Part shown: in pieces, positions 1 to 64,000 of the stretch
Layout: each line of letters opens with the position of its first letter
Numbering within the stretch: the stretch's first letter is position 1
Origin: Amyelois transitella
Lineage: Eukaryota; Arthropoda; Insecta; Lepidoptera; Pyralidae
DNA length: 64,000 nucleotides
Reading direction: 5' to 3'
Assembly (NCBI RefSeq): GCF_032362555.1
Contig: NC_083526.1
Location: forward strand, 1,694,001-1,758,000
Made by a program: the position numbers and the translations under genes
Notes under the pieces: model-generated
The model's input: only the letters and a program-made list of their open reading frames with translations
What the model was told of the DNA's origin: nothing
The model's database searches: none

Positions 1-44
1 CAGAGAACCTTACTCTTTCTTTACATACATTACTAACACTTGTA

Positions 45-297
45 CATACATATGGTCACGTCTATATCCCTTACGGGTTAGACAGAGCCAAAAGTCTTGA
101 AAAGACTGAATAGCCACGTTCAGCTATTTGGCTTAATGATAGAATTGAGATTCAAATAGTGGCAGGTTGCTAGCCCATCGCCTACAGAAGAATCTCAAAT
201 TTGGAAGCATATCCCTTAGTCGCCTTTTACGACATCCATGGGAAAGAGATAGAGTGGTCCTATTCTTTTTTGTATGGGTGCCGGGAACCACACGGCA
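45..297 (-). mobile_element. Family-A SINE-like element
   Basis: Almost full copy of the commonest repeat here. In sense direction it starts TGCCGTGTGGTTCCCGGCAC, has CCCATGGATGTCGTAAAAGG, TTTTAGGCGATGGGCTAGC, TGTCACTATTTGAATCTC and AGACTGTTGGCTCTGTCTAC, and ends GACGTGATTATATGTATG with extra TATG units. Confidence 0.85.
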
Positions 298-432
298 CTA
301 CTACTAACACTTGTTTATAATAATAATAATTTATTCCCTCATTTCCAGGGGGAGGTAACCCGTCACCTTTCTCTGGGGCTGTTCATGTATAGCCTTTGAT
401 ATAATGGTATGATATACGGTATTTATTTCAAA

Positions 433-701
433 CTAGCTGTGTCCGCGACTTCGTCCGCGTGGAATAGTTATTTTGGGCATCACTGAAGCCCTCAAGGATG
501 AATAATTTTCCCCATTTTTTTTTCACATTTTCCATTATTTCTATGCTTCTTACAGTTGCAGCGTGATGTTATAAAGCCTAAAGCCTTCCTCGATGAATGG
601 TCTATTCAACGCAAAAATAATTTTTCAACTCGAACCGAACTCGAACTGAAATTAGCGCGTTCAAACAAACAAACTCTTCAGCTTTATAATATTAGTATAG
701 A
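433..701 (-). mobile_element. Non-autonomous Helitron-like element, family H1
   Basis: Read on the minus strand it starts TCTATACTAATATTATAAAG and ends GGACGAAGTCGCGGACACAG then CTAG, with A before and T after. TC..CTAG ends, insertion between A and T and a GC hairpin near the 3' end are Helitron traits. Confidence 0.8.
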
Positions 702-822
702 TTTAATTGCAAAAATGTACAAAAGGCGGACTTAATGCCGTTTGGCATTCTCTACCACCTAACCAGCTGACCAAACAGAGAACTTTAAGTTGTAAGGTAT
801 AGCATGTCGGTTAATATGACGG

Positions 823-955
823 CCTATTTGGCGTAGTTATAGAAACTTTCCTCTGAAGCAAATGGTCCCGCGTTCGAGCCCCGGTCAAGTCATGACGGAA
901 AAATAACTATATCTGATTTGCCAGGGTCTTCGATGTTTTTCTTTTAAGTATTATT
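823..955 (+). mobile_element. tRNA-like SINE head
   Basis: TGGCGTAGTTATAG (A-box-like) and GCGTTCGAGCCCC (B-box-like) at tRNA spacing. Diverged tRNA-like pieces of similar kind lie at 3140-3260 (-), 52490-52550 (-), 54780-54850 (+) and 56070-56150 (+). Confidence 0.6.
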
Positions 956-1503
956 TATAAATTACCTAAGGGATAGGATATATACTTGAGATTCCCTATG
1001 TGAGTCTCAATTAAGTATATCATTAAGCCAAACAGCTGAACGTGGCCTTTCAGTATTTTGACGACTGCTGGCTCTGTCCACCCCGCAAGGGATACAGACG
1101 TAATAAATTACCTACAGTACTTATCGTTGAGTTAGTAATTATAATATGATTATGACAAAAAACGTGAGACCTCGCATAAGAATTATGGACCTCGGCATTC
1201 GAAACAAATAATGATGATTGAAAGGTGTATCTGATAAAGTTAAGCACACTTGTTAAAGCATTTAAATTGGAAGTTAAAGGGTTAAGTGACATAAACGAAC
1301 ATACAGACATACCCGCGAGTCATCTTGTTTGTGCAGTGGTCAATGCTTTGAATTTCCATTTTGCATTCAATTGTAGCAATAACTGTTTAATCTAAGGTCA
1401 GATGTAACTATTGGAGGTCGATTAAGATGAATTGATTGATTATATGTTTACCCTACCCTGAGATGGTTGAGTTTTGACTCTTTTTGAAGCAAACTATAAT
1501 AAA

Positions 1504-1714
1504 TTAGAGGTCGCCCGCGACTTCGTCCGCGTGGAAACAATCCCGCGGTAACTCCGGGATAAAAAGTAGCCTTTATGTTATTCTGGGTCTTCAGCTACCT
1601 ACATACCAAATTTCATCGCAATCGGTTCAGTGGTGATTGCGTGAAAGAGTAACAAACATCCAGACTGACATCCTGACATACTCACAAACTTTCGCATATA
1701 TAATATTAGTAGGA
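1504..1714 (-). mobile_element. Helitron-like element, family H2
   Basis: Minus strand starts TCCTACTAATATTATATATG and contains GAAAGTTTGTGAGTATG; the 3' side is GCGGACGAAGTCGCGGGCG. The CTAG end is altered. A similar copy lies at 2329-2526 (-) and a fragment at 4376-4475. Confidence 0.78.
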
Positions 1715-3683
1715 TTTTAAGGAATTGGTAGGTAAGGTACATTCTTGATGCATAAAACTGAAAGTTGATTTTTTTTTAATGTCTTTCGGAGGAAATAACC
1801 CGATTATGTACACTTAATTGAACTTTAGTTTGACCGTTATCAAAAGTTGTGCATCATACACATAGATACGCAAAGATGAGGAAATATTTAAAGGAGAGGA
1901 CGTCGAGTACAGAGTTCAACACACTGCGAGCGGTTTAGTTTCTAAAAATCACATCACAGAAATGTAAGTGACATTGTTATGTAACATTTAGGGTCATGTG
2001 AACGACAAACTACTAGACTACTCCTTATGTAATTTCTCTGTATAATGTCTCGTCTAATTTTCTACATAAAATAAGTTTTGCCCGGTCAGTTCTAATTGTA
2101 ATGCATATGTATTAAATGACTTAAGTTAACGGACTGATGATATCTGGCTTAAATGAAATGAATCTACACGAGCGGCTTTTTAAGCAATATAATCAGATAG
2201 TTTTCAACAACATCTATGGAATAAACTGCTTTGTTTTTTAAAAATTCACTATCGCATTCTCCTGTGAGAAATGCTCTGTGTCTTGAATTCATTGACCGCA
2301 TGTAACACTATACCCACGTTCATTTGACATAGAGGCCGCCCGCGACTTCGTCCGCATGGAAACCCTATCAATCCCGCGGGAACTCTGGGATAAAAAGTAG
2401 CCTATGTGTTATTCTGGGTCTTTAGCTACCTACATACCAAATTTCATGGTAATCGGTTCAGTAGTTTTTGCGTGAAAGAGTAACAAACATTCCATACAAA
2501 CTTTCGCCTTTATAATAGTAGTAGGATAGGATTGTAAGACACAATTGATATGTCAATGAGAATGCAGATTTAATTTCTACATTAAACACTGGAAGCGACA
2601 AAAATCGGTCATTTGCGAGACGGACTTCCGCGTCAAGGGTTCCACATAGAAATTTTGTACATACCTACATACATATATTCACGTCTATATCCCTTGCGGG
2701 GTAGACAGAGTCAGTAGTCTTGAAAAGACTGATTGACCACGTTCAGCTGTTTGACTTAATGGTGTAGTAGATTATTTTCAATAATTTTTTCATTTCAAGT
2801 TTTTAGTTCAAATGAAGCAGTAGGTATGTATGTACTGCACATACAACACACGACATGTCATAATGTTAACGCGTAGATTCAAACTATTGACGCCAATGAA
2901 CTAGCGACGAAAATACATTATTTGAATGTTTGTACGCGATAACTTTCGTCTATGTCTTCTCTGATTTTACATATATTATATACATACATAAAATCACGCC
3001 TCTTTCCCGCAGGGGTAGGCAGAGACTACCTCTTTCCACTTGCCACGATCTCTGCACACTTCCTTCGCTTCATCCACATTCATTCATTTCATTCTTCTCT
3101 GATTTTGATGAAATTTAAAAGATATGTAGGATCTGTAATTTTTTTTTTTCAATGTTTGCATACCCACATCCACCACGTGGTCAAGGTGGGATTTGAACCT
3201 GTGCCTTCATTGCGTCAATCAAGCATTTCTATACCGCACTTCGTCGATTCTTCCACCGACACTATTAAGCTGAGACTAGTCTGTTTTGAATACTGTCCTC
3301 AGTTTTAAAATACCTCAGAAAACTATCTCTCCAATATTTTAAACAGGAACAATATTCGTCTACAAGTTTTCGAGATTAGCACATACGTATAGACAGAGAA
3401 AAAAGGGGACACGATCCCTTCATGGGACAAGTCCGCCATTTCAAGTGATTTATTTATTTTATAACTACGTACTATTTCTTGTAACTATGTAAATATCAAC
3501 AACAAACAACAAACAAACTTTTCTTTATGATATGTAGTGATAGCGATCCAGCTCAGTAACCTGACACAGCTTCGCTCAACAAATACAACATTTTGTGTGA
3601 CATCCCTATTCGTTCCCAACAAAACTGATAAAGCCCCAAAAAATATTGATCTCGGCATGATCACAGATAGCGCAGTTTGATAC

Positions 3684-3945
3684 GATACATACATATAATC
3701 ACGTCTATATCCCTTGCGGGGTAGACAGAGCCAACAGTCTCGAAAAGACTGATAGGCTATGTTCAGCTATTTGGCTTTAAGATAGAATTGAGATTCAAAT
3801 AGTGACAGGTTGCTAACCCATCGCCTAAAAGAAGAATCCCAAGTTTATAAGCCTACCCCTCAGTCGCCTTTTACGACATCCATGGGAGCGAGATGGAGTA
3901 GTCCTATTCTTTTTCTATTGGTGCCGGGAACCACACGGCTGATAC
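3684..3945 (-). mobile_element. Family-A SINE-like element
   Basis: Nearly complete copy from ACATATAATCACGTCTATAT to CCGGGAACCACACGGC. Truncated relatives lie at 960-1105 (+), 2660-2770 (-), 4235-4375 (+) and 5895-6030 (-). Confidence 0.85.
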
Positions 3946-6691
3946 GACGTGTGATACGATAAAATCATAATTTAGTTAACGCGCCAAATCTGTACAGATA
4001 TGACCACTCTCGTTATCTTTGGTAGCCTTCAGATAACGCTGATAGTGTCGCAACTCTGTTTTGTGTGCACTGTCCGAATAAATGCCCTATAGGGATTTAT
4101 TTTTCCAGTTTCACTATCTTGGCAGGAGTGAAAATATTAGACTAATTGAGGAAAAAATAACTTGCTTGCGCCTAAAAAGAATGTTTCTTTTTTATTGTTC
4201 AATAAATGAAGTACGTGTTTTTTTTTTAAATAAGAATAGGGCCACTCCATATCTTTCCCATGGATGTCGTAAAAGGCGACTAAGGGATAGGCTTATAAAC
4301 TTGGGATTCTTTTTTAGGCGATGGGTTAGCAATCTGTCATTATTAGAATCTCAATTCTATCATTAAGCCAAACGATCAACGATCAACTACCTACATACCA
4401 ATTTACCTACGTGAAAGAGTAACAAACTTCCATACTGACATACTCACAAACTTTCGCATTTCTAATATTAGTAGGATTCAAACCGCAACTTGACCACGCG
4501 ACAGCTGTGGCCTTTAATTAACCGCTTAGCTAATGCTCCTCTATATAAGACACCTAAATAAAAACCTATAAATAGTTTTAGTTTTAAATTAATTAGTTTG
4601 TAAGTATCTTTTTTTTTCTTTTTATAAGTAGTTGTAGCTTTAGTTATAATTTGATATAATAAATACTTATATAAATAAAAACTATATTGCTAAAGAAAAA
4701 AAATATAGTAAGACTAGTTATTACATTCGATAACAGAGAGAACCAAAAATGAGACATTATATCTTTGGAAAACATGAACCAGCACGGATAAGTAATATTT
4801 CCCTTACGGTGAGGGAAAAACATCGTGAGGAAACCTGCACATTCTTGCGGATGGATTCCCCTGCAAAGGTTGCGGAGGTCAGATGAGAGTCGCTTCGTGT
4901 AAATACCTTGACTTACTCAATCCAGGACAGTGACCCGTAAATGTGCACCCCGGGCTTCTCCAGAAAGGTCAAGAAAGGACAGAATGTAACCGGGACTAAG
5001 GCCAGGATCAGGCAGATAAGGAATGTATCTAAGTGTAGTCCTTTTCTGTGACCCACTGTACTTTCCTCGGCGCCAACACTCGATCATGAATCTCTCAAAT
5101 GTTAAACAGTTGCTATTCAAAGTGATAACATCAAAAAATCTTATCCGTATTGATTTAAGATTAGGATAAGCCATACTTGACCACTTAACAACTTTAGTTC
5201 GAGTAGAAAGGATAAAAAAATCATAAATACCTATAGCCCATTATTAGGCATATATTTGGTAAGATCTCTGCATACTTCCTTTGGTTCATCCACATTCATA
5301 CATTTTTCATGCAAGCTCGCCGATAAAAGGTACTCTTGTCCTAAACGTTGACTAGAACGTCTCTGATTTCAGGATACATACGTCTTAACCTTTTAATCTT
5401 GTCCCTACGTCTTCTTTCACAAAATACGTATGTTGGTCAAATCGGGGACGTCATGTTGTGAGCTGGCAAGAGTGCTTACTCTCAACCTAAAAGCTTGCAA
5501 GAAGAGAATTATGCAAGAATTTATTGACGAAGATGCAATGTAGTGGAGAAATTAGGTCTCAGCCTACCTCTCTGGGAAAGTACCTACTTTATATTATGTT
5601 TATTTGAATTTAAGTACTCAGCTAGCAAACTGATTGAGATGCCGAGGTAACCGTATAGAGTTAACCCGCTAACGAACAACTAATGATGCTAATTAAATGG
5701 CGTGAGGTCACACGGACCGACTAATCCACGGTACATACAGATATTAAACGCGCATGTAACGTACCTTTATTTTATCTCGGACGTTTCGAATCATGTTAAA
5801 ATGATCCGTGGTCACCGAGCGAGGTACCTATGTTACGGGCACTTTAATACCCTTTTTATGGATTTATGGTATAATGACACGCGAAAGTTAATCATACATA
5901 TATATAGTCACGTCTATATCTCTTACGGGGTAAACAGAGCCGGAGGCCCGAAAAGACTGAATGGCCACATTCAGCTGCTCGGCTTAATGATGGAATTGAG
6001 ATCCAAATAGTGACAGGTTGCTAGCTTGTTGGGTTAGAATGTTTATCATAATCAGTAAGATTTATTCTTTAAACAACAGTCTCTTCTCTAGTTTTGAGTG
6101 TTCAAAATATCTAAATCTTGACATTATCATGCATGCAGTGAAAATCATTTTATCTCCTACATTTTGAGATGGCTACTAGATATCAAGTATCTATATATCG
6201 ATAAATTTATATTTAGAACTTGTTATTAAACACCCTGCTTGAGAGCTCATAGATTGTTATTATCGATTTATGGTCATATAAATTCGGTAGCTTATTATAG
6301 CATCGTTGAATTGATTTATGGCTACGTAGTGACAATCACTCTTTATTTAAATGTTTCATGAGTCATTTAGATTGAACTATAATAGCCCACGATCGCATTA
6401 TTTACAGTTTACAAAATACATATATTATCACACCTTTTATTAAACTCTTTTTTTTATTTGTTTTTTTCTTTTGTTGGTATCCAAATAAAACAAGCATCGT
6501 TGTTACGTTGTTGTATCACGCACAAAGACACATGCCAAGTGGCGGCCATTTTGGAGTTACGAGTAGCAATTGTTTAAGTACATATTTAAGTTTGTTTTTA
6601 TTATTTGGCAAATAAACAATTTTTCTTTCTACTCTTTCTCGGAAGGGTAGGCGGAGACTACAACTTTTCACTTCCCACGATCCAGGGATCG

Positions 6692-6755
6692 GAAAAAGAC
6701 GCATAGCGATCGAAAAGTATGCAGGTATACTTTTCGATCGCTAAGCGTCTTTTTC
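6692..6755. repeat. Inverted repeat, 29-bp arms, 6-nt loop
   Basis: Arms 6692-6720 and 6727-6755 pair with one mismatch (6703/6744); each arm contains AGCGATCGAAAAGTAT or its complement. Confidence 0.93.
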
Positions 6756-7740
6756 TTCATGCATATTGTGGAATCATTCCTTTTCAAATATAATACCTAG
6801 ACACCTGAATAATAGTCTATATTTCAGGAACTTTATAACAAAAGACTAGGTATTCAACATGGCGAAAATATAAGGTACCTAAATCCTTTGTACGGAATGG
6901 AACCATAAATATTTTACGCGAGTTTTCTGCGACTAGCATGCAGCAATTTTAAGTTATGTTTTTAAAGTACTTATCTCTTTCTCTCTCATCTCTAAGTGTT
7001 CCCGGTTGCACCCTCCACATAAGTGTTTCGGGGCCCGGGGTCTGCCTTATGACCTCTTTTCTCTCCACTTGTAAACTAAAGTATTTAAGGAATTTATACG
7101 TGACTTTATGTATGTTGCGGGGTAGACAGGGCCAACAGTCTTGAATAGGCTGAATGGAAACGCTCAGCTTATACATACCAGTTAACTGGAAATTCCAATA
7201 CGAGTAGTACTTATACCTACGTATGTTACGTATTATTTTTATGTAGGTAAATTAAATCAGGTAAGTAGGTAATCACTAAAACACGAGTTCCTTGGTTTCA
7301 TCACTCTTGATTACCATGGAGTTGCATAGAAATTATTTTCCTGGTTATCTTCTTACTTCTTATCATACAAAGGTACTTAGACACTATTTATAAAAAAAAA
7401 AAATATGCCTTATTTTTTTCTCTTACACGCGAGTATCCGTTTTGTACGAACCTACTTAAGGTAGGTAAAGTTTTATGTTGTACAAATACTTTTTAAATTA
7501 TTCTCTTCTTTCTCATGGCTTTAGTCCAGGTTGCATCCTCATTACTCTGGAGAGTATGCCTTTGACCATAGATCCTGGTGATCGCATTATACAAAGGTTA
7601 ATAGGTATGTAAGTTATTTCTACGTAAGTTCCTATTTAAGAATAGTCAATCACGTCTTTATCCGTTACGGACAGACAAAACCGACAGTCTTAAAAAGACT
7701 GTAGGTCAGGCCGCTTATTATCATCAGCTAAGTATTCAAT

Positions 7741-7980
7741 CTTCGTCGTTACCTTTTCCCACTTTCTACGTGAGGTCGGCACAGTACCTATGTTAGTTTT
7801 TTCCAATTACTTCTGTCAATTGCCATCTCACTGGTCACTCCCTTTCTCCTCATACTGTCCTTTACGCCGTCCATCCATCTCTTTTTAGGTCTTCCCCTAT
7901 ATCTTGAACCTTTCACTTCCATATTTAAGGCTCTTTTAGTAACATGACCTTCCTCTCTTCTCATGATGTGTCCGTGTGTG
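7741..7980 (-). mobile_element. 5'-truncated RTE-type LINE fragment with 15-bp target duplication
   Basis: The minus strand encodes HIMRREEGHVTKRALNMEVK, then GRPKKRWMDGVKDSMRRKGV, then DRSNWKKLT, typical of the end of an RTE-type ORF. AGCTAAGTATTCAAT lies on both sides (7726-7740 and 7981-7995), a perfect 15-bp target duplication. It belongs to a different LINE family from 14376. Confidence 0.87.
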
Positions 7981-7999
7981 AGCTAAGTATTCAATATTT

Positions 8000-9512
8000 A
8001 ATATTATTCAGTTAAGTATTCAATAAATTAATGATTAGTTATTTAAAATTAATTTTTCCTTTATTATTTACCTTGTAGCTAAAGGTCGAAGTACCCGTAT
8101 GTTTATAAATACTTTACTAATCGGGTTTTATGTATATTGAACTAAGTGATTATTTTAGTTAATTTTATTTACATACTTTGTCAAATACAAACAATATAAA
8201 TATGCATACGGTAAAATGAATGCCGAAATCCCATGATTATCACGAAATGTATGGAAAATAAATGTCTGAAATTTTACGATAATGAATAAACATACATATT
8301 TTTTGTAAGTATAATACAAAATATTAAGTAGGTATGTTCTACGTATTATGATAGTTACTTAGTTATATATTTCGCGTGTTCGAAATTTTTTATGTTATCT
8401 ATTGATATTATTAATAATTTATTCTTAAAAATGGTATTTTATAAAGTTTCTCTTTGCAAATATTTTATGTTTTACAAGAAAAGTAGTGCTACTTTTATTT
8501 AAGTTTTACTCAGGTCAAATGAATTAAAACATTTTCAAAAATATTTTTAACAACTGTTATTTAAAAGTTTATGTAGGAACTGCGGTTTATTTCGTCTATT
8601 TGTAAAAGTAAAACCAATACTTACATGCCTGTGGGACAGGGTACCTAAGTATGCATGATAAGATAAAATTAGGGTAGTTATCTAATAGTTAAATGGTTGG
8701 TACTCACCAATTAAAGTTAAAAATATGTCAAGAACTAAAATTACTATGCACAAACACAGCTGCAACACAAACAAAACAATGAATTATAAAAATCCAGTAA
8801 TCCAGTGTAACGAAAAAAATAATGTTCTATTTTTGAATTGTATTAGCGCGTTGTTTATTTGCGCGCTTGGCGGTTGGCGGGATACTGTTAGGCCATGTGT
8901 TATTTTATTTGCCCGCTCGACGATTCAAATTGTGAGATGAAGATTGGATACAATCGAAAATCATTATAAATTGGTTATATAAAGCAGACAAGTCGAAATG
9001 CATTGCGTTAATATACATATGTCTTTATTAAAAAAATGTGTTTGATTTAACTTTTAACTTCAACCAAAAATTGAGGTGAGGTTCATCACGGTTTCATCAG
9101 ACTTCGTTTAAGGTGTAGACAATTTTTTTGTTGCTTTTGACTACATCCTATTCCTACCTAACTATATTTATAAGTTTTCTATTTAAAAGATTTAATCGAA
9201 ATCGGTTAGGTCCTCTAAATATTTCGTTGTAAGAAGAAAATTATAATCTTATAAAATAACATTAATTTACTTATAAAAATATACCTGTTTTGAATTCTAT
9301 CACCATATTTACCACTGTCATTTATTCTATAGAGCTCTGTGCTTTAAAAAAAGTCAATCAATGTCAAAGGCAAATGTCGGACAGACTATTGCTGTCATTT
9401 GTCCTCGCACATGTTCGCACGTGTTTGTTTATTTTTATGATCCAGAAAGATTGAATTTGATATTTCTTTTAATTTTAATTCTGTTCGTCGTAAATGCTTA
9501 CACAATCCTAAA
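8000..9512. other. Gene-free AT-rich stretch upstream of RPA2
   Basis: No gene, and no repeat family recognised. The last 150 bases before the RPA2 ATG should contain its promoter and 5' UTR, but no clear core motif was identified. Confidence 0.6.
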
Positions 9513-12500
9513 ATGAAAGGAAAAAAGAGTGAACAAAAGCCTTCACTTGCTTACACGGGCAGTAAAGACTATAGTAAGCCGCCTAAAATAGCAAACCCGG
9601 TTAGTACTAGTTTAGTAATTTTTTTCTATTATTTACGTTATACTATAGAATTATTTATTGTATTACATATTGGTAAATTTATCTTTATATATATCTTCTC
9701 TCTTTCAGCTTTTACAATGCCTCGGAGCACCACATATAGACTCATTCAACTACATGCTTCAAGATGGGTTGAAAATTGCCATCGAAGACTTATTGCCTGC
9801 ACATTTTGAAGGTCCCAATGGTGAAAAGGTTAAAATAACTATAGACGATGCTGCATTTTCGAAACCCAGTGTTCCAATTGATGTGGTGGGTGTTAAAAAC
9901 CAGCAGGTTTGGCCCACTGAGTGTAGGCAAAGGGCCGCTACATACAGGGGTGATTTTAAAATAAGAATGACTGTGAGTGTTGATGGGAAATCCGTTTCGG
10001 TGGACAAGTCTATGGGAAGCCTGCCTATTATGGTTAAGGTGTGTATTCTGTGTTCTATATAAATTTAAATATTTTTTTAATTTTTTACATTTTGATGGCA
10101 ATGGATAACTTTAGGTCCCTATCGGTAACTAGCCCAAGAAAGTCGAAAGGCGGATCCCGGGCCCTTAAACACTTGTGGAGGGTGCTTATAAGGTTTTTGC
10201 AGACTAAGGGAAAGGTTAATAAACTTAGGATTTTTCTTGTAGATTGTGGGCTAGTAACCTGTCTATTTGAATCTCAATTCCATCATATAGCCATACAGGA
10301 AAATGTGGCCTTTCAGTCTTTCCAAAACTTTTGGCTCTGTCTACCCTTCTAGCCTTCAGATAAGATGAGATATTAACTTAAATATTTTTAAAATTGAAAC
10401 TTTTTCACTGTAGGTTTTGTTTTTTTTTTATTTTATTCATATTTCTATTTATTTTTAGTCCAAGATGTGCCACCTAGCAGACCTGTCGCCGGAAGAGCTG
10501 ATCCAGCACAATGAACATGCAGACGAGTGGGGGGGATATTTTGTGGTCAAGGTAAATCATAGCTTTTACATAGATACATATGGTCACATCCATGTCTCTT
10601 GCGGGGTGGACAGGGCCAACAGTCTTGAAAAGACTGAATGGCCACCTTCAGCTATTTGGCTTAATGATAGAATTGAGATTCAAATAGTGACAGGTTAGCA
10701 ACCTGTCACTATTCTACTATACCCATTGCCTAAAAGAAGAATCCCAAGTTTATAAGCCTATCCCTTAGTCGCCTTTTACGACTAAATGGGAACGAGATGG
10801 AGTGGTCCTATTCTTTTTTTATTGGTGCCGGGAACCACACGGCACTATATAGAGTTAATAAATTTAAAAATAAGGCAGTTGAAGGTTTCTTTTTTAATGT
10901 GGTTGAAAATAACTCTCTGTTTGCAGGGTCACGAGCGGCTAGCGAGAATGTTGCTTGTCACCAGGAGGAACTACCCGGTGGCCATCAAGCGGCCATCTTG
11001 GAAAATGAGAGGAAACCTGTTCTCGGAATACGGCATACTGGTTCGGTGCGTGAAGAGTGATCAGACTAGCACTGTAAGTTGTTTTTGATCACCATTTCAT
11101 CTTTTTCCCGTGGCTTTCGTAAGAGGCTACTAAGTGATATACTTAGTTTCTTATCCTGTAGTAGATTTGGAAGGCATATTGATTAGTTCTAGCTGTCATC
11201 ACTATTACTTCTATCAGATTGCAGTCGTAAAGCCATGCCTGGGAATGTTGTGATGTGAAAGAAGATTTAGCTACAGTTATAGAAAAGGGTATGTTAAAAT
11301 AGTTTGGTCATGTGGAGAGGATGAATGAAAGCAGGTTGACTAAGCAGATATACAAGGAGAGTGTGGTCGGAGTGGGAAGGCCTACAAATCTATCTTGATC
11401 AAATTAAGGACATCCTGGCAAAGGGTCAGGTCAAGAGTACCCGAAACTGCCGAGCTTGCATGAAGAGAGTTATGAATGTGGATGAAGTGAAGGAATCGTG
11501 GCAAGTGGAAAGATGTAGTGTCTGCCTACCCCTCCGCGAAAGAGGCGTGATTTTATGAATGTAAGCCATGCCTATACGCGACCTAAAATATGCGATGCCT
11601 TTATTGGCCACTTACACACACGACAACTACAAACAAATGACACATCAACTGAATGACATGCTTATTAATGAAACCTTATTGAAAACATAACATGTTTTTT
11701 ACTGCCCTCAAGATGGTAGTTTTTAGTTTCACCTGTATGTTTGCATGTTTGTCCGCGATTATCTTGCGTTTCGCTGAACCCTGACACTGAACTGAAAGTT
11801 TTAATAAAAGTGTTGGCACACTTAGGAGGTTTTAGAAATTACCCGACTTCAAAAAAGGAGGATATCATTTGGATGCAGTTCTCTTTTTATATAAGTTATT
11901 TAAATGATTTGTGATTGAAATGTTAGATTTACCTTGTAACCTCTTTTTTTTACAAATATCAATTGTATATTTTCAGAACAACGTCCTACATTTTCTACAA
12001 AACGGCACTTGTAAGCTGATGTTCTCTCATCGCAAAGTGATGTACTACGCGCCTCTACTTCTAATATTGAAGTGCTTGGTGGACTGGCCTGACCATTATA
12101 TTTACAGGCTGCTGTTGAACGGGAAGAAGGATGATCTGTATTATATGAAGTAAGTATAAGTTTATGATTGCAATGAATAGGAACTTGTGCTTTGTTTTTT
12201 TTGTAAAATAACATAATTCGGGCAAATTCATTTTACATTTTAGTGCCTCGAATAAGAATTAAAATGAGTGCTTTTTCAAATATTACTGTTTAATGTATAA
12301 TACGAATAATTCGCAAAATAAAGAAAGAAATGTCTTAATTTATTACGACTTCATAGCGTATAAAAATTTTAAAAACTCCCAACAGAAATTAAAGTAAAAA
12401 AAATAAAATTAACTCAATCTAAAGGTAGTTTAGTATGTCTTCTTCCTCTTGGCTTTAGCCCCGGTTGGATCCTTACAACTCTGGAGAGTAACACTGTATC

Positions 12501-15500
12501 CCTTTGACCACGGATCATGGATTGGGTGAGTCAGGTTTTTACACGAATCGAATCACATTTGACCTTCGCAACCTTTGCAGGGGAACCTAACTCGTAATGA
12601 ACCGATCATGGTAACACATCCAGTTGCCTGAACGTGCAGGTTTCCTCACGATGTTTTCCCTCACCGCAAGACCATCGGTCAGTATTCAAACTAACGTACG
12701 TAACTTCGAAAATAATAAATCACTACATAGTATAAAACAAAGTCGCTATTTTAGTCTGTTTGTCTGTATGCTTAAATCTTTAAAATTACGCAACGGATTT
12801 TGATGCGGTTTTTTGTAACAGGTAGAGTGATTCAAGAGGAAGGTATTTATGTATAATAACATTTATAATTTTGCACCCCTGCGAAGCCGGGGCGGGTCGC
12901 TAGTAAATAATAATAAATAAAGAAATAATGTTTATTTCGGAAATTATCCATATATATATTGTTAGTAATTAACAAAGTAACTTAAAAAATATACTCTCAA
13001 CTTTTTTACTACTTCCACAGTTGCATCCAGAACATGCTCCGGGAACTTCATGAGGAAGGTCTCCATACTTCATCGGAGTGTCGTTCGTACCTCGGCAGGA
13101 TGTTCAGACAACGACTCTTCGAGTTACCACCCTGGGCTACTGATGAGGACGCCGCAGACTTCCTCCTGGATCGCTGTGTGATGATACATTTGAAGAGTCA
13201 TAAGGATAAATCCTATTCGTTGCTGTTCATGGCGCAGAAGCTGTTTGATTTGGTGCAGAATAAGTGCAAGGTATGTTTGGATTTCATTCCTTATGTAGTT
13301 TTGGAGGGTGTGGAGGGAAAGGTCGGAGTGGGAAGACCTAGACGAACGTATCTTGATCAAATTAAGGACGTCCTGGTAAAGGGTCAGGTCAAAAGTACCC
13401 GAAACCGTCGAGCTTGCATGAAGAGAGTTATGAATGTGGATGAAGCGAAGGAAATATTCAGAGATCGTGGCAAGTGGAAAGAGGTAGTCTCTGCCTACCA
13501 CTCCGGGAAAGAGGCGTGATTTTATGTATGTATGTAGTGTCTCGTTTTGTCTGTTAATATTCATTGTCACGTTACATCAAGTGAGATGGAAGACAAATGC
13601 CTAATTCAATGTTGATTTGAAAAAAAAAAAAACCTTTGCCAAATGGTTCTGGATTTTATTATGATTCTTCATCCTGGCTTTAGTCCCGGTTGCATCCTCA
13701 CTACTATGGAGATGAGCCCGGGGTATGCTTTTAATCTTGGATCTTGGTTTGGGTGGAGTCAGGTTTTTACACGAATCGACTCCCGTCTGACCTCCGCAAC
13801 CTTTGCAAGGGAACCTAACCTGTATTACATCGATCGTGGTTACACATTCAGTTGCTTGAATGTGCAGTTTTCCTCGCGATGTTTTGCCTCCCGTAAGAGT
13901 ATCGGTTAGTATACAAAGTAATGTACATAACTTCTAAAATAGTCATTGGTACACTGTCGACGCTGGATTCGAACCCGTGCCTTCCTGCGAATCACGCATT
14001 TTAACTGGGCAACTTACCGATTCGATTCAAAATTTTTATTCATTATTATAGGATACTTCATATCGCTTAATAATTTTCAAATCTCTTGGTGTCACAAAAT
14101 TGGTTGACGTCAAATAAATTACTTAAAACTAAGTTTACTGCCGCTTCCAAGGTGTCAGTGCGGAATAAGCGGTAACAAACGGTAACGAGTTACTTATGGA
14201 TACATACATACACACATATAGTCACGTCTATATCCCTTACGGGGCAGACAGAGCCAACAGTCCCGAAAAGACTGAATGGCCACGTTCAGCTGCTCGGCTT
14301 AATGATGGAATTGTGATCCAAATAGTGACAAGTTACTAGCTCATCGCCTAAAAAAAATAATCGCAATTTTGTAAGTATGATAGTGATATTGAAAGGAGAG
14401 TGAACGCGGGGAACATGGTGAATGGAGCTTTGCATGCCTTTATGAGCAGTCAGAAACTATCCAAAAAGGCTCGACTGGCTGTGCACAGGGGCGTGTTGGT
14501 CCCGACATTAATGTATGGGAGTGAAAGTTGGGTATGGCAAAAGAAGCATGAAAGCAGAATAAATGCAGTGGAAATGAGAGCGTTAAGGAGTATGATGGGT
14601 GTGAAATTGAGTGACAGGATAAGGAACAGCGTGATAAGGGAATGTTGTGATGTGAAAGAAGATGTAGTTACAGGAATAGAAAAGGGTATGTTAAGATGGT
14701 TCGGTCATGTGGAGAGGATGAATGAAAGCAGGTTGACTAAGCAGATATACAAGGAGAGTGTGGAGGGAAAGGTCGGAGTGGGAAGACCTAGACGAACGTA
14801 TCTTGATCAAATTAAGGACGTCCTGGTAAAGGGTCAGGTCAAAAGTACCCGAAACCGCCGAGCTTGTATGAAGAGAGTTATGAATGTGGACGAAGCGAAA
14901 GAAGTATGCAGAGATCGTGGCAAGTGGAAAGAGGTAGTCTCTGCCTACCCCTCCGGGAAAGAGGCGTGATTTTATGTATGTATGTATGTATGTTGTAAGC
15001 CTATCCCTTAGTCGCCTTACGACATCCACGGGAAAGAGACGGAGTGGTTCTATTCCATTTTTTTTATAGGTGCCGGGAAACCAAACGGCACAAATAAGTT
15101 AAGTAAGTAAGTAAGTTTATTTGCGTTAAAAATGGTATTACAGGTCAAAGTACATTTATGTTTCTCACTCTTAACCTAAAATAGGCATGCAAATTTCTGA
15201 ATTATGGATGATGTATTCTATTCCCCGCCAGGTGGAAGGCGCGGACGCGGTGATGATGCAGGAGTTGCTGCTGGGCGGCCACCTGTACCTGCAGGTGCTG
15301 AAGGAGCGGCTTCAGGCCACCATCGACGTGGTGAGGCTGCAGCTGGTGAGGAAGGCCAACGCTGCGAAGAAGGTCACGCTGACTCCTGTAAGTTTTTTTT
15401 TTTTTTTTTTTTTATATTATATATATTTTGATGGCAGTATTGTAATGAGGGTTAAGGAATTTTTCAAATAAATTTGTAAGTAATAAATTGTCAGTAACAT

Positions 15501-18500
15501 GTTTGATTCTAAGTAGAATATGTTAAAAGAAAAAACTAACACAATTTGTCATACAAAAATAAAATAAAATGTTAAAATAACATTTTATCTAAAATTTTAT
15601 ATATATTATATATTAATAAATTAATAAATACTCAATTTAAATTAATTTTATATATAAATAAATACTCAATTTCCCATGACTTTGAGAATTGTATTTACAT
15701 ACATACATGTAGTTACGTCTGTATCCCTTGCGGACAGAGCCAACAGTCTTGAAAAACCTTAAAGACCACATTCAGCTGTAAGGCTTTTTAATGGAATTGA
15801 GATTCAAAGAGGTGACAGGTTGCTAGCGCAAGTAGAGAAACAATTTTGTTTTCATTTATTTTCCAGATAAATTCCAAATAAAATAATAAATTTATACAGA
15901 ATTTGATTCCGTATAAATTTATTATTTTAGGCTCATATATATTTTATTCTGGTCGATGGGCTAGCAACCTGTCACTATTTGAATATCAATTCTATCATAC
16001 AGCCGAACGTGGCCTATTAGTTTTTTTAAGACTGTTGGCTCTGTCTACCCTGCAATGGATATAGATGTGACAAAATGAAAAAAAAAATAGCTTCAGCTTT
16101 ATAATATTAGTATAGATTTTATTCATTAATTTTCCCAGACTCAAATCCCCGACCTACTTCGCATGGCGGGCAAGTTGGACGCCAAAATGGAGACATTCCT
16201 GGCGACGGGCAATGCGCCCTCCAACAACGTGGCGCTGCCGCAGCACAAGGGGCTCACCATCGTGGCGGAGAACATCAACCGCATGCGGTACATGTCGCAT
16301 TTCAAGTGAGTAGGTTATTTATTAGAACCTCCTTTTTGGGCCGTCCGGTTGATAATATATTTTCGCACTTCCAATACTAACTTTATAAATTTAAAAAAAA
16401 CCATCGTGGCGGAGAAGATTAACTGGATGCGGTACATGTCGCATTTCAAGTGAGTAGGTTATTTATGAGAACCTCCTTTTTGGGAACGACCGGTTGATGA
16501 TATATTTTCGCTCTAAACAATATGGCAACGTTAAAAAATAAAATGTAGGTAGATGGCGCTCTTGTCGCGTTTTGTCGGTAACTGACACAAGATGGCAGCT
16601 TCTCAAGTTTGTAAGTGCTGGTTTGGTTTTATATACTTATATACTGAAATAAATTAACATATCTTTTGCCATGTAATGTTCTTCAGTAATTTATATATTT
16701 TCGACTATTGATGGCCAAGAGTACTCGAAGCCGACGAGCTTGCATGAAGACAGTTATGAAAGCGGATGAAGTGAAAGAAGCATGCAAGCATCGTGGCAAG
16801 TTGAAAGATGCGGTCTCTGCCTACCCCTCCGGGAAAGAGGCGTGATTTATGTATGTAAGCATGAATGGTCTGTTATACTGTGGTGTGACTGTCATAATTG
16901 TTCCGTTCCTGGGAACGTGTCCTCCAATAAAGTGGCGCTAGCGCAGCACAAGGGGCTCACCATCGTGGCGGAGAACATCAGCCGGATGCGATACATGTCG
17001 CATTTCAAGTGAGTAGGTTATTTATTAGAACTTCCTTTTTGGGACCGTTAGAATAGAATAGATTAATTTTCAAAATTGGGCACAAGGTATCACTTACTTA
17101 AATTAAGGACGTCCTGGTAAAGGGTCAGTTTAAAAGTACCCGAAACCGCCGAGCTTGTATGAAGAGAGTTATGAATGTGGATGAAGCGAAAGAAGTATGC
17201 AGGGATCGTGGCAAGTGGAAAGAGGTAGTCTCTGCCTACCCCTCCGGGAAAGAGGCGTGATTTTGTGTATGTGTGTATCACTTACTGACGTCACATCACT
17301 TAAATCTAATTATAATTACTACCGCTTCAAAGCTATTATGTGTTATTTATTAGAACCTCTTTTTTGGAACGTCCGGTTGAAGATACATTTTCGCACTTTC
17401 AATACTAACTTTATAAATTTTAAAGAAACCATCGTGGCGGAGAAGATTACCCGAATGCGATACATGTCGCATTTCAAGTGAGCCCGTTATTTATTAGAAA
17501 TAATATCTAATAAATCAAAATCAGTTGTGTAGTTTCATAGATATATACATACAAACAGACGCGGGAAGCGACTTTGCTTTATATTATTTAGTGATGTAGG
17601 AAGTAGATATAGTTGCAAAGTTACGTTATTTATTCACTACGGGAGACGGAAGGAGAAAAGAGGAGAGAAATAATCAAATAAATTAAAATACTATTATATT
17701 ATGGAAAAAAATAAAATGAATAATATTTGACAATAAAATATAAATTCTGTCATTTTTGTAACTAACTAACAAAACCATGGCAACCTTTGCTATGGCGTAC
17801 AAGAAGGTTGCCTACAGTGATACATACATACATACATAAAATCACGCCTCTTTCCCGGAGGGGTAGGCAGAGACTAAATCTTTCCACTTGCCATGATCTC
17901 TGCATACTTCGCTTCATCCACATTCAGTGATAAGTAAATAAAATTAAAGAACCCTTAAAGACTAGTATCTCACCCCAGGGCCATCCACCGCGGGTCATTC
18001 TTCATGGAGATGCGAACGACGGAGGCCCGCCAGTTGCTGCCAGACGCATGGGGCTTTGTCTGCCCCGTACACACTCCGGACGGTGCGCCGTGCGGACTGC
18101 TCAACCATCTCACTATGCATTGCCAGGTTTGATAGATAAATAAACATACATACATATAATACATACATACATACATATAATACATACATACATATGGTCG
18201 CGTCTACATCCCTTGAGGGGTAGACATACATACATATAGTTATGTACATACATAAACATGTAATCACGTCTATATCCCTTGCGGGGTAGACTAGACAGAG
18301 CCAACAGTCTTGTAAAGACTTATGGCCACGTTCAGCTGTTTGGTTTTAAGATAGAATATGGATTCAAATAGTGACAGGTTGCTAGCCCATCGCCTAGATC
18401 CTAGAAGAATCCCAAGTTTATAAGCCTACCCATTAGTCGCCTTTTACGACATCCATGGGAGAGAGATGGAGTGGTCCTATTCTTTTTTTTATTGGTGCCG

Positions 18501-21500
18501 GAAACCACGCGGCATAAAGATAAATAAAATATATGTATATATAAATACAAATCGGGACAAATTACACAGATTGAGTTAGCCTCGAAGTAAGTTCGAGACT
18601 TGTGTTACGAGATACTAACTCAACGATACTATATTTTATAATAAATACTTATATAGATAAACATCCAAGACCCAGGCCAATCAGAAAAAGTTCTTTTCTC
18701 ATCATGACCTGTTCGGGATTCGAACCCGGATATATAGATACACACATATATATATATACAAGTTATATACATACATAAACATATAATCACGTCTATATCC
18801 CATACGGGGTAGACAGAGCCAACAGTCTTGTAAAGGCTGTAAGGCCACGCTCGGCTGAATGGCTTCATGATGGAATTGAGATTCAAATAGTGACAGGTTG
18901 CTGACCCATCGTCTACAAGAAGAATCTCAAACTTACCGGCCTTTCCCTAAGTCACCTTTTACGACATCCATGAGAGAGATAGGCGAGTGATCCTATTCTA
19001 AAGTTCCGGAAACAACACGACATATCGCACCCCCGGTGCGACACTGTCACTTATGCAAAAACACAATTTAAAAGAGAAGCATTTAAAACTTTAACATCCC
19101 ATAACATTGTCATATTTGAAGATTTTTACAAGCTGAATAGCTTATACTGCGGTAACTATGTGTACTACAAAAGTAACGTTATCGCACCAAGTTAAGGGAA
19201 GCATTAGGAGAGTTATTACATATGTAACTCATTTTTGCAATTTTTGCATAAGTGACAGTGTCGCACCGGAGGTGCGATATAGTCCCATCGCGGTTATTAT
19301 ACACATGTAGACAGCTAATAATGTTGTTTTATTTATTTTTTTCAGGTTACACAGTGTCCTGATCCGAATCAACTAGCCAATCTACCGCTCGTCCTCAAAA
19401 AATATGGTAAAGTAACCTTTTAGTTATTTATAAATCTAAAAAAATAAAAAAAAAACATGTCTACGAACAAGTTTAAAATTATTGTTGTGACAACTGTGTT
19501 TATTTAAAAATTTTACACTGTTTTGCTATTATTTTGTATTAGATTAAGGCTCATTGTAAGTGAATTTATGTCTTTGTGAGTCAAATAAAGATCTTTAAAC
19601 CATACAACCTTCGTTCGCGCTAATTTAGCGCCACCTACAAAAAAATACAGGTTTTTCGCAAATCAGTCACGTCTACATGCCCTACGGGGTGAACGTAGCC
19701 AACAGACTTTATAGCGTTAAAAAAAACCGCCACATTCATCTGTGTATATACACGTGACTATGTGTATGTATGTGTTACTAGCTGTGCCCGCGACTTCGTT
19801 CGCGTGGAATAGTTATTTTGGGCATCATTGAAGCCCTCAAGGAGGAATAATTTTTTTTGACATATTCCATTATTTCTTCGCGCCAAATAGTTGCAGCGTG
19901 ATGATAAATAGCCTAAAGCCTTCCTCGAGAAATGGTCTATTAAACACAAAAAGACCACATTCGAACCAGTAGTTCCTGAGATAAGCGCGTTCAAATAAAC
20001 AAACAAACTCTTCAGTTTTATAATATTAGTAACTATAGATAAAGATTCATCCTTTCTATTTTGTACGAATAAAACATTATCAATCCTCCATATTCCCCCC
20101 AAAACATTAATAGTCCTCCATTTTTCTCCCAAGTACGAATAAAACATTATCAATCCTCCCAATTTCCGCCCCCAAGGTATGCAGCCGATCAGTTCTGTCA
20201 CCCAGAATCCTATCAGCCACGACGTGTACAAATACCCAGTGTTCCTGGACGGCAGACTTCTCGGCTACTTCTCCGAGGACACGGCTGCTGATGCCATGGC
20301 CTTCCTCCGAACACTGAAGGTGAAAGGCGAGGAGATACCAATAACAACGGAAATTGTGTTCGTGCCTAAAAAACAGGTTGGTTTTTTGTTTTTTAGGAAC
20401 CCAAATCCCAAGTTAATAAGCTTATCCCTTAGTCGCCTAATAGTAACTACGGTAATTGTGTTCGTGCCCAGGAAACAGGTTGGTTTTTTTTTTAGGAATT
20501 TAATACTTTTAGGGGGACTAAGGGATAGGCTTATTAACTGTGGATTGTTCTTTTAAACCCATTCGTTTCAGCAACCTGTCACTATTTGAATCTCAATTCT
20601 ATCATGAGCTTAATAGCTGAACATAGCCTGTGAGTTTTTTCAAGACTACGGGCTCTGTCTACCCCGCAAGGGATATAGACGTGATTATATGTATGTATGT
20701 TAGTTATCCCATTTATTCCAAATAAAATAATTATAAATTTTATCAAACGACGTCCTGGTAAAGGATCAGGTAAAAAGTACCCGAAACCGCCGAGCTTGCA
20801 CGAAGAGAGTTATGAATGTGGTTGAAGCGAAGGAAGTATGTAGAGATCGTGGCAAGTGGAAAGATGTAGTCTCTGTCTACTCCGGGAAAGAGGCGTGATT
20901 TTATTTATGTAGGTATGTATTTTTGTATGTAATTTTATCATCAGATATCCGCCCAATACCCTGGTATATTCCTGTTCACGACGGAAGCTCGCATGATGAG
21001 ATCCGTCATCAACCTGGCCACTGGAGCCCTGGAGCTGATCGGCACCATGGAACAGCTGTACCTGGACGTGGCTGTCACCCAGTCGGAAATTATCAAAGGT
21101 AATCTAAGTTTACTGTGTTAATAAATAAATCACTACATAGTATAAAACAAAGTCGCTATTTTAGTCTGTTTGTCTGTATGCTTAAATCTTTAAAATTACG
21201 CAACGGATTTTGATGTGGTTTTTTGTAACAGGTAGAGTGAATCAAGAGGAAGGTTTTTATGTATAATTTTTTCCGAATTTTTAACCCGTGCGAAGCCGGG
21301 GCGGGTCGCTAGTAAATATATACGGGACAAATTACACAGATTGAGTTAGCCTCGAAGTAAGTTCGAGACTTGTGTTACGAGATACTAACTCAACGATACT
21401 ATATTTTATAATAAACTAGCGGACCCGACAGACTTCGTTCTGTCAAAAAGATGTTAATTTTATAATAATTTGCATGCTATAATTCATGGCTGACCAGGAG

Positions 21501-24500
21501 AGGAAATATGTTTTGTTTTCACACCTTTTGTAAACCCTAGTCAAAAGCAAATAAATATTCTATTCTATAATAAATAAATAAATATACACGGGACAAATTA
21601 CACAGGTTGAGTTAGCCTCGAAGTAAGTTCGAGACTTGTGTTACGAGATACTAACTCAACGATACTATATTTTATAATAAATACTTATATTGATAAACAT
21701 CCAAGACCAATTGGAGAATGTGCGTTTTTCATCATGCCCTGGCCGGGATTCGAACCCGGGACCTCCGGTGTCACAGACAAGCGTATTACCGCTGCGCCAC
21801 AGAGGCCGTCTGTTAATATAAATATATAATGGTCCCCGGCACCATTAGAAAGAATAGGATCTGTTCCATCTCCATCTCTCTCCCATGGACGTCGTAAAAG
21901 GCGACTAAATATAGAAATAAGGCTGAAAATAATAACATATTTGCGCTGGCAAAGAAAAGATGATGTATGCTAAAAAGTGTCATTTATTATTTTCTTTTTT
22001 TTTTCTTATTTTAAATTACCATATGTTTGTTCTTTAGAAAGGAGTTCGTAACACTAAAAGATAGGCTAATAAACTTGGGAGTCTTCATTAAGGCGACAGG
22101 CTAGCAACCTGTCACTATTTGAATCTCAATTAAAGCAAACAGCTGACCTATCAGTTTTTTTAAGACTGTTGGCTCTGTCTACCCCACAAGGGATATAGAC
22201 GTGATTATATGTATGTATACATATAAATATATAAAAGTGAGAGCGTCGGTAGTCGAATAGGAAAGGTTACCACATAACCTTATCAACTCAAAATGCTGAA
22301 AACTGTTAAAAAAAGTGAATTTATAAGTTACTAGCGACCCGCCCCGGCTTCGCACGGGTGCAAAATTCGGAAAAAATTATACATAAAAACCTTCCTCTTG
22401 AATCACTCTACCTGTTACAAAAAACCGCATCAAAATCCGTTGCGTAATTTTAAAGATTTAAGCATACAGACAAACAAACTAAAATAGCGACTTTGTTTTA
22501 TACTATGTAGTGATACAGGTGATGAAGATTCTTTCTTTTTTTTTACAGGAAAAACAACGCATCTGGAGTTGTCAAAATCTGCATTCATGAGTAACTTGGC
22601 TCAGTTGGTGCCCATGCCGGATTGTAACCAGTCACCAAGGTAAAACTTTATTACGGTGCAGTGTAGTTTGTTCCGCCGCTTCTTCTACACAAGCGCGCTC
22701 TGGAAGCGGTTGTAGTTATAATTAGATTTGAGTGACGTGACGTCAATAATTGTATCCAATTTTGAAAGTAAATCTATTCTATTAATTAAAAACAATTAAA
22801 TATACAAGGTAACTTTTTCATAGAAAACGACACATTGATAATTGTATCACTGCACTGAATAAATGTGGATGAAATTTTACTTGAATTGTTAAAGATACAT
22901 ATAGCCTATGCTATGCTTAAAAGAGTTTTTTTGTAAATTGTACACAGCTGTTTTTTAATATGAATTTTTATTTTTTTTTCTTAATGACCTTTCTTCATAC
23001 ACATTCATCAATATTCTCTCATGCAAGCATTGAAGTTTATAATTAATTTTATCAATACATAAAGACGTTGATAATCAAGAGCTTATAAGCTTTCTAAATG
23101 GTTCCGAAAAATTGAGAACCCCCTATTTGGCACTCAATTCAAAATATCAGTATTGCAATGATGGCTTATCATCACATTATTCTATTTTCTCCCCACAGAA
23201 ATATGTACCAATGTCAGATGGGTAAACAAACTATGGGTACACCCATCCACACGTGGGCTACGAACGCTGAAACCAAGCTGTACAGGCTACAGACCCCTGC
23301 CACGCCTCTGTTCAGACCCACACACTACGACCATATAGGATTGGACGACTATCCCATGGGAACTAACGCTATTGTCGCTGTTATATCGTACACGGTGAGT
23401 TATTTAATTTTTAAAAAACCTGGTATTTTTGTTTCATTGTGTACAAAAGTGCCAGGGTACTGTACAGTCCCCTGTCATTCTCTTATTGGGATGTGAACTA
23501 AGTAAAAATATTAAATGATTAATACATGGTGATGTAACGTTTTAAACAGAGAATATTTTAACCCTAGAGACAAGGTAGGGTATTATAAAAGCATTATCGA
23601 GCTATACAGGCTACAGACCCCTGCCACGCCTCTGTTCAGACCCACACACTACGATCATATAGGATTGGACGACTATCCCATGGGAACTAACGCTATTGTC
23701 GCCGTTATATCGTACACGGTGAGTTATTTAATTTTTAAAAAACCTGGTATTTTTTGTTTCATTGTTTACAAAAGTGCCAGGGTACTGTATAGTGGAAGTA
23801 CAGTCCCCTGTCATTCTTCGTTTGGGATGTGAAATAAGTAAAAATATTAATTGATTAAAAGGTAGGGTATGATAAAAGCATTACCAAGCTAAACAGGCTA
23901 CAGACCCCTGCCACGCCTCTGTTCAGACCCACACACTACGACCATATAGGATTGGACGACTATCCCATGGGAACTAACGCTATTGTCGCTGTTATATCGT
24001 ACACGGTGAGTTATTTAATATATTTAATATGGTACTATAAAATACTAACAAAAATATGGTACTTTTGTGTCATTGTGTACAAAAGTGCCAGGGTACTGTA
24101 TAGTGGAAGTACAGTCCCCTGTCATTCTCCTATTGGGATGTGAACTAAGTGAAAATATTAAATGATTAATACATGGCGATGTAACGTTTTATACAGTGAA
24201 TATCTAAACCCCAGAGTCAAAAGAAAGGGTGACATAACAGCAGTATCAAAATATATAGGTTCCAGACCCCTGCCACGCTTTTATTCAGACCCACACACTA
24301 CAATCATAAATGATTGGAAGACTATCCCTTGAAAACTCTATATCTCATACGTTAAGTAATTCAATTGAAAAAAAATTGTGTTTTTATGTCAATCTCTGTG
24401 TACAAAAGTGCCAGGGGACTGTAAACTTAAAATACTTCATGCTTTAATTTAGATATAAATATACATATATTAGATAGATAAAACTCTTTATTGCACCATA

Positions 24501-27500
24501 AGAGTAAAACATACAAAACAACACAAAGCAGATATAGATGGTACAAAGGCGGACTTATCGCTAAAGCAATCTCTTCCAGTCAACCTTTGGGTGGAAGGAA
24601 ACCAAACAGGAGAGAGATATATTCAATTTCAAAACATTTAAATTTAATATATATTTCGTTTACGTATGATACGTACTAATGTCACGTCATTATTCCTCAT
24701 GGGGTAGACAGAGCCGAAATTGTTATTTGACACACACATTGACAAGATAGTTTTGAAAGCATACAAAGCGCTTGGCTTCGTTCTGAGATGTGCATCGTCA
24801 TTTCAGGACCTCAAAACAATAAAAGTACTGTTTTGTACCTACGTTCGTCCTCACCTGGAGTATGCCTCTCAAGTCTGGAATCCCGGATACAATCAATACA
24901 TAGATCGCATTGAGAGTATCCAGAGGAAGTTTATTCGGTATCTATGCTTCCGCCAAAAAGTTATCTTTAACTCTGACAGCTATTTAGACATGTGTAAAAG
25001 GCATCATCTGATCCCGTTAAAGGTCCGGCGAGACGTCGCTGACTTAGTCTATTTACTTAAGATAGCTTCAGGTACCGTCGACTCATCTGAACTTCTAGCA
25101 AAGGTTCAACTTTTTGCTCCCTCGAGGTTATTCAGATCCAGTCCCCTCATATTTGTTCCCGTGGTATCTACCAAATATCGCAAAAATTCGTTTATCTTGC
25201 GTGTGGGTAATAACTTTAATAGTATCTCCAGAACAGTCGACATTGACTTTTTTACTACAAGCATAGTGTCTGCAAAGCGGTTGCTTTATGAACATATGCT
25301 CCAATAAATGCACTGTTTTTTATACTCTTTATTAATTTGTATGTAAAATGCTCTTATCTAACTACCATACCTTACTTAATAATAACTATCACTTGCAACT
25401 GTATTAATTAAGTTATAAATAGCGTGTATAAAATATGTTCGTCCTTTGTAATAACTAATCAAATTCTAACAGTAAGACCTGTAAATTGGCTTTTCGTTTT
25501 GTATAACTGTTAACTTGTTATTAATATTGTAAGCTGTTGTCTTTAATAAATAAAATAAAAAAAAAAAAAATAAAGTCCGAGATAGTGAAGTCTGATATAT
25601 CAATAATTATTTTTTTTTACCCCAGGGCTACGACATGGAAGACGCGATGATAATCAACAAGTCATCATACGAGCGTGGTTTCGCCGCCGGCACAGTTTAC
25701 AAATCAGAGTTCGTTGAACTCAAGACCAGTTCATCATTTTTCCAAAGGGATCCCAACAAGCCTGAACTAGTTGAGTTTATGGATGAAGATGGGTTACCGG
25801 CGGTCGGAGCGAGGATACAACCTGACAGTCCGTTCTATTGGTAAGTGGAATTGATTCATTTTTTTTTTCTGAAGTACATACATACATATTATAATTACGC
25901 TTATATCCCTTGCGGGGTAGACAGAGCCAACAGACCATTCCAAGTTTGTAAGCCGATCCCTTAGTCGCCTTTTACGACATTCATGGTAAAGGGATGGAGT
26001 AGTCCTATTCTTTTTTCTGTTGGTGCCATTGATGATGATATTGATGATAGTGCCGTGTGGTTGCCGGCACCTACGGAAAAATGAATAGGACTACTCTATC
26101 TATTTACCATGGATGTCATAAAAGGCGACTAAGGGATAGGCTTTCAAACTTGGGATTCTTTTTAAGGCGATGGGCTAGCGACCTGTCACTATTTGAATCT
26201 CAATTATATCATTAAGCCAAAAAGCTGAACGTGGCCATTCAGTCTTTTCAAAACTGTTGGCTCTGACCTTATGTATGTATATGTATGTTATAAAAGAAAC
26301 AAATCACTAGCAATGGCGGACTTATCCCATGAGGGGTTTTTCTTCTTGTCACAGCTACTTCGACGGCGACAAGAGTCAGTACGTGGTACACAAATACCGC
26401 GGCAAAGAAGAGGTGTTTGTCGACAGCGTGAGGCTCTGCGGCGACTTCTCCACTCGCTCGCCGCCCACTGCCTGCATCATGCTGAGAATACAGGTATGCT
26501 GTCTCTGCCTACCCCTCCGGGAAACACGCGTGACTATATAATGAGTCGAGGAAAAAAAACGTGTGGTTCCCGGCACCAATAAAAAAAAGAATAGGACCAC
26601 TCCATCTCGTTCCCATGGATGTCGTAATAGGCGACTAAAGGATAGGCGTATAAACTTAGGATTCTTTTTTTAGGCGATGGGTTAATAACCTGTCGCTATT
26701 TGAATCTCAATTCCATCATAAAGCCAAACAGCTGAACGTGGCCTCTGTCTACCCCGCAAGGGATATAGACGTGATTATATGTATGTATGTATGTGAGGAA
26801 AAAACTTTACTACTTTGTAATCCGACAAATTCGATAGTCCGACAATGCCCTGCACAATGTTTGTCGGATTACCGATACAGGTCAAATTTGTTTTTTGTCC
26901 ACCCCCAGCGCAACCCGTCGGTGGGTGACAAGTTCGCGTCCCGCGCCGGCCAGAAGGGCATCTGCTCCCAGCGGTGGGCGGCCGAGGACCTGCCGTTCAC
27001 GGAGTCGGGGCTGATCCCCGACGTGATGTTCAACCCTCATGGGTTCCCCTCGCGGATGACCATCGCTATGATGATAGAGTGCATGGCCGGCAAGGCGGGT
27101 AGTCTACACGGTCATGTGAGTATTATATTTCCATTTTTATCTATCTTGGTTTACGTATCTTGATCAAATTGAGGACGTCCCGGTAAAGGGTCAGGTCGAG
27201 AGTACCGAGTGTCGTAAAAGGCGACTAAGGGATAGGCTTACAAACTTGGGATTCTTTTTTTAGACGATGGGCTAGCAACCTGTCACTATTTGAATCTCAA
27301 TTCTATCATTAAGCCAAATAGCTGAACGTGGCCTATCAGTCTGTTCAAGGCTGTTGGCTCTGTCTTCCCCGTAAGGGATAAAGACGTGATCATATGTATG
27401 TATGTAATATTATTACAGACCTAGACGAACGTATCTTGATCAAATTAAGGACGTCCTGGTAAAGGGTCAGGTCGAAAGTACCCGAAACCGCCGAGCTTGC

Positions 27501-30500
27501 ATGAAGAGAGTTATGAATGAAGCGATGGAAGTATGCAGAGATCGTGGCAAGTGGAAAGAGGTAGTCTCTGCCTACCCCTCCGGGAAAGAGGCGTGATTTT
27601 ATGTATGTATGTATGTATGTTTATCTTGGTTTTGTAGGCAATCTTCTTGGTATACGCCATGGCAACGGTTGTCGTGGTTTTGTTAGTTAGAAGAATGACA
27701 ATGCATGACATACATGACATGAGTGCCGTGTGGTTCCCGGCACCGATACAAAAAAGAATAGGATCACTCCCATCTGTTTCCCATGGATGTCGTAAAAGGT
27801 GATTAAGGGATAGGCTTACAAACTTGGGATTCTGTTTTTAGGCGATGGGCTAGCAACCTGTCACTATTTGAATCTCAATTCTATTATTAAGCCAAATAGC
27901 TGAACGTGGCCATTCAGTATTTTCAAGACTATGGCTCTGTCTACCCCGCAAGGGATATAGACGTGATTATATGTATGTTTGAATGTAAAATAATCTATTC
28001 TTTTCATCTAGGTCCACGATGCAACACCGTTCCGTTTCACAGAGAAAGATACAGCTATCAATTACTTCGGTCGGTTGCTCGAAGCGGGCGGGTACAATTA
28101 CTACGGAACGGAACGTATGTACAGCGGCGTCGACGGCAGGGAAATGACGGCGGACATCTTTTTCGGTGTCATACACTACCAGAGACTAAGGCACATGGTG
28201 TCGGATAAGTGGCAGGTGAGATTTTTGTGTACCAATGTAAATGATTTGTAACAATGCTGTACATTTGAATATAGTTTTTTATATTTATTATTCAAAAACG
28301 TATAAACTATCAGTACAGTGCCCGCGACTTTCTCCGCGTGGAATAGTTATTTTGGGCATCATTGAAGCCCTCAAGGATGAATAATTTTACCCGTTTTTTT
28401 TTCACATTTTCCCATTATTTCCTTCTTCAATAAATGGTCTATTCAACACAAAAATAATTTTTCAATCCGAACCAGTAGTTCCTGAGATAAGCACGTTCAA
28501 ACAAACAAACTCTTCAGCTTTATAATGTTAGTGTAGATGTACAAAAAATTATATACAGCAGCATTTAATACATGAGCCTATATGTTCGTGGTATTACATT
28601 CATAGAAAGAAGAAAGAAAGAAAAATATTTTATTTGATATCACAAACGTAACTATACTAAGTAACAGGATTTTACATTTGTGCATTTTTGTGAATATCAA
28701 AAAGGAAGCATCATCATATCCTTCACCCAGTTTTGTCCAAAGGTTCGACTGGCAGAGAATGCCTTGTGGCATTAAGTCCACCTGTTGTACATTTTACGTG
28801 CATAAAGTTTTAATAAATATTTTTTTTTTGCACCAGGTCCGTACAACGGGCATGGTGGACGCGATGACCCGTCAGCCCGTCAAAGGCAGAAGACGTGGCG
28901 GCGGAGTGCGCCTCGGGGAGATGGAGAGAGACGCCTTGCTCTCACACGGCGCCGCTTTCCTACTGCAGGACAGACTGTTCCATTGCTCTGATAAGAGTCA
29001 GGTTAGTTCATAAAGTGTGCCAATAGATGGCGCTGTCAAAAAATTTTAGGTTTTTCGGGGAGATGTAGAGGGACGCCTTGCTCTCACACGGCGCCGCTTT
29101 CTGACTGTAGAACAGATTGCTTGGATAAGAGTCAGGTTAGTTCATAAAGTGTGCTAATAGATGGCGCTGACAAAAAATTTAACGTTTTATGGGGAGATGG
29201 AGAGAGACGCCTTGCTCTCACACGGCGCCGCTTTCTGACTGTAGAACAGATTGCTTCATTGCTTGGATAAGAGTCAGGTTAGTTCATAAAGTGTGCTAAT
29301 AGATGGCGCTGTCAAAAAGTTTAAGGTTTTTCGGGGAGATGGAGAGAGACTCCTTGCTTTCACACGGCGCCGCTTTCTGACTGTAGAACAGATTGCTTCA
29401 TTGCTTGGATAAGAGTCAGGTTAGTTCATAAAGTGTGCTAAAAGATGGCGCTGTCAAAAAATTTAAGGATTTTCGGGGAGATGGAACGAGACGCCTTGCT
29501 CTCACACGGCGCCGCTTTCCTGCTGCAGGACAGACTGTTCCATTGCTCGGATAAGAGTCGGGTTAGTTCATAAAGTGTGCTAATAGATGGCGCTGTCAAA
29601 ACATTTGAGATTTTTTGGGGAGATGGAGAGAGACGCCTTGCTCTCACACGGCGCCGCTTTCCTACTGCAGGACAGATTGTTCCATTGCTCGGATAAGAGT
29701 CAGGTTAGTTCATAAAGTGTGCTAATAGATGGCGCTGTCAAAACATTTGAGATTTTCGGGGAGATGGAACGAGACGCCTTGCTCTCACACGGCGCCGCTT
29801 TCCTACTGCAGGACAGATTGTTCCATTGCTCGGATAAGAGTCAGGTTAGTTCATAAAGTGTGCTAATAGATGGCGCTGTCAAAAAATTTAAGGTTTTTTC
29901 GGGGAGATGGAGAGAGACTCCTTGCTTTCACACGGCGCCGCTTTCTGACTGTAGAACAGATTGCTTCATTGCTTGGATAAGAGTCAGGTTAGTTCATAAA
30001 GTGTGCTAATAGATGGCGCTGTCGAAAAGTTTAAGGTTTTTCGGGGAGATGGAGAGAGATGCTTTGCTCTCACACGGCGCCGCTTTCCTACTGCAGGACA
30101 GATTGTTCCATTGCTCTGATAAGAGTCAGGTTAGTTCATAAAGTGTGCTAATAGATGGCGCTGTCAAAACATTTGAGAATTTTTGGGGAGATGGAGAGAG
30201 ACGCCTTGCTCTCACACGGCGCCGCTTTCCTGCTGCAGGACAGATTGTTCCATTGTTCGGATAAGAGTCAGGTTAGTTCATAAAGTGTGCCAATAGATGG
30301 CGCTGTCAAAAAATATATATAATTTCCGAGCTCAGGCAAGAGCTAAGTATGGTTCAAAAGAAGGCTACTACATATAGGATATACATACATAATAACATCA
30401 CGTCTATATCCCTTGCGGGGTAGACAGAGCCAGCAGTGTTGAAAAGACTGAAAGACCACGTTCAGCTGTATGACTTAAGATTTTGACTGGTGGCTAGCCC

Positions 30501-31400
30501 ATCTCGCCTACAAGAAGAGATCCTGAGCTTATAAGTCTTTCCTTCAATCGCCTTTTACGACATCCATGGGAAAGATATGGAGTGGTTCTATTCTAAAGTG
30601 CCGGCACAATCTAAACAAATAAAAATAGATTTATTCAATCACGTTTTTTTTCCTTTCTTAAGCATAATGCTTTTTCGCACACATTTCTAATTCTGATTTG
30701 GACTATTATCATGCATCATTTTTATATTATAGTATAGATACACTTATCTATTTACACTTGTTAAAATATTATTTTTAAGTATTATTATATTACACGGCAC
30801 GATCTAGGTTGTTTCAATTGACAAAATTCTCATCTTTCGCCGTGTGGTTCCCGGCACCATTACAAAAAAGAACAGGACCACTCCATCTCTTTCCCATGGA
30901 TGTCGTAAAAGGCGTCTAAGGAATAGGCTTATAAACTTGGGATTCCTCTTTTAGGCGATGGGCTGGCGACCTGTCACTATTTGAATCTCAATTCTATCAT
31001 AAAGCCAAACAGCTGGACGTGGCCATTCAGTCTTTTCCAGACTGTTGGCTCTGTCTACCCCGCAAGGGATATAGACGTGACCATATGTATGTATCTATCT
31101 ATCTATCTATTTACGCTTGTCAAAATATTATTTTTTAAGTATTATTTCATTACACGGCACAATTTAAGTTGCTTAAATTGACAAAATTCTCATCTTTACC
31201 AGGCTGTGCTGTGCATAAAATGCGGTTCTCTCCTCGGGCCGATAGTGGGACGCACTGAAGGGGAATGCTGCCGCCTGTGCTCCGGCGAGCTGGCGACCGT
31301 CTCCATACCCTACATCTTCAAGTTCTTCGTCACCCAGTTGGCCTCCGTGAACATTCATGTCAAGATCAAATGCAATCAACAGTTGGCTATCACTTGTTAG
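9513..31400 (+). CDS. POLR1B: DNA-directed RNA polymerase I subunit RPA2 (second-largest subunit), 20 exons
   Basis: This is the second-largest catalytic subunit of RNA polymerase I, which transcribes the pre-rRNA in the nucleolus. Exons: 9513-9599, 9709-10038, 10459-10551, 10927-11073, 11977-12149, 13021-13270, 15232-15387, 16139-16305, 17979-18126, 19346-19406, 20177-20376, 20945-21098, 22549-22639, 23199-23394, 25626-25840, 26355-26493, 26909-27115, 28012-28215, 28837-29001, 31203-31400 (TAG). All junctions are GT-AG with matching phases, giving 1126 aa; human POLR1B is about 1135. Family motifs are visible: [13 protein letters not shown] (exon 14), [13 protein letters not shown] (exon 15), [13 protein letters not shown] and [10 protein letters not shown] (exon 17), [11 protein letters not shown] (exon 18), [12 protein letters not shown] (exon 19), and a C-terminal zinc site CIKC..CRLC (exon 20). 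The start was chosen because the first ATG opens a 29-codon exon with a good donor. Exon ends 8, 11, 14 and 19 are copied into the following introns. The gene is convergent with Nop56. Confidence 0.97.
10570..10845 (-). mobile_element. Family-A SINE-like element in RPA2 intron 3
   Basis: Nearly complete copy, ending GCCGGGAACCACACGGCA. A decayed sense copy lies at 10100-10350 in the same intron. Confidence 0.85.
11230..11568 (+). mobile_element. LINE 3' fragment, degraded
   Basis: The motifs [17 protein letters not shown] and [17 protein letters not shown] are recognisable despite frameshifts. The tail is short (ATTTTATGAATG). Confidence 0.8.
12720..12903 (+). mobile_element. Helitron-like element, family H3, 184 bp
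   Basis: TCACTACATAGTATAAAACA at the start and GGGGCGGGTCGCTAG at the end, between A and T, in RPA2 intron 5. Confidence 0.83.
13309..13537 (+). mobile_element. LINE 3' fragment (same family as 14376)
   Basis: It encodes [20 protein letters not shown] through [16 protein letters not shown], followed by the TATG tail. It lies 38 bases after the RPA2 exon 6 donor. Confidence 0.88.
13660..14025 (-). mobile_element. tRNA-derived SINE, family T2
   Basis: A box-B-like GGTTCGAATCC is on the minus strand near 13965. The body reads on the plus strand as GGCTTTAGTCCCGGTTGCAT, GGATCTTGGTTTGGGTGG, ACCTCCGCAACCTTTGCA and CTCGCGATGTTTTGCC. Partial relatives: 4795-4940 (+), 7505-7600 (-), 12435-12710 (-), 32920-33085 (-), 46625-46720 (-), 56325-56450 (+). 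Confidence 0.75.
14200..15094 (-). mobile_element. Family-A SINE-like element split by a LINE
   Basis: The two halves are 14200-14375 and 14993-15094; the LINE at 14376-14992 separates them. Confidence 0.85.
14376..14992 (+). mobile_element. 5'-truncated non-LTR retrotransposon (LINE) with (TATG)n tail, inserted in a family-A element
   Basis: It encodes the end of a reverse-transcriptase [63 protein letters not shown] and AYPSGKEA before TGA, then ATTTTATGTATGTATG. The 7-bp target duplication TTGTAAG (14369-14375 and 14993-14999) splits a family-A retroelement whose halves lie at 14200-14375 and 14993-15094. It is the longest copy in the window of the LINE that left many shorter 3' fragments. 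The clade is probably RTE-like but not proven. Confidence 0.9.
15880..15928. repeat. Short inverted repeat in RPA2 intron 7
   Basis: AAAATAATAAATTTATAC and its complement, continued by GAAT/ATTC, around a 3-nt loop; one mismatch. Confidence 0.9.
16716..16857 (+). mobile_element. LINE 3' fragment
   Basis: Related to 14376 from the [10 protein letters not shown] region to the end of the ORF and the TATG tail, with several substitutions. It sits between copies of the exon 8 end. Confidence 0.8.
17099..17278 (+). mobile_element. LINE 3' fragment
   Basis: Runs from ATTAAGGACGTCCTGG to GGCGTGATTTTGTG, encoding [20 protein letters not shown]. It is close in sequence to 14376 and lies inside the exon 8 repeat region. 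Confidence 0.85.
18195..18513 (-). mobile_element. Family-A SINE-like element in RPA2 intron 9, with expanded ACAT repeats
   Basis: The body is complete to GCCGGAAACCACGCGGCA. Its tail side shows nested partial copies of GTCACGTCTATATCCCTT-type sequence separated by ACAT repeats (18140-18260). Another copy follows at 18770-19020. Confidence 0.85.
19025..19277. mobile_element. 253-bp MITE with about 36-bp terminal inverted repeats, TA flanks
   Basis: Both ends read TCGCACCNCCGGTGCGACAC and continue to ATGCAAAA with one mismatch overall; TA dinucleotides flank the element at 19023 and 19278. Each terminus is also self-complementary (TCGCACC..GGTGCGA). TA duplication fits Tc1/mariner-type MITEs, but the family is not certain. 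It lies in RPA2 intron 9, just upstream of exon 10. Confidence 0.75.
19778..20039 (-). mobile_element. Helitron-like element, family H1, in RPA2 intron 10
   Basis: Full-length relative of 433-701 with CTAG at 19778-19781. It is followed by a short run of TATCAATCCTCC-type repeats up to exon 11. A decayed copy lies at 28312-28537. Confidence 0.8.
20445..20497 (+). repeat. Partial copy of RPA2 exon 11 end plus donor
   Basis: About 45-50 bases repeat the exon 11 end (EIVFVPKKQ, donor GTTGGT at 20377). The copy has ATTGTGTTCGTGCC then AGGAAACAG and the same GTTGGT donor followed by T-rich intron. A fragment of the family-A retroelement lies between the exon and its copy. Confidence 0.75.
20512..20702 (+). 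mobile_element. Family-A SINE-like element, 5'-truncated
   Basis: Runs from GGGGGACTAAGGGATAGG to the TATG tail. It lies in RPA2 intron 11 after the copied exon end. Confidence 0.82.
20748..20925 (+). mobile_element. LINE 3' fragment
   Basis: Starts at GACGTCCTGGTAAAGG and ends in GGCGTGATTTTATTTATG. It lies just before RPA2 exon 12. Confidence 0.82.
21130..21312 (+). mobile_element. Helitron-like element, family H3, 183 bp
   Basis: Nearly identical to 12720-12903. It inserted next to a tRNA-derived SINE fragment in RPA2 intron 12. Confidence 0.83.
21566..21808 (-). mobile_element. tRNA-derived SINE, family T1
   Basis: Minus strand starts GGCCTCTGTGGCGCAGCGGT (A-box-like) and has GGTTCGAATCCC (B box), followed by a non-tRNA body and an A/T-rich ATTTATTTATT tail. 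Other copies: 18550-18732 (head lost), 21316-21416 (tail side only), 37188-37425 in Nop56 intron 3, 52262-52470. Confidence 0.85.
21835..22218 (+). mobile_element. Family-A SINE-like element interrupted by about 150 bases
   Basis: The head at 21835-21908 (GGTCCCCGGCACC) and the rest at about 22057-22218 are separated by unrelated A/T-rich sequence of unknown type. Confidence 0.75.
22331..22513 (-). mobile_element. Helitron-like element, family H3, 183 bp
   Basis: Minus copy with CTAG at 22331-22334, ending 35 bases before RPA2 exon 13. Confidence 0.83.
23281..24400 (+). repeat. Repeated copies of RPA2 exon 14 end plus donor in intron 14
   Basis: The 3' part of exon 14 ([19 protein letters not shown] through AVISYT, then GTGAGT) and the adjoining intron recur from about 23605 and 23891, with intact frame and donor, and again near 24255 in decayed form. 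Spacing is about 324, 286 and 362 bases. The copies have no obvious splice acceptor. Confidence 0.93.
24474..24640 (-). mobile_element. LINE 3'-UTR-like fragment ('GGCGGACTTA' family)
   Basis: Contains CTCTTTATTGCA (reverse of a polyadenylation-type end) and GTACAAAGGCGGACTTATCG. Related fragments occur at 712-790, 48205-48265, 56615-56700 and around the MITE at 58795-59165, and in the opposite direction at 28575-28820. Confidence 0.55.
24718..25573 (+). mobile_element. 5'-truncated jockey-like LINE with poly(A) end
   Basis: An open frame of about 195 codons ends at 25307. It contains [37 protein letters not shown] and [19 protein letters not shown], the region after the catalytic motifs in jockey-type reverse transcriptases. 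A 3' UTR follows and ends in AATAAATAAAAT plus an A-run. It lies in RPA2 intron 14 just upstream of exon 15. The open frame suggests a fairly recent insertion. Confidence 0.87.
25876..26290. mobile_element. Two family-A SINE-like elements head to head
   Basis: A minus copy (25876-26032) is followed within about 12 bases by a plus copy (26044-26290), so the transcript of RPA2 intron 15 contains a long imperfect inverted repeat. Confidence 0.82.
26560..26795 (+). mobile_element. Family-A SINE-like element in RPA2 intron 16
   Basis: From CGTGTGGTTCCCGGCACC to the TATG tail with a small internal deletion. Two more sense copies follow in intron 17 at 27200-27408 (5'-truncated) and 27724-27980 (full). 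Confidence 0.85.
27413..27628 (+). mobile_element. LINE 3' fragment
   Basis: Runs from AGACGAACGTATCTTGATC to GGCGTGATTTTATGTATG with a long TATG tail. A smaller fragment of the same LINE lies at about 27155-27205. Confidence 0.85.
28915..30320 (+). repeat. Tandem array of RPA2 exon 19 end plus donor plus intron, 142-bp unit, 10 units
   Basis: The last 87 bases of exon 19 (from GGGGAGATGG), its donor GTTAGT and about 55 bases of intron are repeated. Units start near 28915 (the real exon), 29057, 29191, 29333, 29475, 29617, 29758, 29901, 30043 and 30185. Two subtypes occur. One keeps CTACTGCAGGACAG and an intact frame ([20 protein letters not shown]). The other has CTGACTGTAGAACAG, which carries stops. 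Every unit retains GAGTCAG or GAGTCGG before GTTAGT. Confidence 0.95.
30380..30605 (-). mobile_element. Family-A SINE-like element in RPA2 intron 19
   Basis: Somewhat decayed minus copy starting ATCACGTCTATATCCCTTGC. A sense copy at 30838-31115 lies in the same intron before exon 20. Confidence 0.82.
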
Positions 31401-31446
31401 GATTAATTATTGTGTTTTTTGTTAATAAATTATGATTATAAAATAA

Positions 31447-31563
31447 AATGAAGAGAGTTATGAATGTGGATGAAGCGAAGGAAATATGCAGAGATCGTGG
31501 CAAGTGGTAGTCTCTGCCTGCCCCTCCGAGAAAGAGGCGTGATGTTATGTATGTATGTATGTA
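31447..31563 (+). mobile_element. LINE 3' fragment just after RPA2
   Basis: About 100 bases of the ORF end (AAGAGAGTTATGAATGTGG onward) and the TATG tail begin 47 bases after the RPA2 stop and could overlap its 3' UTR. Confidence 0.82.
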
Positions 31564-32672
31564 TAAAATAAAATTAATTGGTTATGTAGCTTTCTGGTTT
31601 CATTTTTAATGATTTTTTTTACCCTTTAGACTTTTGCAGCCGGATACAAGTTTTTTTTAAATATGTTTTATTTAAGACGTCGTAATAAACGTAATAAACC
31701 ACACATATTTTTTGTACATACATACAAACGCCTCTTTCCCGAAGGGGTTGGCAGAGACTACCTCTTTCCACTTGCCACGATCTCTATATTATACATTATA
31801 TAATAATAATGTTATATAATAATTATATATTAATATATTCTCATATTTTTTGTTCTCATTTAATAAATTATACTACAATCCTACTTGACTTCTTTTCAGT
31901 GACGTGCATTCTTATGATATAGTCATATCGGAATCTACTTCTTTCTAGATTTTCTCTACTGTTTTGATATTCTCAGTAAATAAATCAACGCAACCAGAGG
32001 CCAGGTTAAAATAAACAACAAAATGAACTTAACAATAAATTTATTGATCAAGTTCACTTAACTAACTTAGTAAAAAACATTGTCAGTTATTTTCATAATA
32101 AACTATAATAATTATTTCTTTCATAGTCATTATTTAGACTATGGTTTACAGACATAAATGTAACTAGATACCATTAGAGATAAAATTTCACTGTATATGT
32201 ACTGTATGAATTATCTATTGTCGATTTTTTGAGTTATTATCTATGGTCTTACCGGTTTGATAATCCCACTAGGATTGGGTTGGTTCTACCATCAATTACA
32301 AAATGTCAATGTCACCATTCATTTCAATCATTATCATAAATGTAATCATATTATATCGACGTGTATGCAATCAATTATTTATTACTCTCTCTTTCCCATG
32401 GATGTTGTAAAAGGCGACTAAGGGATAGGCTTACAAACTTGGGATTCTTTGTTAGGCGATGGGCTAGCCATTCAGTCTTCAAGACTGTTGGCTCTGTCTA
32501 CCCCGCAAGGGACATAGACGTGACCATATGTATGTATGTATTTATTACTGAAGTTTTACTGTCATCTGACTGAAAGGAACCATAGAGAAAAACTGAGCGG
32601 AAGAAATTTTCTTAAGGCAAGTGAATAACAGGGTCTAGTTACACATATATCTGTATTAAAAAGAAAACATAA

Positions 32673-35600
32673 TCAATCCACATCCATAGTCTCTTCTTGT
32701 TCCTTCTTCTTCTTCTTTTTCTTCTTCTTAGCGCTGGCGGTGGCGTCCTGGGCCACTTGAGTGGCTTCCTCAATGGCTTCCTTCATAACTTCTATATTCT
32801 TCTTCGGAATATCACCAGTCTCGTAGAACTTCAGTCTATCTTCGACTTGCTGGCGAAGTTTCTCGCCGAATACCGTGGTCTGATTTTCTGTAACAATTAT
32901 TAGGTGTTATGGAAACCTTCTTCCACCTGGCTTTAGTCCCGGTTGCATCCTCACCTCTCTGGAGAGGAGCCGGGGTATGCCTTTGACCATGGATCCTAGA
33001 TTGGGTGAGTCAGGTTTTTACCCGAAGCGACTACCATCTGACCTCCTAAACCTTTGCAAGTAAACCTCACGATGTTTTCCCTCCCTCCAACCTTACGACA
33101 TCCATGGGCACGGGATGTAGTGAATTTTTATTGGACTTTTTTTTATGGGTGCCGGGAACCACACGTCACGTCTTTTAACTTGCCATGATCCCTTATAAAA
33201 CTTTCGCTTCATCCAATATCAATGAACATTTATCCATCTTTTAGTGAAGCGGTAAAAAATGTAAATAATCGCAATAATTCAGTCGATAATATTGTTGTAG
33301 GCTTCGCTATCGCATTAGATCAAAACATAAAATTACTAATATTAAATGCGAAAGTTTGTATGTCAAGATGTCAGTATGGATGTTTGTTACCCTTTCACGC
33401 AAAAACTACTGAACCGATTACGATGAAATCTGGTATGTAGGTAGCTGAAGACCGAGAATAACATATAGGCTACTTTTTATCCCGGAGTTCGCGCGGGATT
33501 GATTCCACGGGGACGAAGTCGCGGGCGGCCTCTAGTAACGATATTCACATCACATATAATCACGTCTATATCCCTTGCGGGGTAGACAGAGCCGACAGTC
33601 TTGAAAAGACTGATAGGCCACGTTCAGCTGTTTGGGTTAATGATAGAATTTAGGTTCAAATAGTCCTCCAGTAACTCCATCTCTCTCCCATGGATGTCGT
33701 AAAAGTAACGATATATTTGTCGCAATGGCTAGACATGTCACGTCCAATAGGAGACGAGCACGAGTGCCATCGCTTTTGGTTTAGCACAGCTGTTATTACC
33801 GCAAGGCGATAGATGGCGCAAGCGATAGATCAAAGTGTGCATTTTTAAAATCAACACTAAGATTTTTATTATAGGTAATAGGCTATTTGACACTATTAAA
33901 AATATGCTACGAATTGTGGTAATCCTATTAGATAATAATATAACAGAACGTGTTTTACTTTCATTTGTACTAAAATAAGCATATTTTTGGCGATTTATCG
34001 TTTAAAAAATACAATAATTTGTAAATACTTTTGAACGACCGAAACGCTCTGTGATTGGTTACAACTCCGGTGACGTCACATGCAAGTAAACGTCAACTCC
34101 TCCTGTGTAGTTTGTGCGTTATTAATGTTAGTGCAGTGCAAATTGTTACCGCTTCTTCTGCATTGACGCTTTGGATCGCATATCACCTTTCGCGACATCA
34201 TCTCTAATCATCATCTAGGATTCAGACTGCCCCATCTACCTCCACTGGACCCACCAGTGGAGTTAGCATATATGCATATTCTAGTAGACAATGTCTTCAT
34301 CATCACCATCACAGACGATGATGATGGTTACAGAATATTAGTGAAGAAACTTACCAGAGAAACAATCAATCCTGCTGGCTATCGAGCACTTGTTGGCCAG
34401 ATACCGGCTGATCCTCCCCTTGTTCTTGACACCAGCTCGGCCTATGAAGGTCGAGTGGTAGAGAAGACCGTACTTGGGAGTGTTGGAGCGAGTCTTCAGA
34501 GCCCGGAACAGTGCTTTCTCAGCACCTGAAACAAGAATATCGTGAATACGCCATCTCAGTAAATACAGTATGTATGTATGGTGAAATATATGTGTGTGGT
34601 TCCCGGCACCAATACAAAAAAGGATAGGACCACTCCATCTCTTTCCCATGGATGTCGTAAAAGGCGACTAAGGGATAGGCTTACAAACTTGGGATTCTTT
34701 TTTAGGCGATCGGCTAGCAACTAGCAACCTGTACCTGTCACTATTTGAATCTCAATTCTATCGTTAAGCCAAATAGCTGAACGTGGCCATTCAGTCTTTT
34801 CAAGACTGTTGGCTGTGAAATATATACGCCACAAGTCACAAATATAAAATCACGCGACGCTATCAGTTAAAAACAGGAAAAAACCTAAATCGCGCAAGCA
34901 AAGATATTACGGATTGGGGCATATTATATGTACAACCTCCAACAAAACATCGTTGGAGCCGCGGTTCCCCAGGCGTTACACCTAGCCTGGCGGAAAATCT
35001 TCCCTTTGGGAGGCGGTCGAGCCGAATCATCGCTCCCGCTACATATGTAAGTAACAGAGAATAGGACCACTCTATATCTTTCCCATGGATGTCGTAAAAG
35101 GCTACTAAAAGATAGGCTTATAAACTTGGGATTCTTCTTTTAGCCGACAGGTTTGCAATCTGTCACTTTCTATATTTTATCAGTAAGCCAAACAGCTGAT
35201 CATGGCCTATCAGTATTTTCAAGGCTGATGGCTCTGTCTAGCCCGCAAGGGATACAGACGTGATTATATCTATACTATAAAGCTAAAATATTATAAAGCT
35301 AAAGAGTTTGTTTGTTTGAACGCGCTAATCTCAGGAACTACTGGTTCGAATTGAAAAATCCTTTTTGTGTTGAATAGACCATTTATCGAGGAAGGCCTTA
35401 GGCTAAATAACATCACGTTGCAACTATTAGGAGCGAAGAAATAATGAAAAATGTGAAAAACCCCTTGAGGGCTACAATGATGCCCAAAATAACTATTCCA
35501 CGCAGACGGAGTCACGGGCATAGCTAGTGTATGTATATATTTACATACAAACTTACCAAGAATCTGAAGCGTGGACGCCGGGTATTTGGCGAGGCTGGTG

Positions 35601-38583
35601 AGGGAGCCGGCTTTGGAGATGAGCCGAGCGCCGACCTGGTCTCCAACCAGCGTGGTCAGGTTAGGAGCGACGCTGTTCATCTTCGTGTGAAGGTACTCTG
35701 ATATTTGTTTCCTGCAAAAGAAAAAAATGTCAAGGATTAGTCCTTTACTCACTTTCTACCGTAAACACATACATATATAATAACATTTTATCCCTTGCAG
35801 AGTTGACAGAGCCAACAATCTTGATAAAGACTAATAGGCCATGTAACTGATAGAATTGACAATCAAATAAGTGATAGCCTATCGCCCAATAAATATCTCA
35901 GGTTTACAAGCCTATCCCTTAGTCACTTTTTTCGATATCCAAGGAAAATATATGGAGTATTCGTCATCGTCGGGTACTAAAGAATGAATAAGGGATAGGC
36001 TTACAAACCTTGGGATTCTTTTTAGGCGATGGGCTAGCAACCTGTCACTATTTGAAGCTCAATTCTATCATGGCCTATCAGTCTTTCAAGACTGTTGGCT
36101 CTGTCTACCCCACAAGAGATATAGACGTGACCATATGGATGTATGTATGTAAGAATGAAAATAACATTACCATTTACCATCAAAATATCCAGTCGAATTG
36201 AGAACCCTCCTTCTTTTTGAAGTCGATAAAAAGACAGTGGAAGAAATAAAATTAAAAATTTCTAGTTTACAATTGTCTACTAACCTGTAATTACTCAACG
36301 CTACAACTCTCCCCGCAAACATCTGTATATTGATCAAATCCACGGGCGATATATCCATTCCCATGGACATCTTTGAAGCGTCAACGATCGCCTGGGCCTT
36401 CTCCGAGTCCCCGAGGATCTCGGTCAGTGGCTCCAGGGATTCTTCGGAGAGGGTCTTCCGGTCTTTTATGTATTCAGCGCATTTCGTGTACAAGTGGTTT
36501 TCTGGAACGATGCTCACAAGCTCCGGGAAGTGGTAAGAGTACCATTCTCTGGAAAAAGAAATGGTGAAAAGATTAATTTTAGGATAGTAATTTTAACATG
36601 TGTGTTAATTGTCATGAAAAAAGTGACATACTTAGTAATCTCATTTTGTTGGTTAAACAATAAAATGTGAACCTTTTAGAATGAAGTAATTTTTTAATGC
36701 AACTGTATTTGAACAAAGGCATTAACACTGATCGCAGATGACAAAAAAAAATATTTGGATATGAGAACAAGTACTATTAATTTACATAGGATAACAATGA
36801 CATCTGCAGAAGTTATTTAACTGTGTCTCAGCCGATGTCAAGCCCACCTTCAGAAAAAATAAATATATAATGTGTTATCTTGATCTTTTTTGAAAAAAAT
36901 TTTTTGTTGTTCATCTGTAACATTTTGTTTAAAAATTATTAATCTCTAATAAAGGTATGTAATTTATAATATTACCTGATCCGCATAGAGAATGTGTTTA
37001 TATCCTTATCCAGCTGGTCCAACAGCGCTATAGACTGTATGATCATGTTATCTACTCTGTGCACGTTGAACTTGACCCTCGCCCGGGAGTACGAGTGCCC
37101 GAGACCCAGTTGGGCGACGCTGCAAGCCTTCTGAGTCAAGCCCTTGATGAGTGCGTGGAAATGGTAGCGTATGCCTGCAGAAAAGAAATAAATATATACG
37201 GGACAAATTACACAGATTGAGCCTCGAAGTAAGTTCGAGACTTTTGTTACGAGATACTAATGCAATGATACTATATTTTATAATAATAATAATTACTTAT
37301 ATAGATAAACATCAAAGACCCAGGCCAATCAGAAAAAGTTCTTTTCTCGTCATGCCCTGACCAGGATTCGAACCCGGGACAGCCCGTGTAACAGACAAGC
37401 GTGCTACCACTTCACCACCGAGGCCATCAAATGAGACTTGAATATGTTTGCATGCTGTTAAATTTCATTTAAACAAGAATGTCAGGGAATCCTCTTTTAG
37501 TGCTTACCTACACTCCTCAGATAACCTATTTGCCAAATTTCAACTTCCCATGCAAAGTAGTTTCAGCTGTACGTTGACCGTCACTCAGTAACTTATAACT
37601 CTGTTTAAAAACTCCCCACTTCCAAGGGAAGCAATGGAGATAAGGACCATCAAATTAATATACATAATATATACCAACATAATAAAACTATTGCACCAAG
37701 AAAGAAAGAAGAAACTGTTATAACAAGATGGCCTTATCACAAAGCTTGGAAACATACGGATACACAATTCATTCTGAACAGACATAAAAGGAGAAATACT
37801 TTTGTTAATATATATTACTTAAGCAAAAATTATAATGCGTGTCATGGTTACCTTTAAGTGTTTGTTACAGTTAGATAAAAACTTTATGTAAGACCTTAGC
37901 AAGTAAGAAATATTGTAAGCAAATGTTGGTAAACCCAAACAAATAAATAAAATATAAATTTGTCAAGGAATTACTCTTCTTACCTCTCAAGATCTCCGGG
38001 ACAGCGCCGGTGTGTGAGCATGGTATTTCCATTGCCTCGCTGATTGCTGCCCCCAGTTTGGGGTCTAGCACCCCCAAAGTGCATTTTGATCTTTTCTTCT
38101 TCTTAGGTAACGCTCCTTCCAGGAATAAGTTCAGGTCCTCAGAAACGATACCTAGAAATTGTATTTATTTTTAAGCCATCTGTTATTATTTTATTAATTT
38201 CTGAATATTTGGACTTGCAAAATACTGCTATTTGATTTCCAAAGCAAAAAAGAATAAATAAAAAAACAAAAACGTGTAAACATAACCCCAAATTACCTTC
38301 AGAGATAGCATTGATATTTTCCAAAGCCGTAACTGCAGATTTGAAGGGTTGAAATGCTACCAAAGTCACGACTGAATTAAATCTTTGCAAATCCGTGACA
38401 GATTCTTCTACTTGAGGCAAAAAGGCAGCCAACTCTTCGAATTCAGCAACTCGGAATAGGGCGAAGCCCGCGCTATGTTCGTAAAGAACATATAACTTAC
38501 TCTGAAAATTAAGTATTACACTTATTACACACACGGTTATACACACGTTTGCTAACATTATTTGATAAATATTTACACACCAT
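32673..38583 (-). CDS. Nop56: Nucleolar protein 56, box C/D snoRNP core protein, 8 coding exons
   Basis: Nop56 joins Nop58, fibrillarin and the 15.5K protein in box C/D snoRNPs, which guide 2'-O-methylation and processing of rRNA in the nucleolus. Minus-strand exons: 38583-38581 (only the ATG), 38501-38297, 38151-37984, 37174-36976, 36548-36285, 35711-35557, 34525-34355, 32887-32673 (TGA). Phases agree throughout and give 459 aa. Seen in order: the NOP5NT region ([22 protein letters not shown]), [10 protein letters not shown] and VDNMIIQSI, the NOSIC region ([14 protein letters not shown]), the Nop RNA-binding region ([50 protein letters not shown]), and a short lysine tail ending ETMDVD. The tail is much shorter than the human KKE tail (594 aa). 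The one-codon first exon is inferred: ATG sits directly before GTGTGT, and the next exon starts in phase after TTTTCAG. Confidence 0.95.
33331..33535 (+). mobile_element. Helitron-like element, family H2, in Nop56 intron 7
   Basis: Sense copy from ACTAATATTAAATGCGAAAG to GCGGGCGGCCTCTAG|T. Another lies at 61268-61458 (+). Confidence 0.8.
33705..34260. other. Unexplained segment of Nop56 intron 7 with CRE and CCAAT motifs
   Basis: Contains GTGATTGGTTAC (CCAAT complement) followed by GGTGACGTCACATGC near 34070. It is not matched by other repeats in the window; it may be a transposon promoter piece. Confidence 0.3.
34592..34820 (+). mobile_element. Family-A SINE-like element in Nop56 intron 6
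   Basis: Nearly full, starting GTGTGGTTCCCGGCACC; its tail is cut at GACTGTTGGC. A second sense copy lies at 35055-35268. Partial ones occur at 32388-32545 (+) and 33550-33705 (-). Confidence 0.83.
35269..35527 (+). mobile_element. Helitron-like element, family H1, in Nop56 intron 6
   Basis: Starts TC directly after the GATTATA tail of a family-A element and ends CTAG|T, so it inserted into that tail. Confidence 0.82.
35764..36152. mobile_element. Two family-A SINE-like elements head to head in Nop56 intron 5
   Basis: Minus copy 35764-35975 and plus copy 35985-36152, both lacking the outer head sequence, form a second inverted pair. Confidence 0.75.
37188..37425 (-). mobile_element. tRNA-derived SINE, family T1, in Nop56 intron 3
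   Basis: Same body as 21566-21808 with box B complement GGATTCGAACCCGGGAC. Its tail lies close to the exon 4 acceptor, on the same strand as Nop56. Confidence 0.83.
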
Positions 38584-39984
38584 ATTGATATTTTTATTTC
38601 ATTTCCTTTCAGTTTAATAAACACGTGAACATTGTTTGTTCGCCTGAGATCGCCAATAAAAGCACGGTGTTGGGTTTTTTGAGGTTAGAATCGTTTTATT
38701 TTTGATCGGCTTCCTTCGGTTCGGTCCTCACCGTTTGTCATTGAAGTACAATTATTTTTTATGATGTAGGTATTACATAGAGCAAAAAAACTGCATAATA
38801 GTGTCTATGTATAATAATATTTGTTTTTATTTTATTATATTTGATGTTATGTTCGCTTTATTTAAGTATTTTAACAATTTTATCTTATGTATATAAAAAT
38901 AATAGAAAAGTATCTGAAGTGGGATGTAAAACTAAACGCCACGCCACCTTATATTTTCGTTCAGCAATTTTTACTATACTTCTTTGGTGAAAGAAGGTGA
39001 AATAAAAATTATGTGTTGAAGAAAAAAAGTGGTTAATTGTTCATATTCATACATTTGGAAAGAGTAGATACATATTTTTTTAAAATTAGGAATGGTGCTT
39101 ATACCTTAACAACCTTTTACAGGCATATTATGGCAAATAGGCGGCGCCCAATGCATGATAACAGTATTTTTACTTAAATTAACTTAAAATATAGACTTTG
39201 ATAAAATAATGTTGACTGATTTCCGATGGGTTCTTATTTCCTTTAGGATAGGACCACTTCCTCTTATTTCCAGATGATATGTTCTGTTGGCGAAGACATG
39301 ATGTGTGTACCAGCTGCTTCTCTTCTCATGCTGTAAAAACCAACGTCCTCGTAAAATTTGTACATGTATGTACTGTTTATGTAAGAAAGTAACAGCACAA
39401 AATATTCTAGCAACCAATGACTTATTCGGTTCATAATAATGTGCGACAAAATTAATTGATTACGAAGATAAGCCATACCTAAGCTGTCATAAGACATATA
39501 TAATGTACATTAATCCATATTCGGATCTAGTAGGTAACAAAATTTTAATACAAGATCTTAATAAAACCACGAGTCGTCACATCTTCCATGGAATTAAAAA
39601 TAATTTCGACGGGACTCATACATCGTCGCGTTGAGGAGTGTAGATGCTTAGTATGCATTATTATGCAAATATTTTTTTTAAATTTGAATTCAGTAGAAGC
39701 CATTTGGCTCTAAAGTACATGGCTGCGACGTTTGCGCTTTTACTATTTCTGAACTGATTATGACATATTGTTGACAGGAGACAGCGTCAGCTAGCGTCGC
39801 TGTAACGGAAAATGGCATTTCGATTTTGAAAAAGTGTGTGTGAAGTTTTGTTGATATCTCAGCTCAGTTCAGTGGTTTGACTCTCAGCCCAGTGTTATAA
39901 CAAAAATCTTTAAACATTAAGTTTCAACCTGTGTTCCATTTGTGATCGTCAGAATGGACTGAGATAATCTGTAATATAACCAAA
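38584..39984. other. Head-to-head intergenic region between Nop56 and HAUS6
   Basis: The 1.4 kb separating the two start codons must hold both promoters. It is largely free of the abundant repeats. No TATA box is evident at either start. Confidence 0.6.
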
Positions 39985-42829
39985 ATGGGTACAATAACAA
40001 TGCAAAGAGATCTCGTAGTGGCTCTCAAGAAAGAAACATCACAGAATGTGGGAATTCTTAGCAAACTGCAGCCAATGCCTGGTGATTTGTCGAGGCAGGT
40101 ATTCAAGGAGAATGCCCTCGACAAGCCCACACAATCATTCTTCAATCACTTGTCATATTATTTAGTGTGTATCATTGACTCAAAAGCTGCTGGCAGTTTC
40201 TCGTGGCCTTTATACGATACAAAGACTGAGAGGGCTTACAGAAATGAGTTATCTAGCTTCATAAATGATTATAGTGGTAAAGGCCTACTATCACCTGTCA
40301 TGTCTTCCTATTTAGTCAACCCTTCTTGCTATAAAGTAACCATGTTGATTTTTCAAATGTCTCAATTGGCTGTTCAGCGCGTTTTGTTGACCAAAATGAA
40401 GAAAAACCGCCAAAAAGAGCTGTATGATGACATGACAAAAAAGTACAAGCAAAATAAAGATGGTTTCATGGAAAATATTGAGTCTGAAACAGAGGCTATG
40501 TTATGTAAGTTTTCTAATTACTTGCGCAAGAGGAATGCAATGGAAAAGATAGCAGAACTATTGCGCAACAAAATTACTGAAATTGAAGCTAAATTAGAGA
40601 ATTTAAATTGTCAGAATTACATCAACAGTTTGGTCGACAATTATCTTGAAACTCACTGTGTAGATGAAGGGTTTAAACATGAAATATTAGAAATTAAGAA
40701 TGTCAATAGCTTGCCTAAGATCTTTGATGACTGGCTAGATGCAGTTGATAAAGAAATGGATAGATTAGAAAGTGAATGGGATAAGAAAGTATCACCATTT
40801 TTGAAAATATGCCAGCAGTCAAGAGATTGTACGGAGTCTCTTATTAACAGACACACTGGTGAAGCAGAGAGAAGTTCATACACAATTGAATTCAATCCAT
40901 CCGTAGATTATATTTGTACTAAAAATCTTGAAGAGCAGGTCAATAGTCAACAAAAATATATTCTACGTAATATAGTCAAAGACAACAAGTTGAGTTTTCC
41001 GAGTCTAATACGTGGGTTTTTAATATCAATAAGTTTTATGCTGAAAAATGCAGAGATCGGAAATGAAATTTTCAAGTTTAATGAATATTTAGAAGGAGGC
41101 ACGAAGAATTACGAAGAAATTGTATCTGCAATGAGGATGCTGACTGAACGGGTGTTTACTGCTGAAGCAAGATTAGAGGTAATTATGTTTTTGATAATGT
41201 AGACATGGAATTGAACTATGAATACCCTAGTTTATTGTTTTAACTTCCCTTCAAAATTGTGAATTTTGTTATAAATGTCTTGATGAACTTTATTAAAAAT
41301 TGTGAACTTTATTATAAATGTCATTTAGTAAATTTTGATGAAATTTTGTCTAGAGAAAGACTTGTTTAAATCTACCTATGTTTATATATCTTTGAACATT
41401 TCCAGTTGCACCCTCCACCACAGTGCCATATCTGTATACCTAGGTCTAATATCAGGATAAAAAATTTTAGGCTTGAATAGATAAACCTTTACTATATATA
41501 AATAGGCAAGACAAGGGTTATATGTTACATTATATAACCCTTGTCTTGCATATTTACCAAAATCAATTCTTAAACTTTTTGCAGCCATCACCCCTACTGA
41601 CCAACGAATCCGTGTCAATGAAGGAACTCGCCGAAATACCTCCATTACCCGACCTGTCTGACCTGAAGGCTAACAGAGATCTACATAGTCAATTATTATT
41701 TGACACATTCACACCATTCAGTGAATCAAAACACCAGTTCAACTTGCAGAGAAGGAACACTTACCATCTTTCCAAAAACCAACCTCGGTCCTTACTTTCA
41801 TCGTCTTTCCAACCTCCCAGAGACGATTTCCTGAAAAGCCTTATATCCTGCCGTGTAAGCACTTACGATCGCTCCAACGTGAGCAATATAAACAATATGT
41901 CAATTATATCGCATACAAACAAAAACAATGAAACTATAGCCGATTGCACATCTGGATTCACGAAGCAGCAGATATTGAGGTTACTCTCAACAAAAAAATC
42001 GAGTAGCTCAAAGAAATTCAAATACAAAACAGAAAGGCCCAATATCAATGTCAAGAAAGGAGGATTGTTCAATGAATCGAATGTACCGAACGAAAGCTGC
42101 GGCTTATACAGGAGTCACTCGTCGCCTAATCTCTTTGAGAACAGAGAAAAGAGACATGTGAATAGGTTACATAAACGTAAGCTGTCTATAATGCAAGAAG
42201 ATTCGCCATCTATGTTAGAAGTCTCCGGAATTATAAGGTTGGATTTTGGAAAGGATAACAGTTTCGGAACTCCTATCAATGGTGGAGATTTAAATAAAAT
42301 TGATGATGAGGACGCAGCGAGCATTCCTATTGTCAAAGTCACAGATGAACAAGAAACAATATCAATGTTTGCCAAAATTGAAGCAAACTTAAGAGATGTT
42401 GAAGATTTCTCACCGGTATTAAAAGACGATAGAAAAAGTATTGAATCGACACAGGAAAATTCGAAGTTGGAGACGCCGAAAAATAAGGCTCAGCTTGTGA
42501 AAAAGACGAGTTCTCTAGAGAAAATAATAAATAGGTTTAAAAAAGTCAGAGCGAACGTCATATCTGACAGGAGTAGGGAAGAGACTGAGATTAATACAAT
42601 AGTTGAAGAAAAGGAGAATTTCAATGCCGTTACTGTTTTTGCTGCAAATAAGGTCTTATTACCTGACCTATTAAGTCCAAGTTGCAGTGTGTTGTCAGTG
42701 AAGGGAAATTATTTGGATCAGTTATGTTTGGATATCGATGAAAAAGAAAAGAGAAGGCCTAGGGAAAGTCTGGGAACAGCTTTGGGCGTTGATCAAACGT
42801 TTTTAGATCAGTTCGATTTGATTGACTGA
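39985..42829 (+). CDS. HAUS6: HAUS augmin-like complex subunit 6 (Dgt6-like), 2 exons
   Basis: Augmin recruits gamma-tubulin to existing spindle microtubules to seed branches. Exon 1 is 39985-41178 (398 codons), donor GTAATT; exon 2 is 41585-42829 in phase 0 after TTTTTGCAG, ending TGA; 812 aa in total. The N-terminal 130 residues follow the HAUS6_N pattern: DKPTQSFFNHLSYYLV, FSWPLYDTKTE, YLVNPSCYKVTMLIFQMSQL. Residues about 140-270 are rich in K/E/L heptads and look coiled-coil. The second exon is polar and low in conservation, as expected for the disordered C-terminal half of the family (human 955 aa, fly Dgt6 about 650). The start ATG has context caaaATGG. AATAAA lies at 42845 and 42854, just after the stop. 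It is head-to-head with Nop56 across 1.4 kb. The family call rests on remembered N-terminal similarity. Confidence 0.75.
41499..41556. repeat. Inverted repeat, 25-bp arms, 8-nt loop, in the HAUS6 intron
   Basis: Arms 41499-41523 and 41532-41556 pair with one mismatch; core GCAAGACAAGGGTTATAT. It ends 28 bases before the exon 2 acceptor. Confidence 0.93.
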
Positions 42830-43079
42830 TACTATGATATTAAAAATAAATGTAATAAACAACGAACTCATATAATTATTTACTTCAAGTTAGAGAATTG
42901 TTTACCAATGCAATCAGGCATTTTATAACTTCACTTATTTAATTTACTTTAGATTAATGCCTTATCCTAGATCCAAGTAGAAACTAGCGCCGTTTTGACG
43001 TTAAGGTAAAACTTCGCAGGTAAAAGTTATGAGAAATAATTAAAAATCCAAAGAATAACTACAACCTTTGTTAGGACTA

Positions 43080-43740
43080 GTTTTACAATGTTTACGAGGT
43101 CGTGGGGATATAAATTGGTCAGCGCTGTAGTGGTCCAAAGGCGAAGTCCCGGGGCGCGCGCTCAAGCTTATATAGGGCTCCCGGGCTGTAAAGAGCGGCG
43201 CAGGAGAGACCGCAGCGTCACGACGTCACACCATGTTGCGTTAAATCTGTTGACCTGTCATCACCAGCGGCCATTTTGTTTTAACTTACGTTTCGGGCAT
43301 AGATGTGGATCTAGCTAGATTCTGCGAGTGCAATCCGCAGGCCAAGTCGCGCGTCAATAACCGAAATATAAAAGGGACTTTCTCACTTATACTAAGCAGC
43401 AAAATCTCGACACGTTTCTTATAGATAAAGATTGGTTCATATTTCATGTATTCATGTCAGACAGTTACATAAAGATATGACACGGTATAAAAGTGTCCTC
43501 TATGCTGCGCCAATGGGTAAATTGGCACTGGCAGTATCTAGTTACATCTATGTCTGTGCTGTCGTCATTGTATATTTGCTTTCAAGTCTGATTAGTTTTG
43601 TATAAGTGTAAATTTATTGTGCTTCGTATACTAAGGCCTTGTATTATTGAGGAGTAATTGTAACTTCCTTTGCTGCTTTTCTTGTTATTAATAAATCTCA
43701 TGTTTATGTAGTATTTATTTTTATTGTGACAGTTTAAAAG
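43080..43740. other. GC-richer, promoter-like or LTR-like segment between HAUS6 and the dehydrogenase
   Basis: This stretch has GGGGCGCGCGCTC, TATATAGGGCTCCC, ACGACGTCACACC (CRE-like), a TATA-type GGTATAAAAG at 43485 and AATAAA at 43690. The order TATA then AATAAA would suit a solo LTR, but no clear TG..CA ends with a target duplication were found. No open frame of note. Confidence 0.35.
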
Positions 43741-44327
43741 GCAGTTGATTAAGATTCTAATGATTCTCGATGTTTAAATGGTCAAGAGTACAATCAACCA
43801 CATGTTAAGTTACCCTGCATGGAAATGGATGACGCGTTAATAGAGGCCGAAACCGCCGAGCTTGCATCGTGGCAAGTGGAAAGATGTGCCTACCCCTCCG
43901 GGAAAGAGGCGTGATTTTATGTATGTATGTAATAGAGGTCGATTTGCAGTGAATTTGAGAAGGTTGATGTGCTGTTAATTGTACCTAGGGTTGACGGAAT
44001 TTGTTGAAATTTCTGATTAAAAATACTAAAATAAACTTTCTTCTCAATTTCAGTAACAATCAAACATCGATATTTTATAAAAAGTTTTATTAAAAAAAAA
44101 AACAATATAAATAATCTTAAGCTTAAATAGTAATCTGCTTTACATTAGTTACTAAAAGCACAAAATACGCTGGAAATGTTGCGAGAAATATAAAATATCT
44201 GATTTGAACTACCATTCGCTTTAAGTAGCTGGAATTGTGATATCACAGGAGGGTTCTAACTCTTCCTTTGTACCTACGTTAATAATTTTGTTCGTCCATT
44301 ACAGCGTTAAAATTAAAAAAAAAATAT

Positions 44328-47242
44328 TTACAATTTAGGATCGCTCTCCTCAAGTTTGACAATTTTCTCCGAAATCTCCCACAATTTCCTCGCCCTGGCT
44401 GGGTCGCTGGCTGCAGCAGATAGTGAACTCTCTTTGCAATCAGAAAAGTATTGTCCGTTCACCTTTTCAAGCTTTTCGTCCACGGCCAACATGACAGAGG
44501 TCTGGCAACCTTGGTAGGGAGTCTTGAAGAATCCTTTGATGATCAAAGACAGTCCCCAGTTCAATGGAGCAGGTACGTTTCTCCAAATGCCAGTGTCGAT
44601 CAGGCCCGGATGCAAGCAGTTGGCGGTGACTCCAGTGCCTTCTAATCTCCTTGCTAGCTCCCTCGTGAATAAGATATTGGCCTCCTTGGATGCGTAGTAC
44701 AAATAACCTGGCAAGGTGTCGACAGGGTTAGGATTCTCCAAGTCGAAACTCGCCAAACGGTACAAGGATGAAGCGACGACAACTACTCGAGACGGCGCGC
44801 TCTTTTTCAGCAAATCTGCCAAGAGATGTGTAAGCAAAAATGGACCGTAATGGTTTGTAGCCATGGTCAGTTCGATGTCGTCTTCGGATTTGGCCTTCTT
44901 GAATGTTTGGGCGTATCCAGCGTTGTGGATGAGGACGTCTAGTTTCTTCTCAGTCTTGTTGATGTCCTCGGCGAAAGAGCGGATGGAAGCGAAAGAACTC
45001 AAGTCGAGTTTCTTCGCTATTATTTCTGTGTTGCGGGTCGCGTCGATGATTTGCTCTGTGGGAGAATAAAGAAGTGATGAGGCTGATAAATGATTATAAA
45101 TAGAATTATAATGAATAGTAGGTAACTAAGCTAGACGCATCTCTTATTCTCTTGTTATTTTAGATTTGATATCCAGAACTACCAGTTGCGAACTAAAGAA
45201 CTACAAGTGATATTCACAGTATTAGTAGATTCACATTTCTATGGCGGTTCAGTTAACAAAGCAATTTAGTTGCAGGTCTATGACGACGTGTAGGTACTTT
45301 TCTTCTTACCTAAAAAAAGGTAATGCGTACAAAATTCCTACCTCAAGTACTTTGTTGGGTATTACAACTGGGTATTAAAGTTTTGTTTAATTTATAGCTC
45401 TGAATGCTCAATTATGTTGCCTGCTTATTACATTTTACTGCCTTGCCTCTATTAAGTAATGGAGCGAATTCAAGACGCCTCTTTAGTTAATTGTTCCGGC
45501 CGTTACAAATTAATAAACGGGTTATGATATCAAAACAAGTTATTGACGGTAATTTATTGTTTGTAGTAGTTTCTAACTAAGTATTTATAAATGGAAAAAT
45601 TGATGAGCCATAGATGTTGCGGTAGGGTACAAAAGATCACCATTTGTCAACATACATATTTCTTTGTGGCTTCAAAATTACTTGCTTCCTTTTTTGTCAA
45701 ACTTCATATTTTATTTTTATTTTATATTATTTATGAATTAATGTCGCAAGGTGCAGTACAAAAGTTATATTTTTATACTGTGACGAAAGTGTACGAAACC
45801 GCTGCACCGATTTTGATTATTTGTTGTAGTATTCGTGTTTTTAAAGTTAAAAAGTAGATTTACCATAGACTGGACGAAACAATGGGTTCCATTTGTCACT
45901 GCGCAACTCTCTGATGTAATTCTTTTGACAAAGTCGTGGGTAATTGGCTAGTACTAACATACATACATCCACAAAATCACGCCTCTTTCCCGGAGGGGTA
46001 AGCAGAGACTACATCTTTCCACTTGCCACGATCTATGCATACTTCCTTCGCTTCATCCACATTCATTCTCTTTTCATGCAAGCTCGGCGGTTTCGGGTAC
46101 TCTTGACCTGACCCTTTACCAGGACGTCCTTAATTAACATATTCCAGGTTAAGATTAATTATCCACTTACGCTTGAGTTTCTCCGCAGCGTCCATGTTTC
46201 TGCAAGCCATGATCACCCTGGCTCCTCGTCGAGCTAACTCCTTGGCCGTCTCCTTGCCGATTCCGCTTGTGCACCCTTGAAGATATAAAATTATTAGTGT
46301 ATTACATTTTTTTTCGTGCCGTGTGGTTCCCGGCACCAATACAAAAAAGAATATAATAATATAATAGATTTAATAATATGATAGAATAGGACCACTCCAT
46401 CTCTTCCCATGGATGTCGTAAAAAGCGACTAAGGGATAGGCTTACAAACTTGGGATTCTTTTTTAGGCGATGGTCTAGCAACCTGTCGGTATTTGAATCT
46501 CAATTCTATCATTAAGCCAAATAGCTGAACGTGGCCATTCAGTCCTTTCAAGACTGTTGGATCTGTCTACCCCGCAAGGGATGTGGACGTGACCATCTGT
46601 ATGTATGTATGTATTACATTTTTTGTCTTTTTCCTCCTGGCTTTAGACCTGGTTGCATCCTCATTAATCTGGAGAGGAGCACGTGGTATGCCTCTGACCA
46701 TGGATCCTGGATTGGGTGATTGAGAAATGGCGTGTGCCGTTAGGGATGTCGCGACAAGGACCAAAAAAAAAACAGGATGATAAATATATACATACATAAA
46801 ATCGCGCCTCTTTCCCGGAGGGGTAGGGAGAGACTTCCTATTATAAATGACTAGCGACCCGCCCCGGCTTCGCACGGGTGCAAAATTCGGAAAAAATTAT
46901 ACATAAAAACCTTCCTCTTGAATCACTCTACCTGTTACAAAAAACCGCATCAAAATCCGTTGCGTGATTTTAAAGATTTAAGCACACAGACAAACAGACT
47001 AAAATAGCGACTTTGTTTTATACTATGTAGTGATAAGTATGTATTAAGTGATATTTCTTACCTGTAATAATAACAGTCTTCCCGTCCATCTTAGTCCTCT
47101 CCTTGTATCTCCCGCAGGTGTACTGAGCGTACAGTTTGACCATAAACAATATGGTCAGGACCCCAAAGACGAGGGCAATGACCCCGAGGATCATCAGGGC
47201 TGGAAGCAACCAAATCCAGTAGGTGGATTGCCACGCGAACAT
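44328..47242 (-). CDS. Membrane-anchored short-chain dehydrogenase, retinol dehydrogenase 11-14-like, 3 coding exons
   Basis: This is a classical SDR oxidoreductase of the retinol dehydrogenase type; by family it would use NADP(H) to interconvert an alcohol and an aldehyde or ketone at the ER or lipid-droplet membrane. The substrate cannot be told. Coding exons on the minus strand are 47242-47062, 46275-46171 and 45055-44328 (TAA), with matching phases, 337 aa. Residues about 8-36 form a hydrophobic anchor (IWLLPALMILGVIALVFGVL). The Rossmann motif TGCTSGIG spans the exon 1-2 junction; then come HNAGYA, the catalytic serine in VVVVASSLYR, YYASKEAN (YxxxK), and HPGLIDTGIW. The first coding exon begins two bases before ATG after CTTTCCAG, so an untranslated upstream exon is likely; its position was not found. 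A 31-bp minisatellite lies in that 5' interval. Confidence 0.93.
45957..46138 (-). mobile_element. LINE 3' fragment, minus orientation, in the dehydrogenase intron
   Basis: Begins with ACATACATACATCC and AAAATCACGCCTCTTTCCCG, the reverse of the family tail, and continues to ACCAGGACGTCCTTAATT. Similar minus fragments occur at 2975-3085, 17824-17930, 31718-31790, 46790-46835 and 59790-59940. Confidence 0.82.
46316..46615 (+). mobile_element. Family-A SINE-like element in the dehydrogenase intron
   Basis: Complete from GTGCCGTGTGGTTCCCGGCA to the TATG tail, with a local AATAATATAATA expansion after AAAAAAGAAT. Confidence 0.85.
46851..47033 (-). mobile_element. Helitron-like element, family H3, 183 bp
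   Basis: Minus copy in the first intron of the dehydrogenase, nearly identical to 22331-22513. Confidence 0.83.
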
Positions 47243-47334
47243 ATCTGGAAAGATTAGGGTAGCTTTAAACCGACTGCAAAAATATGGTTCTCAAATGAGG
47301 AAGGACTACAAAATTCGAAATAAGACTAGCTAGT

Positions 47335-48117
47335 TGAATTAGCTTTCACGGAAGGATTGTGTGTTAGAACTGGCTTTCACGAAAGAATTGTGTGTGAGAA
47401 CTAGCTTTCACGAAAAGATTGTGTGTCAGAACTAGCTTTTACGAAAAGATTGTGTGCGTGAAACAGTTTTCATGAAAAGATTGTGTGTTAGAATTACCTT
47501 TCACGAAAAGATTGTGTGTAAGAACTAGCTTTCACAAAAAGATTGTGTGTTAGAACTAGCTTTCACGAAAAGATTGTGTGTAAGAACTAGCTTTCACGAA
47601 AAGATTGTGTGTAAGAACTAGCTTTCACGAAAAGATTGTGTGTCAGAACTAGCTTTCACGAAAAGACTGTGTGTTAGAACTAGCTTTCATGAAAAGATTG
47701 TGTCAGAACTAGCTTTCACGAAAAGATTGTGTGTAAGAACTAGCTTTCATGAAAAGATTGTGTGTCAGAACTAGCTTTCACGAAAAGATTGTGTGTCAGA
47801 ACTAGCTTTCACGAAAAGATTGTGTGTAAGAACTAGCTTTCATGAAAAGATTGTGTGTCAGAACTAGCTTTCACGAAAAGATTGTGTGTCAGAACTAGCT
47901 TTCACGAAAAGATTGTGTGTAAGAACTAGCTTTCACGAAAAGATTGTGTGTAAGAACTAGCTTTCACGAAAAGATTGTGTGTCAGAACTAGCTTTCACGA
48001 AAAGACTGTGTGTTAGAACTAGCTTTCATGAAAAGATTGTGTCAGAACTAAGCTTTCATGAAAAGATTGTGTGTCAGAACTAGCTTTCACGAAAAGATTG
48101 TGTGCCAGAACTAGCTT
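47335..48117. repeat. 31-bp minisatellite, about 25 units
   Basis: The unit is GAACTAGCTTTCACGAAAAG followed by ATTGTGTGTMA, with single-base variants (CACG/CATG, TAA/TCA/TTA). Several units are shortened to GTGTCA. Blocks of several units recur in the same variant order, suggesting larger duplications inside the array. It lies just upstream of the first coding exon of the dehydrogenase. Confidence 0.93.
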
Positions 48118-48699
48118 TTAGATTTTGGCTTTAGATTTAGATTGTTGGCTCTATCTACCCCGCGAGGGATATGAACGTGACTATATGTATTTGTATGTAT
48201 AGGATGTAGGTACAAAAAGCGGACTTAATGCCGTTTGCATTCTCTACAAGTCTACCAGAGGTTGCTTCAATAAAAGGCACTGAATGAGGCCTTTCAGTGT
48301 TTCCAAGACTGTCGGCGTGGTCTATCCCGCAAGAAAAATAAACGTGATATTTATGCAAAGTCTGATAAATGCTTGGGTCAAAAAATTACGACACAAACAC
48401 TAAGTTGTTGACACAAAGACGAGACATTACGAAACTTATTGTTTGAGCCATCATTTTTAATTCGTCGGTCAATGAAAAGAGGTTATTAGGTAAAGTACAT
48501 ACTGACGATAAATGATGTTAAACTGTTTAGTCTTTAGATTTTGCGATCACAATATCAGCTGTTTTTCTTTCAGATTGTAAAAGTCAAGGGAAAGGCTTCT
48601 TAACTTGAGATCTATTTTTAAGCGATGGGTTAGCAACTTCCAGGTGAACGTGTCTTTCGAGTCTTTTCGATACTCTTTCCTCTCTAAATATTGTTAATG

Positions 48700-48925
48700 A
48701 CAAAAATAAAAAAGAATAGGACGACTCCATCTCTTTCCAATAGATATATGCTTATAAACTTGAGATTCTCCTCTTAGGCAATGAGCTAGCAACTGTCACT
48801 TTTTGAACGTCAATTCATCATAGCCAAACAGCTGAACATGGCCTATCAGTCTTTTTAAGACTGTTGGCTCTGTCTACCCCGAAGAACGGAATACATATAG
48901 ACGTGACTATATGTATGTATATGTG
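48700..48925 (+). mobile_element. Family-A SINE-like element
   Basis: From AAAAAAGAATAGGACGACTC to TATGTATGTATATG. Further copies in the gene-free right part: 52880-53170 (+), 53735-53945 (-), 54430-54560 (-), 54975-55190 (+) and 58110-58320 (-). Confidence 0.82.
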
Positions 48926-48929
48926 TATT

Positions 48930-50600
48930 TACGTGTTAGTACCTAAAACGGAAAGTAAACGGATTTCATACAAGCAGCGGGTTGAATATTGTAAATAAAT
49001 AAATTATCCCTAAATTAATTATAAATCACACAAATTCAGTTAGCCCCAAAGAAGTTAAAGACCTGGTCGATTGTCATTAAGTGTATACCAAGGTCTTAAT
49101 TCTCTAAAAATCTTAAAAGAATTTCTTTTATTCAAATACAATGGCCGCACGTTCGCGACCGGACGCCGTTGCCCGTTAGTTCATACATTTTATATTCTAA
49201 CACCTCAAAATATGGCCACAAAACCAATTAATAAGATTTCCGAATGACTCTTCACTTAGTAAGTTACATTCACTTCGCGGGCCGCTTAGAAGTTTTCTAT
49301 AGAAATAATTAACACTCCATTTTCATACCTTGTGTGGAGCTTTATTTACTTTGAGTTAAAGATTTAAAGGCATTATGTTGATCAGACTTCGCAAATCGAT
49401 GTGAATTTAACTACATTTTGTGAGAAATTTATTTCACGGCGAGGCAGTCCGATACAACATCTTTTCACAAGACGATCACTTAATTTTTTTCAATTAAGTT
49501 AGTACTACAGAAGTAAACAATGAACAATAGACATGTCAAGTACTCGCACTCCTCTTAGGTGACACCAAGTTTGAAAATATATTAACGAAATTTACACGCC
49601 ATCAAAATACCTACACACTATTGACTTATACTAATTCCCCTCGTAATCATATAACACCTAATTTTCATCATAAGACAATCAGCCTATTCTCAAAAGTTTG
49701 CGTAAAAAACAATTTTCTCAATAAGTAAACATAATACTTGTCAACTACTCACATTAGTAAGGTGAAAGGTGAAATTCTACTGTCACCCTAGCGTTCACAC
49801 GAGTGATCACGAGCTGGTATAGATGTATACTGGTTTGATTATCAATTCTGTGATGGTAGGTAATAAATTATACAATTAATGTAAGGTTCACACCAAGCGT
49901 TTGTAACGCGCGGTCAGTTTTCTACAAGTAGGCACTTATTGTTATTAAGAATGTTTAAAATAAAACACAGAATTATTAATAGTAAGAAGGTACCGAGTAG
50001 GAAGGTAATTATTTATTACTTTAAGTTAAATTAAATCGAGAAATCTATGAAATAAAAAACGTGTTCGTCTATTTTATTATAAGCACCTAAGTATTAAATA
50101 TTTTTTTTCTTCGTACGGAAGAAAAAAAACTTTTTTTTTGTACAACTATTGTCACATTCAAAGAATGTCTGTTATTAAAACCTGGTTTTTAGTCTGTACC
50201 TAGTAATTAAAAAAAATTGAGACAGTTTCTTAAATTAAAAAAATAATTTTTAAAAATGGTATCTTCCGCAAGCCCACAGATATACAAATCCTGCAATGTG
50301 TAAAACAATCTTAACAATTTAAACTTTTTCCACGAAGCCATCAGAATGTGATTGAGTGACAAACAGCTTTAACAATACAAACAAATTTGAAAATATATCG
50401 TTAACATTTATTATTTCCTCATAATTATGACGTAAAACTTAGGCCTTCAAATCAGTGAGGCGATTCTCACTCAAATGTGCTTCATCTTATTAAATAAAAA
50501 TATCTTTATTGTCAAAACACAAGATTTACAATGTGTTGTTACCAGTTACATTAAAAAGTTAATTCAGACATTGAAGTGAATACTTTCATAAGTTTAACGT
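48930..50600. other. Gene-free stretch
   Basis: AT-rich with no convincing exon. A decayed SINE T1 piece at about 49020-49080 and a LINE-3'-like AAATATCTTTATTG piece at 50495-50530 are the only recognised parts. It may include the untranslated first exon of the dehydrogenase. Confidence 0.5.
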
Positions 50601-53389
50601 AAGTATACATTGGATTCTTTAGGCTATAACATCACGCTGCAACTATGTATAAGGAGCAAAGAAATAATGGAATATGTGAAAAAAAACGGGGAAAATAATT
50701 CATCTTTGAGGGCTTCAATGATGCCCAAAATAACTATTCCACGCGGACGAAGTCGCGGGCTCAACTAGTAATAAAAATAACTTAAATTTAATTTATTGCA
50801 AAGTAAAATGACGTGAAAAGTGCCTATTTCCTGAATATAATAGTGATATTGATTTTGGAAGGCTTAGACGAATGTACCTTGATCCAATCGGGGGCAGGTC
50901 AAAAAAGGGGGCGAAAGGTCAGGTTCAAAGTAACCAAAATTGACTAGCTGGCATGAAGAGATTAATGAATGTGAATAAAGCAAAAGAAGTATTTAATTAT
51001 GGAGGGAAAGTGGCAAGTAAAATGCCGTAGTCTCTGCCTACCTCTCTGGTAAAGAGGCGTGATTTTAAAGTGAAATACAAAGTGTACCTTTAAGCATATA
51101 TACTTGCAATTATGTATATGTATGTAATTAGGCTCAGGCAAAGTTAATTTAACAATTAACTCTGTTCTCATTAATTTGTATACTAATTGGCACCAAATTA
51201 CGCAAATTCGATTTAAAAATACTTAATTACCGTACGTACGTACATCATAGTTTCTGTTAAAAAATCAATGAGCATAACATCGCAAAATTAATTGCGTACT
51301 TATCTACGGGGAACGTACGAGTAGGTACTTATTACGAGGAATCTTCTGTCGACAGAATGTGATAAATAAATTTTACTTACATAGTTTTATACTAATTTAT
51401 ACTAGGTATTCTAATTTTTTTAGTGCAATAATTAATTCACAGTACCTATTTAGGTACGTTATCCTATCCTATCAGCGGTTGTATAGGCTAATTATACCTA
51501 CTCGTATTTTTTTATTCGAACCTACAATGGTCGAAGCCATGGTGGGCCGCTAGTATAATTATTATAAATACTAGCTGTGCCCGCGACTTCGTCCGCGTGG
51601 AATAGTTATTTTGGGCATCATACTTATTTTTGGAAACATCCTCCTCAGGCGGTCAGGCGGTCACGCGTATTAGAAAGAACGCTGGTTCGCCGTATTAAAT
51701 GTTTCGCTACAAATTGCTTATAACGACTATATCTCAAAACCTATTCGTCTGATTTATATACTGTAAATGGCAATTTTAGTCTACATGAAAAGCCGAAAGT
51801 AATAAACATATTTATTTGGATAAGGATTAATACTGAATTAAAGAAAATTGGTTTCAAAATAACTTATGTTTATAATGAAAAAATAATCTTAAAAAATGAA
51901 CATAAAAGTGGTTATTGTAAGTAAACCTTAAGAGATAGATATATGCTCTCGCGGACTTTTTTGTGGCAAAAAATGAGTACTTCACATCTTTAGTACATTG
52001 TTTTACTATATCTTTGTTGGTTTGCGCAGCGTTCGCGTGGAAAGCTCGCAGATGGCCGACTCATTCAACTTTCACCTGCATTGTTGACGTTTCCCGTAGG
52101 AAATCCGGGATAAAATGTAGCCTATAGCCTTCCTCGATAAATAGACTATCTAACAGTGAAAGAATTATTTAAATCGGTTCAGTAGTTTCTGAGATTAGCG
52201 CGTTTAAACAAACAAACAAACAAAACAAACTCTTCAGCTTTATAATATTAGTATAGATTTGTATTTATTTACTTAAGAACTTAGTCCGAGACTTGTGTTA
52301 CGAGAAACTAACTCAACGATACTATATTTTATAATAAATTATTATGTAGATAAACATCCAAGACCCAGGCCAATCTCAAAAAGTTCATTTTTCATCATGC
52401 TCTGACTGGGATTTGAACCCGAGACCTGCTGTGTCACAGACAAGCGCACTACCGCCACACCACAGAGGCCATTTAAGATTTTCATGATCTGACTGGGAAT
52501 CGAACGTGGGACCTCAAATAAGTAACGTTACCACTTCATTACACCCACATAACACAGTTTAACCAGCTGGCATGTGTTTGTCATGATAAGTATAGCTAAT
52601 TTATTCTATAGGTTGGTCACAAACACAATGAATATTTATACATTAAGACGGATACTTGTAAATCTCATAGTACCTACTGAACATGATTACAAAAATATTA
52701 TGATAACAACTTACAATGAACATCTTCATAATTTAACTACCTACGTGAATGATATTATAATAATTAAGATAGGTACTTATTCACGTAATTTTAAAGATCC
52801 AAACTTAAAAATAATAAATAAAGATGTTCATACAGCTTTGTCTTCCGAATTCTTACTTGTTTCATATTTTTACATCTTATGTGCGGTGTGGTTCCCGGCA
52901 ATGAAAGAAAAAAGAATAGAACCATTTCACAAATACGATGCTGTGGTGGTTCCCGGCACTCCACCTCTTTCCCATGGATGTCGTAAAAGGCGACTAAGGG
53001 ATAGGGTTATATAAACTTGGATTCTTCATTTAGGCGATGGGCTAGCAACCTGTCACTATTTGAATCTCAATTCTATCATTGAGCCAAAGAGCGGAACGTG
53101 GCCTATCAGCCTTTTCAAGACTGTTGGCTCTGCCTATCCCGCAGGGGATATAAACGGGATTATATGTAAACATGTACGTGTGCATGAGACGGCAAGGGCA
53201 TAGACGTAAAATTTTAACATGTAATAGTAAAAATGGGTGTCACAGTACAAAAACCGGTTAAAATGACCGAATGTTTATCAAAACGACAAGGTGGGTGTAG
53301 CACTTTCTATATACAAAGCTGGAGAATGTTGTAGAAAGCAAGTGTATTGTTATTCTGTGCCAATGGCACTTCATTTCCAGCTCATCTAC

Positions 53390-53664
53390 TCGTATATTAA
53401 TATTATAAAGCTTGAAGAGTTTGTTTGTTTGTTTGTTTGAACGCGCTAATTTCGGGAACTACTGGTTCGAATTGAAAAAAATATTTTCGCGTCGAATAGA
53501 CTATTTATCGAGGAAGGCTTTAGGCTATATAACATCACGCTGCAACTATAAGGGGCAAAGAAATAATGGAAAATGTGAAAAAAAACGGGGAAAATTATTC
53601 ATCCTGGGCTTCAATGATGCCCAAAATAACTATTCCACGCGGACGAAGTTGCGGGCACAGCTAG
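53390..53664 (+). mobile_element. Helitron-like element, family H1
   Basis: Full-length sense copy ending GCGGGCACAGCTAG|T. Partial copies lie at 50612-50768 (+), 51571-51625 (-) and 52020-52257 (-). Confidence 0.78.
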
Positions 53665-56600
53665 TATTTGAAATCTGAATGTGCAGGTCTCCTCACGATG
53701 TTTTCCCTTACCGTAAGAAAACACACAAATCTTGCAAAGACTGATAGGCCACGTTCGGCTGTTTGGCTCAATGATAGAATTGAGATTCAAATGGTGAGAG
53801 GTTGCTTTGCTAGCCCATCGCCTAAAAGAAGTATCCTATAATCCTAAATTCACTTCTAATCCTTAGTCGCCTTTTACGACATCCATGGGAAAGAGATGTA
53901 GTGTGCCTATTCCTTTTTCTGTAGGTGCCCAGGAACCACACGGCACACAACACCGTGTAGTAGTTAAAAGATATTTGTAGAAAGCACGCTTTGCCTAAAA
54001 ATCTGTTGTCACTATCTGAATATCTCATTTCCATCATTAATCTAGAAATTGAAATACTCGTAAGTATTGAATGTTATCTCAACCGTAATGTGAGTCCCAA
54101 GATATCTAGCTATGCGACGTGAAAGTTTAATTTGAATCGGTTCAGTGATTTCGCTACATAATAATTTATTTAGAAAGCATTTTCTTGTTGTAGTACCTAA
54201 CTACCTACAATGTTTTTTTTTATTATTTTTTATTGCATTATTAGGCTTGCTGTTTCCAACGTGTTTGTTTGAAAATAATGCTGAATGTGGATGAAGCGAA
54301 AGAAATATAAAGGCATTGGGATGATGCCGGCTATGTAGAGACTATGGCATTGCACTTGTTACGATTTCTTCATACTTCTTTCGCTACATGCATATTCTTC
54401 ATTGTCTTACTCTCTAAGTGTACTCTTAGCCGAACCTACATACATATAAACTAGCGTCTTTATTCCCCACGGGGTAGACAGAGCCAACGGTCTTGCAAAG
54501 ACCGAAATGCCACGTTCAGCTGTATGGCTTAATAATGGTATTGAGGTTCAAATAGTGAAATAATTTATTTAGAAAGCATTTTCTTGTTTTAGTACCTACA
54601 ATGTTTTTTTTAAAATTATTTTTTATGCATCAGGTTTGCCGTTTCCAACGGGTTTGTTTGAAAAGTATGCTGAATGTGAATGAAGCTAAAGTGGTATGCA
54701 ACGATCGTGCCAAGATGTTGTCTCTGTCTTCCTTTAGGGAAGAAGCGTGTTTAATGTGCTTGTATTTAAGTATGTAAACTAATGACGGCCTGTTTGGAAC
54801 AGTGACCGTGCCAAACTTGCCAATAACAGGTCCCAGGTTCAATCCTTATAAAATATTGTAGTCTCTACAGAATATAGTATCGATTTAGTATACCATTAGT
54901 CAAGTTTTAAACTTATTGTGTGCGGCTAACTTAATCGGTGTGATATTTATTATTCTTATTTTAAAATGGCTAAAGTTTGGTCAACTATTTCCCAGGGATG
55001 TCGTTAAAGGCGACTTAAGGAAAGGCTAATAAACTTTGAATTCTACTTTAGGCGATTGGCTAGCAACCTGTCACTATTTGAATCTCAATATCACTATTAA
55101 GCCATAGAGCTGAACGTTGATATTCAGCCTTTGCAAGACTGTTGGCTCTGTCTACCCCTTAAGGGATAAAGACGTGAGAATATGTATGTAAGTTCAGTAT
55201 GAGTATACGTAGAATAGAGAGTATATAAGACAATGATGAATATGCATGAAGCGATAGAAGTATGCAGAGATTGTAGCAAGTGGAAAGATGTAGTCACTGC
55301 ATACCCTCCGGGGAACTACTTAGGTACATAACATAGGTATTTCCGATTGCCAGTATATTTCTTTCGCTTCATCCTCATTCACAATTCTTTTCGTGCAGAC
55401 TTGTCAGGTCTTGACCTGACTTTTCACCGGCCCGTCTCATTCAAATGCATCAAACTTTTGTACAGTCTGTGTTAACTTAAGATCTAAAACTGCATGCAAA
55501 GTCCACACTTATAATAAAGAGTATGTAACGAATAAACTCAAAACGTATCTACTGAATCTATTTTGATGAAATTTGGAACACATAAAGAGGTGACTTTTAA
55601 GAACAATACATAGGTTTTTTTTCTGGAGAATCCCACAAGTTTTATTTTAATCGATGGACTTCTTATCCGTGACAAAGTTATTGTTTTATTTATATCAATA
55701 TCTTAATTGCTATTTACAAATAAACTTATAACATATACATAACATTATACGTACCGACAGCTTCCTTCAACTGGTCACAATAAATCACTATCTAATAATA
55801 CACGTGTTGTCTGTCCGTTGGTCTGCGATTAACTGTTTCAGAAGACACTCCATCATTATAGAGGCTGGAGGCTGCAAAAGTACTTTTACTTCCCAGCTTT
55901 ACGAAAATGAGCTTAAAGTTTGAACGAAAAGGTGGGTTTTCGAGTGTAACGCGAAAGGCTTTCACAGGGCAATGACCTACGGTAATGTAAGTTCATTGAT
56001 GTTTGAGATTTAGGAATTTGATCAAGTTTTTACTAAATACATAAGAGATTTGGTGTTTGTCACTACGCAGGCCTTTGGGTGTAGTGGTCATGGTATGCGA
56101 CCGGTTAGCGAGAAGTACCGGATTCGATGTTTTCTTCTGTGGTAGAAAAAGAGTTAATAAAAACCCATAAAAGCTTTGAGTCCACCGTTTACAATTGTTC
56201 GTACACGTAATATACCTAAAGAAATTGATAAATAACTGACTCTTTCTCAGTTATCTTAGTTAAATATAAATACAAACATATGTATATTTTCTAAGTTACT
56301 TCCATTAGTTTGAATACTAACCTACTACTACTTACGGCGAGTGAAAACATCGTGAGGAAACTTGCACATTCAGACAACTGGATGTGTAACCATGATCTAA
56401 CACGGGTAAGGTTCCCCCTGCAAAGGTTGCGGAGGTCAGATGGGATACAGACAATCAGAATCCCAACTAATATAACTAAAAGCGAAAATAAGTTACTTAA
56501 TTTGTTTGTCACCTCTTCACGGTCTATTTTCAGAACCAATTTCCTTGAAATTTTGCGTATAAGTCTGGGAAAGGACAAAGGGCACTATTCATCTCGGTAA

Positions 56601-56797
56601 AAACTATAGTTTTACAAATACAAATCTCTTTATTGCAGATGAAAAAGCATATTAGAAAAGATGGTACAGTCAGTTCATGTCACTGTGACCTGTCTTGTCT
56701 TCACAAGACGTATAATAATTCAATCAGATCATTTTTTTTCATTTAACATTAAATCATTCAATAATAAAATCAAAATCAAAATTTCGCATTAATAAAT

Positions 56798-56976
56798 CAT
56801 TAAGGACGTCCTGTTAAAGGGTTAGGTCAAAAGTACCCGAAACCGCCGAGCTTGCATGAAGAGAGTTATGAATGTGGATGAAGCGAAGGAAGTATGCAGA
56901 GATCGTGGCAAGTGGAATGAGGTAGTCTCTGCCTACCCCTCCGGGAAAGAGGCGTGATTTTAAGTATGTATGTAAA
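56798..56976 (+). mobile_element. LINE 3' fragment
   Basis: Well-conserved copy of the last 160 bases of the family, ending GGCGTGATTTTAAGTATG. Shorter or more decayed pieces of the same LINE lie at 43848-43928, 50860-51070 and 60765-60895. Confidence 0.82.
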
Positions 56977-58423
56977 TCATTTATATAGGATTTGCGAAAA
57001 ATGTGTATTCCTTTGTAGGTCACGTTAAATTCTGAGGATAAATTTGTATAGTGTTTGTTTAGTACACTTTCTTTGAATTACACGGTAACTTAACGTGTAG
57101 GTAACGTTTTATGGATAGTTTTTGTCTATGGAATTGAGATCTACATAGCCCTAAATATCCCATCGCCTTAAAAAAAACCGGGATGGTTTTGACTATGCAA
57201 TTGAGATCTACTTAGTTGCTAGGCCATCGCCTAAAAAAACCTTACAGAATTATTAATTATTGCTTGCTAAACATTATAACAATTGTCAAAACTAATTACA
57301 CAAACCAACAAACCAGAAACTTTCATTTCAGAAGGAATATTTTAGTTATTCATCTAATTAGAACTGTAATTACTATAGCATTTCCATATTTTTTAAAGTT
57401 ATCCACTGAATTTGATTAGTAATACCATTAAGATTTACTTTCTTTTATAAACCGTTTGTTTCGACATTATTTATTATGCATACGCTTATTATCACGTCTT
57501 TATTCCTCTAGCTATATGATTGAATTGAGATTCAAATAAATAATATATGTGTTAAAAAACAATTTGATTGATGTAATTGATTCTGTTAAATGTAATTCCA
57601 TCTATATGTCTACACAGTTATGCTATAAATATTTTGAGTTTGAGTTTGAGTTTAAGAAATACAAGTTTACCTACATGCGTCCGAAACATGTAAAAGTTAG
57701 TTTATGTTATTAATTAATAAATCAATGAAACTTGTGGCATGACAAAATTGTCAGTACCATACAAACGTAACTAGTTTTACGAGAATAGCTCTTTATAATT
57801 TATACATAGACACATATCTCTATGCCTGCGTTAAACTTATGCAATGCAAGTGAAAGGTACAATCGTTGAGAAAAGTGGTGCGTCATCCCACGTTTTTAGG
57901 AATATTATTTTTATTGCTTTTATTTTTATGTTTTGTTAAGGAGAAACTGGCCAAGTTTGTATTGGGTCATGAGCAAAATATGCTAACAAAAGCCACCGAA
58001 GTTGCTTTTTCAATAACAAAATATTTAAGTAAAAGTTTAAGTAAGTACTTAAATATTTTGATAATAATAAATTACCTTAGGTAAGAGATTTGGATCGATG
58101 TAATAATTAATTAACATACATACAAACATACATATTATCACGTCAATAGCCTTTGTAGGTAAGACAGGGGCAGCGTCTTGAATAGACCAAAAGGCCACGT
58201 TCAAGGCTCTATAATGGAGTTGAGATAGCTCATCGCTTATAAGAAGAATCCCAAGTTTATTAGTCTATCACTTAGTCGCCTTTTATGACATCCATGGGAA
58301 AGAGATGGAGTGGTCAATTCTCTTAGCTTTATTGCTTTTCAATTTCCATAGATATGAAAACTAACCATAATTTGAACACGACTACAAAGCACCCTTTAAA
58401 CTTTCGGTTTCGGTTTAAGGTTT

Positions 58424-58585
58424 CGGGTACTTTTGACCTGACCCTTTAACAGGACGTCCTTATCAAGATACGTTCGTCTAGGTCTTACCACTCCGACCTT
58501 TCCCTCCACACTCTCCTTGTATATCTGCTTAGTCAACCTGCTTTCATTCATCCTCTCCACATGACCGAACCATCTAATTTTCATA
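58424..58585 (-). mobile_element. LINE fragment, minus orientation
   Basis: The minus strand encodes [20 protein letters not shown], then [17 protein letters not shown], then [13 protein letters not shown] after a small deletion. The 3' tail is missing. Confidence 0.8.
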
Positions 58586-58811
58586 CGTGTTCTGTCCGAC
58601 CTTTACTGCTATTCTACGTGACTGTACATTGTACATCACACACGTTGCAACGTACTCAAATCTTTTTACTGTTATTAGAAAGTGAACAACACGCTGGCAT
58701 TTACCTTGGGGCGATGTCACTCTGCCGCAGGTGAAATTATCAACACGAGAACAAATTATTTAGTTAAACTTCACATAAGTACAAATGTATAGCACAATTG
58801 GCGGACTTAAG

Positions 58812-59119
58812 GCCCATAGCACACAGCGTATTTTAAACGCGCAGAAGACGCGCAGGAGACGCGCGTATAAGCACTTCAAACGCGATTCGGACGCAACTTT
58901 GTAACCTAAGCACACGGGGCGATCGTGATACGCGCCTCTTCTGCACGTATACGCGCACCCCCTTCCCCCTCTCAGGCCGCTCCTTTATTCGCGCCGCGTT
59001 TGTATCGCTGCTTTATATCATCAATGTAAACGCAACAATCGGCGTATACGGTGCCGAAAACGCGCGTTCGTAATACGCGCGTCGCCTGCGCGTTTAAAAT
59101 ACGCCGTGTGCTATGGGCC
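58812..59119. mobile_element. 308-bp MITE, PIF/Harbinger-like
   Basis: The ends are inverted repeats of about 34 bases with one mismatch, starting GGCCCATAGCACAC. It is flanked by TAA on both sides (58809-58811 and 59120-59122), fitting a 3-bp target duplication of the TWA type known for PIF/Harbinger. It is GC-rich with many GCGCG motifs, unlike its surroundings, and has no coding capacity. It interrupts an older repeat whose unbroken version (GCGGACTTAATGCC) is seen at 727 and 48220. Confidence 0.85.
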
Positions 59120-59179
59120 TAATGCTAGAAGCAATATCTACCAGTCAACCATTGGGTCTGACAGAGAACTTTATGTGGG

Positions 59180-61260
59180 GTCAAACTAAATAAATATACC
59201 TATGTCTATACCTACACAAATAATTATAATAAACATACATAACTACACTAAATAAACAATACACATAATTAAATACAGGGTGACATTTAAAACAACTGCA
59301 TCCTTTTAAACATAGACTATACTCATGATTCTAAGGCGTTTGGGCCTATTTTTATTTAAATTAAACGTCATCATTTTCACATTTAAAAAACCCTCAAAAA
59401 CTACGTCACACGCTTTAATACAAACCAATACTACAAAAAGAAATTAAAACTAAACATGTAAATAAATGTCTGAAAAATAAATTATTTTTCTTGTATCAAG
59501 ATCAAGTAAAGTACAGAGTTGTCGAGATCGCGCAGCTGAATGAATTGTGTCGTTGACCTCTGAATCTTACGCGTCGCTTTTCCGCCGGCCGGGGTGATAT
59601 GACGTATTTAGGATCATGGATTTTGAAACTTTTATTTTTTTCGTACTTTCTAAAATGAACCGATAATTTTCTTTTAACGTTTTTAAATATCCTTAAGATG
59701 AGTACACTTAGGTAACAGTTAAATTTATGCAGTTGAATTAAAAGTCACCTTGTAGATGCAGCGATTACCGAAATGAGTTAAAAGGCTTATACATAAAATT
59801 ACGCATACATACATAAAATCACGCCTCTTTCCCGGAGGGGTAGGCAGAGACTACCTCTTTCCACTTGCCACGATCTCTGTTTACTTCCTTCGCTTCATCC
59901 ACATTCATAACTCTCTATCTATTCATTCATAAGGTTTATAGGTGTTAAATAACCACTTTTAAGAAGTTGACTCCAAATATTTAGCTATCATACTGACTTG
60001 GTAGCAAAGATAACACAAACCGTATGCCTGTGATTTTCTTAACGTGCAAATGTGGCTAACTATATTATTAAGAAAACAGGCCATCGCAGGTACTTTCTTA
60101 CGTATATCGTTTTAAATATATCAGTGAAAAAAAAATTGGAGCCAATGGACACAATTTAATTTTTTTCATAAAGCCAAATTTTTTGTCGTGCATTTTATGT
60201 TTTATGTTAATTTAATTGCTCTAACGGTTTTGATTATTTAATTAATCATAGACTTGAATTCCCTAAATATGTTTCTAAGCTTTTTATTGTAAACTACATA
60301 ACAATTTGTTATTTTTTTTTCATTTAACATTTGGCAAAGTTATTAAAGAAGTCATTTCGCAAATTCGTACTGGAACGATATAACGGATAAAATTAAAATA
60401 TTATGAGATAGATACTGCACATTGTATGCACTTAAGATTCGAGAAAGTAGAAACTATTAAATTTAATATCATAACGACATCCAGTATATGGAGACCTATG
60501 CAGATGAAATTTTGTAAGGAACATGAAAGTTATCCTGCTTGGACGCGGGTCATGATAAAATGGCGGTGCTTACATAATAAAGCCATTCGCCCATTACACC
60601 AATAAAATCAGGGTTTTTGTTACTGGTAAAAGGTTTTTTTGTTTTTGTATCATCTGACATTTCTCCCGGTAGTGTCAGCGGACCACGATCCAGGTACAGG
60701 TGTAGGTAGGTAATTGAGGCAAGAATTTGAATACCCTAAAAAAGGTTATCTTTTTTATCTTTTGTAAAGGTCAGATAAAGGGTACCTGAAACAAACGAGC
60801 TTGCATAAAAAGTGGATGAGAGAGGGAAGTATGCACGGATTGTGGAAAGTGAAAAGGTGTAGCCTACCCTTCCGACAAAGAGGCGTGATTTAATATATTT
60901 TTTTATGATTTTAACTTATATACCGCCGAAGTAAAATGCAACATCCATTAAACCATGACATAACACAACATGACATCTTAGCATAAAACTAAGGGATATA
61001 GACGCGATTAGGTATATGTATGTATGTATGAAGCAATAAAGATTACGATTTAAATAAATAAATAAAAAAAAACTTATCGTACCAAATCGAGCGACGGGAT
61101 TGCTGTCGGTTCGATGCAATGTGTGAAAGGCTTTATTTTGCGGCTTGAATGATTGTATCAGACAGGTGACACTTTCCAAGTCAGATGCTTTTCTTAGGAA
61201 GAAATTGCTACGGAACATTTCTCCAATACAATCTATGGTCGTATGCCACCTTTCATAGCA
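59180..61260. other. Gene-free stretch
   Basis: No exon recognised. It holds a minus LINE fragment (59790-59940) and a decayed LINE piece (60765-60895). The block at 59520-59610 is GC-richer (TCGCTTTTCCGCCGGCCGG) and could be a promoter or exon, unproven. Confidence 0.45.
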
Positions 61261-61776
61261 AAACAAATCCTACAAATATCATAAATGAAGAGTTTGCGAG
61301 TATGTCAGTATGGATGTTTGTCATTCTTCACGCAAAAGCTACTGAGCCGATTACGATGAAATTTGGTATGTAGGTAGCTACCCAGAATAACGTATAGGCT
61401 GGAGTTCCCGCGGGATTGATAGGGTTTCCATGCGGACGAAGTCGCGGGCTGTCTGTAGTTCATTATAATAAAGAAAATAAAATCAATGTTGAACCTAACC
61501 ACGCCTATCCCTTTCACTTTTTATTTTATTTTATTAAAAGACAACGATAAAGATATATTTGTTTTCATTAATAATTAATAGTATTCTAACTTAGCATCCT
61601 AAGGGTGTATGCAGTAAAATAAAATACGTATCTACTAGATAAGTGGATTATTTAACAATTAAAAAAAAATGCTAGGATCAAAGTTCCTACTCTTTTAGTC
61701 GCTTTTTACGACATTCATAGCAAAAGAGATGAAGTCCATTTGATTAAAGTGACAAAAATCGCATGGCACAAAAAAA

Positions 61777-62130
61777 TGTACATTCCTCTCTGAAACATTA
61801 TTAGGAAATGTTAAGTTTAAATTTGTGCCATGTGCGCTCACAAAGGTTGCATATAATTAATTAGCATTTAAAAAAAAATAATCATCAACGTCACAATTAA
61901 AATTCCAAAATGACACTAGTGCACAACACGCAAAATTCGTTTTGTCAAACAAAATCACACTGAATAAGTATAAAAATAAAATAAGTGTTATTGTTAATTG
62001 TATCGAAAAATGGGTAGTTTCGATTCGCCTATACCGCTTTCCGAAATCGAGTCGGTTCTAGCTTGGGTAGACTCGTTCAAGTTGTCCAGGTCCAATAAGA
62101 AGATAAACAGGGACTTTTCAGATGCTGGTT
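61777..62130 (+). repeat. 354-bp direct duplication, copy 1
   Basis: Identical, base for base by eye, to 62711-63064 with a constant offset of 934. It contains the 5' flank and first coding exon of the SPEF1-like gene and ends three bases past the proposed exon boundary. Confidence 0.93.
62010..62127 (+). CDS. SPEF1/CLAMP-like calponin-homology protein, first coding exon, copy 1 (partial)
   Basis: The ATG opens 39 codons plus one base. The reading includes LAWVDSFKLSRSNKKINRDF then SDAG, which matches the start of the CH domain in sperm flagellar protein 1 (LYLWVD..PLSR...RDFSDG), a microtubule-binding cilia protein. A donor (G|GTTGAT) follows; if it is not used, TGA stops the frame at once. 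This exon and its 5' flank are identical to the copy at 62944. No further exon of this gene was found in the window. Which copy is used, if both are real, cannot be told. Confidence 0.55.
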
Positions 62131-62221
62131 GATGATGAAAATTTACATCATTATGCATTGTTACATATATAGCTCAGTACTAAATAAGCCAAAAGATATT
62201 GTTTATTTATTCTCCTTTATT

Positions 62222-62476
62222 CTAAATGATAATTTTAAAACAATTATTATTTTTATTTAAGCACAAATTAACTCCACATTGATTACACGAAATTGTGGAA
62301 TAGCCTTTACATTTGGGAAATTTACACCGAAGTGACCTTTCTTTTTTTTATTGTAATTCTTCTTCTAGTAGACTGGTACTAGGGTTTTGTTGTACGCAAT
62401 AGTCATTTATAAAGTTGCCAGCAACAACAAATTTAAACTTTACAGTTTTTGAGTACCTTTTTTTCTTCACTAAATG
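62222..62476 (-). pseudogene. piggyBac-like transposase C-terminal remnant with cysteine-rich domain
   Basis: Reading the minus strand gives KTVKFKFVVAGNFINDYC, then one in-frame stop, then a cysteine-rich segment: RCKFPKCKGYSTISCNQC followed by GVNLCLNKNNNC. Paired cysteines in this arrangement resemble the zinc-binding C-terminus of piggyBac/PGBD-type transposases. Only this end is present, with an internal TAA, so it is a broken fragment. It lies between the two identical SPEF1-like exon copies. Confidence 0.5.
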
Positions 62477-62710
62477 TTATGATTGAAATTTCCATCATCA
62501 TGCAAAGCACCCTGCATTCAAGGTTAAACTTGCAGAATATATTATGAAACATTATTAGCTTAAATGTTTTATAGGAAATACGTCCATAAAGTGGCTAAGA
62601 TAGAAACATTGAATGCATTGTTAGGGTGCAAACAGTGTGTGTGCGAACGAGACGAATGTAATACTTTTTACTCTTTAAATATGTTCTCATGTAAGTGATT
62701 TTTTGTATTT

Positions 62711-63064
62711 TGTACATTCCTCTCTGAAACATTATTAGGAAATGTTAAGTTTAAATTTGTGCCATGTGCGCTCACAAAGGTTGCATATAATTAATTAGCA
62801 TTTAAAAAAAAATAATCATCAACGTCACAATTAAAATTCCAAAATGACACTAGTGCACAACACGCAAAATTCGTTTTGTCAAACAAAATCACACTGAATA
62901 AGTATAAAAATAAAATAAGTGTTATTGTTAATTGTATCGAAAAATGGGTAGTTTCGATTCGCCTATACCGCTTTCCGAAATCGAGTCGGTTCTAGCTTGG
63001 GTAGACTCGTTCAAGTTGTCCAGGTCCAATAAGAAGATAAACAGGGACTTTTCAGATGCTGGTT
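62711..63064 (+). repeat. 354-bp direct duplication, copy 2
   Basis: Second copy of 61777-62130. The 580 bases between the copies hold the piggyBac-like remnant. Confidence 0.93.
62944..63061 (+). CDS. SPEF1/CLAMP-like calponin-homology protein, first coding exon, copy 2 (partial)
   Basis: This exon is identical to copy 1 at 62010, including more than 200 bases of upstream sequence. The donor here is G|GTTCGT. Without splicing the frame runs on for about 22 residues to TAA at 63127. Being the 3'-most copy it is nearer to any downstream exons, which must lie beyond the window. SPEF1-family proteins are usually about 220-240 aa and have several exons. Confidence 0.6.
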
Positions 63065-63642
63065 CGTATTATTTATTTGCTCAACCCTTTGACTGCCTTG
63101 GACATTTTAAGGCGACACCATATTGGTAATAAGGTGTCCAAATTAATAACACTTAAAGAAAAAGCGTTTGGGAAACGGTTACCTAAGCTAGCATTGAAGT
63201 AGCTCGTATTTATTTATTTACTATAGTCACGTCTATATCCCTTGCGGGGTAGACAGATTACTAGGAGATAAGAAAAAAAATCTACTTATAGGAATAAGTG
63301 TTTTGTAAAATGAACTTTTGACTAATCTGTATTTTATGAATTTATAAACTAGTAGATTACTAGTAACTAGATAGTGGGTACTATCTAGATACTAGCAGGT
63401 AAGCTACATTATCTAGGCATCAGAATCCCATCAGCAGTAATGTTACCTTTTGTTCAAACGACAGGTTTGTAATATAGCTGATCAGAGCAAAAAATTCAAT
63501 GCACAAATCACTGTTAACTTCTTTCGCTTCATCCACATTCGTAACTGTTCACGCAAGCTCATCGTATAAGTACATATAATAAAACAATAAAAATATTTTG
63601 TCTTTACATTTAGTATTTTTGACTGAGAGGGCTTAGAAAGTG

Positions 63643-63754
63643 ACAGACAGACAGACAAAAAAATCAAAACAAAAATTTTTGCTTTTTCATTCTAAGAGTC
63701 CCTAGAATGAAAAAGCAAAAATTTTTGTTTTGATTTTTTTGTCTGTCTGTCTGT
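63643..63754. repeat. Perfect inverted repeat, 52-bp arms, 8-nt loop
   Basis: Arms 63643-63694 and 63703-63754 are exactly complementary by eye; loop AGAGTCCC. The arms contain ACAGACAGACAGAC and CAAAAATTTTTG. Confidence 0.95.
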
Positions 63755-63954
63755 ATGTATGATGACGCTTACCTCCGAAAGTACTGAATCGATTTACTTA
63801 AAACTTTCACCGAGTTCGGTCGATCAAAATCGGTTCTCAAAAAAAAAAGTTATCGTCATTTGAATGAACTCAAGGTACCTATGAGTTTGCCTGCAAATAA
63901 GTTTACGCGGAAAAATTCGAAATTTACGCGGACAAAGTCGCGGGCAACAGCTAG
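63721..63954 (+). mobile_element. Helitron-like element, variant
   Basis: Contains TACTGAATCGATTTACTTAA and ends GGACAAAGTCGCGGGCAACA then GCTAG|T. Its 5' side forms one arm of the large hairpin at 63643-63754. Confidence 0.65.
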
Positions 63955-64000
63955 TGTTGATCTAAAATTTGGTTGTTTAATTTTATGTTTGGATTATCCA

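Follow-up and report, generated by a model that had tools for sequence, protein, structure and literature searches.

Why should an exon's tail and the splice donor that follows it be copied into the following intron several times over, and is this a property of one gene? The question is raised by the gene for the second largest subunit of RNA polymerase I (RPA2) in Amyelois transitella, which lies in a stretch of 64,000 nucleotides, the whole of which is called here the window. An earlier note on this DNA had reported four exons of the gene with such copies and read them as a sign of a recurring process or of a tolerance for decoy donors.

Exon-tail copies in the RPA2 gene

The rebuilt RPA2 model is a single unbroken frame of 1,126 amino acids across 20 coding exons. 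The top solved-structure match of the protein is the Pol I subunit RPA2 (7ob9_B, E = 0, query residues 9–1116). Self-alignment of the locus and alignments of the copies bear out the reported counts of downstream tail-and-donor copies, that is, three for exon 8, one for exon 11, three for exon 14 and nine for exon 19 (Table 1). Every unit starts within the exon and extends beyond the donor position, so that neither the acceptor nor the beginning of the exon is included, as the earlier note had it.

Table 1. Positions of the RPA2 gene, its duplicated exons and their copies in the window
Feature	Position	Strand	Description	Evidence
RPA2 gene	9513..31400	+	RNA polymerase I second largest subunit; 20 coding exons	spliced translation, solved-structure match
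Exon 8	16139..16305	+	copy source; copied part from 16218 or 16256 to about 16399	
Exon 8 copy 1	16400..16514	+	144-bp unit, abuts source directly; donor GTGAGT retained	
Exon 8 copy 2	16921..17048	+	reaches further back into the exon than copy 1 does; donor retained	
Exon 8 copy 3	17342..17499	+	includes intron-start/copy-1 junction; donor GTGAGC	
Exon 11	20177..20376	+	copy source; copied part 20342–20399	
Exon 11 copy	20444..20498	+	102-bp unit; donor GTTGGT retained	
Exon 14	23199..23394	+	copy source; copied part from about 23272	
Exon 14 copy 1	23600..23858	+		self-alignment, copy alignment, genome search
Exon 14 copy 2	23883..24247	+		self-alignment, copy alignment, genome search
Exon 14 copy 3	24254..24423	+	decayed, about 73% identical over the unit; donor gone	
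Exon 19	28837..29001	+	copy source; unit 28913–29054	
Exon 19 array	29055..30317	+	nine extra units of about 142 bp	
Intronic-only copy	30745..30837	+	copy of 31104–31197, next to the acceptor of exon 20; contains no exon sequence	

The four cases differ in structure. The exon 19 array consists of 9.9 copies of 142 bp arranged head to tail, and its extra units are five nearly silent variants interleaved with four that contain in-frame stops. Copies 2 and 3 of exon 8 abut no other exon 8 unit in the self-alignment, and the junction carried by copy 3 shows that it derives from an already duplicated state. The intronic pair near exon 20 has a dispersed repeat between its two members.

The copies differ among themselves by substitutions and indels, and their ages differ. 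This argues against an artefact of misassembled repeats, as do the return of the pattern at unrelated places (see below) and the contig sizes of 7.8 to 14.0 Mb, where a size is given, and we consider such an artefact very improbable.

The donor GT is retained in all ten exon 19 units and in six of the seven other RPA2 copies, the exception being exon 14 copy 3. Such retention would be expected if the extra donors were useful, that is, if repeated U1-binding sites strengthened the true donor or shielded long introns from premature polyadenylation, and selection kept the arrays. Three of the four affected introns indeed exceed 1.6 kb (1,673, 2,231 and 2,201 bp), although the arrays themselves contribute to this length. 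However, young copies would retain GT even without selection, several copies have stop codons in their exon parts, and the donor is lost in exon 14 copy 3 and absent from a downstream copy at another locus (L040). Hence we regard a useful role of the donors as improbable.

Still less probable is use of the copies in RNA, either as longer alternative exon ends, as might be the case for exon 11, or as small cassette exons formed via an acceptor-like site in the unit, as might be the case for exon 19 and for a helicase array at locus L057. If extended to the donor of its copy, exon 11 would gain 102 nt, in frame and stop-free, and the exon 19 units assigned to type A preserve the protein sequence save for one residue in one copy. 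On the other hand, in-frame stops are present in four of the nine exon 19 copies, and six of the seven decoy donors that were checked would, if used, bring an in-frame stop.

The same arrangement in other genes

Exon-tail copies past the donor recur in unrelated kinase and helicase genes (loci L042, L043, L055/L061, L057 and L058), and thus a process specific to RPA2 is ruled out. The recurrence suggested in the earlier note is supported, but it extends beyond RPA2. Four of these loci come from a sample chosen regardless of repeats. They are L042, with an exon-tail array of a 171-bp unit; the kinase gene at L055/L061, with a 138-bp unit; L043, where two decayed copies lie downstream of the exon and the nearer one has a donor-like GTAAAT; and L058, with two arrays. 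The L040 copy, from the same sample, is an exon-internal piece without the donor. The first L058 array derives from a helicase exon (162-bp unit), whereas the parent exon of the second (156-bp unit) lies beyond the fetched end. The L057 helicase stretch, fetched on account of its array, has a 195-bp exon-tail unit. The L057, L055/L061 and L058 arrays are multi-copy and head to tail, as in exon 19. Thus, RPA2 and several unrelated genes show head-to-tail copying of the exon tail and donor into the next intron.

Search with the Helicase_C profile for more arrays yielded one case. The ABC_tran, AMP-binding and DEAD domain searches produced no further exon-tail arrays on visual inspection, and the protein kinase search nothing beyond L045. 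This candidate, suggested by overlapping kinase profile ranges, was withdrawn, as the match to the profile had extended across an intron. Where matches in L021, L025, L026 and L027 fell on other predicted exons, they were taken to reflect adjacent copies of a gene and excluded.

Counts and one-sidedness

The repeat-blind sample comprises 21 stretches (154.5 kb) with 119 predicted exons. In the exon count, pseudo-exons of the L058 arrays were removed, and two exons (L040 6907–7113 and L058 1749–1942) were entered by hand. The tallies do not include L018, where the exon is only probable, and L027, apparently at a gene end, both with downstream partial copies; pairs consisting mostly of dispersed repeat on both sides, as well as a 31-bp minisatellite at 47336, were also left out. 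As a chance control, the 270 predicted exons of all loci gave 57 matches at E < 0.01, compared to nine on reversed flanks. RPA2 accounts for 16 of these (E of 2.3e-15 or better) and L057 for eight, the remaining 33 being mostly weak or to neighbouring gene copies.

Four exon-tail arrays in the sample pass the strict tandem criterion, and two more downstream copies (L040 and L043) are older or truncated; no acceptor-side copies of exon sequence were found in the 21 stretches. Hence the ratio of downstream to upstream cases is 4 to 0 in RPA2 alone, 4 to 0 (strict) or 6 to 0 (with L040 and L043) in the repeat-blind stretches, and 8 to 0 (p = 0.008) or 10 to 0 (p = 0.002) in both taken together, the sample being small. 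L057, chosen for its array, also carries one acceptor-side copy containing exon sequence; when both its sides are included, the ratio is 11 to 1 (p = 0.006). Random placement of the observed unit lengths yields practically equal shares for donors (9.7%) and acceptors (9.8%).

RPA2 has copies at four of its 19 donors, compared to four to six of the 119 predicted exons elsewhere (Fisher p 0.013 to 0.032). The parent exons of the L055 array and the second L058 array are outside the 119, and with only the arrays whose parents were counted the comparison is with 2 of 119 (p = 0.003). This is weak evidence for an enrichment of RPA2, since RPA2 was the gene that drew attention.

Exon-tail events also exceed the placement expectation when set against seven non-exonic events (L040 5197, L041 7923, L042 7466, L043 590, L043 3414, L052 1612 and L060 3711), with 4 vs 7 in the strict count (p = 0.045) and 6 vs 7 otherwise (p = 0.0037). 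The event at L043 3414 overlaps a predicted exon made of dispersed-repeat sequence.

This excess per available position could mean that mutation itself is directed, if the exon–intron boundary in transcribed genes, with its GC step, bound U1, RNA–DNA hybrids or stalled replication, favoured breaks or slippage and so raised the rate of donor-side duplication. The four events within RPA2 alone and the GC content of this gene (52% in exons, 37% in introns) agree with such a mechanism, but acceptor boundaries, where base composition changes in the same way, are not enriched in the sample. Moreover, the breakpoints are at varied distances from the donor, and in nine junctions the microhomology at the left breakpoint is at most one shared base, with no evident common motif. 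We therefore consider directed mutation unlikely.

Origin of the copies and relation to known systems

With moderate confidence, we suggest that small tandem duplications across exon–intron boundaries have been kept by their position, some of them growing into minisatellites. Ordinary tandem duplication would be followed by filtering through splicing. If the unit begins within an exon and ends in the intron that follows, the first copy would keep the acceptor, the whole exon and the donor. The extra copies would then be exon tails that lack the parent acceptor and lie beyond the true donor, where splicing could ignore them. A unit extending from the upstream intron into the exon would place an extra acceptor upstream of the true one, where it would tend to be used; such copies would change the message and be removed, as would exon-internal duplications, which alter the protein. 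There is one published precedent, the potato RdRp gene, where a tandem duplication across the acceptor gave rise to a new intron, the upstream copy of the acceptor being used (PMC4974935). Thus survival is probably one-sided, only copies downstream of the donor leaving the message intact.

Tolerance of decoy donors, judged by position and frame, appears to be the best-supported part of the interpretation in the earlier note. However, tolerance alone does not account for the excess of exon-tail over non-exonic tandem duplications per available position, as a pure filter predicts no excess over neutral events. The acceptor-side copy in L057 also counts against the filter. The zero on the acceptor side fits the non-exonic rate (about one expected in this small sample), and so does not by itself prove purging of acceptor copies.

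Once present, an array may be renewed through unequal exchange with its live exon, itself held constant by selection; it might then grow and outlast a neutral intronic repeat. In two arrays most differences between the copies and the live exon are silent, suggesting that the array is reseeded from that exon. Distinct differences number eight silent and one replacement in exon 19 type A copies (p = 1.2e-4), the type split having been made post hoc, after the copies were inspected, and six and one in the first L058 array (p = 0.0026). The eight ungapped exon 19 copies pooled show 11 silent and seven replacement differences (p = 0.0012). In five other sets (exon 19 type B, exon 14, exon 8, L057 and L055) the silent-site excess is not significant. 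Three gapped or decayed units (exon 19 copy 1, exon 14 copy 3 and one L055 unit) were omitted from this comparison. Coding constraint on the copies is not general, and their exon-derived parts show no consistent extra conservation relative to the intron-derived parts. Two of the eight silent changes in type A are common to nearly all copies and may have arisen in the exon.

A bolder reading, which we offer only tentatively, is that the live exon serves as a permanent seed, its tail and donor being continually re-copied, so that thousands of self-renewing arrays may exist genome-wide in this lineage. Were this so, they would form a one-sided repeat class recording past exon alleles and providing donors from which new exons and introns could readily be made. 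If one-sidedness as such holds genome-wide, it provides a natural experiment on splice-site choice, which would reveal selection on a decoy donor after the true donor as compared to a decoy acceptor before the true acceptor; it would also identify a source of pre-formed intronic splice sites and a repeat class that could mislead the prediction of genes and the assignment of orthologues from exons in genomes of this kind.

Donor-side exon-tail arrays are not described in the titles and abstract openings among the matches listed from the largely open-access literature. In tandem exon duplication, whole exons are copied with both splice sites. Exon sequence is likewise repeated beside the original in RPA2, but the copies begin inside the exon and contain neither its upstream part nor the acceptor. 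With intronic minisatellites, the exon 19, L055/L061, L057 and L058 arrays share several head-to-tail units of 138–195 bp with variants, while exons 8, 11 and 14 have few copies; the difference is that the first unit here is partly live coding exon and donor, and that, in the sample, exon tails carry more than their share of such arrays. Introners and other intron-creating mobile elements likewise affect introns of several genes in one genome. In contrast, the copies considered here are local: among the best-scoring candidates in the genome, exon 14 with its intron start has four matches and exon 19 with its intron start has ten, all in the RPA2 locus, and hence these two units are not dispersed.

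A close parallel is intron gain by tandem duplication in potato (PMC4974935) and Drosophila (PMC2891723, PMC3296678), also involving short tandem duplications with exon sequence and splice signals. There, the duplication crosses the acceptor or sits within coding sequence, and the message gains an intron. In RPA2 of this species, the donor is crossed, the extra copies stay within an existing intron, and the coding frame through the original donors is unchanged and gives no sign of a newly gained intron.

Structure of the RPA2 copies

The window lies on contig C22 (1694001-1758000) of a genome of 327 Mb in 33 contigs. The gene for the second largest subunit of RNA polymerase I, RPA2, is on its plus strand, with 20 coding exons whose spliced translation is a single intact frame of 1,126 amino acids; the closest relative of the product with a solved structure is Pol I RPA2. 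The Pfam domain search of the genome lists nine matches, on contigs C22, C1 and C4; those on C1 and C4 are interpreted as the paralogues from Pol II and Pol III.

Self-alignment of the locus, together with copy alignments, bears out the earlier note both in its counts of extra copies (three for exon 8, one for exon 11, three for exon 14 and nine for exon 19) and in its description of the unit, which in every RPA2 case starts inside the exon and ends beyond the donor position. Such tandem copies are called exon-tail arrays here. In exon 8, copy 2 has a start point farther upstream than the other two copies, and the junction created by copy 1 is present in copy 3; thus exon 8 by itself records several events. 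The third copy of exon 14, which has lost its donor, is old. Searches scoring the best candidates only yielded no match to the units of exons 14 and 19 elsewhere in the genome.

Use of six of the seven decoy donors checked in RPA2 would introduce a stop; the exon 11 decoy, if used, would add 34 codons in frame. The exon 11 copy is flanked by oppositely oriented pieces of one dispersed repeat, so that a strand could fold back around it. The acceptor-like site within the exon 19 units would, together with the unit's donor, define a 33-nt in-frame mini-exon.

Coordinates and unit lengths of the arrays and other repeats
Stretch	Positions	Length	Feature
RPA2		144 bp	exon 8 unit
RPA2	20400-20570 (copy with flanking repeat pieces)	102 bp	exon 11 unit
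RPA2		324 bp	exon 14 unit
RPA2	28960-29001 and equivalents (acceptor-like site and mini-exon)	142 bp	exon 19 unit, with internal acceptor-like CTACTGCAG
RPA2	30745-30837 / 31104-31197	93 bp	intronic duplication ending ~5 bp upstream of the exon 20 acceptor; dispersed repeat between copies
Window	14384-14965; also in many introns		dispersed repeats with TATG runs at the end
Window	47336-48118	31 bp, ~25 copies	minisatellite outside RPA2
Window	61777-62130 / 62711-63064	354 bp	identical direct repeats, 934 bp apart
L058 (helicase)	3778-5000, minus strand	156 bp	array encoding a helicase exon tail, with an inverted segment within
L057 (helicase), reverse complement	1171-1311	70 bp	acceptor-side tandem duplication spanning intron end, acceptor and exon start
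L057 (helicase), reverse complement	~1500-1530 and repeats		acceptor-like TCATTTCAG in the intron part of the 195-bp units

Arrays in kinase and helicase genes

For comparison, 21 stretches surrounding exons of kinases and helicases were picked without regard to repeats (154.5 kb; individual loci carry L-numbers). Exons were predicted by a small coding model with RPA2 in its training set; it finds 19 of the 20 RPA2 exons, some with inexact ends, and missed one kinase exon in L040. A tandem event was counted as strict if the aligned length was at least half of the unit, the unit being 40-700 bp. Underlying the tallies are 119 exons, predicted rather than annotated, and some decisions made by hand.

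Strict exon-tail arrays were found in L042 (one), L055 (one) and L058 (two). The L042 unit is mostly a dispersed repeat past the exon end, and the L055 parent exon was confirmed from stretch L061. The second L058 array received no exon-tail score from the script; its position was assigned from the minus-strand translation, its parent exon lying beyond the fetched end, and the tail it encodes is that of a SAT-motif exon. Below the strict criterion, L043 has two decayed exon-tail copies, the nearer with a donor-like GT, and L040 has an exon-internal piece downstream, without a donor. Exon-tail copying is real and extends beyond RPA2. The recurring process proposed in the earlier note gains support from the same arrangement in L042, L055, L058 and L043, but RPA2 is not the sole gene affected.

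The L057 helicase, chosen for its repeated domain matches, through which its 195-bp array was detected, is kept apart from the main tallies. Its 70-bp duplication is the sole acceptor-side copy with exon sequence seen. Given the acceptor-like site in the intron part of the units, which apparently adjoins dispersed-repeat sequence, a tail copy there could turn into a full exon.

Placement of events and a possible mechanism

When units of the observed lengths are placed at random on the unselected stretches, 64% are non-exonic, 9.7% cross a donor, 9.8% cross an acceptor, 14% lie within an exon, 1.3% cover a whole exon and 0.8% span more than one exon. The strict counts in these stretches were four exon-tail to seven non-exonic events (p = 0.045 against placement), or six to seven with L040 and L043 added (p = 0.0037); no acceptor-side, inside-exon or whole-exon events were seen in the 21 stretches (154.5 kb). 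RPA2 has four strict exon-tail events, and a pair of dispersed repeats makes up its one non-exonic event. For RPA2 and the unselected stretches together, the strict criterion gives eight downstream events and no upstream one (p = 0.008). Adding the looser cases makes it 10 to 0 (p = 0.002), and entering L057 with both of its sides makes it 11 to 1 (p = 0.006). In RPA2, 4 of 19 donors are affected, a higher rate than among the other exons (p from 0.013 to 0.032; 0.003 when the parent exons are restricted to those within the counted set), but the RPA2 window was chosen for its arrays.

A duplication from an exon into the downstream intron would keep the order of acceptor, exon and true donor and add tails without the parent acceptor. 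After a duplication across the acceptor, the decoy acceptor would come first. A potato RdRp gene (PMC4974935) exemplifies the latter case: splicing there uses the upstream copy of the acceptor, and a new intron arises. Intron gains from duplicated coding sequence in Drosophila (PMC2891723) are related. Such a splicing filter could account for the survival of donor-side events and the loss of others, but does not by itself explain the excess over non-exonic events per position. Candidate explanations of that excess are seeding from the live exon, a boundary-linked mutation bias, and usefulness of the extra donors. The cause is likely ordinary in each component, as judged from a small sample of predicted exons; in the literature searched we found no description of the combination, frequency or one-sidedness of exon-tail arrays.

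History of the copies and other repeats

Divergence is greater in the exon part of some copies and in the intron part of others, and several copies contain stop codons; therefore coding constraint on the copies is not general. Five of the nine exon 19 copies, grouped after the sequences were inspected, differ from the live exon by eight distinct silent changes and one replacement (expected replacement share 0.75, p = 1.2e-4); pooling all eight ungapped copies gives 11 silent and seven replacement changes (p = 0.0012). The first L058 array shows six silent changes and one replacement (p = 0.0026). The silent excess could come in part from changes in the live exon, kept silent by selection. In this L058 array each of the five copies has five silent differences from the exon, and the copies differ little from each other in that part, so that change on the exon side is a reasonable alternative in that case. 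At exon 19, two changes occur in all but one of the eight ungapped copies, the other seven in one or two copies each. The simplest reading of the exon 19 sequences is that functional exon sequence may have been repeatedly fed into the array, e.g. by unequal exchange between haplotypes.

Elsewhere in the window, one of the TATG-ending dispersed repeats carries a reverse-transcriptase-like C-terminal frame. The 354-bp repeat pair may belong to a short element with terminal repeats, or stem from a very recent duplication.
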